DNA of 48,443 bases, taken from contig JANXUC010000019.1 of NCBI GenBank assembly GCA_025352065.1, forward strand, positions 1 through 48,443, in the 5' to 3' direction. This document shows positions 1-48,443 of this stretch, one piece after another. A model generated the notes under the pieces. It did not search any database. It was given only the letters and a program-made list of their open reading frames with translations, and was not told the origin of the DNA. The position numbers were made by a program, and so were the translations under genes. The stretch is from Acidobacteriaceae bacterium. Lineage in GTDB: Bacteria > Acidobacteriota > Terriglobia > Terriglobales > Acidobacteriaceae. How positions within the stretch are numbered: the first letter of the stretch is position 1; each line of letters starts with the position of its first letter.

Positions 1-52
1 CCATTCAGGGCAGACACGCCGACAATACACACAGCGCACGATCTTCCCCCGG

Positions 53-772
53 ATGGAGACAGCTCTGAGCACGGCTTCCTATACCACTTCACGTTCGACC
101 ACGCGGCGCCTGGCTGCTCGAGTTGCGTTTATGGGCGTAAGTGAGCCTGCGCGCGCGATGCTGGCAGATTGCTTTCGTCAATTTCGCATTGAAACCGTGG
201 CGGTGCAGGAAGACTTCACTCACAGGGTGCTGAATGAAAAAGTGGATGGCTGCGTGATACGGCTGGGGCCGGAAGCGCACTCCATTATGGAGACTGCGCG
301 CACCTCGCCAGCGAACAACAGAATTATTCTGTACGGGTTGGGTGGGTCGGCTCACGATGCCATGCAGTATTCGAAATTTGGCGTGAATGCCATCTTCGTC
401 GAGCCGCTGGAGCGGTCGGCTACCCTCAAGCTTGTGCGCGCGACGCATTCGCTGGTGTTGCATGAATTTCGCCGTTATGTGCGCGTTCCAGTGGCGACCG
501 AAGTTGGCGTGACGACGAGCGACGGACGCAGGTTTACCTCGACCAGTCAGGACATTAGTTCGGGAGGCATTTCGCTGCGGGGCGAGAATGTGGCTCCCGG
601 CACAGGCGTAGAAATTTCCTTTGCTCTGCTGACGCTGCCTCGGATTTGGGTGCGTGGCACGGTGACCTGGAATAATAAAGAGGACATTGAGATTGGCGTG
701 AAGTTCGATCCGCAAGACGAGCGGCGGATGAAGATTAAAGAGTGGATCGACGCCTATTTAGGCTCGTCGTAG
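53..772 (+). CDS. PilZ-domain protein with degenerate receiver-like N-terminus
   Basis: 239 residues. The C-terminal half is a PilZ c-di-GMP-binding domain: an RRYVR motif at 140-144 (RxxxR) and DISSGG at 167-172 (D/NxSxxG) are the two ligand-binding signatures. Residues about 22-130 look like a CheY-type alpha/beta domain, but the usual acidic pocket is missing, no Asp ends the third strand (CVIRLG), and the conserved Lys before Pro is Glu117 (FVEPL). It is therefore probably a pseudo-receiver that cannot be phosphorylated. By family, such proteins couple c-di-GMP to motility, secretion or polysaccharide output, but the partner is not visible here. The ATG at 53 has no clear ribosome-binding site; Met27 (131) is an alternative start. 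The C-terminus after PilZ is short and charged. Confidence 0.85.
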   Translation: METALSTASYTTSRSTTRRLAARVAFMGVSEPARAMLADCFRQFRIETVAVQEDFTHRVLNEKVDGCVIRLGPEAHSIMETARTSPANNRIILYGLGGSAHDAMQYSKFGVNAIFVEPLERSATLKLVRATHSLVLHEFRRYVRVPVATEVGVTTSDGRRFTSTSQDISSGGISLRGENVAPGTGVEISFALLTLPRIWVRGTVTWNNKEDIEIGVKFDPQDERRMKIKEWIDAYLGSS

Positions 773-823
773 ACTCGCGCCTGGAAGACCTGTCCTTCGA
801 ATGACATGCGGGGTTGAGTACAA

Positions 824-1588
824 TTGAGGCCGGTGAGCCCGGCTACCTCCAACGACCTTCCTGAAAATTCTGCCCAGCAGATGCGGTTTACGCTGCGGCA
901 GCGAATCCTGCTGGCGGCGATTTCATTTATTGGAACATCGGCTATTCGCCTTCTGGGTGCGAGCCTGCGCTTTGCCTGGTCGGAAGAAGAGGGCGCGACT
1001 TCGGAGAGGATTACTCGCCCCTGCATCTATTCTTTCTGGCATCGCTGCATTTTCCCGGCGGCATTCTTCTTTCGCGATCAGCGGCTGGCGGTCATGACCA
1101 GCTTGAGTTTTGACGGTGAGTTCATTGCGCGAATCATCGAGAATCTGGGATTTCGTGCGGTGCGCGGATCGAGCAGTCGAGGGGCTGTGGGCGCTCTCGT
1201 TGGTATGCGGCAGGAAATCGAACGTGGAGAAGCTGTAGCGTTTACCATCGATGGTCCGCGTGGCCCGAGGTATGTGGCCAAGCCGGGGCCAACGTTTTTG
1301 GCGCGCGCGACAGGTGCTCCGATGGCGGCATTTTACATCGCTCTAGACAAGCCCTGGGTGCTGAAGTCGTGGGACACAACCATGATTCCGAAGCCGTTTT
1401 CGCGGGCGCTGATCCGGGTGAGCCGCGTAATGCAGGTGCCTGCCGATGCGGATGAGCAAGCTTTGGCTAAGCATCACGCCGAGTTGCAAGCCGCGCTGGA
1501 GAGGGTGCGGGACTTTGCGGAAGCGCATGTCAGCGAAGTGGGGTCGGCGGAGTTTCCGGTGGCCCGGCGTAAAACGCTCCTGGAGTGA
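824..1588 (+). CDS. DUF374 / lysophospholipid acyltransferase family protein
   Basis: 254 residues, resembling the DUF374 branch of glycerophospholipid/lipid A-type acyltransferases. Visible signatures are FWH at 71-73, a serine/aspartate block MTSLSFDGE at 91-99, RGSSSRG at 114-120 and DGPRGPRY at 143-150, all typical of the family. A hydrophobic stretch near 27-47 suggests membrane association. By family it probably acylates a lipid or glycan acceptor at the inner membrane; the acceptor cannot be told. The listed start is TTG at 824. An ATG at 881 (Met20, just before the hydrophobic segment) is an equally plausible start and neither has a strong ribosome-binding site. It lies 51 bp after the PilZ gene and may be co-transcribed. 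Confidence 0.8.
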   Translation: MRPVSPATSNDLPENSAQQMRFTLRQRILLAAISFIGTSAIRLLGASLRFAWSEEEGATSERITRPCIYSFWHRCIFPAAFFFRDQRLAVMTSLSFDGEFIARIIENLGFRAVRGSSSRGAVGALVGMRQEIERGEAVAFTIDGPRGPRYVAKPGPTFLARATGAPMAAFYIALDKPWVLKSWDTTMIPKPFSRALIRVSRVMQVPADADEQALAKHHAELQAALERVRDFAEAHVSEVGSAEFPVARRKTLLE

Positions 1589-1677
1589 AATGAATTTTGA
1601 GCCGGCTTCCTAGTGTCCGGTTGTAATTCACAGGCTTTAGGATTTACAGTCAAATCTGTGATGAAGTTTTTCACAAC

Positions 1678-1870
1678 AGTTCTTTCACAAACGTAATCGG
1701 TTTGCGAGTCTCTGTCGCCAGATAGAGATTGGGAAGCGGGTGAGAATCCCGCGCTGCCGCGCAACTGTGAGCGAGGACAAGGCAACGGGTCACTGGGCGC
1801 AAGCCTGGGAAGGCCGGTTGCGGAAGCCGGGCGTAAAGCGCCCTTACTCGCCGAGCCAGGAAACCGGGCA
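1678..1870 (+). promoter_or_regulatory. Cobalamin (AdoCbl) riboswitch
   Basis: The leader of the TonB receptor carries the cobalamin-riboswitch core. GGGAAGCGGGTGAGAATCCC at 1731-1750 is followed by GCTGCCGCGCAACTGTGA at 1753-1770, and a B12-box-like GAGCCAGGAAACCGGGC lies at 1853-1869. The end of the element is within 40 nt of the start codon and its GGAGGAGG ribosome-binding site (1898-1905), so control of translation or early termination by B12 is expected from the family. The 5' boundary is approximate. With the leader, the 318-bp gap between the acyltransferase and the receptor is fully explained. Confidence 0.93.
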
Positions 1871-1906
1871 AACCGTCAACATCCAACCCTTTCGCATGGA
1901 GGAGGA

Positions 1907-4147
1907 ATGATGCGTACGCTTCAAGCTTTTGTCGTGGTGTCTTTGTTTTTTGGTGGAATGTTTCCGGGGGCCATCCAGGCAGCCTATGGCGAACCTGAGT
2001 CCACCATATCGATACTCTCCGATCTTCGGGTGAAGATCGTCGATCCCCAGTCAGCAGTAGTTCCGGGCGCGGAGGTTGTTCTTTTGCGCGAGGGACGCGG
2101 TGCGCCGATTTCGGTGCTGGCCGCATCCGCAACGGGGCAGCTTTCTTTCCGAGGTCTGGAGCCGGGGAAGTATTCGATCCGGGTGCTGGCCGCCGGTTTC
2201 GGCGTGAAGGAAGAAAACCTTTCCATTCCACAATCGGAAGAAGTTACTGTGCAGTTGGAAGTTGTGTCCGCCGTCGAAACCGTCACCGTGACTGCAGCAG
2301 GCGTGCCAGTTCCGGCGAAAGATTCCGGGGCGCAAGTCTCGGCTTTGAATGCGAGTCAGCTTGAAGGCATGCAGTCCGTCGCTGCGGCCGACGCGCTGCG
2401 GTTTCTGCCGGGGGCGGTGGTCAGTACTGCGGGTCGCAGAGGTGGACAATCCAGTTTGTTCGTTCGCGGCGGCGATTCCCGTTATAACAAAGTGATTGTG
2501 GATGGCGTCCCCATCGATGATCCCGGTGGTTTTTTTGACTTTGGCGTAGTGCCGATCGCGGGCGCGGAACGGATTGAGCTTGCGCGAGGCGCGCAGAGCA
2601 CTCTGTATGGCTCCGAAGCTATGACGAGCGTGGTGCAAGTTTTCACGCGCGAGGGGAGCACAAGGGTTCCCGAATTGCGCTTGGGCGCCGACGGTGGGAC
2701 TTTCGGAACAGCGCGAGGGTACGCTTCTTTGGCTGGTGCGCGCGGTCCCTTCGATTACGACCTGTTTGGCCAACAAGCGACTAGCAACGGGCAAGGAGTG
2801 AATGACGTTTATTCGAGCTCATCGCAGGGCGCGAATGTTGGAGTTGCGTTGAATTCCCGTACATCGTTCAGGTTACGAACCCGTCATGCGAATAGTTTCA
2901 CGGGCGTGCCAGGAGAATGGAATTTCGGTGGCAAGCCCGTGTTGCCGCCCGACAGCGATCAATACGCGCGCCAGAACCAGTTTCTTGCAAGCGCTGAACT
3001 GAGTGTCGCCGCTCCCTCCGGCTGGCAGCATCGCTTCTCCGGGTATGAATACAACAACAAGAGATTGAATGTGGACGACGTTGCGGATCGGGGCTGCGAC
3101 GTGAATACCGGCAACTTCTTCGATTGCCCCTTCCGGAATCTCGAAAAGATCAATCGTGCGGGGTTCAACTATCAAGGGGAGTACTGGGCAAGATCCTGGG
3201 CGCGGAGCACGTTTGGGTATGAGTTTGAAGACGAAAATGCGACGATTCAGAACGAAGTTGTGAACGGACTTCGTCTAAACCATGCTTTGTACGGTCAGGA
3301 AATTCTGACGCTCGGGCGGGTAGGACTTGTAGGTGGCGCTCGTTATGTTCACAATCAGACTTTCGGTAACAAAGTCGTGCCGCGCTTGGGGGCGAGTCTG
3401 GTCGTGCGCCATGGGGGCGCTATCGTGTCGGGAACACGGCTGCGCTTCGCGTATGCAACGGGCATTCGGGCCCCGGCTTTCGATGAATCGTTTGCCACGG
3501 CCTTTACGAGAGCGAATCTGAATCTGAGGGCGGAAGAAAACCGCTCAATCGAAGCGGGACTTCAGCAAGGGTTTTGGGGCGGGAAATACTCTGTTTCGGC
3601 GAATTTCTTTCAGAACAATTTCCGCCGTCAAATTGCATTTACTTGTTGCGACGCGAAATTTCTTGGGCAGTTCGTGAATTTGAATCGCTCGCTGGCGCGT
3701 GGCGCAGAATTCGAGTTGCACGCACAACTCAAGAACAGACTTTGGATGGAGGCTGCTTACACAAACCTATCGACGAAAATTCTAGATGCACCAGATGCTG
3801 GCCCGCCTTTTCTTCCGGGTGAGCCGTTGCTTCGCCGTCCAAAGCACTCGGGAAGCTTGCTGCTCAACTACGTCGGGTCGAGGTGGGGTGGAAATGTTGG
3901 GGGCAGTTTCGTTGGACGGCGTCCAGATTCCGATTTCCTTTTTTTCCCTCAAGGGCCCCTAGGCATCAACCACGCGGCGGGCTACGCTCGCGTCGATGTT
4001 GGCGGCTGGTATCAAGTGCATCGTCGAATCACGGCGTATGTGAATGTGGAGAACGCACTCAACAAGCACTACGAAGAAGTGGTGGGATATCCGGCGCTGC
4101 GGGCGAATTTTCGGGCGGGGTTGCGGTTTCGGATTGGGGGAGAATAG
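1907..4147 (+). CDS. TonB-dependent outer-membrane receptor, probable vitamin B12 transporter (BtuB-like)
   Basis: 746 residues. A signal peptide ends near AIQA (22-25). A carboxypeptidase-regulatory-like beta-sandwich follows (about 41-120), then a TonB-box-like ETVTVTA at 124-130, a plug domain (about 140-250, with SSLFVRGGDSR and STLYGSEA), and a 22-strand-type barrel to the C-terminus, which ends in an aromatic/hydrophobic strand. Import of cobalamin is inferred from the riboswitch immediately upstream; BtuB itself lacks the extra N-terminal domain, which is common in Bacteroidota and Acidobacteriota. Tandem ATGs occur at 1907 and 1910; GGAGG at 1898-1902 sits better with 1910. A hairpin terminator follows at 4163. 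Confidence 0.9.
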   Translation: MMRTLQAFVVVSLFFGGMFPGAIQAAYGEPESTISILSDLRVKIVDPQSAVVPGAEVVLLREGRGAPISVLAASATGQLSFRGLEPGKYSIRVLAAGFGVKEENLSIPQSEEVTVQLEVVSAVETVTVTAAGVPVPAKDSGAQVSALNASQLEGMQSVAAADALRFLPGAVVSTAGRRGGQSSLFVRGGDSRYNKVIVDGVPIDDPGGFFDFGVVPIAGAERIELARGAQSTLYGSEAMTSVVQVFTREGSTRVPELRLGADGGTFGTARGYASLAGARGPFDYDLFGQQATSNGQGVNDVYSSSSQGANVGVALNSRTSFRLRTRHANSFTGVPGEWNFGGKPVLPPDSDQYARQNQFLASAELSVAAPSGWQHRFSGYEYNNKRLNVDDVADRGCDVNTGNFFDCPFRNLEKINRAGFNYQGEYWARSWARSTFGYEFEDENATIQNEVVNGLRLNHALYGQEILTLGRVGLVGGARYVHNQTFGNKVVPRLGASLVVRHGGAIVSGTRLRFAYATGIRAPAFDESFATAFTRANLNLRAEENRSIEAGLQQGFWGGKYSVSANFFQNNFRRQIAFTCCDAKFLGQFVNLNRSLARGAEFELHAQLKNRLWMEAAYTNLSTKILDAPDAGPPFLPGEPLLRRPKHSGSLLLNYVGSRWGGNVGGSFVGRRPDSDFLFFPQGPLGINHAAGYARVDVGGWYQVHRRITAYVNVENALNKHYEEVVGYPALRANFRAGLRFRIGGE

Positions 4148-4162
4148 ATTTTGAATGTGTGG

Positions 4163-4190
4163 CGACGGAGCTTGCTCCGTCGAGCTTTTT
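4163..4190 (+). terminator. Hairpin terminator after the B12 receptor; also a palindromic repeat copy
   Basis: CGACGGAG (4163-4170), loop CTTG, CTCCGTCG (4175-4182) form a perfect 8-bp stem, followed by a T-run at 4186-4190. The position 16 bp after the receptor stop fits an intrinsic terminator. The GGAGC/GCTCC core resembles the dispersed palindromes at 4241, 19414 and 41896, so the same element may serve as both repeat and terminator. Confidence 0.65.
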
Positions 4191-4233
4191 GATGTCAAAA
4201 GTCAGTTCGATGATTTCTGATGCGCTTTGCGAG

Positions 4234-4262
4234 CAAGAGCCAGCGGAGCAAGCTCCGCTGCC
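4234..4262. repeat. Dispersed palindromic repeat (CAGCGGAGC/GCTCCGCTG), copy 1
   Basis: CAGCGGAGC (4241-4249), AA, GCTCCGCTG (4252-4260) is a perfect 9-bp inverted repeat. The surrounding 29 bp (4234-4262) recur with one mismatch at 41889-41917, inside the phage-derived block. It lies in the gap between the B12 receptor and the DUF971 gene and behaves like a REP-type intergenic element. Confidence 0.8.
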
Positions 4263-4335
4263 GCACAGGCAGACCAACAGCAGACCAACAGTAGCGGACA
4301 AAAGTGTTCACTCTACACGGGCATATACTCAAGCC

Positions 4336-4752
4336 ATGGCTTCGGAAGAAACATCGTCCATTTTCGCCAGCGCTGCCGCGAACCCTCTGCGCAACGAAAC
4401 GAAGTCTGTGCGCGTAGATATTACCGCTGGCACCGGCATGATCATCGCCTGGAAAGACGGCCACGAATCTGCATATTCGTTTCCGTTCTTGCGCGATGCT
4501 TGCCCCTGCGCGTTGTGCAATGACGAACGGGAGAAGTCGGATCGCAAGCCCGGACAGCCAGTCAAGCCTTCCCCGGGAGCGTTGCCGATGTTCAAAGAGA
4601 AGGCTCGGCCCTCGCACGTTGAGCCGGTGGGCCGCTATGCGCTGCGCTTCAATTGGAATGACGGGCATGACCTGGGAATCTATTCGTGGCCATTTCTGCG
4701 CGAAAACTGTCCCTGTGAGACTTGCCGAGCGGCGGCACAAGCAACCAAATAG
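4336..4752 (+). CDS. DUF971-domain protein (gamma-butyrobetaine hydroxylase N-terminal-like)
   Basis: 138 residues from ATG 4336. It contains two copies of a W-x-D-G-H-x-S/L...FLR-x-x-CPC-x-x-C module: WKDGHES with FLRDACPCALC, and WNDGHDLGIYSW with FLRENCPCETC. Each has a Cys-rich end that could bind metal. The fold is the small DUF971 domain found alone in bacteria, often near Fe-S cluster or Mrp genes; a role in iron or cluster handling is a family-based guess. The frame stays open upstream over the end of the receptor gene, but that extension resembles no protein and crosses repeats, so the short start is preferred. No strong ribosome-binding site is visible. Confidence 0.75.
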   Translation: MASEETSSIFASAAANPLRNETKSVRVDITAGTGMIIAWKDGHESAYSFPFLRDACPCALCNDEREKSDRKPGQPVKPSPGALPMFKEKARPSHVEPVGRYALRFNWNDGHDLGIYSWPFLRENCPCETCRAAAQATK

Positions 4753-4775
4753 CTTCGGGACTACACTAAATAACA

Positions 4776-5363
4776 ATGAAGCCGCTGACCAGTCTCGCAA
4801 ATTCCGCAGCCATCGCAGTATTGTTTTGCCTGAGCGCTACTGCGCAAGAAAGCGCCCTGCGTTGCGACGCCGCGCAGACCAAGGCTGGCATTGTGCTGGA
4901 GGGGAATTTTCACACTGTGCACGGCACCTGGGCCTTCAAACGCGGCGAGCTACGTTTCGATCTCGTAACAAACGCCATCAGCGGCGAACTAGTGTTTGAT
5001 GCCGCAAGCGGAAAAACGGGCAACGACACTCGCGATAAGAAGATGAACAAAGATGTCCTGGAAACCGACCGCTATCCGGAGATTACCTTCCGTCCCAGCC
5101 ATGTCGATGGCAAAGTTGCGACGCTAGGGGCCTCGACCGTCCAGATTAAGGGTATATTTGGAATTCACGGTTCAGAACACGAAATCACCGTTCCGGCGGA
5201 AGTGAAATTTGAGGGCGAGCACTGGAGTGCTTCGGTACATTTTACAGTGCCTTATGCCAAGTGGGGCATGAAGAATCCCAGCGTTTTTTTCCTTCGCGTG
5301 CAAGATACCGTGGAAGTTGAGTTCAGCGCTGGCGGCAGCCGGTCCCCGGTTGCTTCAAAGTAG
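4776..5363 (+). CDS. YceI-family periplasmic lipocalin-like protein
   Basis: 195 residues. A signal peptide with predicted cleavage near ATAQ (21-24) is followed by a YceI domain. The family signature is seen in the run of charged residues DTRDKKMNKDVLETDRYPEI, then ITFRPS and a C-terminal VEVEFSA strand. YceI proteins form an extended beta-barrel that binds polyisoprenoid lipids such as ubiquinone precursors in the periplasm; the ligand here is unknown. It starts 23 bp after the DUF971 stop, so the two may be one transcript. Confidence 0.85.
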   Translation: MKPLTSLANSAAIAVLFCLSATAQESALRCDAAQTKAGIVLEGNFHTVHGTWAFKRGELRFDLVTNAISGELVFDAASGKTGNDTRDKKMNKDVLETDRYPEITFRPSHVDGKVATLGASTVQIKGIFGIHGSEHEITVPAEVKFEGEHWSASVHFTVPYAKWGMKNPSVFFLRVQDTVEVEFSAGGSRSPVASK

Positions 5364-5438
5364 TCCTGCCAGGAATTTTCAGCGCTCGGGAATGCTAGAC
5401 TGGCCGGGCACCTCCACAAGAAGCGGAGTACTTGCGAA

Positions 5439-6347
5439 ATGCCCCCAATCCTCGTAGTTCACGGCGGCGCGTGGGCCATGCCCGACGACATGGTGGACGC
5501 GCACAAAAATGGCGTGCGCCAGGCTCTTGCCACCGGTTGGACCGTGCTCCAGCGCGGCGGATCAGCACTCGATGCCGTGGAAGAAGCCATCGTCGTTTTG
5601 GAAGACGACGAGACTTTCGATGCCGGGCGCGGCAGTTTTCTTAATCGCGATGGCAAGGTTCAACTTGATGCCCTCGTCATGGACGGCGCAACGCTTCGCG
5701 CTGGCGGCGTTGGATGTGTTGAGCGTTTGAAAAATCCCATTCGGGCCGCGCGCAAAATTCTCAGTGACAGCCCGCATGTGTATTTTGTTGCAGAAGGCGC
5801 CGAGCGTTTCGCGCAGGAGCAAGGGATTGCACTCTGCAAGAACGAAGACTTAATCATTCCGCGCGAAGTTGCCCGCCTGCAGGAATATCAATCGCACGGA
5901 ACCGATCGCAAGCCCGACTTATTCGCTCCTGCCATTTCGCACGACACAGTCGGCGCAGTCGCGCTCGACAATAAAGGCAACATCGCGGCGGGCACTTCCA
6001 CCGGTGGCACACTCGATAAGGCCCCCGGACGCCTCGGGGATTCCTCGCTCATCGGCTGCGGCTGCTACGCCGACAACGACACCGCCGCCGCGTCCACCAC
6101 GGGCTGGGGCGAGCCCATCATGAAGTTGGTGCTGGCTAAGTGGACGGCGGATCGCGTCGGCGCAGGCCATCCGCCGGACGAGGCTGCCTCCGACGCAATC
6201 CACTACCTCAAAAATCGCGTCAACGGACACGGCGGCATCATCGTCCTCAACCGCAAAGGCGATTTCGGAATTTTCCACAACACGCCAAGAATGGCTTGGG
6301 GCGTGCGCTCCGGCATTCTGGATGTCGTCGGCGTCGAAAAACACTAG
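5439..6347 (+). CDS. Isoaspartyl peptidase / plant-type L-asparaginase (Ntn hydrolase)
   Basis: 302 residues. The precursor autocleaves before a catalytic threonine, which by alignment is Thr170 in SHDTVGAVA, to give alpha and beta subunits. Further family motifs are VVHGGAW at the N-terminus, GTSTGG at 185-190 and GRLGDSSLIGCGCYAD at 197-212 (the Arg/Asp substrate-binding region), with TGWGE at 221-225. It hydrolyses isoaspartyl dipeptides and/or asparagine, a cytoplasmic protein-repair or amino-acid scavenging role. The length is normal for the family. The N-terminus MPPILVVHGG matches the expected family start, so ATG 5439 is well supported. Confidence 0.92.
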   Translation: MPPILVVHGGAWAMPDDMVDAHKNGVRQALATGWTVLQRGGSALDAVEEAIVVLEDDETFDAGRGSFLNRDGKVQLDALVMDGATLRAGGVGCVERLKNPIRAARKILSDSPHVYFVAEGAERFAQEQGIALCKNEDLIIPREVARLQEYQSHGTDRKPDLFAPAISHDTVGAVALDNKGNIAAGTSTGGTLDKAPGRLGDSSLIGCGCYADNDTAAASTTGWGEPIMKLVLAKWTADRVGAGHPPDEAASDAIHYLKNRVNGHGGIIVLNRKGDFGIFHNTPRMAWGVRSGILDVVGVEKH

Positions 6348-6502
6348 ACACTTCGAGCTAACCACTTCTGTTCCCAAACAACATAAGTGCTTGCTCTGCA
6401 CAGGCTTGGTGGTGTACAAACCGTGCGGAAGCATCTGTTGATCTGCGACGCGGTCTGGCCCCGTCGTATTGTGAGACGCGCATTCGGCGCGAAGGAGAAA
6501 CA

Positions 6503-9500
6503 GTGATGACACGGTTGCTAAAATATTTGAGCTTGGCAGGTTTGATCTTGGTGGCCGCGGGAATCTCCTCGGCGCAAAATGCAGCAAATAGCAAGTTGCA
6601 CGTCACAGTGAAGGATCCCACCGGCGCGCTGGTTACCAATGCCACCGTAACCGCTCGCGATGACGCCAAAGCTTTCGAGCGTTCCACCAGCGCAAACGCG
6701 GATGGCGTGTACCGCTTGCTCGCGCTGCCTCCGGGCGTGTATTCCGTGACCGTCGAGGCTGCCAGCTTCACCAAAGCGGAAGCGAAAGATATTACCGTAA
6801 CCGTAGGCCAGGTCGCCGATCTTCCCGTCACCCTTTCTCTCAAAACAGGAGAGACGTCGATTTCCGTGAGCACGGAAGCAGCGCTGATTGAAACGTCGCC
6901 CACCTCCACCACGGAAACCATTGACCAGCGCAGCATCGACAATCTTCCCATCAATGGCCGCAACTACATTGATTTCGCGAAAACGAATTCGCAGGTTGTG
7001 CGCGACAATGCGCCTTCCATCGGCGCAGCGCCCACGTCCGGCTTGAACTTCGGAGGACAGCGTGCCCGCGCCAACCTGGTCAACGTGGATGGTTTCGACG
7101 CCATCGATAATTCCACCAACGGTGTGCGCTCCACGGTTTCGCAGGAAGCGGTGCAGGAATTTCAAATTATTACCAACGGATATTCCCCGGAGTACGGCCG
7201 CGCCTCCGGCGGCGTGGTCAACATCATCACCCGCTCGGGATCGAATGATACGCGCGGTTCGGTGTTCGGCTTTCTTCGCAACCGCAAGTTCCAGGCCGTG
7301 AACCCGTTCAGCACAGTGAAAGACCCAGCCTATACGCGCGTGCAGGCAGGCTTCGCTCTCGGTGGCGCGATTAAGAAAGATAAGACTTTCTACTACTTTG
7401 CCTATGAAGCGACGCGCCGCCACGAAACTGGATTTTCGTCGATCGGGGCGGGGAATTACGGGCTGGTACCCTTCGATGCTTCGGCGTACTTTGGAGCGCC
7501 AGCTGGAACTTTCGGCGTTCAAGTCACGCCCGATCAGGCAGCATTTTTAGCCAACCCGCCCGCAATCCTTCCTGTGTCAGCCTTGCAGAAGTATGTTTTC
7601 TTGGCCGGTGGAGGTTCTGGCATCGCGGTGAATGGCAGTTATCCTGCTGCATTCGCGCTGATCACGCCTCCGGTGCCAAACCAGCTCCAGCAGTTTCCGA
7701 CATCGTGCAGTTCCGTCAATTTCACCTGCAACGGATTGCCAACCAGTTTTCATTCGTTAGCTTCAGAGGCGGGAAACTTTCCCGTGTTTGAGGGAACCAG
7801 TCTCTATTCGTTGCGGCTGGACCACAATATCAATGCTGACAATCGTTTGCTGCTTCGTGGCAACGTGAGTCCCAGCACGGTCACTGGTATTGAAGTGAAC
7901 GGCCAGAACCAGACGTTTGGACAGAATGCGTATTCGCGCACAACGCAACAGAGCTATCGCGATTGGGGTGCAGCCATCGCGGAGACGGCCGTGCTTGGCA
8001 ACAACAAGATTAACGAAGCCCGTTTCCAGTACGCCCGTCGCGGATTGAATTTCAACTTCTCAAAAGGTGCGGGTGGAGCCGACCTGGCAGTCAACATCCC
8101 CGGCTTTGCCTTCATCGGGCGCGAGCCGTTCAGTTTCATCCGGCGCACCGAGGAACGTTTTCAGTTTTCCGATAATTTTTCCTGGAGCATCGGCCGTCAC
8201 GACACGAAGTTTGGAGTTGACTTTAACTATCTCCCGCTTTCAGCAACGTTCACGGTGAACTACGGCGGAGTCATCAATTTTGGAGGGATTGACGCAACGA
8301 CATTTGGATTCCCTGATTTGACCAAGTTTAATCTACCCGCAATCCCCGCCTTCTCCCCCGTCCAAGCCTACGGCCTGGGTATTCCCAGCACCTTCATTCA
8401 GGGCATCGGCAATCCACACGATGCGTTTAGCAACAAGCCGCTCGGATTCTTCTGGCAGGATTCCTGGAAGCTTCGTTCGAATATGACCTTGAACTACGGA
8501 GTTCGCTACGACATAGAGTTTGGTCCGAAGTTCGCCCCGCCTGCAGGATTGGCAGGAGCTGCTTACAATGCGCTCGGCATTCAGAAGGGCGTCGAGAACG
8601 ACAAGAACAACTTCGCTCCGCGCATTGGGCTGGCGTGGGATCCCAAAGGCGACGGCAAAACGGTCATCCGCAGCTCCTACGGCATCTTCTACGATCACCC
8701 GCTGCTCGGCCTGTACTTTCTCGGAGATGCGTCCGATGGTTCGAAAACCGGGCAACTCCTGTTCTTTGGCGGCTCTCCGTGCGATGGAACCAGCGCTGGG
8801 AGTCCTCTCAATTTAAACGCGACGAATATCTTTCAGGGAACGCTTGCGCTTCCAAATTGTCTGCCTGCCGCGGGCCCCGCCTTCGGATACCAAAGCTCTC
8901 AGCGGCGTTTCGATTCTTTCCAGTCCAGCTCATTGTTCCTAAATCAGGGATATCTGAATCCGAGTACTTTCTTCCCTCTCATCTCGCAACCATTCGGATT
9001 TCCGCAAGCAAAGAACTTCGTATTCGCATACTCCAATCAGGCGAATTTCACCGTGGAGCATGACTTCGGCGGTGGTTACGGGATTAGCTTTGCTTACAAC
9101 TTTAATGGCGGTCGACACATCAACAGGCCTATCAACGCTAATGCTGTACATGGTGACCTGTTGGTGAATAACTGGAAAGCGGCACTCGCGGCAGGAGCGA
9201 TTACCAGCAGCACCGATCCGCGTGGAGTAAACGTGTGTGGTGTGGGGCCCGCTGGTCCCTATATTCCTGCTGCAGTTGTGAGCTTTTTCCGTCGAGGCGG
9301 CTTGAATCCCTCACTAGCGCCTACCGTTCCAGCTCCGTGCCTCGGCCTCATCCAACAAGTGTTGAAAGCAGAGGGTCTTGGCTTAGGCGCAAACGGCGGA
9401 CCCTGCGACCCGACTGCGGGTTCTTGTGTTGCGCTTCCTTTTAGCGACATGGCCGCCAACTACTCCAATGGCAGCTCGGTCTATCACGGCCTTTCCGTCA

Positions 9501-10183
9501 ACTTCCGCAAGCGCTTTACCCGTCACTACAATTTCCTCGCGTCCTATACGTGGTCACACGCTATTGACGACTCGACCGATTTGCAGTCACCGCTATCTCC
9601 GCAGGACAGCTACAATCCTTCCGCCGAACGTTCGAATTCCACGTTCGATCAGCGCCACCGGTTCGTTTTCAGCGGCGGATATGAGGTCGGAAAACTCGGT
9701 GGCAGCGGTTTTGCCAGCAAGTTCTTCAGCGACTGGAAATTCTCCACCATCGTTGACGTCGCCACTGGGCGGCCGTTCAACATCATCACGTCGCAGGACA
9801 CGACGTTCCAGTTTGCGCCAAGCGAAGCACGTCCGAACGTTGTGCCGGCAGGCACAGCGGATACTTCCTGCGGCGGCAAAGCGGTCGCTTCGAAGTACTC
9901 CCCCACCGGCTTTTTCCAGGTTCCTTGTTTCATTGATGGAAGCCTTGCTGGAAACTTTGGGCGCAACAAAGCCCTTCGCCCATGGACGCTGTTCAACGAT
10001 TTGCGCGTAGCGCGAGAAATTCCGCTCGGAAAACGTTTCAAACTGGAAGGTATTGCCGACATGTTCAACGTCGCCAACCGCTTCAACGTCGCCGACGTGA
10101 ATCCGCTCTTCACGCAAGCTGGCCAGGCCACCGCGGCCTCCGAGCCAAGGCAGTTCCAGTTCGCGTTGCGGCTGAAGTGGTAG
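6503..10183 (+). CDS. Oar-like TonB-dependent receptor (giant, carboxypeptidase-regulatory domain)
   Basis: 1226 residues. A signal peptide (cleavage near SSA, about 24) precedes a carboxypeptidase-regulatory-like domain (about 28-115) that ends in a TonB-box-like TSISVSTEA. A plug domain (about 130-250) has the family's NLPINGRNYIDF, VDGFDAIDN, YSPEYGRASGG and VNIITRSGSN signatures. The barrel runs to the terminal FQFALRLKW. Such receptors are expanded in Acidobacteriota and import oligosaccharides, peptides or chelates; no ligand is indicated here. GTG at 6503 is followed at once by ATG 6506, and AAGGAG at 6492-6497 is 8 nt from the ATG, so 6506 may be the true start. It appears to be a single-gene unit. 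Confidence 0.9.
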   Translation: MMTRLLKYLSLAGLILVAAGISSAQNAANSKLHVTVKDPTGALVTNATVTARDDAKAFERSTSANADGVYRLLALPPGVYSVTVEAASFTKAEAKDITVTVGQVADLPVTLSLKTGETSISVSTEAALIETSPTSTTETIDQRSIDNLPINGRNYIDFAKTNSQVVRDNAPSIGAAPTSGLNFGGQRARANLVNVDGFDAIDNSTNGVRSTVSQEAVQEFQIITNGYSPEYGRASGGVVNIITRSGSNDTRGSVFGFLRNRKFQAVNPFSTVKDPAYTRVQAGFALGGAIKKDKTFYYFAYEATRRHETGFSSIGAGNYGLVPFDASAYFGAPAGTFGVQVTPDQAAFLANPPAILPVSALQKYVFLAGGGSGIAVNGSYPAAFALITPPVPNQLQQFPTSCSSVNFTCNGLPTSFHSLASEAGNFPVFEGTSLYSLRLDHNINADNRLLLRGNVSPSTVTGIEVNGQNQTFGQNAYSRTTQQSYRDWGAAIAETAVLGNNKINEARFQYARRGLNFNFSKGAGGADLAVNIPGFAFIGREPFSFIRRTEERFQFSDNFSWSIGRHDTKFGVDFNYLPLSATFTVNYGGVINFGGIDATTFGFPDLTKFNLPAIPAFSPVQAYGLGIPSTFIQGIGNPHDAFSNKPLGFFWQDSWKLRSNMTLNYGVRYDIEFGPKFAPPAGLAGAAYNALGIQKGVENDKNNFAPRIGLAWDPKGDGKTVIRSSYGIFYDHPLLGLYFLGDASDGSKTGQLLFFGGSPCDGTSAGSPLNLNATNIFQGTLALPNCLPAAGPAFGYQSSQRRFDSFQSSSLFLNQGYLNPSTFFPLISQPFGFPQAKNFVFAYSNQANFTVEHDFGGGYGISFAYNFNGGRHINRPINANAVHGDLLVNNWKAALAAGAITSSTDPRGVNVCGVGPAGPYIPAAVVSFFRRGGLNPSLAPTVPAPCLGLIQQVLKAEGLGLGANGGPCDPTAGSCVALPFSDMAANYSNGSSVYHGLSVNFRKRFTRHYNFLASYTWSHAIDDSTDLQSPLSPQDSYNPSAERSNSTFDQRHRFVFSGGYEVGKLGGSGFASKFFSDWKFSTIVDVATGRPFNIITSQDTTFQFAPSEARPNVVPAGTADTSCGGKAVASKYSPTGFFQVPCFIDGSLAGNFGRNKALRPWTLFNDLRVAREIPLGKRFKLEGIADMFNVANRFNVADVNPLFTQAGQATAASEPRQFQFALRLKW

Positions 10184-10202
10184 TGCAGGAAGAATACTCG
10201 AT

Positions 10203-10228
10203 GGAGGCACGGGCGTCCTCGCCCGTGC
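10203..10228. repeat. GCACGGGC hairpin downstream of the Oar-like receptor
   Basis: GCACGGGC (10207-10214), a 6-nt loop and GCCCGTGC (10221-10228) make a perfect 8-bp stem 24 bp after the receptor stop. No T-run follows, so it is either a weak terminator or a dispersed intergenic palindrome. Confidence 0.5.
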
Positions 10229-10255
10229 GCGCTCCAGAATCCTGCCTCAAAGTTT

Positions 10256-10282
10256 GTCATTCCGAGCGCAGCGAGGAATCCC
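10256..10282. repeat. GTCATTCCGAGCG...GAGGAATCCC dispersed repeat
   Basis: A GTCATTCCGAG start, short internal palindrome and GAGGAATCCC end define a widespread intergenic repeat type. Related copies are at 11093 and 11280 (inverted), 15499, and 39358 in this window. It fills most of the 220-bp gap before the flavin-binding gene, where nothing else was seen. Confidence 0.7.
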
Positions 10283-10403
10283 TTTCACAACGACACCTTG
10301 TGTTCAGCATGACCAGCAGTTCCCTGAGAGTAAGCATCGCGACGCCCTGCTAAACTAATCCTTCCTGCCGTTCACTCTTGACGATTCCCGGAGACTCTAC
10401 CCG

Positions 10404-11087
10404 ATGTCCCAACAGCAAGCTCCCACCCAGCGCACCCGTGTGATTCGCGAGCACGAACGCGGCGTCTACGACCGCGAGACAGCCTACAAAATTCTCGATG
10501 AAGGCTTCATCTGCCACGTCGGTTTCGCGCAGGACGGCCAGCCCTTCGTGATCCCCACCGGCTACGGCCGTATCGGCGATGCGCTGTACATCCACGGCTC
10601 AGCCGCCAGCCGCATGTTGAAGGAAGTGAATCAAGGCATTCCCGTCTGCGTCACGGTCACGCTCCTCGATGGCCTTGTCCTTGCCCGCTCGATTTTCAAT
10701 CACTCCATGAACTACCGCTCCGTCGTGATTCTAGGCAAAGCCATAATCGTGGATCAGCCGGAAGAAAAGCTCGAAGCCCTGCGCCTGCTCTCCGAACACA
10801 TCATCCCGGGCCGCTGGGTCGAGACACGCTTGCCCAACGAGAAGGAACTCAAGGCAACAACAGTGCTGCGTCTACCCATCGAAGAATTTTCCTGCAAGGT
10901 CCGCCAAGGCGACGCCATCGACGATGCCGACGATATGTCATTTCCAGTCTGGGCGGGAGTGCTGCCGCTGCCGGTCGTTCCGGGAGCGCCGATTCCCGAC
11001 CAGCACCTCGATCCCAAGATCACGCTGCCGAGTTACGTGAAGAACTATTCGCGAACGGCGTCTCACCCAAAAAATGTTCCCGAATAA
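10404..11087 (+). CDS. Pyridoxamine 5'-phosphate oxidase-family FMN-binding split-barrel protein (NimA-like)
   Basis: 227 residues. The split-barrel flavin-binding fold shows the signature HSMNYRSVVILG (100-111), which groups it with flavin-nucleotide-binding/NimA-like proteins rather than true PdxH. Other conserved parts are an N-terminal RGVYDRETAYKILDEG and VIPTGYGR. A redox role with FMN or F420-type cofactor is likely; nitroreductase-type detoxification is one possibility. The C-terminal tail (about 180-227) is proline-rich and longer than the core domain. The gene is flanked by repeats on both sides and faces the minus-strand arginase-family gene. Confidence 0.85.
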   Translation: MSQQQAPTQRTRVIREHERGVYDRETAYKILDEGFICHVGFAQDGQPFVIPTGYGRIGDALYIHGSAASRMLKEVNQGIPVCVTVTLLDGLVLARSIFNHSMNYRSVVILGKAIIVDQPEEKLEALRLLSEHIIPGRWVETRLPNEKELKATTVLRLPIEEFSCKVRQGDAIDDADDMSFPVWAGVLPLPVVPGAPIPDQHLDPKITLPSYVKNYSRTASHPKNVPE

Positions 11088-11092
11088 AAAAT

Positions 11093-11280
11093 GTCATTCC
11101 GAGCCTCTGCGAGGAATCCCCGACAGCCGATCCACCCGCATGGCTGAGAGGCATTCTCACCGCAAGCTCAACCCAGCGATTGTTCACGCAGTCCGGTGAG
11201 AATGCCTTGCAGCAGTGAATCTGACTGCCAGCGCCGGGGATTCTTCCGCCTCGCAAAGAGCGCTCGTTGTCAGAATGACA
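11093..11280. repeat. Nested inverted-repeat element between convergent genes
   Basis: Outer arms TGTCATTCCGAG (11093) and CAGAATGACA (ending 11280) are inverted copies of the GTCATTCC repeat, and ATTCC/GGAAT-type blocks follow inside. The inner arms are an exact 14-bp inverted repeat, AGGCATTCTCACCG (11149-11162) and CGGTGAGAATGCCT (11194-11207). The roughly 190-bp whole could fold into a long hairpin. It fills the gap between two genes that converge on it, so it may act as a bidirectional terminator or be a MITE-like insertion. Confidence 0.65.
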
Positions 11281-11299
11281 GCATGACGGATGAAACTAC

Positions 11300-12112
11300 T
11301 TACCGCGCCATCATTCCCACCAACTCCTTCACCAACTTCGCGCAAACCGTAGCACTCACTCCCGAAACATCCTGCACAGGATTCAGCTCTACCAAATCCG
11401 CCGCCACAATTACTGCGGGTAAGGAATGCAAATACCCAATCGCCTCCCGCACCGACAACCCTCCCGGCTCGCGATGCGACACCCCCGGCGCAAACGCCGG
11501 ATCGAGCACATCGAGGTCGAACGACACATACACCGGCCCCTGAATCTTCATCCCCGCCAAATCGACGCGGCCCGCTCTCATCTCACGCACTTCCACGCCA
11601 AATTTCTCCGCCTGAGCTTTCTGGTGCGGGTTCAGCGTCCGTATCCCCACCTGAATCAGCCGAGCCGCCAGCTTCTCTTCCATGATTCGCGCAAACGGGC
11701 TAGCGTGCGAGTAAGGGTTATTTTCATAGTTTTCATAGAGGTCGGGGTGCGCGTCGAAGTGAACAATCGTCAGCCCGGAATGCTTTCGAGCAACCCCTCG
11801 CACCAGCGGATAGGTCACCGAATGATCTCCGCCCAAAAATAGTGGCATGCACTCCCGCGCCAGCCCTTCGGCAGCGTTTTCGGTTTGGGTAAACCAGTGC
11901 TCTCCGTTACCGAATTCCAAGTCGCCTTCATCGCCAAATATCCCCGGCAGCCCCGTGTCAACTCCTGTTTCCGACCAGCTAGTCGAGGCGTCGCAACGCA
12001 GTGCCCCACGGATCGCAGCAGGAGCCTGCGCCGCCCCTCGCAGGTAGGAACTATTGGCATCCCAAGGCACGCCCAGCAGCCGAATCCGGCTTTTCGTCAC
12101 AGGTAAGTCCAA
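11300..12112 (-). CDS. Arginase/agmatinase/formiminoglutamase-family ureohydrolase
   Basis: 270 residues from TTG 12112. The binuclear Mn-site motifs are complete: GGDHSV, FDAHPDLY and SFDLDVLDPAFAPG (numbering from the longer form: H102, D125/H127/D129, D204/D206). By family it hydrolyses an agmatine- or arginine-like guanidino substrate to urea; the exact substrate is not determined, though the length and SFDLDVLDP context fit agmatinase-like enzymes. The frame is open to a TTG at 12127, but a GGAGG at 12122-12126 lies 8-9 nt before the TTG at 12112 and would fall inside the longer version, so the shorter start is preferred. It is divergent from the transglycosylase gene. Confidence 0.9.
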   Translation of the reverse strand: MDLPVTKSRIRLLGVPWDANSSYLRGAAQAPAAIRGALRCDASTSWSETGVDTGLPGIFGDEGDLEFGNGEHWFTQTENAAEGLARECMPLFLGGDHSVTYPLVRGVARKHSGLTIVHFDAHPDLYENYENNPYSHASPFARIMEEKLAARLIQVGIRTLNPHQKAQAEKFGVEVREMRAGRVDLAGMKIQGPVYVSFDLDVLDPAFAPGVSHREPGGLSVREAIGYLHSLPAVIVAADLVELNPVQDVSGVSATVCAKLVKELVGMMAR

Positions 12113-12186
12113 TTTAAAAACCTCCAAGAACGTTAACTATAAGAAAAATAAGCTAGATACCCCAACCGACCCTGTACCGTTGCGGG

Positions 12187-12215
12187 TTGACCTAGCTCCT
12201 GCCAGATAGTAGCAT
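12187..12215 (+). promoter_or_regulatory. Candidate sigma-70 promoter for the transglycosylase gene
   Basis: TTGACC (12187-12192), 17 nt, then TAGCAT (12210-12215) lies in the 192-bp divergent region. The -35 box is near consensus and the -10 box matches 4 of 6 bases. It is a pattern match only. Confidence 0.3.
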
Positions 12216-12304
12216 TTCACAGGAATCCCACACTTCCTGAAAAAGCACCTAAGCAGGAATACGTAAGCGGTCTCACGTCCTGAACAGTAACGCGGAGCAA
12301 CGGA

Positions 12305-14221
12305 TTGCCAAGTAACTTCCTACGCTGGAGTCGAATGTCCGCGTCCGCCATCTTGATGGCATCCGCAGCCTTCGCCCAGAGCGCGTCCGCTCCCGTAACG
12401 CCGATTCCCGTGGCGCAGACGACGAATCCGCAAGCCCCGCAGCAGACGCCGGAGCCCGTCTCCGACCTCATCAGCCAGACCGAGAAAGCATTCAAGGCTG
12501 GCCAAGATGAATACCAGGCCGGACATCTCGCCGCCGCCAAGCTGAATTTCGATAACGCCTTCAATCTGCTGCTGGAAAGCCCGTACGACGTGCGTTCCGA
12601 GGACCGTCTCCGCCGCGAGTTTGACCGCATCGTCGACGGCACTTCGAGCCTCGAAATGGTCGCCATCGAGCAGGGAGATGGCTTCGCCGAGCAGAAATCC
12701 GAGCCCGCTCCGATCGATGAAGCCAACGACGTCACCTTCCCCGTCGACCCCAACGTGAAAGCCCAAGCCGAAGCCGAAATCAAAGCGACGCGCTCCGACC
12801 TTCCGTTGATGCTGACCGACCCAGTCGTATCGTTCCTCAATTATTTCTCCAAGAACGGCAAAGGCACGCTGGAGCGCGGTCTGATCCGCTCTGGCCGCTA
12901 CGAAGCCATGATTCGCCGTGTGCTGAAGGAAGAAGGCGTTCCGCAAGACTTGATCTACCTGGCCCAAGCCGAGTCGGGTTTCCATGAACTCGCTTTATCC
13001 CGTGCGGGAGCTCGCGGCATGTGGCAATTCATCAGCAGCAGAGCCAGTGGCTACGGCCTGCGCCGCAACTGGTGGGAAGACGAGCGCCTTGACCCAGAGA
13101 AATCCACCCGCGCTGCCGCCCGTCACTTACACGACCTCTACAAGCAATTCGGCGACTGGTATCTCGCCATGGCGGCCTACAATTCCGGCCCGGGCACCAT
13201 TCAGCACGCAGTCAAGCGCACCGGCTTCGCGGATTTCTGGGAGCTCTACAACCGCGATGTTCTCCCGCGCGAGACCCGTAATTACGTCCCCATCATAGTT
13301 GCGGTCACGATTCTGGCCAAGAATCGCGCCCAATATGGCCTCGACCACCTCGTCCCCGAGCCGCCCATGGCCTACGATACGGTCAAGATTCGCTACCCGG
13401 TTGACCTGCGTCTGGTCGCCGAGTGTGTCGACGCCCCGGTCACGACGCTCCAAGACCTGAACCCCAGCCTGCTCAGGACCACCACGCCCAAAGGCACCGA
13501 CGACAATTTCACTTTCGAACTGCACCTGCCGATAGGCACCAAGGACAAATACGAGACCGCCATCGCCGCGATCCCCGAAGATATGCGTGTCTGGTGGCGC
13601 TACCACCGCGTCGCTCAAGGCGAGACGCTTGCCAACTTGGCGCGCACCTTCCACACTCCCGCCGACTCGATTGCCGAAGCCAACGACCTTCCCGGGGGAG
13701 ACCTGCAACCCGATACGAAACTCATCATCCCCATCGCGGCTGGCAAGGTCGTAGCCGGCGAGACGGGAGATATCTACTCCAAACACGCGGTCCGCTATCG
13801 CACCCGCCGCGGCGATACGGTGGCCTCCGTGGCGCAGAATTTTGGCGTGCCGCCCGACAAGGTCCGCTCGTGGAACCGTATTCATGGCAACAGCTTACGG
13901 GCGGGACGCACGCTCCATGTCTACCTGCCCTTGACGGCCGGGCGGGAGCAGGCATGGACGGGAGGGTCGTCCAAACACTCGTCGCGAGCCTCCAAGCGCA
14001 GTCATTCCGGTGCCCAAATCTCGGCACGGTCCAACTCTGGGGGGACGGGCTCTGGGGGGACGGGCAAAAAGGGTCGCGTGCTGCATAAAGTACGCCCCGG
14101 TGAGACCCTTTCCAGCATCGCTGGCGCCTATCACACTACGGTTTCCGCCTTGAAGCGCGACAATGGCCGCGAGTCCGCCCGCCTGCAGTCCGGCGATACC
14201 CTCGTCGTCCAGCGCCGCTAG
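12305..14221 (+). CDS. MltD-like lytic murein transglycosylase with three LysM domains
   Basis: 638 residues. A signal peptide (cleavage near FAQS, about 26) is followed by a low-complexity linker and a helical region, then a goose-lysozyme-like SLT domain (about 190-345). The catalytic glutamate is Glu223 in AQAESGF, with RGMWQFI and AAYNSGPG as family signatures. Three LysM peptidoglycan-binding repeats follow, at about 435-480, 492-540 and 590-638. A Ser/Gly-rich linker joins the last two. It cleaves the glycan backbone of murein in the periplasm. The TTG start at 12305 is supported by a GGAG 7 nt upstream; ATG 12335 (Met11) is an alternative that shortens the signal peptide. Confidence 0.92.
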   Translation: MPSNFLRWSRMSASAILMASAAFAQSASAPVTPIPVAQTTNPQAPQQTPEPVSDLISQTEKAFKAGQDEYQAGHLAAAKLNFDNAFNLLLESPYDVRSEDRLRREFDRIVDGTSSLEMVAIEQGDGFAEQKSEPAPIDEANDVTFPVDPNVKAQAEAEIKATRSDLPLMLTDPVVSFLNYFSKNGKGTLERGLIRSGRYEAMIRRVLKEEGVPQDLIYLAQAESGFHELALSRAGARGMWQFISSRASGYGLRRNWWEDERLDPEKSTRAAARHLHDLYKQFGDWYLAMAAYNSGPGTIQHAVKRTGFADFWELYNRDVLPRETRNYVPIIVAVTILAKNRAQYGLDHLVPEPPMAYDTVKIRYPVDLRLVAECVDAPVTTLQDLNPSLLRTTTPKGTDDNFTFELHLPIGTKDKYETAIAAIPEDMRVWWRYHRVAQGETLANLARTFHTPADSIAEANDLPGGDLQPDTKLIIPIAAGKVVAGETGDIYSKHAVRYRTRRGDTVASVAQNFGVPPDKVRSWNRIHGNSLRAGRTLHVYLPLTAGREQAWTGGSSKHSSRASKRSHSGAQISARSNSGGTGSGGTGKKGRVLHKVRPGETLSSIAGAYHTTVSALKRDNGRESARLQSGDTLVVQRR

Positions 14222-14391
14222 AGCTTACGCATCCTACGGCCTTTCTTTTCTGCTTGTTGAGGAGCCTTCAGAATTGCTATACTCGCCCACCGTTAGAGCA
14301 GAGGAATTTTTCTGCTGCCAAAATCATTCGTTCAATCTTGTGCTTGGGAACTTCCGCTGTCTGGAATGGCCCAGCGTTGAAGGAGACCGCG

Positions 14392-14844
14392 ATGTTCGAC
14401 GAGAGGAAGTACTATATGCGCGATGACGAAATGGATGAATTCGGAGACACCGGCGCTTACGGCGACCCGGTAGAAGAAGCTTTTGAAGAAGAGGAAGAAG
14501 AATCCGACGTCGTTATGACCGAGGATGAAGAGGCGCCCAAACCGGTGATGCCTGCAGTTGCTAAGGCTGCGCCGGCGAAAGTTGCAAAAGCTGCGCCGGT
14601 CGCCATGAAGCCAGCGGCAGCTGTGGCGGCTCCGAAGAAACCGGCTGCAAAAAAGCCAGCTGCCAAGAAGGCGGCCCCGAAGAAGGCCACCAAGAAAGTC
14701 GCGAAGAAAGTCGCGAAGAAGAAGGCAACTAAGAAACCCGCGAAAAAAGCTGCACCTAAAAAGACGGCCAAGAAAAAAGCAGCCAAGAAGCCAGCTAAGA
14801 AAGCTGCCAAGAAAAAGACAGCGAAGAAGAAAAGCCGCCGCTAG
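14392..14844 (+). CDS. Histone H1-like Lys/Ala-rich DNA-binding protein with acidic head
   Basis: 150 residues from ATG 14392, which has AAGGAG 7 nt upstream. The first about 45 residues are strongly acidic (a run of six Glu and DEE). The rest is a Lys/Ala/Pro repeat of the KKPAAKK and KKVAKK type, ending in KKKSRR, like the C-terminal domain of eukaryotic H1 and bacterial Hc1/HctB-type proteins. By analogy it condenses or bridges DNA; the acidic head could control this or contact other proteins. It has low sequence complexity, so homology by composition alone is weak evidence. The frame is open upstream, but that part has no ribosome-binding site. Confidence 0.75.
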   Translation: MFDERKYYMRDDEMDEFGDTGAYGDPVEEAFEEEEEESDVVMTEDEEAPKPVMPAVAKAAPAKVAKAAPVAMKPAAAVAAPKKPAAKKPAAKKAAPKKATKKVAKKVAKKKATKKPAKKAAPKKTAKKKAAKKPAKKAAKKKTAKKKSRR

Positions 14845-14870
14845 CACGTTTCAATTTTGAAAAATGAAAA

Positions 14871-14900
14871 GACACGGGCTCTACGGCGCGTGCCTTTTTA
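14871..14900 (+). terminator. Weak hairpin with T-run after the H1-like gene
   Basis: GACACG (14871-14876) and CGTGCC (14889-14894) pair with one mismatch across a 12-nt loop, followed by TTTTTA. It is in the right place for a terminator, but the stem is short. Confidence 0.35.
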
Positions 14901-14916
14901 TTTCCTGAAAACGTTT

Positions 14917-15033
14917 GTCATGCTGAGAGCCTGTGACTTTATTGTTTTGCTCCAAAATTAACACTGAAAATAAACGACTTACGCGTCTGAAAATCGCATA
15001 AATCGAATAAAGTCACAAGCTCTCGGAATGACA
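14917..15033. mobile_element. MITE sharing terminal inverted repeats with the IS1182-like element
   Basis: AGAGCCTGTGACTTTATTG at 14926-14944 is mirrored at 15006-15023 (as AATAAAGTCACAAGCTCT on the plus strand). The 98-bp element has no coding capacity and an AT-rich centre. The same inverted repeats bound the transposase gene at 46895-48433. Outside them, TGTCATGCTG and CGGAATGACA extend the symmetry and match the dispersed GTCATTCC repeat. A non-autonomous copy mobilised by that transposase is the simplest reading. Confidence 0.8.
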
Positions 15034-15052
15034 ATGTAAAGGGACTAAGCAC

Positions 15053-15180
15053 GGTGCCCCAGGTTCGCGTCCGTTCTTTGGACGATAACCTGGGTGAAGC
15101 GGAAGGAAACCATACACAACATCTGCGCGTCCATGCCGCTCCCAGGTTGGCGACAAAGAACGTCGCGAACCTGGGGCACC
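15053..15180. repeat. 128-bp long palindrome with GGTGCCCCAGGTTCGCG arms
   Basis: The arms 15053-15080 and 15154-15180 are inverted copies that differ only by a small indel (both contain GGTGCCCCAGGTTCGCG and GTTCTTTG). Inside, AACCTGGG and CCCAGGTT add a second, offset inverted pair. No gene lies inside. Together with the MITE it explains the 380-bp gap after the H1-like gene. The element may fold into a large hairpin or be an old MITE. Confidence 0.75.
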
Positions 15181-15224
15181 GACCTTCAAGATCGTCACCT
15201 CAAGATCGCTACTTCGAGAGATTG

Positions 15225-15443
15225 TTACTTCGCGCGCACCGAATCCAGGCACTTGCGGTAAAGCTCCAGCAGGTGCGCCGCATACTCCTCCGGTTTGTTG
15301 GCTGGCGCGCTTCCCTGGAATCCAGCGCCGCCGCTCGACGTCGTCTTCCCATAGCCGGTACTCATGGCAACAAATTTCATCAAATCCAGCGCAATATCTT
15401 CATTGCGGCGTGCCGCTGTTCCATTTGCAGATGTTTCTTCCAT
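15225..15443 (-). CDS. Small uncharacterised protein
   Basis: 72 residues, family not recognised. A strong AGGAGG ribosome-binding site lies 4 nt before the ATG at 15443. The composition is normal for a soluble globular protein (a helical-looking segment near 50-70 contains LLELYRKCLDS), with no signal peptide or membrane segment. The ribosome-binding site and good codon content support it as real. It is followed by the long palindrome and preceded by a dispersed repeat. Confidence 0.6.
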   Translation of the reverse strand: MEETSANGTAARRNEDIALDLMKFVAMSTGYGKTTSSGGAGFQGSAPANKPEEYAAHLLELYRKCLDSVRAK

Positions 15444-15498
15444 GAAGCCTCCTGAAAATTTTTATCTATCTCTGTTGAAGACCGCCCCACTCAAAATC

Positions 15499-15536
15499 TT
15501 GTTATTCCGAAGGGCTTCAGCCCTGAGGAATCTGCT
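15499..15536. repeat. 38-bp dispersed repeat, chromosomal copy
   Basis: It starts TTGTTATTCCGAAGGGCTTC and ends CTGAGGAATCTGCT, with an internal AGGGCT/AGCCCT palindrome. An inverted copy with 36 of 38 identical bases is at 39358-39395, between two tail genes of the phage-derived block. Confidence 0.8.
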
Positions 15537-15645
15537 TTTCGCAGTGAGCAAATGGCTCCTCAGCGATCATAGCAAACAGAGTGCGGTCGCCGGCTCTTGC
15601 GTCCATGCGCGTTTCCATTTCTAATCTCAAGTTAACTCTACCCTT

Positions 15646-16023
15646 ATGGCCGACAACGATACACGACCGCGCGAACATCTTGCCAACGAACGTACTTTTC
15701 TGGCCTGGATCCGTACCGGGTTGTCCATGATTGTGTTTGGCTTCGCCCTCGGCCGCTTCGGCGTGGCTCTGCACCAGTTTATGGAGATGGAAGGGCGCAC
15801 TCAGAAAACAACCGGCATGTCGGTCTGGTTCGGCCTGATTTCCATTGTGGCTGGCGTGGGGATGGTTTTAATCGGCCTCGTCCGGTACCGCGTTACTAAG
15901 ACGCAGCTCGCGACCGGAACCTTCAAGCCCGCTGGCTTTGTGATTGATTTAATCGCCATCGTTGCAACCTTGCTGGGAGCGGCCCTAGCCGGGTATTTGT
16001 TGGTGGTGGAAAAGAGTTTGTAG
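15646..16023 (+). CDS. DUF202 (YidH-type) inner-membrane protein
   Basis: 125 residues. The N-terminal LANERTFLAWIRTGLSMI is the DUF202 signature, and three membrane segments are visible (about 25-43, 58-80 and 98-122). The role of the family is unknown. It has no clear ribosome-binding site. The repressor gene on the minus strand converges from the right, 21 bp away, so this gene marks the left edge of the phage-derived block. Confidence 0.85.
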   Translation: MADNDTRPREHLANERTFLAWIRTGLSMIVFGFALGRFGVALHQFMEMEGRTQKTTGMSVWFGLISIVAGVGMVLIGLVRYRVTKTQLATGTFKPAGFVIDLIAIVATLLGAALAGYLLVVEKSL

Positions 16024-16044
16024 CGAGCGCCAGTCTGTAACCCT

Positions 16045-16758
16045 TTACGGTTCCGATTGCACGAAGCAAACCCGCCCGATGATGTAATCGGCCGAGGCTC
16101 TGCCCGCTTCGATGGTTAGAAACTCCACCGGGAAGCTGTGATTGTGGGGCCGTAGGACCAGATGATTATCCACAACCTCGGCATAGGTGAGGGAGCAGGT
16201 CCGCCCGCGGCGGACGGCATAGATGTTGGCGTCGCCTTTGCGGTAGGGTTTCAGGGAGTTGTAGTGACGGTCTACCAGCACAGTCGCGCCGAACTGCAGG
16301 CGCGGGTGCATGCTGGACCCATCGTATTTATCAACTCCGAGGGCGACGAAGCGCTCCCAGTGTTCACGTTCTCCTTCCATGTCGGCCCTTAGACGCCGAA
16401 GAAAACTCCTGCGGAACTTGAGCACATACTGAATTTGTTGATTCAGGATGCGAGCATCTCCAATCGCATTCCGGTCGGTAAGGGCAATGTTTTCAAAGTC
16501 ATCCGGACTCAGCGGCAAGGCGCTGGCGCGCCGGTTGATCTCGGACGGGTCGAGTAAGTCAAAGATGGACATGTGCTGGGTGGCCAGCACTTTGTCCATA
16601 CCTTCCAGACTTAGCGAGCGCTTCTTATTGAGAAAATTTGAGATATGGGCCTGCTTGAATCCGGTCACTCGTGCCAACCCCAGACCGGTAAGCTGGCCGT
16701 CGTCGATGCGCTCCACCATGGCTTTCCGGAGATTTTCCTGGAGGGTGCGAAATTTCAT
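16045..16758 (-). CDS. Phage-type repressor: HTH plus S24 (LexA/CI-like) C-terminal domain
   Basis: 237 residues. The N-terminal helix-turn-helix (about 5-67, with ARVTGFKQAHISNFL) is followed by a linker and an S24-like C-terminal domain (about 140-235). The GSSMHP at 148-152 carries the expected nucleophile serine (Ser149), but the usual catalytic lysine before the last strands is not obvious (CSLTYAE region). It may therefore bind operators without RecA-stimulated self-cleavage. ATG 16758 is preceded by the palindrome at 16768-16783, so it probably controls itself. It is divergent from the rightward genes and thus acts as the switch of the block. Confidence 0.8.
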   Translation of the reverse strand: MKFRTLQENLRKAMVERIDDGQLTGLGLARVTGFKQAHISNFLNKKRSLSLEGMDKVLATQHMSIFDLLDPSEINRRASALPLSPDDFENIALTDRNAIGDARILNQQIQYVLKFRRSFLRRLRADMEGEREHWERFVALGVDKYDGSSMHPRLQFGATVLVDRHYNSLKPYRKGDANIYAVRRGRTCSLTYAEVVDNHLVLRPHNHSFPVEFLTIEAGRASADYIIGRVCFVQSEP

Positions 16759-16767
16759 CCGCCGAAG

Positions 16768-16783
16768 TATAGCATTCGCTATA
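16768..16783. promoter_or_regulatory. Operator palindrome TATAGC-N4-GCTATA, upstream of the repressor
   Basis: TATAGC (16768-16773), ATTC, GCTATA (16778-16783) is a perfect 6-bp inverted repeat ending 10 bp before the repressor start. The same half-site recurs at 16859-16866 and 16879-16884, so these are likely operator half-sites of the repressor. Confidence 0.6.
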
Positions 16784-16852
16784 GCTTACGGCTAATGCGC
16801 AGAGGTGGGGGATAGCTGAGTGAAAATCAGACAAAGTTCTTGACTTAGAAGT

Positions 16853-16885
16853 TTGACAGCTATAGCCTGAGCGCAAGGTATAGCT
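16853..16885 (+). promoter_or_regulatory. Rightward promoter overlapped by an operator (AGCTATA-N14-TATAGCT)
   Basis: A consensus -35 box TTGACA lies at 16853-16858. The inverted pair AGCTATA (16858-16864) and TATAGCT (16879-16885), with 14 bp between, covers the -35 to -10 space; candidate -10 boxes 17-18 nt downstream fall on the second half-site. A repressor bound here would block rightward transcription of the phage-derived genes. Confidence 0.45.
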
Positions 16886-16932
16886 TTTAACAAAGTTAGA
16901 ACATGTTATGAAACACAGTTTTGGAACACACT

Positions 16933-17160
16933 ATGATGAGACAAGATGCCAGCCCAGAACTCCGAGCCGAAGAAAGAAATTTTGTCGAATTTCGCCGCAA
17001 AGTACGTGCGGCCGAAGTCTTATCCTCCGCCATTGAACAGTTATTGCGTTCCTTGCGGTTCACTGGAAAGCTCAGCGTAGTCGTACAGAATGGCACCGTA
17101 CTCAAGTCCGGGTACGAAGAGGGATACTTTCGGCAGCGCGGAAATGAAACACAGTCCTAA
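16933..17160 (+). CDS. Small protein with YezD/DUF2292-like motif
   Basis: 75 residues from ATG 16933 (frame open from TTG 16921). The C-terminal half AIEQLLRSLRFTGKLSVVVQ followed by NGTVLKS resembles the small DUF2292/YezD-type domain seen next to sulfur-assimilation and phage genes. It is the first rightward gene after the operator, where a Cro-like or early regulator would be expected, but it has no visible helix-turn-helix. Function unknown. Confidence 0.5.
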   Translation: MMRQDASPELRAEERNFVEFRRKVRAAEVLSSAIEQLLRSLRFTGKLSVVVQNGTVLKSGYEEGYFRQRGNETQS

Positions 17161-17193
17161 GTAAGGCCAAGTAAGAAATTGTGTAAGACAGCC

Positions 17194-17327
17194 TTGACTG
17201 CATGAGTCCCCGAGACTCGTAAGTCGCTGACTTAGAGGCCCTCAGTACCATCAGCCTGACACGCGCGCATCCCCGCGCGCTGTGCACTTACATCTAAATA
17301 GCCTGGCAGGCCTTCGTAAAAGAAACG
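17194..17327 (+). ncRNA. Structured intergenic segment with three hairpins, possible ncRNA or leader
   Basis: Three short perfect stems occur in order: GAGTC/GACTC (17204-17208 with 17214-17218), TAAGTC/GACTTA (17220-17225 with 17229-17234) and GCGCGC/GCGCGC (17263-17268 with 17275-17280), and a strong terminator follows at 17328. No convincing ORF or Rfam family was recognised. A TTGACT at 17194 could be a -35 box. This is tentative. Confidence 0.25.
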
Positions 17328-17362
17328 AGCCCTGCTCCGAGAGATACGGAGCAGGGCTTTGT
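17328..17362 (+). terminator. Strong intrinsic terminator
   Basis: AGCCCTGCTCCG (17328-17339), 7-nt loop, CGGAGCAGGGCT (17347-17358) is a perfect 12-bp stem, followed by a short T-rich tail. It separates the first rightward gene from the zinc-ribbon gene. Confidence 0.85.
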
Positions 17363-17442
17363 CTTGTTGGCCTTCCTCCTGTCCTGTTTGGATTCTTCTC
17401 TTTAACGCAAGGGCCCGAGTAACTCTTTATTGGAGAAAACTC

Positions 17443-17703
17443 ATGATCAAGCACATGGAAACAGAAGTGCGCGTCGAGCTGAAGTATTGCGAAAGCTGCG
17501 GTGGATTACGGGTGCGCCCGATGGGATCGGGTCTGGTTTACTGTGCCAGTTGTGCAGCACAACATGCGGACGAAGGGATCCCGCTGTTGGCGCTGCCGGG
17601 GCCGCGACGTCGTCCGCGACTGCCGAGCGGCGTCATCCGCGATCTCCATGGCTGTGTTGGCGCGGGCGTGCTAGGCAGGTCTCTGCTTGAGGCGCGCGCA
17701 TGA
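17443..17703 (+). CDS. Small zinc-ribbon protein
   Basis: 86 residues from ATG 17443, with GGAG 7 nt upstream. Cys16-x2-Cys19 and Cys34-x2-Cys37 form a probable zinc ribbon, and the rest is Pro/Arg-rich. Its stop overlaps the start of the next gene by 4 nt (ATGA), so the two are co-translated. Function unknown; a transcription or nucleic-acid role is plausible for a zinc ribbon in an early phage position. Confidence 0.6.
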   Translation: MIKHMETEVRVELKYCESCGGLRVRPMGSGLVYCASCAAQHADEGIPLLALPGPRRRPRLPSGVIRDLHGCVGAGVLGRSLLEARA

Positions 17704-18239
17704 GCGCGCTCAATGTGTGGCATGGGGATCTGCAGGCGCACGCGACGGAGCCGCCGTGGAGCGAGCCTCCTCAAGTAGAAACGCAAGAAGAGGAAACAGA
17801 GCCGGAGCTTTGTTTGTATCGTTCGCGCACCGTCAATGTACTGAAGAAGTATCTGAGGCTATCGATTCAAACGGGGAGGTTGCCGTCGCTGCTGGGGAAC
17901 TTACATTTTCGAGCACGGAATAGTTCCTATCAGCTCCACACATTTGAAGATGCTGTGATTTTTGTGCTGGATGTCGAGCGCAGTCTGCAGGAGCTGGATC
18001 GCTTCTCGCGCGAGGTGATTGGGCGCGTGATCCTGCAGGAGCATACGGCGGAACACGCTGCGCGCAAGATGCACTGTGGCAACAGAAGTATTGAGCGACG
18101 TTTGCAGGAAGCGCTCGATCAATTGACGAAACACATGCTGGAAAGAGGCATTTTGTCCCGTTTCGAGATCAGTCCAAAATCTTGTCAAGAGGGCAAAAGT
18201 GGTCAATTCCCGCTAAGTCCATGGAAAGAAGGCGAATAA
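17700..18239 (+). CDS. Sigma-like/ArpU-type putative late transcription regulator
   Basis: 179 residues. The C-terminal half, with FSREVIGRVILQEHTAEHAA and the HCGNRSIERRLQEALDQL helix, resembles the region-4-like helix-turn-helix of phage late-gene activators such as ArpU/RinA-type proteins. The N-terminal 40 residues are acidic and variable. Overlap with the zinc-ribbon gene suggests a regulatory pair. The assignment is by pattern, not strong homology. Confidence 0.45.
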   Translation: MSALNVWHGDLQAHATEPPWSEPPQVETQEEETEPELCLYRSRTVNVLKKYLRLSIQTGRLPSLLGNLHFRARNSSYQLHTFEDAVIFVLDVERSLQELDRFSREVIGRVILQEHTAEHAARKMHCGNRSIERRLQEALDQLTKHMLERGILSRFEISPKSCQEGKSGQFPLSPWKEGE

Positions 18240-18307
18240 AGTTTGCAAAATAATGGCGGACTCCCCCCCCCTCCGCATGATATCCTGAACTTAAGAGTAA
18301 GAAAAAA

Positions 18308-18340
18308 AGGGTGCGTCTTCCGGACGCGCCCTTTGCTTTT
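18308..18340 (+). terminator. Intrinsic terminator
   Basis: GGGTGCGTC (18309-18317), loop TTCCG, GACGCGCCC (18323-18331) pair with one G-T wobble and are followed by a T-rich run. It ends the zinc-ribbon/regulator operon. Confidence 0.8.
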
Positions 18341-18379
18341 GCTCAAAAGACGTACGGATTTCGGAGAGTGGTGACAGCT

Positions 18380-18844
18380 ATGACGGAGACGAAGACGGCC
18401 TTGGCGACGGTAGCGGTATCCACGAAAGCGTCTCCGAAGGCAACCCCAAAGAAACGCGCGAAGAGAACTCGGACGAAGTTGGAACGCACGATTGGGGAAC
18501 GCGCAACGGGGAGCAAGCCTGTTTCGCTGGAGAAAGCACGGCAAGAGCTGTTAAGGGAAGTGTGCTCACAGTCGAAAGCGATTACCAATGGGCTCGTCGT
18601 GAAGGCGAAGGAAGGTAACCATCTCTGCGCAAAATTCTTGTTTGAAGCAGTAGGTTTGTGTGCGATCAAGGGGGATGAGTTGGAAGAAGTAGCGGAACGG
18701 GAGTCGTTGGCGGGGTTGTTGATGAAGCAATGGCAGTTGCCGAAGCCTGTTGGTAGTGAGGAAGCGGCTGGCAATCAGGTTACGGAAGTATCGGAGACAG
18801 TACGAGGTTTGGCGCTCACGGTAGAAGCTCCAGTAAAATCGTAA
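18380..18844 (+). CDS. Basic N-terminus phage protein, small-terminase candidate
   Basis: 154 residues from ATG 18380 (a GTG at 18371 is an alternative). The first about 45 residues are Lys/Arg/Thr-rich (KKRAKRTRTK), suiting nucleic-acid binding. The helical core (LVVKAKEGNHLCAKFLFEAV) resembles the repeated helices of phage small-terminase and related proteins. It lies far from the large terminase (29.8 kb), which weakens that call. A terminator precedes it. Confidence 0.35.
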   Translation: MTETKTALATVAVSTKASPKATPKKRAKRTRTKLERTIGERATGSKPVSLEKARQELLREVCSQSKAITNGLVVKAKEGNHLCAKFLFEAVGLCAIKGDELEEVAERESLAGLLMKQWQLPKPVGSEEAAGNQVTEVSETVRGLALTVEAPVKS

Positions 18845-18883
18845 GCATGGGCGGAGCAAGTGAGTTGCTCTGGCGAGGGGACG

Positions 18884-19369
18884 ATGGATTGGAGCTGGAT
18901 CACGAGCCGCATTGCGGTCGGAGGCGGGATATGGAACGCGGAGAACATGGCGGAAGTAGAACGTGCGGGGTTCACGCACGTCATCGACATGCAGTTAGAA
19001 TTTGACGACCGGCCGCTGGCGGAAGGTTTGAGCGTGCAGGTGTTGTGGAATCCGATTGATGATGATTTTCTGCCGAAGCCTGCTGAAGTATTTCGGACGG
19101 GGGTAGATTTCGCGCGTGAAGCGCTGGATCAGGACGGCCGCAAGATTTTGATTCACTGCGCGGCTGGAGTGCACCGGGCTCCGATGATGACACTGGCGCT
19201 GCTGTGCAGTCTGGGCTGGAAGTTGATGGATGCAGTGACACTGATCGAGTCGCGCCGCGCAGTGGTTGATTTTCCCGAAGTGTATTTGAATAGCGTGAGA
19301 GACTTTTTGGCGCAGGGCGAAAACGTGGGTGTGGTGAGTAAGGGCAGGCGCGGCGGGCTGAGGACGTAG
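18884..19369 (+). CDS. Dual-specificity/tyrosine phosphatase
   Basis: 161 residues from ATG 18884 (a GTG at 18860 is an alternative). The signature HCAAGVHRAP holds the catalytic Cys92 and Arg98 (C-x5-R), and a DDDF acid region (about 59-62) could supply the general acid. Dephosphorylation of phosphotyrosine or phosphoserine in a host protein or glycan is expected by fold. It sits in the early region of the phage-derived block, as accessory cargo. Confidence 0.85.
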   Translation: MDWSWITSRIAVGGGIWNAENMAEVERAGFTHVIDMQLEFDDRPLAEGLSVQVLWNPIDDDFLPKPAEVFRTGVDFAREALDQDGRKILIHCAAGVHRAPMMTLALLCSLGWKLMDAVTLIESRRAVVDFPEVYLNSVRDFLAQGENVGVVSKGRRGGLRT

Positions 19370-19413
19370 AAGGGCAGCCGAGTTGTTTGGATAGGTTTCC
19401 GAATGGATGCTAA

Positions 19414-19428
19414 CGGAGCTAAGCTCCG
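19414..19428. repeat. Dispersed palindrome CGGAGCT-A-AGCTCCG
   Basis: Perfect 7-bp arms around one base, 19414-19428, with the same GGAGC/GCTCC core as the elements at 4163, 4241 and 41896. It lies 215 bp upstream of the tail-fibre start, in a 273-bp gap that otherwise shows nothing. Confidence 0.6.
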
Positions 19429-19642
19429 CGGCCGTGCGGGTGTATTGAACAAGATTTCTTCCAACCAGGTTTATTCGAAGCAAGTTTTTCCACCAACAAT
19501 TCAATTGAGATTCCTGGCAGCGTCGGATGGCGACGAGGCTGGGTCGACGTTTGTCTGTGCGGAAACGCAGGGAGATCCGATGAATCAGCGCGTGTGTACG
19601 GTTCGGCGAAAGAGTCGGGGCTCTGAACAAGAAGGAGGCTGC

Positions 19643-22600
19643 ATGTTGCGTCTAGGAAGCTGGCTGAGGCTGGCGATGTCGGTAGTAGTGCTGGTGGGAG
19701 TGGGCCACGCGTTGCCACCCGTGATGACAACGGTGAGCGACACGGTGTACCGCGCAGACGGCAGTGCGGCGTCAGGGACGATGCTGATTTCATGGCCAGC
19801 GTTTACCACGGCGGATGCCAAGCCAGTTGCGGCGGGGACATTGAGCGTGGCAATTGGCGCAAACGGCGCGGTGTCGGTTGCTTTGGCGCCGAATGCCGGA
19901 GCGAACCCTTATGGCACCTTCTATAAAATTGTTCTGCAATTGAATGATGGAACAACGGAGACAGAGGCCTGGGTGATTCCGGCGTCGGCAACGGCAGTGA
20001 CGATCGGGTCGGTGCGATCAACAGTGGTCCCGTCGAGTGTTGCGTTACAGGTGGCGTCGCGGCAGTACGTGGACAATGCGATCTTATCGAGAGCGTCCGA
20101 CGCAGGGGTGGTACACATCGCGGGGGCAGAAACGATTGCGGGGACGAAGCAGTTCGTCGCGCCGCCCAGCGTTCCACTGCCGCTACAGGCAGCTGACGTA
20201 GCCAACAAGGCGTACGTAGATTTGTCTGTGGCAGCGGTGGGAGCGGGGTCGTTTGTTTCGAAAGCGGGAGACGCGATGAATGGTCCGCTGACGCTTTCGA
20301 GCGATCCGACGGCGCCATCCCAGGCGGCGAACAAGCGGTATGTAGATCTGCAATCGGCAGGGAAGGCAGATCAAGTGGGCGGGGTGGTGCCAGTCACAGA
20401 GTTGGGGAACGGAATTCCGGATAGCACAAAGTGCTTGAAGGGCGACCAGACTTGGGGTGCGTGCGGCACGAGCAGCAACGCGATCCAAATTCAAGGCAAA
20501 GCAGTGGATGGGGTAGCACCAGTGCGGCCTGGGGATGGGTACGTTTGGAATCCTCAAGCCAACGCAGGATTGGGCGCGTGGGTTGTGCAGAAGAAGGCGG
20601 TGCTGGACCTGCGGGACTTCGGAGTGGTTTGCGACGGGGTGACGGATGCGGCACCAGCGATCCAAGCCGCGCTAAACTCGCTGACGTATTTCGGAAGCTA
20701 TCATGTGAAGTTTCCGGCGAATCAATATACGGGTGGGGTAGCGCCTCTATCAAGTGCTTGCGTAATTGGAACGCAACTTACAGTCAAGGGGTGGAATATA
20801 ACCCTGGAAGGAAACGGGACGAAACTGTTTTGCATAACGACTTGCTTCTTTATCAATGACACAGGCGTGTTTGCGCCTCCGGTGAACATCACGCTGGAGG
20901 GATTCGAAGTGTACCCGGGGACGCTGAATGGAACCTCCGCAGCGGTTGTGGATAACGGTCTCGATACGCGGATCATCAATCTGCAAGCGGGAAGCGGTAT
21001 TAATAGCGGGAACAGGTTTGGATACTACGTGGAGAACTTAAACGACCAGAGCGAGTTTGTGGAAGGGCTCAACATGCGAGGGGCGGCAGCGATCCGCTGC
21101 GATGCGACATTTTGCGGAGCGGCGCTTTATGCGCCGGGAGGTTTTGGGACGAACCCCGGAATCACAACGATTTCCCATTCCGACTTAGGAATGCAGTGCC
21201 GAGGGAACGGGATCGACTGGCACTCTGGCAACTATTTGTTCTTAGGGCCCGGCAACATCATACAGGGATACAACCAGTTCGCAATCCGGTTCGACCGGAA
21301 TGACGGTTTCGCGAACAAGCTGGACTTGAGAAACGTCTACCGCGAGACGGGCAATTGCAGTAACCCGCTCGGGAATGTGGGACAGTCGGACATCATCGTG
21401 CAGGGCTCGGTAACGGTAGAGGATAGCGGTGGAGCGACGGGCGGCAATGTGCCCTCGTTTTCTTCGACAGGAACAAACCACCATATGTTTTACGTGGTGG
21501 CAACGAATGCTGGGGGATTGATGTCGAACCCGCTGCCGTTTGGCTATGCGGATTCGAACAATAGCACGACGTTTCACGTGCAGTTCCCGAGGATTCCGGC
21601 GGCGGTGAGCTATGACCTGCTGGTTTCGAGGCAGAGTGCGGGAGTAGACAGCTTCATACCGTGGGGTACGAACGGAAACTGGCTGGCTGCGACGGTAGCG
21701 GATAGCTCTTGTGCGCCGAATGCAGTTTGTGACGCGATCTATAACCCGGCAGCTCCGTTAAGCGCGTATGCCTCTGTTCCAGCGCTGTATTCTGCGCGAT
21801 TTTCGCCGGCACTTCCATATTGGCCAGCTCCGATAGTACTGTCTTCTACCCTGGCGGGAGCAGCGACAGGGAATGTTGGTACATATAACAGCAGCAGTAT
21901 GGCGGGGCCTGTAGTGACTACGGGGCTGACCACAGACTTTGCGGCGAGAAGTTCAGGAAAGAAAGAGAACGGAGCGGATATTTTTCAGCTTTTGGGTACG
22001 CAGGGATACAACACGATGGGGTATACGGGTGGGCCGTTTCAAAGAGGATACATATTCCTAGGGACGAACGAAGCGGTGAACAACACGGCCGAGAATGGAC
22101 GTAAAGGGCGGCTAAACTTCGGTGGATTTTCGTGGACCGCATCGACGATCACAGACCTGGTGACGTGCAGAGACTCGAATTTCCTGAAAACGATGGCGCA
22201 TAGCGGATATCGGCCAAGCGCGGACGCGGGAGACTGTGCTCTGGGAGTGATCTCGGGAGACATCGGATATCTGCGGGCGAAATCGAAGTGGCGTTTTTAC
22301 TTTAACGCAGTGCCGGGGGGTGTGGGGGATACAAATGGCATCGACCTGGGTACGGGTGGAATCAACCTGGCTGCGGGAATGAATTATTCGATTGCGGGCG
22401 CGAACATTGCACCGTTGAGTGCAAAAGGCGATCTGTTGGGCTTTGGAACAGTGCCAGCACGGATTGCAATTGGAGGGGACGGTCAGTGCCTGGTAGCGGA
22501 CTCCACGCAACCGACGGGATTGAAGTGGGCGGCGTGCGGGAGCGGCGGCGGAGGGGGGTCGGCTCCGGGTGGAGTGGGGACCAATGTGCAGTTCAATGAC

Positions 22601-24511
22601 AACGGGGTTTTTGGCGGCGTGGTTGGATTTACGTTTAACAAGCTGACTGGAGATTTAACGGTGCCGGGAATCATTAACGCAAGTGCGATTCAGACGACAG
22701 GGGCGGGGGCGTGGAGCGTGGAGGGTGGGTTTGCGGCGCTGACGGCTCCGGCAGCGGGGCACAGTAAGGTGGGTTTTGGGGCTAACGGGCAACTCTCTAT
22801 CGCGCAGAGCGGTGCGGGGAGCTTTACCGATGTTTCACTTACGGGTCACACACACGCCGAGTCCGACGTTAATAATTTGGTTTCGGATCTCGCGGGGAAA
22901 GCGGCGGTAGTTCACACGCACGTGGCGACGGACGTTGTGAGTGGTACCCTGGCGGCGGCGCGGTTGCCGGTGATGGTGGCTTCAGGAGTAGGTCATGCCG
23001 TGGGTGCTGTTCCAGATGCGGGTGTCACCGCAGGGACGACGCGGTACTTGCGTGAAGATGGGAGCTGGAACGCGCCACCGGGCGGAGGCGGAGGCGGCAC
23101 GCCGGGCGGTTCGACAACACAGGTGCAGTTCAATGACGGTGGGACGTTTGGAGCGGCCCCGAGTTTTACTTTCGACAAAATAACGGGGAATGTGACCTTG
23201 GGCGGATCGGTGACGGCGACGTTGTTTGCGACATCGGGGGCAGGGCCGTGGTCGGTGGAAGGTTCGTTTGGCGCGTTGACGGTGCCGGCCGCGTCGCACA
23301 GCAAGCTTGGATTTGGCAGTGCTGGGGAGTTGGCGGTTGCGCAGAACGGTGGGACGACGTTTACGGATGTTTCGTTGGTAGGTCACTCGCATGTGGGAGC
23401 GGATGTAAGTGGATTAGTAACGGATTTGGCGAGCAAGGCGGCGTTGGCGCATACACATGCGGCGGGAGACATTGTAAGTGGAACGTTGGCCGCAGCGTTG
23501 CTTCCGACGCCGACGGCAACGGCATTGGGTGGAGTGAAATCGAAAGTAGTGGTGACGCATCAGTTTGTAACTGGAATCGGAACAGACGGGTCGGTGAGCC
23601 AGGGGCAGCCTGTTGCGGCTGACATCGGCGGACTTGCGACGTCAGCTACAAGCGACGCGACGAACGCCAGCAATATTGTGTCTGGAACAATGGCGGTGGC
23701 GAGGCTACCGCTGATGGGCGCTTCGGGAGCGGCTCATGCGGCCGGTCTCGTTCCGGATCCGGGTGCGACGGCGGGCACCACGAAGGTGCTGCGTGAGGAC
23801 GGAACATGGAGCAGTATTACGGAGGCGCAGGTGACGAGTTTGGTGGCGGACCTGCCGAGAGCGATTGAGACGACGAAAGGTGATTTGCTGGGGTATGGCG
23901 TGGCTCCGGCGAGACTGGGCGTTGGAGCGGATGGCCAGGTGCTGATGGCAGACTCAACGCAGACGGTGGGTGTGAAGTGGGGGCAGGGGCCGGGAGCGAT
24001 CATTAATACGATCGCAGTTGGGTATGTATTTCTGCCGGGGATTACACTGCCGCAAGCTTCTTCGGTATCGACAGTCGTGGCGGGCACGGCGAATCAAGTG
24101 CGGGTCATGCAGGTGGAGGTACCCGTCACAATCACGGTAGGGAAAATTGTTGCGAACGTGACCACGATCTCAGCGACACAGAATATTTTTGTTGGGGTCT
24201 ACGACACAACGGGCAACAAACTGCTTGAGGCTGCAGTTTCCTGTGCGGTCTTGAATGGCGCAACTACGAGCTTGGGAACACCGGTGACTCTGACGCCGGG
24301 GACCTACCTCTATGCCGTGAGCGCGTCGGACACGACGTGCGCGGCAGGGGGGATGTCGCTAAGCGGGGGTTGGTTCAACATGCTGGACAAGAACACGACA
24401 CGGACGGCAACAGCGGCTAATGCGGTATCGGGCGGAATCATGCCTTCCACGCTTGGAACGCTGACGTTCAACTCTAGCTTCACACCTATCGTAACCATGT
24501 TGGAGAGGTAA
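19643..24511 (+). CDS. Large exported tail-fibre/spike-like protein with pectate-lyase-type beta-helix
   Basis: 1622 residues from ATG 19643, chosen because AAGGAGG lies 4 nt upstream; the frame is open 240 bp further left without support. The N-terminus is a signal peptide (LRLAMSVVVLVGVGHALPP), unusual for a tail fibre. Then come tail-fibre-type modules (AGDAMNGPLTLSSDP, YVDLQSAGKAD), a pectate-lyase-3-like region (about 320-560, starting LDLRDFGVVCDGVTDAAPAI), and two tandem copies of a block of about 130 residues (22.6-23.5 kb), each framed by a KGDLLG...ADSTQ...GLKW-type module. The C-terminus is a beta-rich domain. Host surface glycan binding or cleavage is likely. Confidence 0.75.
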   Translation: MLRLGSWLRLAMSVVVLVGVGHALPPVMTTVSDTVYRADGSAASGTMLISWPAFTTADAKPVAAGTLSVAIGANGAVSVALAPNAGANPYGTFYKIVLQLNDGTTETEAWVIPASATAVTIGSVRSTVVPSSVALQVASRQYVDNAILSRASDAGVVHIAGAETIAGTKQFVAPPSVPLPLQAADVANKAYVDLSVAAVGAGSFVSKAGDAMNGPLTLSSDPTAPSQAANKRYVDLQSAGKADQVGGVVPVTELGNGIPDSTKCLKGDQTWGACGTSSNAIQIQGKAVDGVAPVRPGDGYVWNPQANAGLGAWVVQKKAVLDLRDFGVVCDGVTDAAPAIQAALNSLTYFGSYHVKFPANQYTGGVAPLSSACVIGTQLTVKGWNITLEGNGTKLFCITTCFFINDTGVFAPPVNITLEGFEVYPGTLNGTSAAVVDNGLDTRIINLQAGSGINSGNRFGYYVENLNDQSEFVEGLNMRGAAAIRCDATFCGAALYAPGGFGTNPGITTISHSDLGMQCRGNGIDWHSGNYLFLGPGNIIQGYNQFAIRFDRNDGFANKLDLRNVYRETGNCSNPLGNVGQSDIIVQGSVTVEDSGGATGGNVPSFSSTGTNHHMFYVVATNAGGLMSNPLPFGYADSNNSTTFHVQFPRIPAAVSYDLLVSRQSAGVDSFIPWGTNGNWLAATVADSSCAPNAVCDAIYNPAAPLSAYASVPALYSARFSPALPYWPAPIVLSSTLAGAATGNVGTYNSSSMAGPVVTTGLTTDFAARSSGKKENGADIFQLLGTQGYNTMGYTGGPFQRGYIFLGTNEAVNNTAENGRKGRLNFGGFSWTASTITDLVTCRDSNFLKTMAHSGYRPSADAGDCALGVISGDIGYLRAKSKWRFYFNAVPGGVGDTNGIDLGTGGINLAAGMNYSIAGANIAPLSAKGDLLGFGTVPARIAIGGDGQCLVADSTQPTGLKWAACGSGGGGGSAPGGVGTNVQFNDNGVFGGVVGFTFNKLTGDLTVPGIINASAIQTTGAGAWSVEGGFAALTAPAAGHSKVGFGANGQLSIAQSGAGSFTDVSLTGHTHAESDVNNLVSDLAGKAAVVHTHVATDVVSGTLAAARLPVMVASGVGHAVGAVPDAGVTAGTTRYLREDGSWNAPPGGGGGGTPGGSTTQVQFNDGGTFGAAPSFTFDKITGNVTLGGSVTATLFATSGAGPWSVEGSFGALTVPAASHSKLGFGSAGELAVAQNGGTTFTDVSLVGHSHVGADVSGLVTDLASKAALAHTHAAGDIVSGTLAAALLPTPTATALGGVKSKVVVTHQFVTGIGTDGSVSQGQPVAADIGGLATSATSDATNASNIVSGTMAVARLPLMGASGAAHAAGLVPDPGATAGTTKVLREDGTWSSITEAQVTSLVADLPRAIETTKGDLLGYGVAPARLGVGADGQVLMADSTQTVGVKWGQGPGAIINTIAVGYVFLPGITLPQASSVSTVVAGTANQVRVMQVEVPVTITVGKIVANVTTISATQNIFVGVYDTTGNKLLEAAVSCAVLNGATTSLGTPVTLTPGTYLYAVSASDTTCAAGGMSLSGGWFNMLDKNTTRTATAANAVSGGIMPSTLGTLTFNSSFTPIVTMLER
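22579..23530 (+). repeat. Tandem internal protein repeats of the tail-fibre gene
   Basis: Two blocks (about 22579-23080 and 23119-23530) encode near-parallel sequences: QFNDNGVF / QFNDGGTF, SVEGGFAALTAPA / SVEGSFGALTVPA, TDVSLTGHTHA / TDVSLVGHSHV, VVSGTLAAARL / IVSGTLAAALL. A third partial block follows at 23641. They look like duplications of a shaft or trimerisation module. This is not a CRISPR array. Confidence 0.85.
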
Positions 24512-26746
24512 ATGAGAGCATATTTGGCTTTCCTGGGAGTAGTGTGCCTGGCGGGGACGGGTTGGGCGAGCACGTACTTTGTCGATTCCGCCGGCGGCAA
24601 TGACACGAACAGCGGGCAATCCGCACAGACGCCGTGGAAGACGGTGGCGAAGGTGAATGCGTCGACGTTTGCGGCGGGGGACTCGGTGCTATTCAAGCGC
24701 GGCGGGGTTTGGACGGAGAGCCTGGTCCCGCCGTCGAGCGGGGCGGCGGGGAATCCGATTGCGTTTGACGCTTACGGGCAAGGGTCGGCGCCACTGTTGA
24801 CGGGGTATTTGGGGCTTCCGACAACGAGTTGGACGTTGGTGAGCGGGAGTGTATGGAAAGCGACGGTGACGGCGTCTTCCATGAACTATTTATTGTTCGG
24901 GACGGTTTGGGGAAACAAGCAGACGGCGCAGGCGAACGTGCTGCACGACCGAGATTGGTATTTCGCGTCGAACACTTTGTTTGTGTTTTCTACTACTGGA
25001 AACCCAACGACTTACTACGGGAACGTGGCGGCGATGTTGTTGGCGTTCGGACAGGTGATCTATCTAAATGGCGTCAGCTTCGTGAATGTGCAGCACTTCA
25101 AGCTGACGTACTTTGACAGCTATGGAGTGCGCATTGCCGGAGCGGCGCATGACATCACGGTCGCGAACGTGTGGGCGGAAGGGATCATTCCGAATGCGAC
25201 ACTGCCGCAGGGATTTAGTGTGGGGTCGACGGCGGGGGCGGCAAACATCAACCTCTACAACGTGGATAGCCATCGAAACTACAACGGATTTCAGGTTGCG
25301 TCGACGGCGGGAGTGACGCTGAAAAATTGCAGGGCATATGCGGATCGGTTCGCAGGCTTGAACGATAACACTGCGAACACGATGTATTCGAACTGTCATT
25401 TTTTTGGAAACACGTTGGGAGTTTTGCCGTCGCCGGGAACGACGATGACGCTGGATGTGATTGGCGGCACGGACGGGGGCGGGAATGTAGCGGTCAATAC
25501 GTGGCCGGGAGTAGTGGATTTTGCGAAGTATCCGGCGCGAATTGCGTTCACCGTGGATGATGTGGGGCTGACTCCGCTGGCGGATGTGTACATCAACACG
25601 TTGACGCCGACGGTGGTAGCGCACGGACTGCGGATGTCGATGGGGATTCAGACGGGGTTTGCGAATCTTTATATAGCAGAGATTCAGGGGTGGCTGGCGG
25701 CGGGGCATGATCCGACGTCGCACTCGTGGTCGCACTCCTACTACACGAACACGAGCTGGTTGACGGTGCAATACACAGGGACGGGGACGGCGGCGACGAT
25801 GTCGCTGTCTGGAAACATTCTGACGACGACGGTGACGGGCGGAACTGGCGGAGAGAACTTGAGCTTGGATTTGACGAATCCGCTGTACAGCTCGATTCAT
25901 GCACTGGGATTGTTCTTGAGGTTCAACGCTCCGGGTTACACAGCGATCCAGGATCCGAACGCACATGATGCGATGCACTCCTATACGCTGGCGGACTTTG
26001 CGGGAGCCAACATCAGGTCGACGGGATACAACATGCAGCTCGATAAGTCGAGATACGTGAACGACGAGATGGCGTTTTCTAAAGCGTGGATGGAAAGCAA
26101 CATTGTGGGGGCAGGGAATCAGACGGCGTATGTGTATCCCGATGGACTGGGAGACGCGAGTACGTTTGTGTGGTCTGCGGCGAATGGATACAAAGGCGCG
26201 CGCGGGACATTGAGTATGGACCTAGGCAACCGCGATATTCCGTCGGGTGGGAACGGATTGGGTATCAATATTCAGAACGTAACGAGTCTGGCGATTACGA
26301 AGCTGCATGGGTTCACGACGCAGCAGATACAGGGGCAGATGGCAGAGCTGGTTTTCAAATCGGCGGTATGGGGCGTACCGTATGGATTGTTTTGCCACAT
26401 TGATGAAGTGACGCCAGCGGAAGTGAGCGCTGCGCTGGATGGACTCGTGCAACACGGAGCGGTGGTGGTTACAAATCGGCAGATGATCGATGCGATTTTT
26501 ACAGGTACAAATGTTCCTGGAACGTTTTACTACACGAGTGCGGCGACGGGTCGGGAGCCGAACTTGCGAGGGACGGCGGCGTCACCGACGGCGGGGGCGG
26601 GGGCGAATCTTGGAGCGGCATTCGCGATCGATTTGGATGGGCGGGATCGAGGAACGTTTGGATGGGATATAGGGTCGACGGTCAGTAACCCTGCGAGCCG
26701 AGGCAGCGGGAACGGCGCAGGGCAAGGAACGGCGGTGATGCAATGA
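24512..26746 (+). CDS. Exported beta-helix protein with NodB-type polysaccharide deacetylase domain
   Basis: 744 residues. The start ATG follows directly after the previous stop codon. A signal peptide ends near WAS (18-20). Residues about 22-330 form a parallel beta-helix-type repeat (TYFVDSAGGNDTNSG is typical). From about 342 a CE4/NodB-like domain has a metal-ligand pair candidate, TVDD (347-350) and HSWSH (404-408). Deacetylation or cleavage of a glycan at the cell surface is likely; the substrate is unknown. The coupling with the preceding fibre gene and overlap with the next gene indicate one operon. Confidence 0.75.
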   Translation: MRAYLAFLGVVCLAGTGWASTYFVDSAGGNDTNSGQSAQTPWKTVAKVNASTFAAGDSVLFKRGGVWTESLVPPSSGAAGNPIAFDAYGQGSAPLLTGYLGLPTTSWTLVSGSVWKATVTASSMNYLLFGTVWGNKQTAQANVLHDRDWYFASNTLFVFSTTGNPTTYYGNVAAMLLAFGQVIYLNGVSFVNVQHFKLTYFDSYGVRIAGAAHDITVANVWAEGIIPNATLPQGFSVGSTAGAANINLYNVDSHRNYNGFQVASTAGVTLKNCRAYADRFAGLNDNTANTMYSNCHFFGNTLGVLPSPGTTMTLDVIGGTDGGGNVAVNTWPGVVDFAKYPARIAFTVDDVGLTPLADVYINTLTPTVVAHGLRMSMGIQTGFANLYIAEIQGWLAAGHDPTSHSWSHSYYTNTSWLTVQYTGTGTAATMSLSGNILTTTVTGGTGGENLSLDLTNPLYSSIHALGLFLRFNAPGYTAIQDPNAHDAMHSYTLADFAGANIRSTGYNMQLDKSRYVNDEMAFSKAWMESNIVGAGNQTAYVYPDGLGDASTFVWSAANGYKGARGTLSMDLGNRDIPSGGNGLGINIQNVTSLAITKLHGFTTQQIQGQMAELVFKSAVWGVPYGLFCHIDEVTPAEVSAALDGLVQHGAVVVTNRQMIDAIFTGTNVPGTFYYTSAATGREPNLRGTAASPTAGAGANLGAAFAIDLDGRDRGTFGWDIGSTVSNPASRGSGNGAGQGTAVMQ

Positions 26747-29691
26747 GCAATCGCGTGGCGAGTTTGTTCCTGGTGGTGGTGAGTGCGACGTTGGGTTGGG
26801 CGCAGTCGGCGCAAGGCGGGAAGCTGGTGGACCGAGGTGGAGCGGTTTACTCGACGGGAGCGACGGGGAGTCTGTTGTTTGGCGACAACCGTTACTGCGG
26901 CAAGGGTGATGTAGCGGCGTTTGGAGCAGCGTTTGATGGCCCAGCGCAACTACCTATCGCTTGCATCTACACGGGGTCGGACGGCACACCGTCGGGCAAG
27001 CATCTGGACGGGGCGACGGCGACGACGTGGCAGGTGCGCAGCGACGCGGATACGGTGAGATGCACGGTGGGTCCCCCGGACAATGGCAACTGCGCTGTTC
27101 CGGACTGGAACGCTGCGTTGTTGGGAGTGCAGTGCGGCGACGTGATTTTGCTGGAGCACAGTGCAGTTATGACGGGGAATTTTGTATTGCCGGGACTGCC
27201 ATGCGATGCGGGACACTGGGTGACGGTGGAGTCGGATTCCGTGGTGACAGATGCAAACTTCCCGGCGGAAGGAACGCGGGCAACGCCGTGTCACATTGGG
27301 CTGGCCTCGGTGGCATACTACCCAAGCTATCCGTGCACAAGTCCGGCGAACCGGATGGCGAAATTTGTGACGCCGACCCAGTTGGCAGCGATCACGACGA
27401 ACGGCTGCAACGTTGCGCCGTGTACGCAGTTTTGGCGATTCATCGGAATTGAAGCGACGAATACGGCGGGAGTTCGCACGGCGCACAAACTGCTGGAGAT
27501 GGATGGAGCGGACCACATGATTGTGGACCGGAGCATCGTTCATGGAACAGATGCAGCACACCCTCCGACTGGCGGAGCTGCGGCGTTTGATGTCTCCTAC
27601 GAAGCGCAGGGCGGAGTCAGTATCAACGGCACGTTTCTTGCTGTCATCGATTCGTGGGTGTATGACATTTTCTGCATGGGGAACTGTATTGATGCACAGG
27701 GGGTAGCGGGGGGTACAGGACAGTATGCGCAGAGGACGCAAAAGATTGTGAACAACATGATCGCAGCGAGCGGAGAAAGTTGGTTTTGGGGAGGCGGGCC
27801 GCATGCCCATCTATGCGATGCGGTGACCAACGTGCATTGTACGAATACAGATATTGAAATTCGCAGGAATCACAGTTTTAAGCCGCTGTCCTGGTTTTTA
27901 GCGAAAGGCGGGAGCGGGAACCATCCATTAACCAAGAATTTAGGGGAGACGAAGGCGTCGGACCGGTCGCTGTGGGAAGGGAACATTTCCGAGAACAGCT
28001 TTACGGGGTGGCAGTCGGACCAGTTTGGAAATGCGCATCTGTTGACGCCGAAGAGCCAAGCTGTAATTGTGCAGCCGGGAACGGCGAGCATACAAATTTC
28101 CAGGACCGGATGTCCGGGTGCAGGGTGCCATCTCTATGCGGACGCGTCGGTACCGTGGTTTACGTGCGACTCGGCAGCGTCGAGCCAATATACGAATCCA
28201 GTGGGTGCGAACTACTGCAATCCGACCGATCTCGGTGGCACCACCATGGTTGCGTTTCAGGGTTTGCCAGGGGAGTATCCCCGGTCGTGTCCTTCGACGG
28301 AGTTGTCGTGCCGGCTCGGTGTTCCGAAAACGACATCGAGTACGCGATACCACATTAAGCAGTACGTTGCAACGCAGTCTCCGGACCACGGAGTGTCTAC
28401 GCGGGTGGAGTTGTGGGACGAAGGGGCGGCAACGCCGGATCAGCCCTTGGGCACGCTCGCACAGTTTTGCAAACGAGGGTCGGACCCCTACGCAGCAGTG
28501 TACAACCACACACTGAGATACGAGTTGGACCGGCACACGGCAGATTTGTTGGAGGTCCTGACCGCGGAGTCGGACTGTGGAGACAATGCGCAAGGGATCC
28601 ACAACGTATCCATCCACGACGTTGTGGGGTACGACATCAATCCGCAATTTTGGCAGAACGCAGCAACCAGCGGTTGCTGCACGCTGGGATGGAACATGAA
28701 GCTGGAGAGTGCAACAACCGACCCAAGCACAGTGCCGGAGCAAATCAGCTACAAACATAACACCGTCGCGCTAACGGGGTGGCAAGGGAATCACTCAGGG
28801 ATGGTGAATTGGTTCGACCAGAAGTACGACGCGAACACAGCGCCGAACCTGGCGGCATTCTTTTCCGGGATAACGATCAAAGACAACATATCGAGTGGGC
28901 CTTTCTCGATCGGCGCGGGCACGAATATCGGCAGCAGTTTTCTTAGCCATGTTCCGGGAGGTAGTGCGAATGGTCCGATGAGCGAGGGCCTGGCGATCTA
29001 CGCGTGCTCAGGTCACGACGGAACAGGGTGTAACTATGACATCAAGAAGAATCTGATTTTGGAAGGAATTGTTGCAGGGCAGTTGAACAACACGGCGGAC
29101 CTTCATCTTTTGGGATCGAACACAGTGGAAGCGTGCGGCTGCACGACGGCGACGAACGGTGGGACATGCACGGCGGGGAATCCTAACACCTGGGCGACGC
29201 CGGTGACGACGGGAACGGCGGATGCTTGCGATCGCACGGTGGCGGGGTATGGCGATGTTTTCACAAACTACGATCCTAACGGTGGACCAACAACAGATTT
29301 GACGCTGAAGAGTGGGAGTCCGTATTTGGGTCAGGCTTCCGATGGTGGGAACTTCGGAGCCGATGTAGCCGGCGTTCTGCTGAAGACGCAGGGTGTGGCG
29401 TCAGCGGTCAACTTTGGAGCGCTGGCAGTCACGACGGTGAGCCTGCCAGCTGGGACTAACGGGGTAGCGTATTCGCAGCAGGTGCAATCGACTGCGGGGG
29501 CCTCTCCTTACAAACTGTGGACGTTGGTTTCTGGAACATTGCCTGCGGGGCTGGCCCTGTCTGTGGGAGACGGAACAATTTCCGGCACACCGACGGCGGC
29601 TTGTATAGCATCCGCATGTACGTTTGCGGTGCAAGTGCAGGACGCCGGGCGACAAGTGGATACGCAGACATTGAGCATTGCGGTGAACTAG
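26743..29691 (+). CDS. Exported Cys-rich beta-helix protein with C-terminal Ig-like domain
   Basis: 982 residues. The start overlaps the previous stop by 4 nt (ATGA). A signal peptide (MSNRVASLFLVVVSATLGWA) is followed by a long repetitive region with right-handed beta-helix character (HNVSIHDVVGYDI, IVNNMIAASGESW) and many cysteines, suggesting disulfides outside the cytoplasm. The C-terminus (about 895-982) is a putative Ig-like He_PIG domain (LPAGTNGVAYSQQV, ISGTPTAA). Function unknown; surface-exposed or particle-associated adhesin/depolymerase is the best guess. Confidence 0.7.
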   Translation: MSNRVASLFLVVVSATLGWAQSAQGGKLVDRGGAVYSTGATGSLLFGDNRYCGKGDVAAFGAAFDGPAQLPIACIYTGSDGTPSGKHLDGATATTWQVRSDADTVRCTVGPPDNGNCAVPDWNAALLGVQCGDVILLEHSAVMTGNFVLPGLPCDAGHWVTVESDSVVTDANFPAEGTRATPCHIGLASVAYYPSYPCTSPANRMAKFVTPTQLAAITTNGCNVAPCTQFWRFIGIEATNTAGVRTAHKLLEMDGADHMIVDRSIVHGTDAAHPPTGGAAAFDVSYEAQGGVSINGTFLAVIDSWVYDIFCMGNCIDAQGVAGGTGQYAQRTQKIVNNMIAASGESWFWGGGPHAHLCDAVTNVHCTNTDIEIRRNHSFKPLSWFLAKGGSGNHPLTKNLGETKASDRSLWEGNISENSFTGWQSDQFGNAHLLTPKSQAVIVQPGTASIQISRTGCPGAGCHLYADASVPWFTCDSAASSQYTNPVGANYCNPTDLGGTTMVAFQGLPGEYPRSCPSTELSCRLGVPKTTSSTRYHIKQYVATQSPDHGVSTRVELWDEGAATPDQPLGTLAQFCKRGSDPYAAVYNHTLRYELDRHTADLLEVLTAESDCGDNAQGIHNVSIHDVVGYDINPQFWQNAATSGCCTLGWNMKLESATTDPSTVPEQISYKHNTVALTGWQGNHSGMVNWFDQKYDANTAPNLAAFFSGITIKDNISSGPFSIGAGTNIGSSFLSHVPGGSANGPMSEGLAIYACSGHDGTGCNYDIKKNLILEGIVAGQLNNTADLHLLGSNTVEACGCTTATNGGTCTAGNPNTWATPVTTGTADACDRTVAGYGDVFTNYDPNGGPTTDLTLKSGSPYLGQASDGGNFGADVAGVLLKTQGVASAVNFGALAVTTVSLPAGTNGVAYSQQVQSTAGASPYKLWTLVSGTLPAGLALSVGDGTISGTPTAACIASACTFAVQVQDAGRQVDTQTLSIAVN

Positions 29692-29822
29692 GGTTGTCCA
29701 ACAGATTGACTGGTGACGTGGATGCAATGAGCCCAGAAGCGCAGGGACGCGAAGGAAACTGGCCACACGAGTTGCGGACGCCGGAGTGGGTATTCAACTT
29801 ACGGGTAAGAGGGAGCTGAAGA

Positions 29823-31376
29823 GTGAGCGCAAATATCTCGTTGTTAGAAGAGTGGGGGCAGGACCTTGACCAGGAATTGCCGACGATGGAATGGACCCAT
29901 GGAGATAAGACGATCCTGGTCGAAAGACCAAGGCGCCGGGATATTTTGATGCTGCAGTGTCTGAAGATACGGCAAAAAGACAAACGGCTGGGGCCCCTGG
30001 TTCCGAATCGAGCACAGCGGGAGTACGAAAAACAGCGGACCAAAAACAACATTGTTCTGAAAGCAAGACAGCTTGGGATCACAACTTACGTGGCGGCACG
30101 GTTCTTTGTGGAAACGATAACGCAGCCAGGGACTCTGACCGTGCAAGTCGCGCATGACCAAGAATCTGCGGAAGAAATTTTTAAGATCGTGCACCGTTTC
30201 TGGGAGAACCTGCCTGGAGACCTCCGTCGCGGAAGGCTGAAGACTTCGCGGGCGAATGTTCGCCAGCTCGTCTTTCCGAAATTGGATAGCGAGTATCGGG
30301 TGGAAACGGCGGCCGATCCGAACGCGGGGCGCGGGCTAACCATCCATAACCTGCATTGCTCGGAGGTAGCCCGGTGGCCCCGCGACGGAGCTGAGACATT
30401 GGCGTCGCTGCGGGCGGCAGTTCCGCCGGATGGAGAGATTGTGCTGGAGTCGACGCCGAACGGGGCAAGTGGAGTCTTCTACGAGGAGTGGCAGCGGGCA
30501 GCGGAGACAGGCTACACGCGGCACTTTTTCCCCTGGTGGTATGAGCCGACGTATGTGGTTGACCACGATGCTGAGAATCTAAACGAAGAGGAATCCGAGC
30601 TGATGAAACGGTTTGGAGTGAACGCTAAACAGATTGGGTGGCGGCGGACGAACCGATCAAGTTTGCGGGATCTTGCTCCGCAGGAGTTTGCGGAAGATGC
30701 GAGCGCTTGCTTCCTGGCATCGGGAGAATGTGTTTTTGAATTAAAAAAGATTGCACTACGGATCGAGCGATGTGGGCCTCCGCTGGACAGCTGGGACAAC
30801 GAACGCATTTTAGTTTGGCTACCGCCGGTAGCCTCGCATGAATACATTGTTGGAGTGGATCCGGCTGGCGGAGGGACGGGTGGCGATTATGCGACGGCGC
30901 AAGTCATCGACCGTGTTACGGGTATGCAGTGTGCCGAATTGCAGGGGCATTATCCGCCTCGAGAATTGGCGGAGCGGGTGGCAGACTTAGCGCGGTCTTA
31001 CAACCAAGCCTTGGTGGTGGTGGAACGGAACAACCACGGCCACGCTGTATTGGCGTACTTGAACGAAAGGGAAAATTATCAGGAATTGTTTGAGCAGGAT
31101 GGGCAGTTGGGATGGTTGACGTCGGCGGCGACGCGGCCTGCGATGGTGGAAAATTTTGCGGCGGTGCTAGCCACGGCTCCACAGTTGTTTCACAGTGGAA
31201 GGCTGTTGAATGAGTGCCGAACGTTTGTGCGGCACACGGATGGAAGCACGGCAGCGTCGGCAGGAGCCCACGACGACTGTATTTTGGCGATGGCGATTGC
31301 GTTCGCAGCACGCAAGGCACTCGCTGGAAATTTGAGTAAGGCAAAGCTGGCGGCGTTGGCGGGATTTAACGGTTGA
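29823..31376 (+). CDS. Phage large terminase subunit
   Basis: 517 residues, GTG start with GGGAG upstream. The ATPase has a deviant Walker A (KARQLGITT, 80-88), a Walker B glutamate (Glu181) and the coupling motif LESTPNG (208-214). The nuclease (RNase-H-like) domain shows DPAGG (346-350), ERNNHG (401-406) and AHDD (482-485). It cuts and packages DNA into procapsids. All key residues look intact, so packaging could still work. 131 bp precede it without a clear gene. Confidence 0.95.
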   Translation: MSANISLLEEWGQDLDQELPTMEWTHGDKTILVERPRRRDILMLQCLKIRQKDKRLGPLVPNRAQREYEKQRTKNNIVLKARQLGITTYVAARFFVETITQPGTLTVQVAHDQESAEEIFKIVHRFWENLPGDLRRGRLKTSRANVRQLVFPKLDSEYRVETAADPNAGRGLTIHNLHCSEVARWPRDGAETLASLRAAVPPDGEIVLESTPNGASGVFYEEWQRAAETGYTRHFFPWWYEPTYVVDHDAENLNEEESELMKRFGVNAKQIGWRRTNRSSLRDLAPQEFAEDASACFLASGECVFELKKIALRIERCGPPLDSWDNERILVWLPPVASHEYIVGVDPAGGGTGGDYATAQVIDRVTGMQCAELQGHYPPRELAERVADLARSYNQALVVVERNNHGHAVLAYLNERENYQELFEQDGQLGWLTSAATRPAMVENFAAVLATAPQLFHSGRLLNECRTFVRHTDGSTAASAGAHDDCILAMAIAFAARKALAGNLSKAKLAALAGFNG

Positions 31377-31431
31377 AGAAAATAAACAGAACGCGGAACA
31401 GAGAAAAGGAATAGGATCAGCCGGAGCGCCT

Positions 31432-32262
31432 GTGGGCGTTTTAAGAGCCAATGTGGCGATTGCGGCAGTCCAACACGTGAGAAGAATGCGAGGCGGAGCA
31501 CAAGGACACTTGATGCGCTGCTCCGACGGCCAGTTTTATGTGGTGAAGTTTCGCAACAACCCACAACACTTGCGGGTGCTGGCAAATGAGTTGTTGGCTA
31601 CTCGATTGGCGGAACGGGTTGGGCTTCCGGTGCCAGCAGTGGAAGTGATCGAAGTGAGTGAATGGCTGGTGGACCATACGCCCGAACTGAATATTCAACT
31701 GGCACACGAGACGATTAACTGCCAGGCGGGGTTAGAGTTTGGATCGCGATATGTGGTAGCTCCGCCGTGGGATGGGCAGGTGCTGGACTATCTGCCGGTG
31801 GAGATGTTTCCGCGGGTACGCAATTTGGAAACGTTTGCTGGGATTCTGGCGCTGGATAAGTGGACGGGGAATGCGAACGGGAGACAGGCGGCGTTCTGGC
31901 GAAAGATGCGGGAGAAAAAATATACCGCTGCATTTATCGACCAGGGATATTGTTTCAACGCGGGGGAGTGGACGTTTCCGGATAATCCGCTACGCGGGGT
32001 GTATATGAGGAATGAAGTCTACGCTGCGGTGACGGGGTGGGAGTCGTTTGAGCCGTGGCTGTCGCGGATTGAAGTGTTGGAGAAGGATGCGGTGTGGGCG
32101 GTGGCGGGAGAGATTCCTCCCGAGTGGTACGGGGGAGATTGGAACGCACTGGAAAAGCTGGTGCTTGCGTTGATTGCAAGGCAGCAGCGTGTTCGGGAGT
32201 TGATTGAGGAGTTCAGGATTTCTCCGAGGAGGCCGTTTCCTTTGTGGAAGAACGAGAATTGA
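31432..32262 (+). CDS. HipA-like kinase (HipA_2 family)
   Basis: 276 residues, GTG start with GGAG 5 nt upstream. The kinase signatures are GGAQGHLMRC (glycine loop, about 21-30), Lys39 in YVVKF, Glu53, LDKWTGN (catalytic loop, 141-147) and FIDQG (metal-binding Asp170). The N-terminal HipB-interacting part of true HipA is missing. HipA_2 proteins are typically encoded next to DUF3037 proteins, as here, and the role is unknown; a toxin/defence function is possible. It interrupts terminase and portal, so it is inserted cargo. Confidence 0.8.
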   Translation: MGVLRANVAIAAVQHVRRMRGGAQGHLMRCSDGQFYVVKFRNNPQHLRVLANELLATRLAERVGLPVPAVEVIEVSEWLVDHTPELNIQLAHETINCQAGLEFGSRYVVAPPWDGQVLDYLPVEMFPRVRNLETFAGILALDKWTGNANGRQAAFWRKMREKKYTAAFIDQGYCFNAGEWTFPDNPLRGVYMRNEVYAAVTGWESFEPWLSRIEVLEKDAVWAVAGEIPPEWYGGDWNALEKLVLALIARQQRVRELIEEFRISPRRPFPLWKNEN

Positions 32263-32336
32263 CCACAGAGGACGCTGAGTTACACGGAGGAGGGTCAAGG
32301 GCTGAGGGCGGTAAGAGCTAAGAGAATAGACATTCA

Positions 32337-33140
32337 ATGGTACCTCAACGACAATGTGAATTCTTCTTGCTGCGGTATGTGCCGGACGCGGTGAAGGATG
32401 AGTTTGTCAACATTGGGGTCGTGATGCTGGAGGCCGAGGCTGGATTTGCGGACATCCGACTTACACGGGACTGGCGACGGGTTCGATGCCTTGATCCGGG
32501 CGTCGACGTGGAGATGCTGGAGGCGGTGGAGCGCGAGATTCGTGCGCGGCTAACGGATGTTCAGGACCGAGATGCATTGGTGAGGAAGCTGGAAGATTCG
32601 CTATCGAATCTTATTCAGCTCTCTCCGGCGAAGGGGTGCCTGACCGACGATCCAAGAAAAGAGATTGAAGAGATAGCGTCGATGTATCTGGAAACGAAGC
32701 GCGTTGGTGAGAAGCGCGAAGCAAGCGGGCGACGGCGGATTTACGGACAAATGCGGGCTGCTTTTGAGCAGGCTGGAGTTTGGCCGCACATGCGACAGGG
32801 AATCGCGGTGGAGCAGTATACGCACAAGGGCGACCCTCTGAAGATCGATTGTGGATACAGGCCGAATGGGGACATCAAGTTGTTTCAAGCGATATCGCTG
32901 GCAGCGGATGTGAACGTCGCGAAGGTGCTGGCGTTTAGCTACCCGCAGATTGCTGCCAGCATTCTGCGCCAGGAAAATGCGACAGCGCAACTGACTGCTG
33001 TGGTCGAGGCCAACATGAATATCGAAGACGAAGGTGTGTCGTTTGCTTACAAGATTCTGGAACAGAGTGGCATCAGGGTCGTAGCCGTGGGCCAAATGCA
33101 ACAGATTGCGGAAATAGCACGGAAAGAGTTGAGGCTGTAG
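32337..33140 (+). CDS. DUF3037-domain protein, partner of the HipA-like kinase
   Basis: 267 residues. The N-terminal CEFFLLRYVPDAVKDEFVNI plus GVVMLE is the DUF3037 signature, and the rest is mostly helical. The family co-occurs with HipA_2 kinases, so the pair is likely a functional unit (substrate, antitoxin or modulator). No catalytic motif was recognised. It lies 74 bp after the kinase and just before the portal gene. Confidence 0.75.
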   Translation: MVPQRQCEFFLLRYVPDAVKDEFVNIGVVMLEAEAGFADIRLTRDWRRVRCLDPGVDVEMLEAVEREIRARLTDVQDRDALVRKLEDSLSNLIQLSPAKGCLTDDPRKEIEEIASMYLETKRVGEKREASGRRRIYGQMRAAFEQAGVWPHMRQGIAVEQYTHKGDPLKIDCGYRPNGDIKLFQAISLAADVNVAKVLAFSYPQIAASILRQENATAQLTAVVEANMNIEDEGVSFAYKILEQSGIRVVAVGQMQQIAEIARKELRL

Positions 33141-33238
33141 ATCAAACAGGTCGAATGAGTCAATTAAATAGGTAGATCGAGCTAAGCGGTGAGATAGCGC
33201 TGTTTCTAATTTAATTTCTAGAGCTTTTCGAAAAACCC

Positions 33239-34444
33239 ATGACAATTCAAGAGACGTTGCGTGGCGCATTGCGCCGCATCAGCGGAAGTGTGCCCGGTGG
33301 CGCCGTGGAAGAGAAACGGCGAACGGTGGCACTTCCATCAATCTTCAACACCTACGGACCGAGGGCAGATGTGATGCCAAAAGCGACGCCGGTGAATTTG
33401 CGGAAGTTTGCAGAGACGCCTGTGGCTCGACGCGCGATCAACGCAATCAAGGATCCGATCGCGGGAATGCGATGGAGAATTCAGCCGAAGCGTGGGCGGT
33501 CCGTGGATGAGCTGCCGATGGCGAGCGAGCGGATCGCGCTGCTGACGGCAAATTTTGAGACGCCGAATCCGGATGATTCGTTTCGGTCGATGCTGGAGCA
33601 AGTGCTGGAGGACGTAATTGTCGGTGGGTTCGGAGCGATTGAGCTGGTGCGGACGGACGATGCTACACATCCGCTCAGATTATTTCCGGTCGATGGAGCC
33701 AGCATTCGGATGCGAACAGATTGGGACGGGAGCCCGAGTTCGCCACGATACGTGCAGGTGACAGGTCGCTTTGGCTCGGATGGCATGGTGTCTTTGAATG
33801 ACGAGGATCTCAGCTACATCCGGCTCAATACTCGGACACACACGCCGTTCGGGCTTGGGCGACTGGAGGTTGCTTTTGAAACGATCAATGCATTCTTGAG
33901 TGCGCACAGGTTCGCGTCGAGGTTGGCATCGAACTCTGTAGTTCAGTATGCGTTGTGGTTACAGAACATGAGTCCGTCGCATCATGACCGGCTGATTCGA
34001 TGGTGGCAGGATGAGGTTGAAGGCACAGGTCGGGTGCCGATCCTGTCGGTGGAAAGTAAGCCGGAAGTTTTACGGTTCGGTGGAGGTACGGATGCCGATC
34101 TGCGGTTGGGGTGGCAGGAATTTTTGCTGCGAATCATTGCGGATGCATTTGATCTGCCTCCACAGTTCCTGGGTGTGGAGCGTGATGTTAATCGTTCGAC
34201 GGCGGCGGAGCAGAACAACAATGCGTTTCGCCAGGCGATTGTTCCGACGGCGCGACTGGTGGCGGAACACATTACGCGAGATGCAATTAGCAAAGGCCTT
34301 GGATGGCACGATCTGGAATTTGTTTTCACGGACCTCGAGGCGCCCAACGCGCTGGAAGATGTTCAAATCCAGGAAATCCTATTGCGGAATGGCGTGCTGA
34401 CAGTGAACGAAGTGCGTTCGATGCGAGGATTGCCGGCTCTTTAA
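33239..34444 (+). CDS. Phage portal protein
   Basis: 401 residues. The family features are an N-terminal basic segment, the FGLGRLEVAFETINAFLSAH segment, IADAFDLPPQFLGVE and a C-terminal EILLRNGVLTVNEVRSMRGL. The last is the usual end of HK97/siphovirus-type portals. It would form the dodecameric ring at the capsid vertex. The 98-bp gap upstream has no visible ribosome-binding site of note. The gene is intact. Confidence 0.85.
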   Translation: MTIQETLRGALRRISGSVPGGAVEEKRRTVALPSIFNTYGPRADVMPKATPVNLRKFAETPVARRAINAIKDPIAGMRWRIQPKRGRSVDELPMASERIALLTANFETPNPDDSFRSMLEQVLEDVIVGGFGAIELVRTDDATHPLRLFPVDGASIRMRTDWDGSPSSPRYVQVTGRFGSDGMVSLNDEDLSYIRLNTRTHTPFGLGRLEVAFETINAFLSAHRFASRLASNSVVQYALWLQNMSPSHHDRLIRWWQDEVEGTGRVPILSVESKPEVLRFGGGTDADLRLGWQEFLLRIIADAFDLPPQFLGVERDVNRSTAAEQNNNAFRQAIVPTARLVAEHITRDAISKGLGWHDLEFVFTDLEAPNALEDVQIQEILLRNGVLTVNEVRSMRGLPAL

Positions 34445-34504
34445 ACAAGAATACGTGGTCGAGAGTTCCAGAACATAATTTGTCCAGCGGAAGAGGATGG
34501 CACG

Positions 34505-35080
34505 ATGATGGCAATCGAACTGGAAGGCATGGCGATTGAGATGCCGCGGGTAACGGGGCATCCGAACCGCGTGGGTTTTCGGGGAGTGTTGACGGTGCTG
34601 GACGAGGCTTCCGATAAGCCACCGGCAGGAGCGCGGGGCCATCGAGTGCTGTTGACTCGGAAGGCCGCGCAGGAAGCGCTTCCGTCACTCCTTGGGATGG
34701 GCGTGGGCTATGCGCCATCGCTCGACCGGCATGACACACGGCGCAAGGTCGGAGTAATTACGCAGGCGGAAATTGTTGGAAAGAATGTGGAACTGAGCGG
34801 GTATTTGTTTGGTAAAGATTTTCCTGAACTGGTAAGGGAGATGAAGAAGGCGGGTGGGAAAGCTGGGACGGGAAGAGGTGAAGTAAATTGCTGGGGCGGC
34901 GCGGCGGGGAGAGTGCCGGTGGCACAAGCGTTGGGCATGTCCTACGAAATTGCCAACGCGCGAATCGCAGATGTGAGAGCGAAGGTTTGGATATTGACGC
35001 ATGTGACGTTTACGGGGGCCGCGATTTTGCGTCGAGACAAAGCGGCGTACGGGAAGACGTGGATCGAGCTGGATCAGTAG
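34505..35080 (+). CDS. Probable prohead maturation protease
   Basis: 191 residues. The location between portal and capsid, and the elements LDRHD (His near 75) and GMSYEIA (Ser near 145), fit a serine-type prohead protease with a His-Ser pair. Overall sequence similarity is low, so this is a position-based call. It has a strong GGAAGAGG-type ribosome-binding site and tandem ATGs at 34505 and 34508. Confidence 0.5.
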   Translation: MMAIELEGMAIEMPRVTGHPNRVGFRGVLTVLDEASDKPPAGARGHRVLLTRKAAQEALPSLLGMGVGYAPSLDRHDTRRKVGVITQAEIVGKNVELSGYLFGKDFPELVREMKKAGGKAGTGRGEVNCWGGAAGRVPVAQALGMSYEIANARIADVRAKVWILTHVTFTGAAILRRDKAAYGKTWIELDQ

Positions 35081-35135
35081 GGATTGGAATGGTCGACCGG
35101 GGAAGAATAGAAGCTACAAATCTGAGGAGGAAACA

Positions 35136-35567
35136 ATGAACGAGGATACAATGCAGGTATTTGCGACAACAGCGGAGCGTTTGGCTGGAGCGGCTGAGGT
35201 TTTGGAACGAGTGTTGGGAAGAATGGAAGCTCAGCAGGAGGAACTCAGCGCTAAGATCGACCGGATAGTGGCAGCAGTGGAGGAGCGAGTCTTGCCGGTG
35301 GAAGATCGAGGCGAGGTCGTGATCGATCAAGAACTGAATGCGCGCGTTGCCGAACTCGAGAGAGCTAACACGGATCTAAAAGCGCAGGCCGCGCGTATGG
35401 CACGCAAAACACTTTCGCCGTTAGTTTCTGCATTGTTAGGGAAGTATGAACATGAGGGCGGCGAAGGTATGGAGTCGGCGGTGCTGGACAAGACTCTTAC
35501 TGCTCTTAGTGTGGAACAAAGAATCGCTGTGAAGGCGGAAATGGCGAGGGCTGGACTGTTGAAATAG
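35136..35567 (+). CDS. Scaffold-protein candidate (coiled-coil)
   Basis: 143 residues. The start is backed by AGGAGG 6 nt upstream. The whole chain is helical with heptad-like Leu/Ala/Glu patterns (ELNARVAELERANTDLKAQA), and the C-terminus is charged. Between protease and capsid genes this is typical of internal scaffolding proteins. An intrinsic terminator follows. Confidence 0.55.
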   Translation: MNEDTMQVFATTAERLAGAAEVLERVLGRMEAQQEELSAKIDRIVAAVEERVLPVEDRGEVVIDQELNARVAELERANTDLKAQAARMARKTLSPLVSALLGKYEHEGGEGMESAVLDKTLTALSVEQRIAVKAEMARAGLLK

Positions 35568-35586
35568 ATTTTGCTCGCGAGGACAC

Positions 35587-35620
35587 AAGGGCACGGCTTC
35601 GGCTGTGCCCTTTGTTTTTT
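35587..35620 (+). terminator. Intrinsic terminator before the capsid gene
   Basis: AAGGGCACGGC (35587-35597), loop TTCG, GCTGTGCCCTT (35602-35612) pair with one G-T wobble, followed by a T-rich run. It splits the scaffold gene from the capsid gene. Confidence 0.85.
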
Positions 35621-35683
35621 GCAAAGTGCGGTTCGCAAGGGGACACGAGATTTTCAGAAGCAACAAAAATAGGAGAGCACAAC

Positions 35684-36655
35684 ATGAACGCAAAGTTTAT
35701 TGATTTGAACGCAGCAGCCGATTTTCTCGCGCCCGGCGCGGTGGAAGTCAATCGCTATCAATCGGAGATTTTCGATATCGTACGACGCCGCGGAGTATTC
35801 GGGCAGCGCGTGCGGCAGACTCCAGCGACCGGTCATCCCTCACGATTTTTTGAGCAGACTGGGATTGTTTCTCCGACAGCTGCTCAAGCATTTGTCGATC
35901 CACGCAACATCACGGCAGTGAACGGGACACCGACGCGAGTGGAACGCAGCTTGCCGTTGAAGGCCTTGGTATCGCAGATCAACTACAACCTGTTCGACAT
36001 GGAAGTGGGAACCCAGCAGGCACAGTTTGCATATCTGCAAGCAAAAGACTTGGCCGATGCAGTGGAAGGCTTGATGCGCACGCACGACGTTGCGTTGTGG
36101 AATGGTAACGACACTTCACTGGCGGCTCCGACAACGCTGCAATATTTCGGTGCGGGTGGGCAGATTGCGGGCGGCGGCAACAACTTCACGATTTCGAATG
36201 CGCAGAGCATTGTCGATAACTTGAAGAGCATTATCGCGCAAATGGTGGCGAGCACGAGCTTCCAGGTTCGTCCCACAGCGATCTATGCAAATCCAGTGCT
36301 GTTGGATTTTATCGACCGCGAACTGAAGACGATCTACAACGTTGTTCTGAATACGACGGAGATCAACGGTGGTCTGCGTGTGAAGGCGCTGTCGACGCAG
36401 GCTGGCGACATTCCGCTGATTCCTGAATGGGCGTTGAGCTACACCGGTACGCCTGGCAGCGGTACGGCTGTGTTTCCTTGCTACATCGTTACCGAAGACT
36501 TGATTGAGTATCACTGGCTCACGGATTCGAATCCGCGAGTATTCCAGCTTGGGCTGCCGGGTAGCTTGCAGTCCCAGTTGGTGGTTGTGAAATTCGGTTC
36601 GGTTGTCGTGAAGGGTGCCAGCTATGCGCACGCGCAGGTAACGATCAACCGCTAA
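35684..36655 (+). CDS. Major capsid protein
   Basis: 323 residues from ATG 35684, with AGGAGAG upstream. Its features (RSLPLKALVSQINYNLF, RTHDVALWNGND, VRPTAIYANP, LRVKALSTQAGDIPL) and location after scaffold match HK97-fold capsid proteins. It is bracketed by two intrinsic terminators, so it probably has its own transcript or depends on read-through. No frameshift or truncation is visible. Confidence 0.8.
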   Translation: MNAKFIDLNAAADFLAPGAVEVNRYQSEIFDIVRRRGVFGQRVRQTPATGHPSRFFEQTGIVSPTAAQAFVDPRNITAVNGTPTRVERSLPLKALVSQINYNLFDMEVGTQQAQFAYLQAKDLADAVEGLMRTHDVALWNGNDTSLAAPTTLQYFGAGGQIAGGGNNFTISNAQSIVDNLKSIIAQMVASTSFQVRPTAIYANPVLLDFIDRELKTIYNVVLNTTEINGGLRVKALSTQAGDIPLIPEWALSYTGTPGSGTAVFPCYIVTEDLIEYHWLTDSNPRVFQLGLPGSLQSQLVVVKFGSVVVKGASYAHAQVTINR

Positions 36656-36664
36656 GTAGAGACG

Positions 36665-36702
36665 GGCCAGCCTCTCGCGATGGGAGGCTGGCCAGATTTT
36701 AT
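36665..36702 (+). terminator. Intrinsic terminator after the capsid gene
   Basis: GGCCAGCCTC (36665-36674), 9-nt loop, GAGGCTGGCC (36684-36693) is a perfect 10-bp stem, followed by ATTTTATT. Confidence 0.85.
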
Positions 36703-36731
36703 TACCGACGAGGGAAAGATTAGGAGTGGCG

Positions 36732-37358
36732 ATGAATTATCTGGCGGCTTCGGAATATGTGGCGTTTGGGTTGGAGGAGGCGACGGATGTGTCGTGGGTG
36801 TCGGCGGCATCCTCGGTGATTGAGGCGCATTGCCGGCGGTCGACGCTGGGGGTGGCGCAGTATGTGGAACGGATTCGTGTGGCGCAGGACCGTTACACGT
36901 TAAGGCTTACGTATCTTCCGCTGGCAGTTGTGTTGCCTGCAACATCGCCGGTAGTAAGTGCGCGCGGCAGATACATCGCTCCGCGAAATATGGAAGGCTT
37001 GCAGGGAAATTTACTGGCCGATGTTGCAGCGGCGTTTGCGCTGCCTGGAACATGGGTGAACCTGCCGCCGTCAGCGATTGACTTTTCGACGGAGAGCGGG
37101 GAGCTGTCGTTGCCGGTGAATGTGTTGGGGCTTGGATTTGGAGAGTTGGAAGTGACGTACACAGCAGGGCTCGACACAATTCCGAATGCGGTAAAGGTGG
37201 CGTGTGCGCAGGTTGTGAAGAATGCACAGGCGACACCCGCGCTCAACGTACACAAGGAGCGTCTAGATCGAATGTATCTGGAATATTTTTCCGACACGCT
37301 GATCGATCAAGTCGTGCGGTCACTGCTGGCGCCGTATGTGGCGCAGAAAGTTGGCTAG
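36732..37358 (+). CDS. Head-tail connector candidate
   Basis: 208 residues from ATG 36732 (TTAGGAG 5 nt upstream; GTG 36726 also possible). Location after the capsid, and a helical N-terminus (SEYVAFGL, SAASSVIEAHCRR), fit an adaptor/connector of the gp6-like family that closes the portal. The C-terminal half is beta-rich. The next gene starts 2 bp after its stop. Confidence 0.55.
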   Translation: MNYLAASEYVAFGLEEATDVSWVSAASSVIEAHCRRSTLGVAQYVERIRVAQDRYTLRLTYLPLAVVLPATSPVVSARGRYIAPRNMEGLQGNLLADVAAAFALPGTWVNLPPSAIDFSTESGELSLPVNVLGLGFGELEVTYTAGLDTIPNAVKVACAQVVKNAQATPALNVHKERLDRMYLEYFSDTLIDQVVRSLLAPYVAQKVG

Positions 37359-37360
37359 CC

Positions 37361-37783
37361 ATGTTGGATATTCCGACACGGGGACCGGGAGTTGGAATTG
37401 CGTTGGCGCGTGCGACGGAAGCGTTGTTGCGGGCTGTTGGCGGGGATGACGTGCAGGTACTGTTTCCCGCGCCTGTTGCGCCTGACGATCCGGGCGTGCA
37501 ACTGGGGTTGGTGGCTCCTGCAGTGAATGAAGTGGTGATTGCACCGGCAGCAGCTCGAAGTCTTTCGTCGCTAAATCACGAAGGGCGGTTGCGGATTCAG
37601 TTTCTGTTCGCAACTTCGGTGGTGGACCCGATTATTCAGTCGCAAGGTTTGGCTTCTGCAGAAGCGTTCTTCAACGGCGCGCTGGGGATTGTGCATCAAG
37701 GGCGGTTGTTGAGGGTTGAACAAGTGGAAGCGGATTTTATCGGGAGCGTTGCGTATCTGTACAAAGTCACGGCGTCGGAGTAG
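37361..37783 (+). CDS. Head-completion or tail-assembly protein candidate
   Basis: 140 residues from ATG 37361, 2 bp after the connector stop. No family was recognised. The N-terminus is glycine-rich and the C-terminus ends with GSVAYLYKVTASE, a beta-strand type typical of small head-tail joining proteins. The call rests on gene order. Confidence 0.45.
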   Translation: MLDIPTRGPGVGIALARATEALLRAVGGDDVQVLFPAPVAPDDPGVQLGLVAPAVNEVVIAPAAARSLSSLNHEGRLRIQFLFATSVVDPIIQSQGLASAEAFFNGALGIVHQGRLLRVEQVEADFIGSVAYLYKVTASE

Positions 37784-37826
37784 AGGAGCTACGGGCTAGC
37801 AGCTTTTGGAATGGAAGGATGCATTC

Positions 37827-38333
37827 ATGCAATTTGCAAAGGACAGTTTTTACGCCGCGTTGCGAGACCGGCTAGCGGTGGTGAATCCAACACGCACGGT
37901 GACGATGAACGGAGCAGTTAGGCCGGCAGTGATCGTGACTCAGAATGAGCCGGTAACCGCGGCATTGCCTCTCCCGCACGCCTTTTACATAGAATGGGGC
38001 GCCGCTCAACTTGCTTCTAGCGAGACAAGTGCTAAGCGACCGTTAGTGGCGTTGGTGTGCCTCCTTTCCTACGGAAGTTCAGGAACGTTGGATGGAGAAG
38101 TGAATCGGGGGCGCGAAATGGGGGCGCTTGATGGCGAGTTGTTTGCGATTTGCTCTCCTGGGAAAACAAACAAGCGCGACCTAACACAGACTCCGGCTGT
38201 CGACCTGGGCAGTTACGTGATTTGGACTAAGCCGCAGATGAAAGATATTCAAACGGACCGGAAGACAGGACTGGCATTGTTTCGCACGGCTGAGGTAACG
38301 GTGTTCTTTTTTCCGGAGGTTGATTGGTCATGA
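37827..38333 (+). CDS. Tail-terminator/minor tail protein candidate
   Basis: 168 residues from ATG 37827 (GGAAGGA upstream; TTG 37806 is an alternative). No family was recognised. Order (after connector genes, before the tail-tube candidate) and a compact alpha/beta composition fit a tail terminator. Its stop overlaps the start of the next gene. Confidence 0.4.
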   Translation: MQFAKDSFYAALRDRLAVVNPTRTVTMNGAVRPAVIVTQNEPVTAALPLPHAFYIEWGAAQLASSETSAKRPLVALVCLLSYGSSGTLDGEVNRGREMGALDGELFAICSPGKTNKRDLTQTPAVDLGSYVIWTKPQMKDIQTDRKTGLALFRTAEVTVFFFPEVDWS

Positions 38334-39322
38334 ACCTAGCGCTGAGAGGAACCATGCAGCCGCTAACGCGGCGAGTGCGGGCGTATTTTGCGCCGGTGGA
38401 CCGGGCGACGGAGACTCCGACGGTATTCGATCCTGCGCGGTATGGGGCGTTTGCGCTGGATACGCCTCCGTCACCGTGGCTGGATTTGGGTTGGATCGAC
38501 AATTTTCAACGGTCTTCACATACGGCGACTGACGCTTTGCGAAGTGGAGCGCGCGGGGCGCCGATGCAGAGTGTACGCGGTGCGCTGGGTGCAGAAGTAG
38601 AATTCGATTTCCGCGAATGGGGCAAGTTGCAGATGGCGTTGGAGGCTGGCTCGCAACACATGAATGTGTTGGCCACAAGCGCGACGGCGACTCCGCAGCC
38701 TTCTGGTGGTGTTTCGATCAGCGCGGTTCCGTTGCTGCTGGGTTCGACTGCGAGTGAATTGCAAGTTGGGGCGGGGGCTGTGGCTCTGTTCGTAATCGGG
38801 AACATTGTAGCGGTGGATTTGGACTACCAGCAACAGACTGGTTATGTGGGGACGGGATTATCGGCGGCGTATGTGCGCAACGCGGCAGATGTGCAACACA
38901 GTGTGGATTATGTGCGAAGGGTGACGTTCAACGTGGGCCGCGTGAGTGGATTGACGACTACTTCGTTGTTGCTGGCGCAGCCGTTGTTGGGAGGAGTTCC
39001 GGCTGGCGGGGCCTCGGTGCAAAAAGTGATTGCGTTTTTGGATCGCGAGGGCGGGTCTTTTTTTCAGGAGTGGTCGGCATTGTTCGTGATGGAGGAGGAA
39101 AACGGGGCGAGGGTCTGTTTCTATTATCCGCGGCTCACACCTCAGAGAAAAACAGGCGTGAGCGGAGTGCAGACGGAGAAGCTCAATTCTGTGGTGGCGC
39201 CCATTGTTGCAGTGACACTGCATGCGGTCTTTCTAGCTCTGCCTGCGACGGATGCTAACGATGGCGAACAGATTCTCTGCTATCGGAGCTTTTTCCCAGC
39301 GGCGTCGGCAGCGCTGTATTGA
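38330..39322 (+). CDS. Tail-tube (major tail protein) candidate
   Basis: 330 residues from ATG 38330, overlapping the previous stop as ATGA; GGAGG is 10 nt upstream, and a TTG at 38324 would have a better spacing. Beta-rich composition, length and position fit a tail-tube protein. The middle contains LDYQQQTGYVGTGLSAAYV, resembling Ig-like inserts. The gene after it is not a tape-measure protein. Confidence 0.45.
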   Translation: MNLALRGTMQPLTRRVRAYFAPVDRATETPTVFDPARYGAFALDTPPSPWLDLGWIDNFQRSSHTATDALRSGARGAPMQSVRGALGAEVEFDFREWGKLQMALEAGSQHMNVLATSATATPQPSGGVSISAVPLLLGSTASELQVGAGAVALFVIGNIVAVDLDYQQQTGYVGTGLSAAYVRNAADVQHSVDYVRRVTFNVGRVSGLTTTSLLLAQPLLGGVPAGGASVQKVIAFLDREGGSFFQEWSALFVMEEENGARVCFYYPRLTPQRKTGVSGVQTEKLNSVVAPIVAVTLHAVFLALPATDANDGEQILCYRSFFPAASAALY

Positions 39323-39357
39323 GCTCGGGGCGAGGAGTCCGTGGATCATCCGCGGAC

Positions 39358-39395
39358 AGCAGATTCCTTAGGGCTGAAGCCCTTCGGAATGACAA
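39358..39395. repeat. 38-bp dispersed repeat inside the phage-derived block
   Basis: An inverted copy of the chromosomal repeat at 15499-15536, with 36 of 38 bases identical. It sits in the 131-bp gap between the tail-tube candidate and the 776-residue tail protein. Confidence 0.85.
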
Positions 39396-39453
39396 ATGGA
39401 GTGGGGGTTTTCCTAACAAGTTCGATTCAAATCCCGAGGACACTGGCGGAATC

Positions 39454-41784
39454 ATGAAATTGACGATTGACAATCTTGATGGACTGGGGCTGATCGACTA
39501 CACGGGAACGATTGAAACGGGCAACGGTCCTGGCATTCATCACAAGCTGCGTGAGCCCAGCCAGTTCCGCACAAGCTTGACGTTGGGAGTTGCAGGGCCT
39601 TTGGTTCCGGTGAGTGGCGGGCGGGTGGTTTTGTCGTGGAACGACGGCACGCCGGCATTTACGGGGCGAGTTTCCGAAGCGCCGTCCTCGGAGTATGCAG
39701 GGTGGGGCGAACGTGGTGCAGTTCTCCGGTATAGCCTGAGAGCTGAAAGCGATGAATTGCTGTTGGATCGCAAAACGCTGCCGGCGTCTAGTGCTTTTGT
39801 AAATAGAACAGCAGGGAATATTGTTCGTCAGATTTCGAACGAACTGGCGCCTGGTGTTTTCGACATGACTCAGGTTGCGGATCTGGACGTGGTTCCGGAA
39901 TATCAAGCGGATCCGCAGAAGAAGTGGTCGGCACATGCGGCGGAATTGGGTGTGCTGGCACGAGGCCGACACTCTGTGAAGAATGGGCAGATTATATTTC
40001 AGGCGATTGGCGCCAACACGTTTGTGCTGGATGAGGCGCTGCCTGGGTTTGCTGCTGATGGGCTCAAGCTGATGGCGCACGGGGGGATTGCGAATGACAT
40101 CACAGTGATCGGTCTGGTCGAGCCCCAGGCTTATGTTACGGATTACTTTGTGGGCGATGGAGTGTCTTTGCATTTCAGTCTTTCGCAGGTGCCCTTTACC
40201 CGTCTCAACTCAGTTGTTCTTGATGAAGAATGGATTGGTACGGCGCTGAATCCGGTTCGCTGGAGAGTGGTCGATCCTCAGAGCGCAGTGAGTGTGAGCT
40301 TGGGGAAGCTGCAAATCAATGGCGGGACCGGGGTGGATGGGCAGACCTTGGTTGACTCTGTGGAGAGTATTGATGCGGGCGGAGCATTGTTTCTGCAGCA
40401 TGGGGACACGAGCTTTTCAGCCAGCAGCAATGGCGTGATTGGCGGGCTCTATGCGGGGGCGGTCAACGTTGCCGGTTGTGCAGCGGGCTTTCGCGTGACT
40501 CCATCGGGAGGGCAGAGTTTGATTCAAGCTTTGGTGAATGGGGCGTTGGTGGGGACCGCGTTGGTGACGCAAGCGGGACATCGCTATGTGTTTGCGACGC
40601 GGATCTACGCGTCGGAGGCGTACCGACGATTACAGACGTTTCATTCTTCCTGGCATCCGGCAGGGGCTGGACGGGGCGGATCGGCCTTTACTGCAAAAGT
40701 GCGAGTTATTTTGGAGGTGCATGATATCGATCCAGCTAACCCTGGATCGTTGGAGGCACCTTCGATTGTGTTGTTCGATGGAGTTGTCGCTAACTTTCCG
40801 GATGCTTGCACTTATTCCCTGGTCAACGTGACTTCGATGCATTGTTCGATTGCGTTCACACGGAGTTTACGAGTCAGCGACGCGCTGGTGCGGAGTGCGC
40901 TGCCAGGGTTTGGATATCGAACGCGACTGACAGGTTCGCCGCTTGAGGGGTCGGAGTGCGCGGTCACGGGGCAGTCGCTGCAGTTCTTTGCGGCATTTGC
41001 TCCCGTGCCGAACGAGCAGATTGTGGTGAAGTACAGAACTCCGGGACGGGCGATTGCGCGAGTAGTGGATGCGGTGAGCATTGCGTCGTTGCAGCGGAGC
41101 GACGACGACGGGACACGCGGAGCGGTGGTGAGTTTGCATCTGCCGGCGCCGCGAACGTCGTCTGATTGCGTGAATGCTGCGGATGCGCTGTTGGATGACA
41201 AAACGCAAGCAGGATGGGTAGGCGAGTATGACACCTGGAGCGATTTTCTGCCAGCTGGTGCGCGAGACATTCTGCCGGGGGATGGGTTGCAGTTGAACGT
41301 GCCATCGCGGGCCGCACAGTTCCTGACGATTGTTCGTGAGCTACTGTTGGATTTTACAGACGTGTTGAACGACCGGGCGCAATACAAGATTCGCTTTGCG
41401 ACAGAAGCTGCGGAGCCGCTGTCGTTTCAGTTTCAGGCCAATGCGCAACGAAAGCTTCCCGACACCGCGATTTTGGTGAAGGACACGACAGTGAACTTGC
41501 CAGCGAGTTTGCTGGCGGCGGAGATCACCAATATCACTTCGACGACGACGACGATGGATGCCGGGCAGGGGTTGCCGGTGGGGTATGGAGTGGAAGTTCG
41601 CCGAAGCGATTTGGGTTGGGGACCAGATAATGATCGAAATCTGATCGGGCGATTCACGACGCAGACGTTTACGGTGGCGCGGTTGGCAAAATCGCAGAGC
41701 TACTTCTTGCGGTTGTACGACGGGTCGAACCCTCCGCAGTATTCGCTGTATTCGGCGCTGCTGCACATTAGTTATCCGTTCTAA
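39454..41784 (+). CDS. Large tail/baseplate-type protein
   Basis: 776 residues from ATG 39454. No single family was recognised. The N-terminal half resembles tail-tip/baseplate hub folds (an early FTGRVSEA strand, then DELLLDRKTLPAS), and the C-terminus (about 690-776) is fibronectin-III-like (AEITNITSTTTTMDAGQGL, SYFLRLYDGSN). A concanavalin-like segment lies near 330-480. By position it would terminate the tail. No tape-measure gene lies between it and the tail-tube candidate. Confidence 0.5.
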   Translation: MKLTIDNLDGLGLIDYTGTIETGNGPGIHHKLREPSQFRTSLTLGVAGPLVPVSGGRVVLSWNDGTPAFTGRVSEAPSSEYAGWGERGAVLRYSLRAESDELLLDRKTLPASSAFVNRTAGNIVRQISNELAPGVFDMTQVADLDVVPEYQADPQKKWSAHAAELGVLARGRHSVKNGQIIFQAIGANTFVLDEALPGFAADGLKLMAHGGIANDITVIGLVEPQAYVTDYFVGDGVSLHFSLSQVPFTRLNSVVLDEEWIGTALNPVRWRVVDPQSAVSVSLGKLQINGGTGVDGQTLVDSVESIDAGGALFLQHGDTSFSASSNGVIGGLYAGAVNVAGCAAGFRVTPSGGQSLIQALVNGALVGTALVTQAGHRYVFATRIYASEAYRRLQTFHSSWHPAGAGRGGSAFTAKVRVILEVHDIDPANPGSLEAPSIVLFDGVVANFPDACTYSLVNVTSMHCSIAFTRSLRVSDALVRSALPGFGYRTRLTGSPLEGSECAVTGQSLQFFAAFAPVPNEQIVVKYRTPGRAIARVVDAVSIASLQRSDDDGTRGAVVSLHLPAPRTSSDCVNAADALLDDKTQAGWVGEYDTWSDFLPAGARDILPGDGLQLNVPSRAAQFLTIVRELLLDFTDVLNDRAQYKIRFATEAAEPLSFQFQANAQRKLPDTAILVKDTTVNLPASLLAAEITNITSTTTTMDAGQGLPVGYGVEVRRSDLGWGPDNDRNLIGRFTTQTFTVARLAKSQSYFLRLYDGSNPPQYSLYSALLHISYPF

Positions 41785-41888
41785 AAAACAACAACAACTT
41801 TGCTTGAGGTCGGGGACGGCTGCTCCTTTTTTCGCACAGAACGCGGAAAAGAGATGGGCAGCCTTGTGTTTTGTTATTGCAGTGAGAT

Positions 41889-41917
41889 CAAGAGCCAGCG
41901 GAGCAAGCTCCGTTGCC
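41889..41917. repeat. Dispersed palindromic repeat, copy 2 (inside the phage-derived block)
   Basis: 28 of 29 bases identical to the repeat at 4234-4262, with the same palindrome CAGCGGAGC-AA-GCTCCGTTG (41896-41915). It lies in the 190-bp gap before the lipoprotein gene. Confidence 0.85.
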
Positions 41918-41974
41918 CACGAACTTTAGCACTTGTGAAATGCAACTCAACCGAAACATAGGAGAAGTAGAAAA

Positions 41975-42562
41975 ATGAAACTCAAGAAATCGATACTTGC
42001 GGGCCTTCTTGCTGTAACCATGTTTGCGACAGCGTGCTCGACCTCCTGGGTGAGTTCCGCTATTGCAATTACAAATGCTTTGCTGCCGGTGGCGGTGAAT
42101 GTGATTCAGCTGGTCACTGCGATGCAGGGATCGGGTGCGAGCACGACGGATGTTGCATTGGCGCAGAAGTGGGCGACTGCTGTGTCGGCGGATCTTACCG
42201 TCGTGCAAACATTGCTAAACCAATACAACACAGCGGCGGCTGCTGACAAGCCAGGCTTCCTCAACAAGCTGCAGGATGCATTGCAGGTGGTCAGTAGTGA
42301 TCTTGGAACGCTGTTGCCTGCGCTGCATATCAGCAACCCGCAGACGCAGGCGAAAGTGACGGCGATGGTTGGGTTGATTGTGGCGGAGGTCAGCGCGATT
42401 GCGGCGCTGGTCAATGCGGCACAGAGGAAGACATCGATCGCTCGCGGTACGCCGAAGGTGATGGGGGCTGCGAGCTTCAAAGCTGCTTACAAGACAGTCG
42501 TAAAAGCGCCGACGGGATATGTGCGGCTGGACGAGGCGACGACTGCGCTGGTCTTGCAGTGA
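41975..42562 (+). CDS. Putative lipoprotein, phage-derived block
   Basis: 195 residues. The N-terminus has a lipoprotein signal ending FATAC (Cys21), with a slightly unusual -3 residue. A hydrophobic stretch follows (AIAITNALLPVAVNVIQLV, about 29-47), and the rest is Ala-rich and helical. AGGAGA lies 9 nt before the ATG. No family was recognised. Its stop overlaps the start of the next gene (GTGA), so it is translationally coupled to the peptidase. A membrane anchoring or lysis role is possible. Confidence 0.55.
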   Translation: MKLKKSILAGLLAVTMFATACSTSWVSSAIAITNALLPVAVNVIQLVTAMQGSGASTTDVALAQKWATAVSADLTVVQTLLNQYNTAAAADKPGFLNKLQDALQVVSSDLGTLLPALHISNPQTQAKVTAMVGLIVAEVSAIAALVNAAQRKTSIARGTPKVMGAASFKAAYKTVVKAPTGYVRLDEATTALVLQ

Positions 42563-43338
42563 ATCGCCGTTACGGCATCGTGCGGGACACGCCGGACCAT
42601 CGCGATCACGGTGTGTTCCGGCTGGCTGCGCCGCTATCGTTGCCTGCAGCGGTGAGCCTGGAAGAATTTCTGGGTTTGGTGAAAGATCAGGGGCAAGAAG
42701 GAAGCTGTTTTGCCTTTGCGGGCGCGGGACATCGGGAGTTTCTGTATCGACGTTACACCGCGAATGAAAAAGGGCAGCATTTGTTCAGTGCGGATGCGAT
42801 CTTCAGCCCGCAGTATCTTTTTTATCGCGTGCACGAGTTGGAAGGGACGTTGGGGCAAGACTGCGGCGGGCAGATTCGTTCTGTAGTTAAAACGTTAAAT
42901 TCCGTGGGCGTTTGTTTGGAGAAGACTAATCCGTATGGTCCGGCGACGGCTTGGGCGGTCCCTACTTCTGCGCAGGATGCTGAGGCGCGGCGGTTCGAGG
43001 CAGGGGCTTATCATCGGCTGACTACGGTGGATGATATGAAGAGATGCCTGGCTAGCGGTTATGCATTCATCGCAGGCTTTGCGGTGCACGAGTCGTTCGA
43101 GAAGAACAGCTGGCTGGCTTCTGGGGTGATGCCGATTCCGACAACGAAAGATGCACTGCTGGGCGGGCACGCTGTTTTGTTTTTTGGTTACGACGATGAT
43201 CGCCAAGCTTTCAGGGTGCGGAATTCCTGGGGACAGAAATGGTGCCTAGGAGGTAATTTTTGGTTTCCGTATCAGGCGGCTGCTGACTCCAGCATTTTCT
43301 GGGATGGGTGGATCCAGCATTTGGGGAAGGCCTGGTAG
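42559..43338 (+). CDS. Papain-like (C1A) cysteine peptidase
   Basis: 259 residues, GTG start overlapping the lipoprotein stop. Papain catalytic residues are complete: Gln44 and Cys50 in VKDQGQEGSCFAF, His204 in LGGHAVLF and Asn222 in RNSWG. There is no signal peptide and no propeptide. Papain-like peptidases are uncommon in phages; coupling to a lipoprotein suggests a role at the envelope or on a host protein. It is the last gene of the block. Confidence 0.85.
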   Translation: MNRRYGIVRDTPDHRDHGVFRLAAPLSLPAAVSLEEFLGLVKDQGQEGSCFAFAGAGHREFLYRRYTANEKGQHLFSADAIFSPQYLFYRVHELEGTLGQDCGGQIRSVVKTLNSVGVCLEKTNPYGPATAWAVPTSAQDAEARRFEAGAYHRLTTVDDMKRCLASGYAFIAGFAVHESFEKNSWLASGVMPIPTTKDALLGGHAVLFFGYDDDRQAFRVRNSWGQKWCLGGNFWFPYQAAADSSIFWDGWIQHLGKAW

Positions 43339-43487
43339 TCGACAATGACTCGGGTACGCGGCGAAATTTGGTGGAACTGAGCTCAATCTGACTAGGGAGT
43401 GCCGAGCGGGCCGTTACGGGCAGTGACTTTCGTAATCTTTCGGGTCGCATATCGACATGGGAAGCTTGTACGGGTATTGGGAAGCTG

Positions 43488-43514
43488 TTGACTGTGTCCT
43501 GATAGCGTTATAAT
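43488..43514 (+). promoter_or_regulatory. Strong-looking promoter in a gene-poor region
   Basis: TTGACT (43488-43493) and a consensus TATAAT (43509-43514) are 15 nt apart, shorter than the ideal 17. It lies in the 585-bp region after the block (43339-43923), 40 nt before a short reading frame. Confidence 0.45.
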
Positions 43515-43553
43515 GGCAATAGGACGAGTTGTGTGTGCTTTGGAGCAGAGTTT

Positions 43554-43616
43554 ATGGCAAAAAAGAAGAGTCCGACTCGTCGTCCGCAGCACGGTGATCG
43601 AAATATTGAGACGTAA
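43554..43616 (+). CDS. Possible 20-residue basic peptide
   Basis: MAKKKSPTRRPQHGDRNIET, with GGAG 8 nt upstream of the ATG and the promoter above. Too short for a safe call; it could be a leader peptide, a remnant of a broken gene, or non-coding. Nothing else in the region supports it. Confidence 0.3.
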   Translation: MAKKKSPTRRPQHGDRNIET

Positions 43617-43875
43617 TGGGAGCGAGGTGTCTGGTCAAGATGGAAAGGCTGACATGTTCCTAATCTTGAAAAGGTGAGGTTTATGAGATACTGGCTATTC
43701 CTGAGACGTGCGGCAGGAGACTAGTTCACTACCTTTCCCGGAAGTTCAAGACTCCTATTCACCATTTCTACAATCCATTGATGGCCCCGTCCCTGCCCGG
43801 TGAAGACTCCCCTCAGTAAGAGAAATCGAAATCTTTCATCCTGACCCTTCTGTGAGTTTGATATCAAAGTATCTG
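43617..43875. other. Gene-poor stretch, no supported feature
   Basis: No ORF with a good ribosome-binding site and family match was found between the small frame and the E2 terminator. A 13-residue frame at 43683 was rejected. The segment may be the right junction of the phage-derived block. Confidence 0.5.
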
Positions 43876-43902
43876 GAAAAGGCACGACCGAAGCCGTGCC
43901 TC
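43876..43902 (-). terminator. Intrinsic terminator of the E2 gene
   Basis: Read on the minus strand: GGCACGGC, TTCG loop, GTCGTGCC (one G-T wobble), then TTTT. It lies 22 bp after the E2 stop. Confidence 0.8.
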
Positions 43903-43923
43903 GCTTTCCAAAGCGGCCTCAAG

Positions 43924-45207
43924 TTACCCGATGTCTTCGTTCCAGTTTTCCAGGACCTTCTTCAGGTAGGCCATGAACTGATCGGCGACGGCGCCGTCGA
44001 TGAGGCGGTGGTCGTAGCCGAGCGTGAGATGGACGACGGAGCGGATGGCGATGGAATCGCCGCCGTTTTCATCGGTGAGGACCATCGGCTGTTTTGCAAT
44101 TCCGCCGATACCGAGGATGGCTGAGTTGGGCTGGTTGATAATCGGCAAACCGAATACGGCGCCGAACTGGCCGGGGTTGGTGATGGTGAAGGTGGAGCCT
44201 TCGATGTCGGTTGGGAGAAGCTTTTTGCCCCGGGCACGTTCGCCGAGGTCAGTAATGCCGCGCTGCAAGCCCAGGAAATTCCGTTCATCGGAGTTCTTGA
44301 GGACGGGGACGATCAAGCCCCAATCGAGCGCCACCGCGATGCCAACGTTGATATTGCGATGGTAGCGGATGCTGTCGCCTTCGAGCGAAGCGTTGATGAT
44401 GGGGTATTGCTGCAATGCGATGATGGTGGCGCGAACGAAGAACGGCATAAAGGTGAGACGCGCGCCGTTCCGCTGTTCGAATCCAGATTTTTGTTTGTTG
44501 CGAAGGTTGGCGATGCGCGTCATGTCCACTTCAAACATGCAGTGGACGTGAGCGCTGGTGCGGCGGGACTCGATCATGCGCTGAGCGATGATACTGCGCA
44601 TTTTTGTTAGCGGTACGAGTTCGCCGGGGATTGGAGCCGCTGCGGGCGTTGGAGCTGGAGCCGGGCGCGAAGCGGCGGCCGGAGCCGACGCTGTTGGCGC
44701 GGGGGCTCCTTGTTCCACGAAGTTCAGGATGTCTTGTTTGGTGACGCGGCCTCCGAGGCCCGTGCCCTGGACCTGAGCCAGATCGACGCTGTGCTCTTTA
44801 GCGAGCTTGCGGACGAGCGGCGAGGAGCGGACGTCGTCAGCCTCGTCCGATACTGATGCAGCAGGCGCGGCTGCAACTGGCGCGGCAACGGCTGCGGGAG
44901 CTTCCTGCTTCGTGGGCGCGGGCTTCGCGGGAGCTGCTGCAGCCGGGGCTGCCTTCGCGGGTGCGGCATCGCCATCCGAGATGATTCCAACGACGCTGTT
45001 GACCTGCACCGTTGAACCTTCAGCAGCTTTAATTTCCTGCAGGATGCCGCTGGCGGGCGCGGGAATTTCCGCGTCGACCTTATCGGTGGAGATTTCAAAA
45101 AGGGGTTCGTCGCGCTGGACTTTGTCTCCCGCTTTTTTTAGCCACTTGGTGATGGTGCCTTCAAAAATAGATTCGCCCATTTGGGGCATGACGATGTCGG
45201 TTGGCAT
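43924..45207 (-). CDS. Dihydrolipoamide acyltransferase, E2 of a 2-oxoacid dehydrogenase complex
   Basis: 427 residues from ATG 45207 (GGAAGGA upstream). A single lipoyl domain (about 1-80) has the lipoylated lysine Lys43 in ISTDKVDAE. An Ala/Pro-rich linker follows, then a peripheral-subunit-binding domain (RSSPLVRKLAKEHSVDL) and the catalytic domain with the HxxxDG motif (YDHRLIDG) near the C-terminus. It transfers an acyl group from lipoamide to CoA. Whether the complex is pyruvate, 2-oxoglutarate or branched-chain type cannot be told from this gene alone, so no symbol is given. E1/E3 genes are not in the window. Confidence 0.93.
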   Translation of the reverse strand: MPTDIVMPQMGESIFEGTITKWLKKAGDKVQRDEPLFEISTDKVDAEIPAPASGILQEIKAAEGSTVQVNSVVGIISDGDAAPAKAAPAAAAPAKPAPTKQEAPAAVAAPVAAAPAASVSDEADDVRSSPLVRKLAKEHSVDLAQVQGTGLGGRVTKQDILNFVEQGAPAPTASAPAAASRPAPAPTPAAAPIPGELVPLTKMRSIIAQRMIESRRTSAHVHCMFEVDMTRIANLRNKQKSGFEQRNGARLTFMPFFVRATIIALQQYPIINASLEGDSIRYHRNINVGIAVALDWGLIVPVLKNSDERNFLGLQRGITDLGERARGKKLLPTDIEGSTFTITNPGQFGAVFGLPIINQPNSAILGIGGIAKQPMVLTDENGGDSIAIRSVVHLTLGYDHRLIDGAVADQFMAYLKKVLENWNEDIG

Positions 45208-45315
45208 GTGTGTCCTTCCGCTCAGCCTATGAATTAGAGGATGGCTGTGCAAAAACTTAATTATAGCGAGACGCGAGGGCTTGCGTCAGGCGCGAGGAGC
45301 ATCGCCGTCAGTTAC

Positions 45316-45828
45316 TTAAGGATTCAGCGACTTCGTCCAGTGCTCCTGCACAGCCGGGGGCAATTTCTCGATGCGGCTGAGGAATGCAGTGACTTTCCAA
45401 ATGTCCTCGTCGGAAAACGCTCTGTTCCAGGCGGGCATGCCAGTGTTACGGACACCGTGTTTGATGGCGTAAAAGGTGCGCCACTCGGGGTCATCGATTG
45501 GGTCAAGGATGAGCTGCGGCGCGGGCGGATAGAGTTGCTTGCCAAAGAGAGCGGGCTTTTTATCCAGGCCGCCGTGGCACTCGGCGCAAGCCATGGTGTA
45601 AACCTTCAGGCCGTCGATAAGATTCGCATCGGTGGCGGGCACTGGATTGTTGTTGTGCGCGGCGTGGCGTTGCATGGAAGCATCCATGGCGTTGGTGGCG
45701 AGCCAGGTTTCTGCCTTGCCGGGAGTGCGGTCAGCATCTGTGTTGATGAGGCCGAGGAGAGCGAACGCGAGTCCGCCGAGACCGAGCAGAGCAACTGCTG
45801 CGATACCGCCTAAAATAAAGTTCTTCAT
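45316..45828 (-). CDS. c-type cytochrome, membrane-anchored
   Basis: 170 residues. An uncleaved N-terminal anchor or signal (about 1-28) leads to one heme-binding motif CAECH, with a downstream distal Met in GMPAW. It is a mono-heme cytochrome c of small-domain type for periplasmic electron transfer. GGAAGG-type ribosome-binding site is present. It lies between the LipB and E2 genes on the same strand; a functional link to them is not obvious. Confidence 0.85.
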   Translation of the reverse strand: MKNFILGGIAAVALLGLGGLAFALLGLINTDADRTPGKAETWLATNAMDASMQRHAAHNNNPVPATDANLIDGLKVYTMACAECHGGLDKKPALFGKQLYPPAPQLILDPIDDPEWRTFYAIKHGVRNTGMPAWNRAFSDEDIWKVTAFLSRIEKLPPAVQEHWTKSLNP

Positions 45829-45943
45829 GAGGACACCTTCCGTGAAATTTCTTGTGGGATTCCGTTTACGTAGTGAAAAAGCAGTTTAGCAGAAGGCATG
45901 GATTAGAGCGTCCGCAATCCGATCTGAGAATTACGCCTTGTCG

Positions 45944-46747
45944 TCACGCCCAGAATGTTTCGTCTTCGTTGCGGAGGCGGCGGAGTTCGGATGGAGGTTT
46001 GACGGGGACTCCGATTGGATTGGGGAGAAGCGCGTCGAGGGATTCCAGCCACAGGATTTGGCGGTGGAAGACATGGCCGAAGTGGCGGGTGATGGATTCG
46101 GCGACACGGTCGAGGCTTTGCGGAGTGCCAAGTTCCTGCTGCATCGAGGTTACGGGCCTGGTTGTGATTCCGCACGGAATGATGAGATTGAAGTAGCTGA
46201 GGTCGACGTTGACGTTGAGCGCGAAGCCGTGGGAAGTGACCGCGCGGGAGACGTGAATGCCGATAGCGGCAATTTTGGCGGGTTCTCTCTGGCTTGCGTC
46301 CTTGCTCGGTGCTTCGGGTCTCGTCCAGACTCCCGTTAGTTTTGGAACGCATTCGGTGGAGATGCGGAAGTCGGCGCAGGTTCGGATTAGAGCTTCTTCC
46401 ATTTTGCGAACGAACTCGATTACGCCCAACGTTTTGCGTTCGCCTTCGGGAGTGGTGAAAGCGCGGAGATCGAAAATTGGGTAGCCGACGAGCTGGCCGG
46501 GACCGTGGAATGTGACGTCGCCGCCACGGTCGCATTCGACGATTTCAACGCCGCGCTGGGCGAGGAGTTCGGGCGAGGCCAGGATGTTGGCGGATTTTGC
46601 GTTGCGGCCTAGCGTGATGACGGGCGTGTGTTCGAGCAGCAAGAGGACATCGCCGATTCGGTTTTCTTTGCGGAGCGTGACTAGCTTTTTTTGCAGGAGC
46701 TCGGCAGTGGCGTAGTCGAGGGTACCGAGTTGGAGGACGGAGATCAT
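45944..46747 (-). CDS. lipB: Octanoyltransferase LipB
   Basis: 267 residues. The signature ECDRGGDVTFHGPGQLVGYP is complete, and Lys158 and Cys192 (PCGI) are the catalytic pair. It transfers octanoyl groups from acyl-carrier protein to the lipoyl domain lysines, the first step of lipoate synthesis. The nearby E2 carries such a lysine, so the cluster is functionally linked. About 15-20 residues more than E. coli LipB, mostly in an insert (TRPEAPSKDASQREP) and the tail. Confidence 0.93.
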   Translation of the reverse strand: MISVLQLGTLDYATAELLQKKLVTLRKENRIGDVLLLLEHTPVITLGRNAKSANILASPELLAQRGVEIVECDRGGDVTFHGPGQLVGYPIFDLRAFTTPEGERKTLGVIEFVRKMEEALIRTCADFRISTECVPKLTGVWTRPEAPSKDASQREPAKIAAIGIHVSRAVTSHGFALNVNVDLSYFNLIIPCGITTRPVTSMQQELGTPQSLDRVAESITRHFGHVFHRQILWLESLDALLPNPIGVPVKPPSELRRLRNEDETFWA

Positions 46748-46769
46748 GGGTGGGTGTAGGCTGCCTACT

Positions 46770-46842
46770 CTCAGGGGCTAAAGCCCAGCGTTTTTCGGAT
46801 CGAAGTGGCGCGGCTGAAGCCGGGCCCTTCCCGATGACATCT
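46770..46842. repeat. Degenerate dispersed-repeat sequences
   Basis: GGGGCTAAAGCCC and GGCTGAAGCCGGG-type palindromes and a CCCGATGACAT end resemble decayed copies of the 38-bp repeat. No gene lies here. Confidence 0.45.
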
Positions 46843-46894
46843 GAGCTAGCGGGCTTCCTGTCGCGTGCAGAAAAGCAGATTTTTCGCTACGCTC

Positions 46895-46913
46895 AGAGTC
46901 TGTGACTTTATTG
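46895..46913. repeat. Left terminal inverted repeat of the IS
   Basis: AGAGTCTGTGACTTTATTG, 18 of 19 bases identical to the inverted right end, and to the MITE end at 14926. Confidence 0.8.
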
Positions 46914-46923
46914 CGTGTATTTC

Positions 46924-48303
46924 ATGAGCGCGGCAATTATAAAGAAAGATATGAGCGAGAACCAAGCGGGAGTGGAACGCGAAGCAGGGGGAACGAAGCC
47001 AGCGGTGAGGTTGCGCCAAGCGGAGCGTCGGCAAATGCTGCTGGCGGTGCAGTGTACGGACGATCTGGTGAGCGCGACGCATCCGGTGCGGATGGTGGCG
47101 GCGGTGGTGGCGCGGCTGGATTTGTCGCATTTTCGCGAGCCCATTCTGGCGCGGGAAGGAGTGGCGGGGCGGGACGCGACGGACCCGGAACTGCTGGTGG
47201 CGTTGTGGTTGTATGCGTGCATTCGCGGGATCGGGTCGGCGCGGGAGTTGGCGCGGCGGTGCGAGGAAAGCGATCCGTTCCGGTGGTTGTGCGGCGGAGT
47301 GAGCGTGAATCATCGCTTGCTGTCGGATTTTCGCACCGATCATGGAGCGGCGTTGGACGAGCTGTTCACGCAGGTAATTGCTTCGTTGGTGGAACAGGAG
47401 TTGGTGTCGGTGAGTCGGGTGAGCCAGGACGGAGTGCGGGTGCGGGTGAGCGCGGGGTCGGGAAGTTTTCGGCGGGAAGAGCGTTTGCGGAAGTTGCTGG
47501 CGGGCACGCAAGAGCATGTGAAGGAGTTGCGGCGGCAGGTGGAGGCTCCGGCGGAGTTCGCCGGGCAGACGGCGCGAGTGGCGGCGGCGCGGCAGCGGGC
47601 GGTGGAGGAGAGGGAGCGGCGTCTGGAGCAGGCGTTGGCGCAATTACCGGAAATGAAACAGCAGCGGGAAGCGGCGGCGCAGCGGGCGGGTGCGGGCAAG
47701 TGCGGGCAAAAGATTCGGGAGAAGCAATTGCGGGTGAGCACGAGCGAGGCGGAAGCGCGGGTGATGAAGATGGCGAACGGAGGATTCAATCCGGCGGTGA
47801 ATGTGCAGTTGGCGACGGATACGCGGAGCCGCGCGATTGTGGGAGTGGAAGTGAGCAACGCGGGCTACGACGCGGCGAACTTAAGCGAACCGATGCGACG
47901 GCAGGTGGAACAGCGCAGCGGAGGGAAAGTGGAACAATATTTATTGGATGGCGGGTATTTGCGGAAGGAAGATATCGAGCGGGCGCAAGAGCAGGGCGTG
48001 GAACTGTACGTGCCGCCGAAACCGGCGCGGAAGGCGGAGAATCGCGGCCTGGAGTTGGAACTGAAGGCGGGGGACAGCGCGGCGATCCAAGCGTGGAAGC
48101 GGCGCATGGCGAGCGAGGCGGGGCAAGAAATTTACAAGCAACGAGCAGCGACGAGTGAGACGGTGAACGGCGACCTTCGGTGTTACCGAGGTCTGACGCA
48201 GATGACGGTGAGAGGGTTGAGTAAACAAAAATGCGTGGCGTTATGGTGCGCGTTAGCATACAACCTGCTGCACTTCGGAGCGGCCTGGCTGAAGTCTTGC
48301 TGA
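46924..48303 (+). CDS. IS1182-family DDE transposase
   Basis: 459 residues from ATG 46924 (frame open from GTG 46915; ATG 46951 also possible). N-terminal domain includes PVRMVAAVVARLDLSHF and a helix-turn-helix-like segment. The DDE residues are likely Asp in SQDGVRV, Asp in YLLDGGYL and Glu in ATSETVNG. A coiled-coil-like Arg/Glu-rich insert separates the first two. No frameshift is visible. It probably moves this element and could act in trans on the MITE at 14926-15023. Confidence 0.9.
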   Translation: MSAAIIKKDMSENQAGVEREAGGTKPAVRLRQAERRQMLLAVQCTDDLVSATHPVRMVAAVVARLDLSHFREPILAREGVAGRDATDPELLVALWLYACIRGIGSARELARRCEESDPFRWLCGGVSVNHRLLSDFRTDHGAALDELFTQVIASLVEQELVSVSRVSQDGVRVRVSAGSGSFRREERLRKLLAGTQEHVKELRRQVEAPAEFAGQTARVAAARQRAVEERERRLEQALAQLPEMKQQREAAAQRAGAGKCGQKIREKQLRVSTSEAEARVMKMANGGFNPAVNVQLATDTRSRAIVGVEVSNAGYDAANLSEPMRRQVEQRSGGKVEQYLLDGGYLRKEDIERAQEQGVELYVPPKPARKAENRGLELELKAGDSAAIQAWKRRMASEAGQEIYKQRAATSETVNGDLRCYRGLTQMTVRGLSKQKCVALWCALAYNLLHFGAAWLKSC

Positions 48304-48414
48304 AAAGGGGAGAGGCGAAAGGAAAACCACCGTAGTCGGCAACGCTGGGATCGTCGAAATCGAGCCCGCCCCGCCGAAACGCAAAGAAACTTTGCCAACT
48401 GGCAAGGCGGAAGC

Positions 48415-48433
48415 CAATAAAGTCACAGGCTCT
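48415..48433. repeat. Right terminal inverted repeat of the IS
   Basis: CAATAAAGTCACAGGCTCT; the reverse complement matches the left end with one mismatch. The 10 bp beyond it (CGGAATGACA) match the outer part of the MITE. Confidence 0.85.
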
Positions 48434-48443
48434 CGGAATGACA

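Follow-up and report, generated by a model that had tools for sequence, protein, structure and literature searches.

Acidobacteriota are abundant in soil (PMC5900883). The described systems closest to the locus analysed here are the gene transfer agents (GTAs) RcGTA, BaGTA and BhGTA, which are viriforms (PMC9662315). According to the available text of that source, a GTA is fixed in its host, has caudovirion-like proteins, forms particles, packages mostly random host DNA rather than its own entire genome, and delivers DNA to other cells. The window, i.e. the whole stretch of 48,443 nucleotides of Acidobacteriaceae DNA that was analysed, contains an element that resembles these GTAs, as they are described there, in being phage-derived and fixed in the chromosome, with distances that track those of the host. 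It also shares with them the absence of a tyrosine integrase from the window contig. It differs from them in its phylum, and in the presence of export signals on fibre-like proteins. These are encoded by three successive genes (here P1, P2 and P3) lying immediately before the terminase. The Acidobacteriaceae element is known from its genes alone, and is set beside RcGTA by description.

One copy has been reported before. The 2018 study of Eichorst (PMC5900883) listed a region of strain KBS 89 as a member of prophage Cluster 153, within a set of putative active prophages. Its coordinates there are 60000-90000 on scaffold00005_5; our locus L168 occupies 67858-89243 of that scaffold, so the KBS 89 region is a copy of the element described here. 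The available text of that report speaks neither of vertical inheritance nor of exported fibres.

Single components also have parallels. RcGTA has a tailspike, TspA, which is likewise a GTA-linked, polysaccharide-active spike and degrades biofilm (PMC13420450, a preprint). Unlike P1 and P2, TspA is bound to the baseplate and detachable, and the available text of the preprint makes no mention of a signal peptide, secretion or the periplasm for it. Xanthomonas phage PBR31 encodes gp40, an esterase that carries a signal peptide, resembles tail-associated hydrolases and is proposed to aid lysis; as described in the available text (PMC10975493), it differs from P1 and P2 in being a 215-aa esterase beside the lysis genes, neither a fibre nor a large multidomain protein. 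Finally, gp15 of Tunturiibacter phage Tunturi_4 resembles the tail hub candidate (Table 1). Unlike the element, Tunturi_4 is an isolated siphovirus of 88 kb that has a tape measure, and P1 has no match to it.

Gene content of the element

The genes of the element and its flanks are listed in Table 1. It had been claimed that three consecutive genes of the lengths given there lie ahead of the terminase, and the coordinates agree. The junction between P1 and P2 is 0 bp, the TAA stop codon of P1 ending at 24511 and P2 starting at 24512, while P2 and P3 overlap by 4 bp, the sequence ATGA at 26743-26746 providing both the stop of P2 and the start of P3. TerL follows directly. Scans for promoters and terminators gave signals no higher than in shuffled sequences.

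Table 1. Features of the element and its host flanks, in window coordinates.
Feature	Coordinates	Strand	Remarks
Left host flank, SLT + LysM lytic transglycosylase	12305..14221	+	upstream in 8/20 fetched elements and in both elements of the second family
S24-like repressor, left end of element	16045..16758	-	phrog_4, E 1.2e-6; Pfam S24 below cut-off
Transcriptional regulator	17700..18239	+	phrog_36; weaker sigma-factor match; found in 19/20 elements
Dual-specificity phosphatase-like protein	18860..19369	+	directly before P1
P1	19643..24511	+	1622 aa; Sec signal peptide ~1-24; conserved N-domain ~27-130; stalk repeats of phage type (YVD; PTR); middle beta-rich in a low-confidence model; C-terminus variable
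P2	24512..26746	+	744 aa; Sec signal peptide; predicted beta-helix ~21-298; predicted CE4/NodB deacetylase ~343-663
P3	26743..29691	+	982 aa; Sec signal peptide; C-terminal He_PIG Ig-like domain
Terminase large subunit (TerL)	29823..31376	+	profile match
HipA_2-like kinase	31432..32262	+	
DUF3037 protein	32337..33140	+	adjoins HipA_2
Portal protein	33239..34444	+	PF04860
Conserved protein	34505..35080	+	putative prohead-protease position
Conserved small protein	35136..35567	+	putative scaffold position
Major capsid protein (candidate)	35612..36655	+	by position; no family match
Head-tail adaptor	36726..37358	+	phrog_442
Tail-tube candidate	38324..39322	+	weak matches to phrog_476 (major tail protein) in 2/16 homologues
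Tail hub/tip candidate	39319..41784	+	29.8% identity to Tunturi_4 gp15
Protein with lipoprotein-like N-terminus (LATAC)	41975..42562	+	by eye
Papain-type C1 peptidase	42559..43338	+	
Right host flank, 2-oxoacid dehydrogenase E2	43924..45252	-	downstream in 11/20 fetched elements and in both elements of the second family

Caudovirion-like structural genes are therefore present, TerL, the portal and the adaptor being recognised by profile, and the capsid and tail proteins by position and weak matches. The capsid candidate has a mean column identity of 76% across 14 sequences; a search of 50,697 phage records gave no match to it at E 0.01. Profile searches of the PDB with the hub, tube and capsid candidates returned nothing useful. 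The block appears to be one that could still build DNA-packing particles. A DDE transposase at 46915 lies beyond the E2 host flank.

Phage records matching P1 number 12, and match chiefly through the stalk and repeat regions. The N-terminal part of P1 gave one weak locus (residues 187-235) among viral contigs, which carries no other element genes. The three genes do not form a constant set in relatives: among the best 80 of 215 loci, many of them partial, P1 was found in 62, P2 in 19 and P3 in one. The minority status of P2 and the near-absence of P3 count against the explanation favoured below. The P1 N-domain lies upstream of TerL in 18 of the 20 fetched elements.

Export signals and domains of P1, P2 and P3

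As originally proposed, each protein has a Sec-type signal peptide at its N-terminus (P1 MLRLGSWLRLAMSVVVLVGVGHA-, P2 MRAYLAFLGVVCLAGTGWA-, P3 MSNRVASLFLVVVSATLGWA-). An artefact of the choice of start codon was considered for P1 and rejected: although the reading frame continues without a stop as far back as 19403, a Shine-Dalgarno sequence, AGAAGGAGG, stands before the ATG at 19643.

Signals in homologues were called with a custom rule (not SignalP), which looks for a hydrophobic window, net charge and small residues at -3/-1, and picks the most favourable start codon in test and control sets alike. By this rule a signal-peptide-like N-terminus is present in 70/78 P1, 19/21 P2 and 1/2 P3 homologues. 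The counts draw on 143 overlapping loci and take sequences with the same first 400 residues once; related and partial copies are included. For 13 other genes of the element, the same rule gave 16 calls in 780 sequences. The P1 sequences comprise 55 from loci showing TerL (50 signal-like) and 23 from loci not showing it (20 signal-like); several of the 8 that fail do so visibly from the chosen start or the strict charge and site rule. A homology-free test was applied to large ORFs at 69 loci, these being the members of the set of 80 that have at least 4 kb of upstream sequence. On the upstream side of TerL, 71 of 108 unassigned ORFs have a signal-like N-terminus; on the downstream side, 6 of 157 ORFs do. 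Nine of the 69 loci have no large signal-bearing ORF upstream by the mechanical rule, which counts against the favoured explanation. In genome G004, where the slot before TerL lacks the P1 N-domain, it holds two other large ORFs whose N-termini look signal-like by eye.

The letters of the signals vary, but most homologues retain the charge, the hydrophobic core and an A-x-A-like site, for P1 and P2 and also in a 940-aa protein from a second family; by the custom rule, an n-, h- and c-region signal with an SPase I-like site is conserved. Because the signals are kept despite their varying letters, and structural genes nearby seldom have them, the predicted export of P1- and P2-type proteins is well supported. 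Fibre-like proteins made with export signals should leave the cell, and not assemble on a phage inside it. The original suggestion that the proteins may be secreted or surface-displayed is supported in part, as regards export; they may be free, sit on the cell surface or join a particle after lysis.

All three proteins had also been described as beta-helical. This is borne out for P2 by fold matching, but not for P1, whose structure prediction is untrustworthy (pLDDT 44.6), nor for P3, whose sole domain match is its Ig-like end, to which the matches in a similarity search are also confined. The P2 model has a beta-helix and a CE4 domain, and matches both beta-helix folds and the folds of CE4 enzymes (E ~3e-3, TM by target 0.63-0.68). 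The Pfam CE4/NodB score is 19.3, below the cut-off of 23.1. Residues D349-D350, H404, H408 and H629, which we take to be the metal-binding D-H-H and catalytic residues of the CE4 motif, are invariant in 17/17 homologues. The best explanation of P2 is a predicted beta-helix/CE4 polysaccharide deacetylase. CE4 enzymes usually act outside the cytoplasm, and the invariant site in P2 would fit work there.

Inheritance of the element

A TerL match was found in 223 of 398 sampled genomes of the window's family, as a single match in 205 of the 223. The position of the element was scored in genomes picked for few contigs (47 genomes, 40 with TerL and 7 without), giving 34 scored positions for the 40 with TerL. 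In 26 of the 34 the element sits at one locus, with the E2 flank 8-17 kb downstream of TerL and convergent; in the other 8 this flank is not adjacent. The element genes track rpoB (Mantel r 0.63-0.79, 0/2000 permutations each), and are under purifying selection, with median dN/dS of 0.045-0.152, estimated from 3 to 52 pairs for each gene, all of them close. Remnants were found at the locus in two of four inspected genomes that lack TerL, and no remnant in the other two. A second family has the element at the same locus, with a P1 that carries a signal peptide and follows the hub. The genome has 11 matches to the tyrosine integrase family PF00589, none of them in the window contig; by this search, which covered that family, the element lacks the integrase expected of a temperate prophage.

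Judged by its distances, the element behaves like a GTA in being fixed, mostly vertically transmitted and co-diversifying with its host, the shared flank being missing in the 8 genomes noted above. From these comparisons vertical inheritance is well supported, and the block appears to have passed from parent to offspring in Acidobacteriaceae for a very long time. The original description, a phage-derived block, misses the look of a domesticated, vertically inherited element given by the tracking of rpoB, the shared locus and the remnants. Three contigs classed as viral in IMG/VR carry the element, and are counted against the explanation that follows, as are the 8 genomes in which the E2 flank is not adjacent and the two TerL-less genomes with no remnant.

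Proposed function and alternatives

We favour, tentatively and with slightly more doubt than belief, a GTA-like domesticated phage whose fibre or spike proteins are exported by the Sec pathway and act on surface polysaccharide. The trio would be part of an ancient, vertically inherited, domesticated Acidobacteriaceae prophage, whose packaging, capsid and tail-hub genes would be held by purifying selection in the fashion of a GTA. P1-type proteins would be fibres made of phage parts. P1 and P2 would be made with Sec signals that are cleaved, pass through the inner membrane and work beyond the cytoplasm, their target being polysaccharide of the cell envelope or matrix. Their most likely role would be to prepare or mark the surfaces of the producer and its siblings for the particle, with polysaccharide being bound, deacetylated or loosened. 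The part concerned with recognition and remodelling would thus be secreted, and would cooperate with a DNA-filled part that is built inside, released by lysis and able to transfer DNA.

To our knowledge, the enzyme WceF of Pantoea stewartii belongs to no phage element. It is a glycan biofilm-modifying enzyme with a beta-helix like that of a phage tailspike, according to the title of PDB entry 6tgf, and P1 shows a weak fold resemblance to it (E 1.5e-3); since the P1 model is poor, its fold matches are leads only. This resemblance would suit the alternative that P1 to P3 belong to the surface or matrix of the host, as adhesins or polysaccharide enzymes, and are carried by the element as cargo unrelated to particles, which we regard as rather unlikely. 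P1-like proteins with signal peptides do occur outside the element (L026 and L027; by guaA in G004, and by a sigma-54 regulator in G014), so that a particle may not be needed for P1 to function, which also counts against the favoured explanation. G027 keeps P1 and a short P2 without TerL, and has none of the genes from TerL to the hub between P1/P2 and E2; the keeping of P1 there is listed in favour of the favoured explanation as well. In G025, whose element looks full, the interval from the phosphatase to TerL holds no large ORF, a point against the favoured explanation; the P1-like gene of this genome sits on a different contig, and the 20 kb fetched around it include no further genes of the element. 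Against the cargo proposal, the P1 N-domain is present in 24/24 TerL-positive versus 6/13 TerL-negative genomes of the window's family, P1 lies within the element in two families and at two positions, and in the G072 remnant P1 is reduced to residues 5-110.

It is unlikely, though still worth weighing, that P1 and P2 are true tail fibres or spikes whose export takes them to the periplasm, and which are added to the particle, or contribute to breaking the envelope, only at lysis, when the inner membrane fails. The stalk motifs and phage tail repeats of P1, and its place after the hub in the second family, have the look of a virion fibre and are counted against the favoured explanation. The P1 N-domain weakly resembles phage neck and collar fibre domains (again from a poor model), the signal-peptide part of P1 is fused in frame to the C-terminal part of the hub in G021 and G036 (the latter 53% complete), which also counts for the favoured explanation, and PBR31 gp40, as described in the available text (PMC10975493), is a near precedent. 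However, no exported tail fibre that joins the virion was found in the available text of the open-licence PMC literature. Moreover, at 50 of 60 loci in the window's family the tube candidate is no more than 400 bp from the hub, which leaves no room there for a tape measure, so that a tail for P1 to bind is doubtful.

That the signal-like segments are unused, and the proteins are ordinary fibres assembled in the cytoplasm, is very improbable: the fibre-like motifs of P1 and the setting in a phage-derived cluster would be consistent with it, but the kept signal features, the rarity of signals in other element genes and the predicted CE4-type enzyme in P2 argue against it. Least probable of all, and scarcely credible, is a temperate prophage of the ordinary kind that carries an odd fibre and repeatedly reinserts at one site. 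In its favour are the S24-like repressor, the structural genes, the IMG/VR contigs and the earlier classification as likely active prophages (available text of PMC5900883); these are outweighed by the single copy, the locus that genomes have in common, distances that agree with those of the host, the remnants, the absence of any tyrosine integrase from the contig and a capsid with no match in the phage records.

A bolder form of the favoured explanation, which we consider doubtful, is that the element is a family-wide and so far unrecognised GTA (viriform), in which a particle made in the cytoplasm is combined with Sec-secreted phage-type fibres and polysaccharide enzymes that dress the producer and neighbouring cells, and so control which cells receive DNA. 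A phage-derived element that selection maintains in much of one family, and that a second family has at the same locus, would be an old and testable route in soil for gene exchange or control of the cell surface. Exported phage-type fibres would break the rule that tail fibres are assembled in the cytoplasm, and would offer a concrete handle on the question whether recognition and packaging can be separated in domesticated phages.

Layout and domains of the three genes before the terminase

The original prediction placed three large genes, P1, P2 and P3, in tandem ahead of TerL (terminase large subunit). These positions hold, as does the overlap of P2 and P3, which have an ATGA in common. The P1 start codon, ATG, is preceded by AGAAGGAGG. 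All three N-termini are signal-like, as had been noted: a few charged residues come first, followed by a hydrophobic core and then a site of small residues.

Coordinates of features in the window and in loci fetched from relatives
Feature	Sequence	Coordinates	Remark
Histone-like protein	window	14332-14844	left host flank; lysine/alanine-rich, by eye
P1	window	19643-24511	
P2	window		directly after P1, no gap
P3	window	end 29691	
TerL	window	from 29823	
HipA_2-like kinase and DUF3037 pair	window	31432-33140	between TerL and portal
Tail-tube candidate to tail hub	window	38324-41784	
Lipoprotein-like protein, then papain-type peptidase	window	41975-43338	after hub
DDE transposase of insertion sequence	window	46915-48303	contig end, past right flank
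Slot before TerL, genome G004	L091	448-6938	two ORFs
P1-hub fusion	L023	8943-12002	
Muramidase gene	L023	12827-13825	downstream of fusion
Element in KBS 89 (L168)	scaffold00005_5	67858-89243	

The three proteins had also been described as β-helical, and this stands for P2. The first part of its model (pLDDT 73) resembles GH136 and lyase β-helices, and the second part CE4 esterases; its sequence gives weak β-helix and polysaccharide-deacetylase matches, both under the Pfam cut-offs. Residues D349-D350, H404, H408 and H629 are invariant among 17 sequences of the P2 family, and we take them to be the CE4 metal site. It was not confirmed for the other two. P1 matches phage tail repeats (PF12789, E 1.7e-8), and its model (pLDDT 44.6) is unusable, the weak matches to tailspike-like folds and phage neck fibres being leads only. 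P3 has an Ig-like He_PIG match at its end.

Export signals

Signal peptides (SP) were called with a home-made rule on homologues taken from 143 fetched loci, some of which overlap; the window was excluded. SP-like N-termini were found in 70 of 78 distinct P1 sequences, 19 of 21 P2 and one of two P3. The same rule gave 16 calls in 780 sequences of 13 other element genes (TerL 2/95, portal 3/78, capsid 0/70, adaptor 1/53, g37806 1/44, tail-tube candidate g38324 0/64, hub 0/8, HipA_2 6/86, DUF3037 1/85, phosphatase 0/29, regulator 0/38, g34505 2/68, g35136 0/62). A homology-free comparison covered the large ORFs on either side of TerL in 69 of the 80 named loci (the best 80 of 215): upstream, SP-like N-termini occur in 71 of the 108 that have no assignment; downstream, they occur in 6 of 157. 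At least one such upstream ORF is present in 60 of the 69 loci, and none in nine.

In P1 homologues a variable signal precedes a near-constant stretch, TTV-D-VYRADG-PA-GTLLISWPAFTTADG, as expected of an export signal under selection. P1 and P2 are predicted to be exported, and this is among the best-supported points of the analysis; for P3 the prediction comes from its own signal only. No description of signal peptides on tail fibres was found in the open-licence PMC literature, the nearest precedent found there being gp40 of phage PBR31, an SP-bearing esterase (PMC10975493).

Distribution and inheritance of the element

Of 61 genomes examined (60 relatives plus that of the window), 24 have TerL; every one of these belongs to the window's family, f1. 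A TerL profile matched 223 of 398 sampled family genomes (171/256 of good quality; 51/79 genera), with one match in 205, a few of them weak or partial, and two or three in 18, some being pieces of one gene. Among the best 80 of 215 loci, 79 are titled as Acidobacteriota taxa, many Acidobacteriaceae; L170, labelled Rhodanobacteraceae, has the acidobacterial element and is possibly a mis-binned contig. Three IMG/VR contigs (L016-L018) carry the element.

Most of 20 fetched elements have the order S24-like repressor, small genes, regulator, phosphatase, P1, TerL, HipA_2, DUF3037, portal, capsid, adaptor, tube, hub. An exception is G007, where only P1, TerL and one OMP gene were matched on the contig and the capsid gene lies on another. 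In L148, L168 and G033 (L037/L083) the block from g34505 to g38324 lies upstream of P1; the moved genes are kept, and TerL-HipA_2-DUF3037-portal still follows P1. The tube-hub distance is 8.7-10.2 kb in these three and in L139, L145, L151, L167 and L170, where it agrees with the same move. The HipA_2-like kinase and DUF3037 were matched in 74/80 and 69/80 loci, with median dN/dS of 0.064 and 0.079. A homologue of the lipoprotein-like protein sits before TerL in L017, L018 and G005.

The right flank, a 2-oxoacid dehydrogenase E2 gene, follows TerL at a distance of 8-17 kb, in convergent orientation, in 26 of 34 scorable near-complete genomes; this arrangement was not found in G140, G240, G261, G294, G343, G371, G089 and G033. 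A capsid profile gave 35 matches in 200 sampled genomes of the class, 33 in f1 and two in a second family, f7, whose third genome, G055, had no match. Both f7 elements occupy the same locus, between an SLT/LysM gene and E2, with P1 downstream of the hub and its signal again present. One (G518) has an additional SP protein of 940 aa; in the other (G503) TerL stands apart in the opposite orientation, and the portal match comes in two pieces.

Element distances track those of rpoB (r: portal 0.79, capsid 0.63, tube 0.63, DUF3037 0.65, HipA_2 0.70; 18 to 20 genomes, 0 of 2000 permutations for each gene). Trees of 18 genomes share a fully supported clade of G011, G016, G018, G030, G033 and G034, and other groups including G020-G029-G031; they disagree on G009, G012, G017 and G022. 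Median dN/dS for seven element genes is 0.045 to 0.152. At the E2 flank of four TerL-less genomes, G072 retains the left-hand part with a truncated P1, and G073 retains phosphatase, HipA_2 and DUF3037; no remnant was found there in G068 and G014. E2 was unmatched in G001 and G010. No PF00589 integrase was matched in the window contig. Because of the shared locus, including that in f7, the rpoB-tracking distances, dN/dS, the remnants and the lack of a PF00589 match, we read the element from sequence as domesticated and older than the family; that it is domesticated and under selection is among the best-supported points. Repeated insertion at one site, a less probable history, would need to mimic the host phylogeny.

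No acidobacterial element that is inherited vertically and resembles this one was found described in the open-licence PMC literature. Eichorst et al. 2018 (PMC5900883) place KBS 89 scaffold00005_5 60000-90000, which encloses L168, in prophage Cluster 153; the Tunturi authors describe Terriglobales proviruses of a group (ii), which may be related to the element; and a Sphagnum virome study (PMC12142844) ties a single shared contig to a provirus region of Acidobacteriaceae, noting in general terms that vertically inherited cryptic phages can turn into gene transfer agents (GTAs). GTA criteria were those of PMC9662315.

The putative particle and the proposed role of the exported proteins

A search of 50,697 phage records with the capsid and tube candidates gave nothing at E 0.01. 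The portal reaches at most 25% identity (5 records), TerL up to 31% among the matches listed (12 of 317 records), and the hub 29.8% to gp15 of siphovirus isolate Tunturi_4. Tube and hub are separated by 400 bp or less in 50 of 60 f1 loci, too little to fit a tape-measure gene between them, so that a normal long tail is doubtful. Of the remaining ten, eight show rearrangement; the other two have tube-hub intervals of 847 and 1072 bp that contain no long ORF. A 420-aa tape-measure candidate was seen by eye in f7 G518 (L219). Any particle that is formed may have a short tail.

Among 20 fetched elements, 18 have the P1 N-domain upstream of TerL, and in f1 this domain is present in 24/24 TerL-containing as against 6/13 TerL-less genomes (Fisher p 1.7e-4). 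Of the two exceptions, G004 fills the slot with two other ORFs, 565 and 1597 aa long, whose N-termini look signal-like by eye; its P1 N-domain lies on a different contig from the element. G025 has no large ORF from phosphatase to TerL, its P1-like gene being on a separate contig with no other element gene in the 20 kb fetched around it. The slot is therefore usually, not always, filled. In TerL-less G027, regulators, P1 and a P2 of 330 aa persist next to E2, with no TerL-to-hub gene between and a P3-like gene across E2. TerL-less G021 and G036 have in common an in-frame fusion of P1 1-293, about 180 other residues and the hub from residue 274, which reaches 821 in G036 and is ended by the contig end in G021; the fusion was seen in loci L022 and L023. 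Lone P1-like exported proteins adjoin guaA in G004 and a sigma-54 regulator in G014, the latter with pectate-lyase and laminin-G parts.

Three readings of P1-P3 are poorly separated by this evidence, and are graded accordingly; the G004 and G025 slots point opposite ways and leave the grading unchanged. That the proteins are secreted cargo unrelated to particles is unlikely, and that they are fibres joining particles, or aiding lysis, after export is a little less likely still. Tentatively, we favour a domesticated element whose exported proteins would act on polysaccharide of the surface or matrix, by binding or remodelling it, and may thereby work together with the putative particle.
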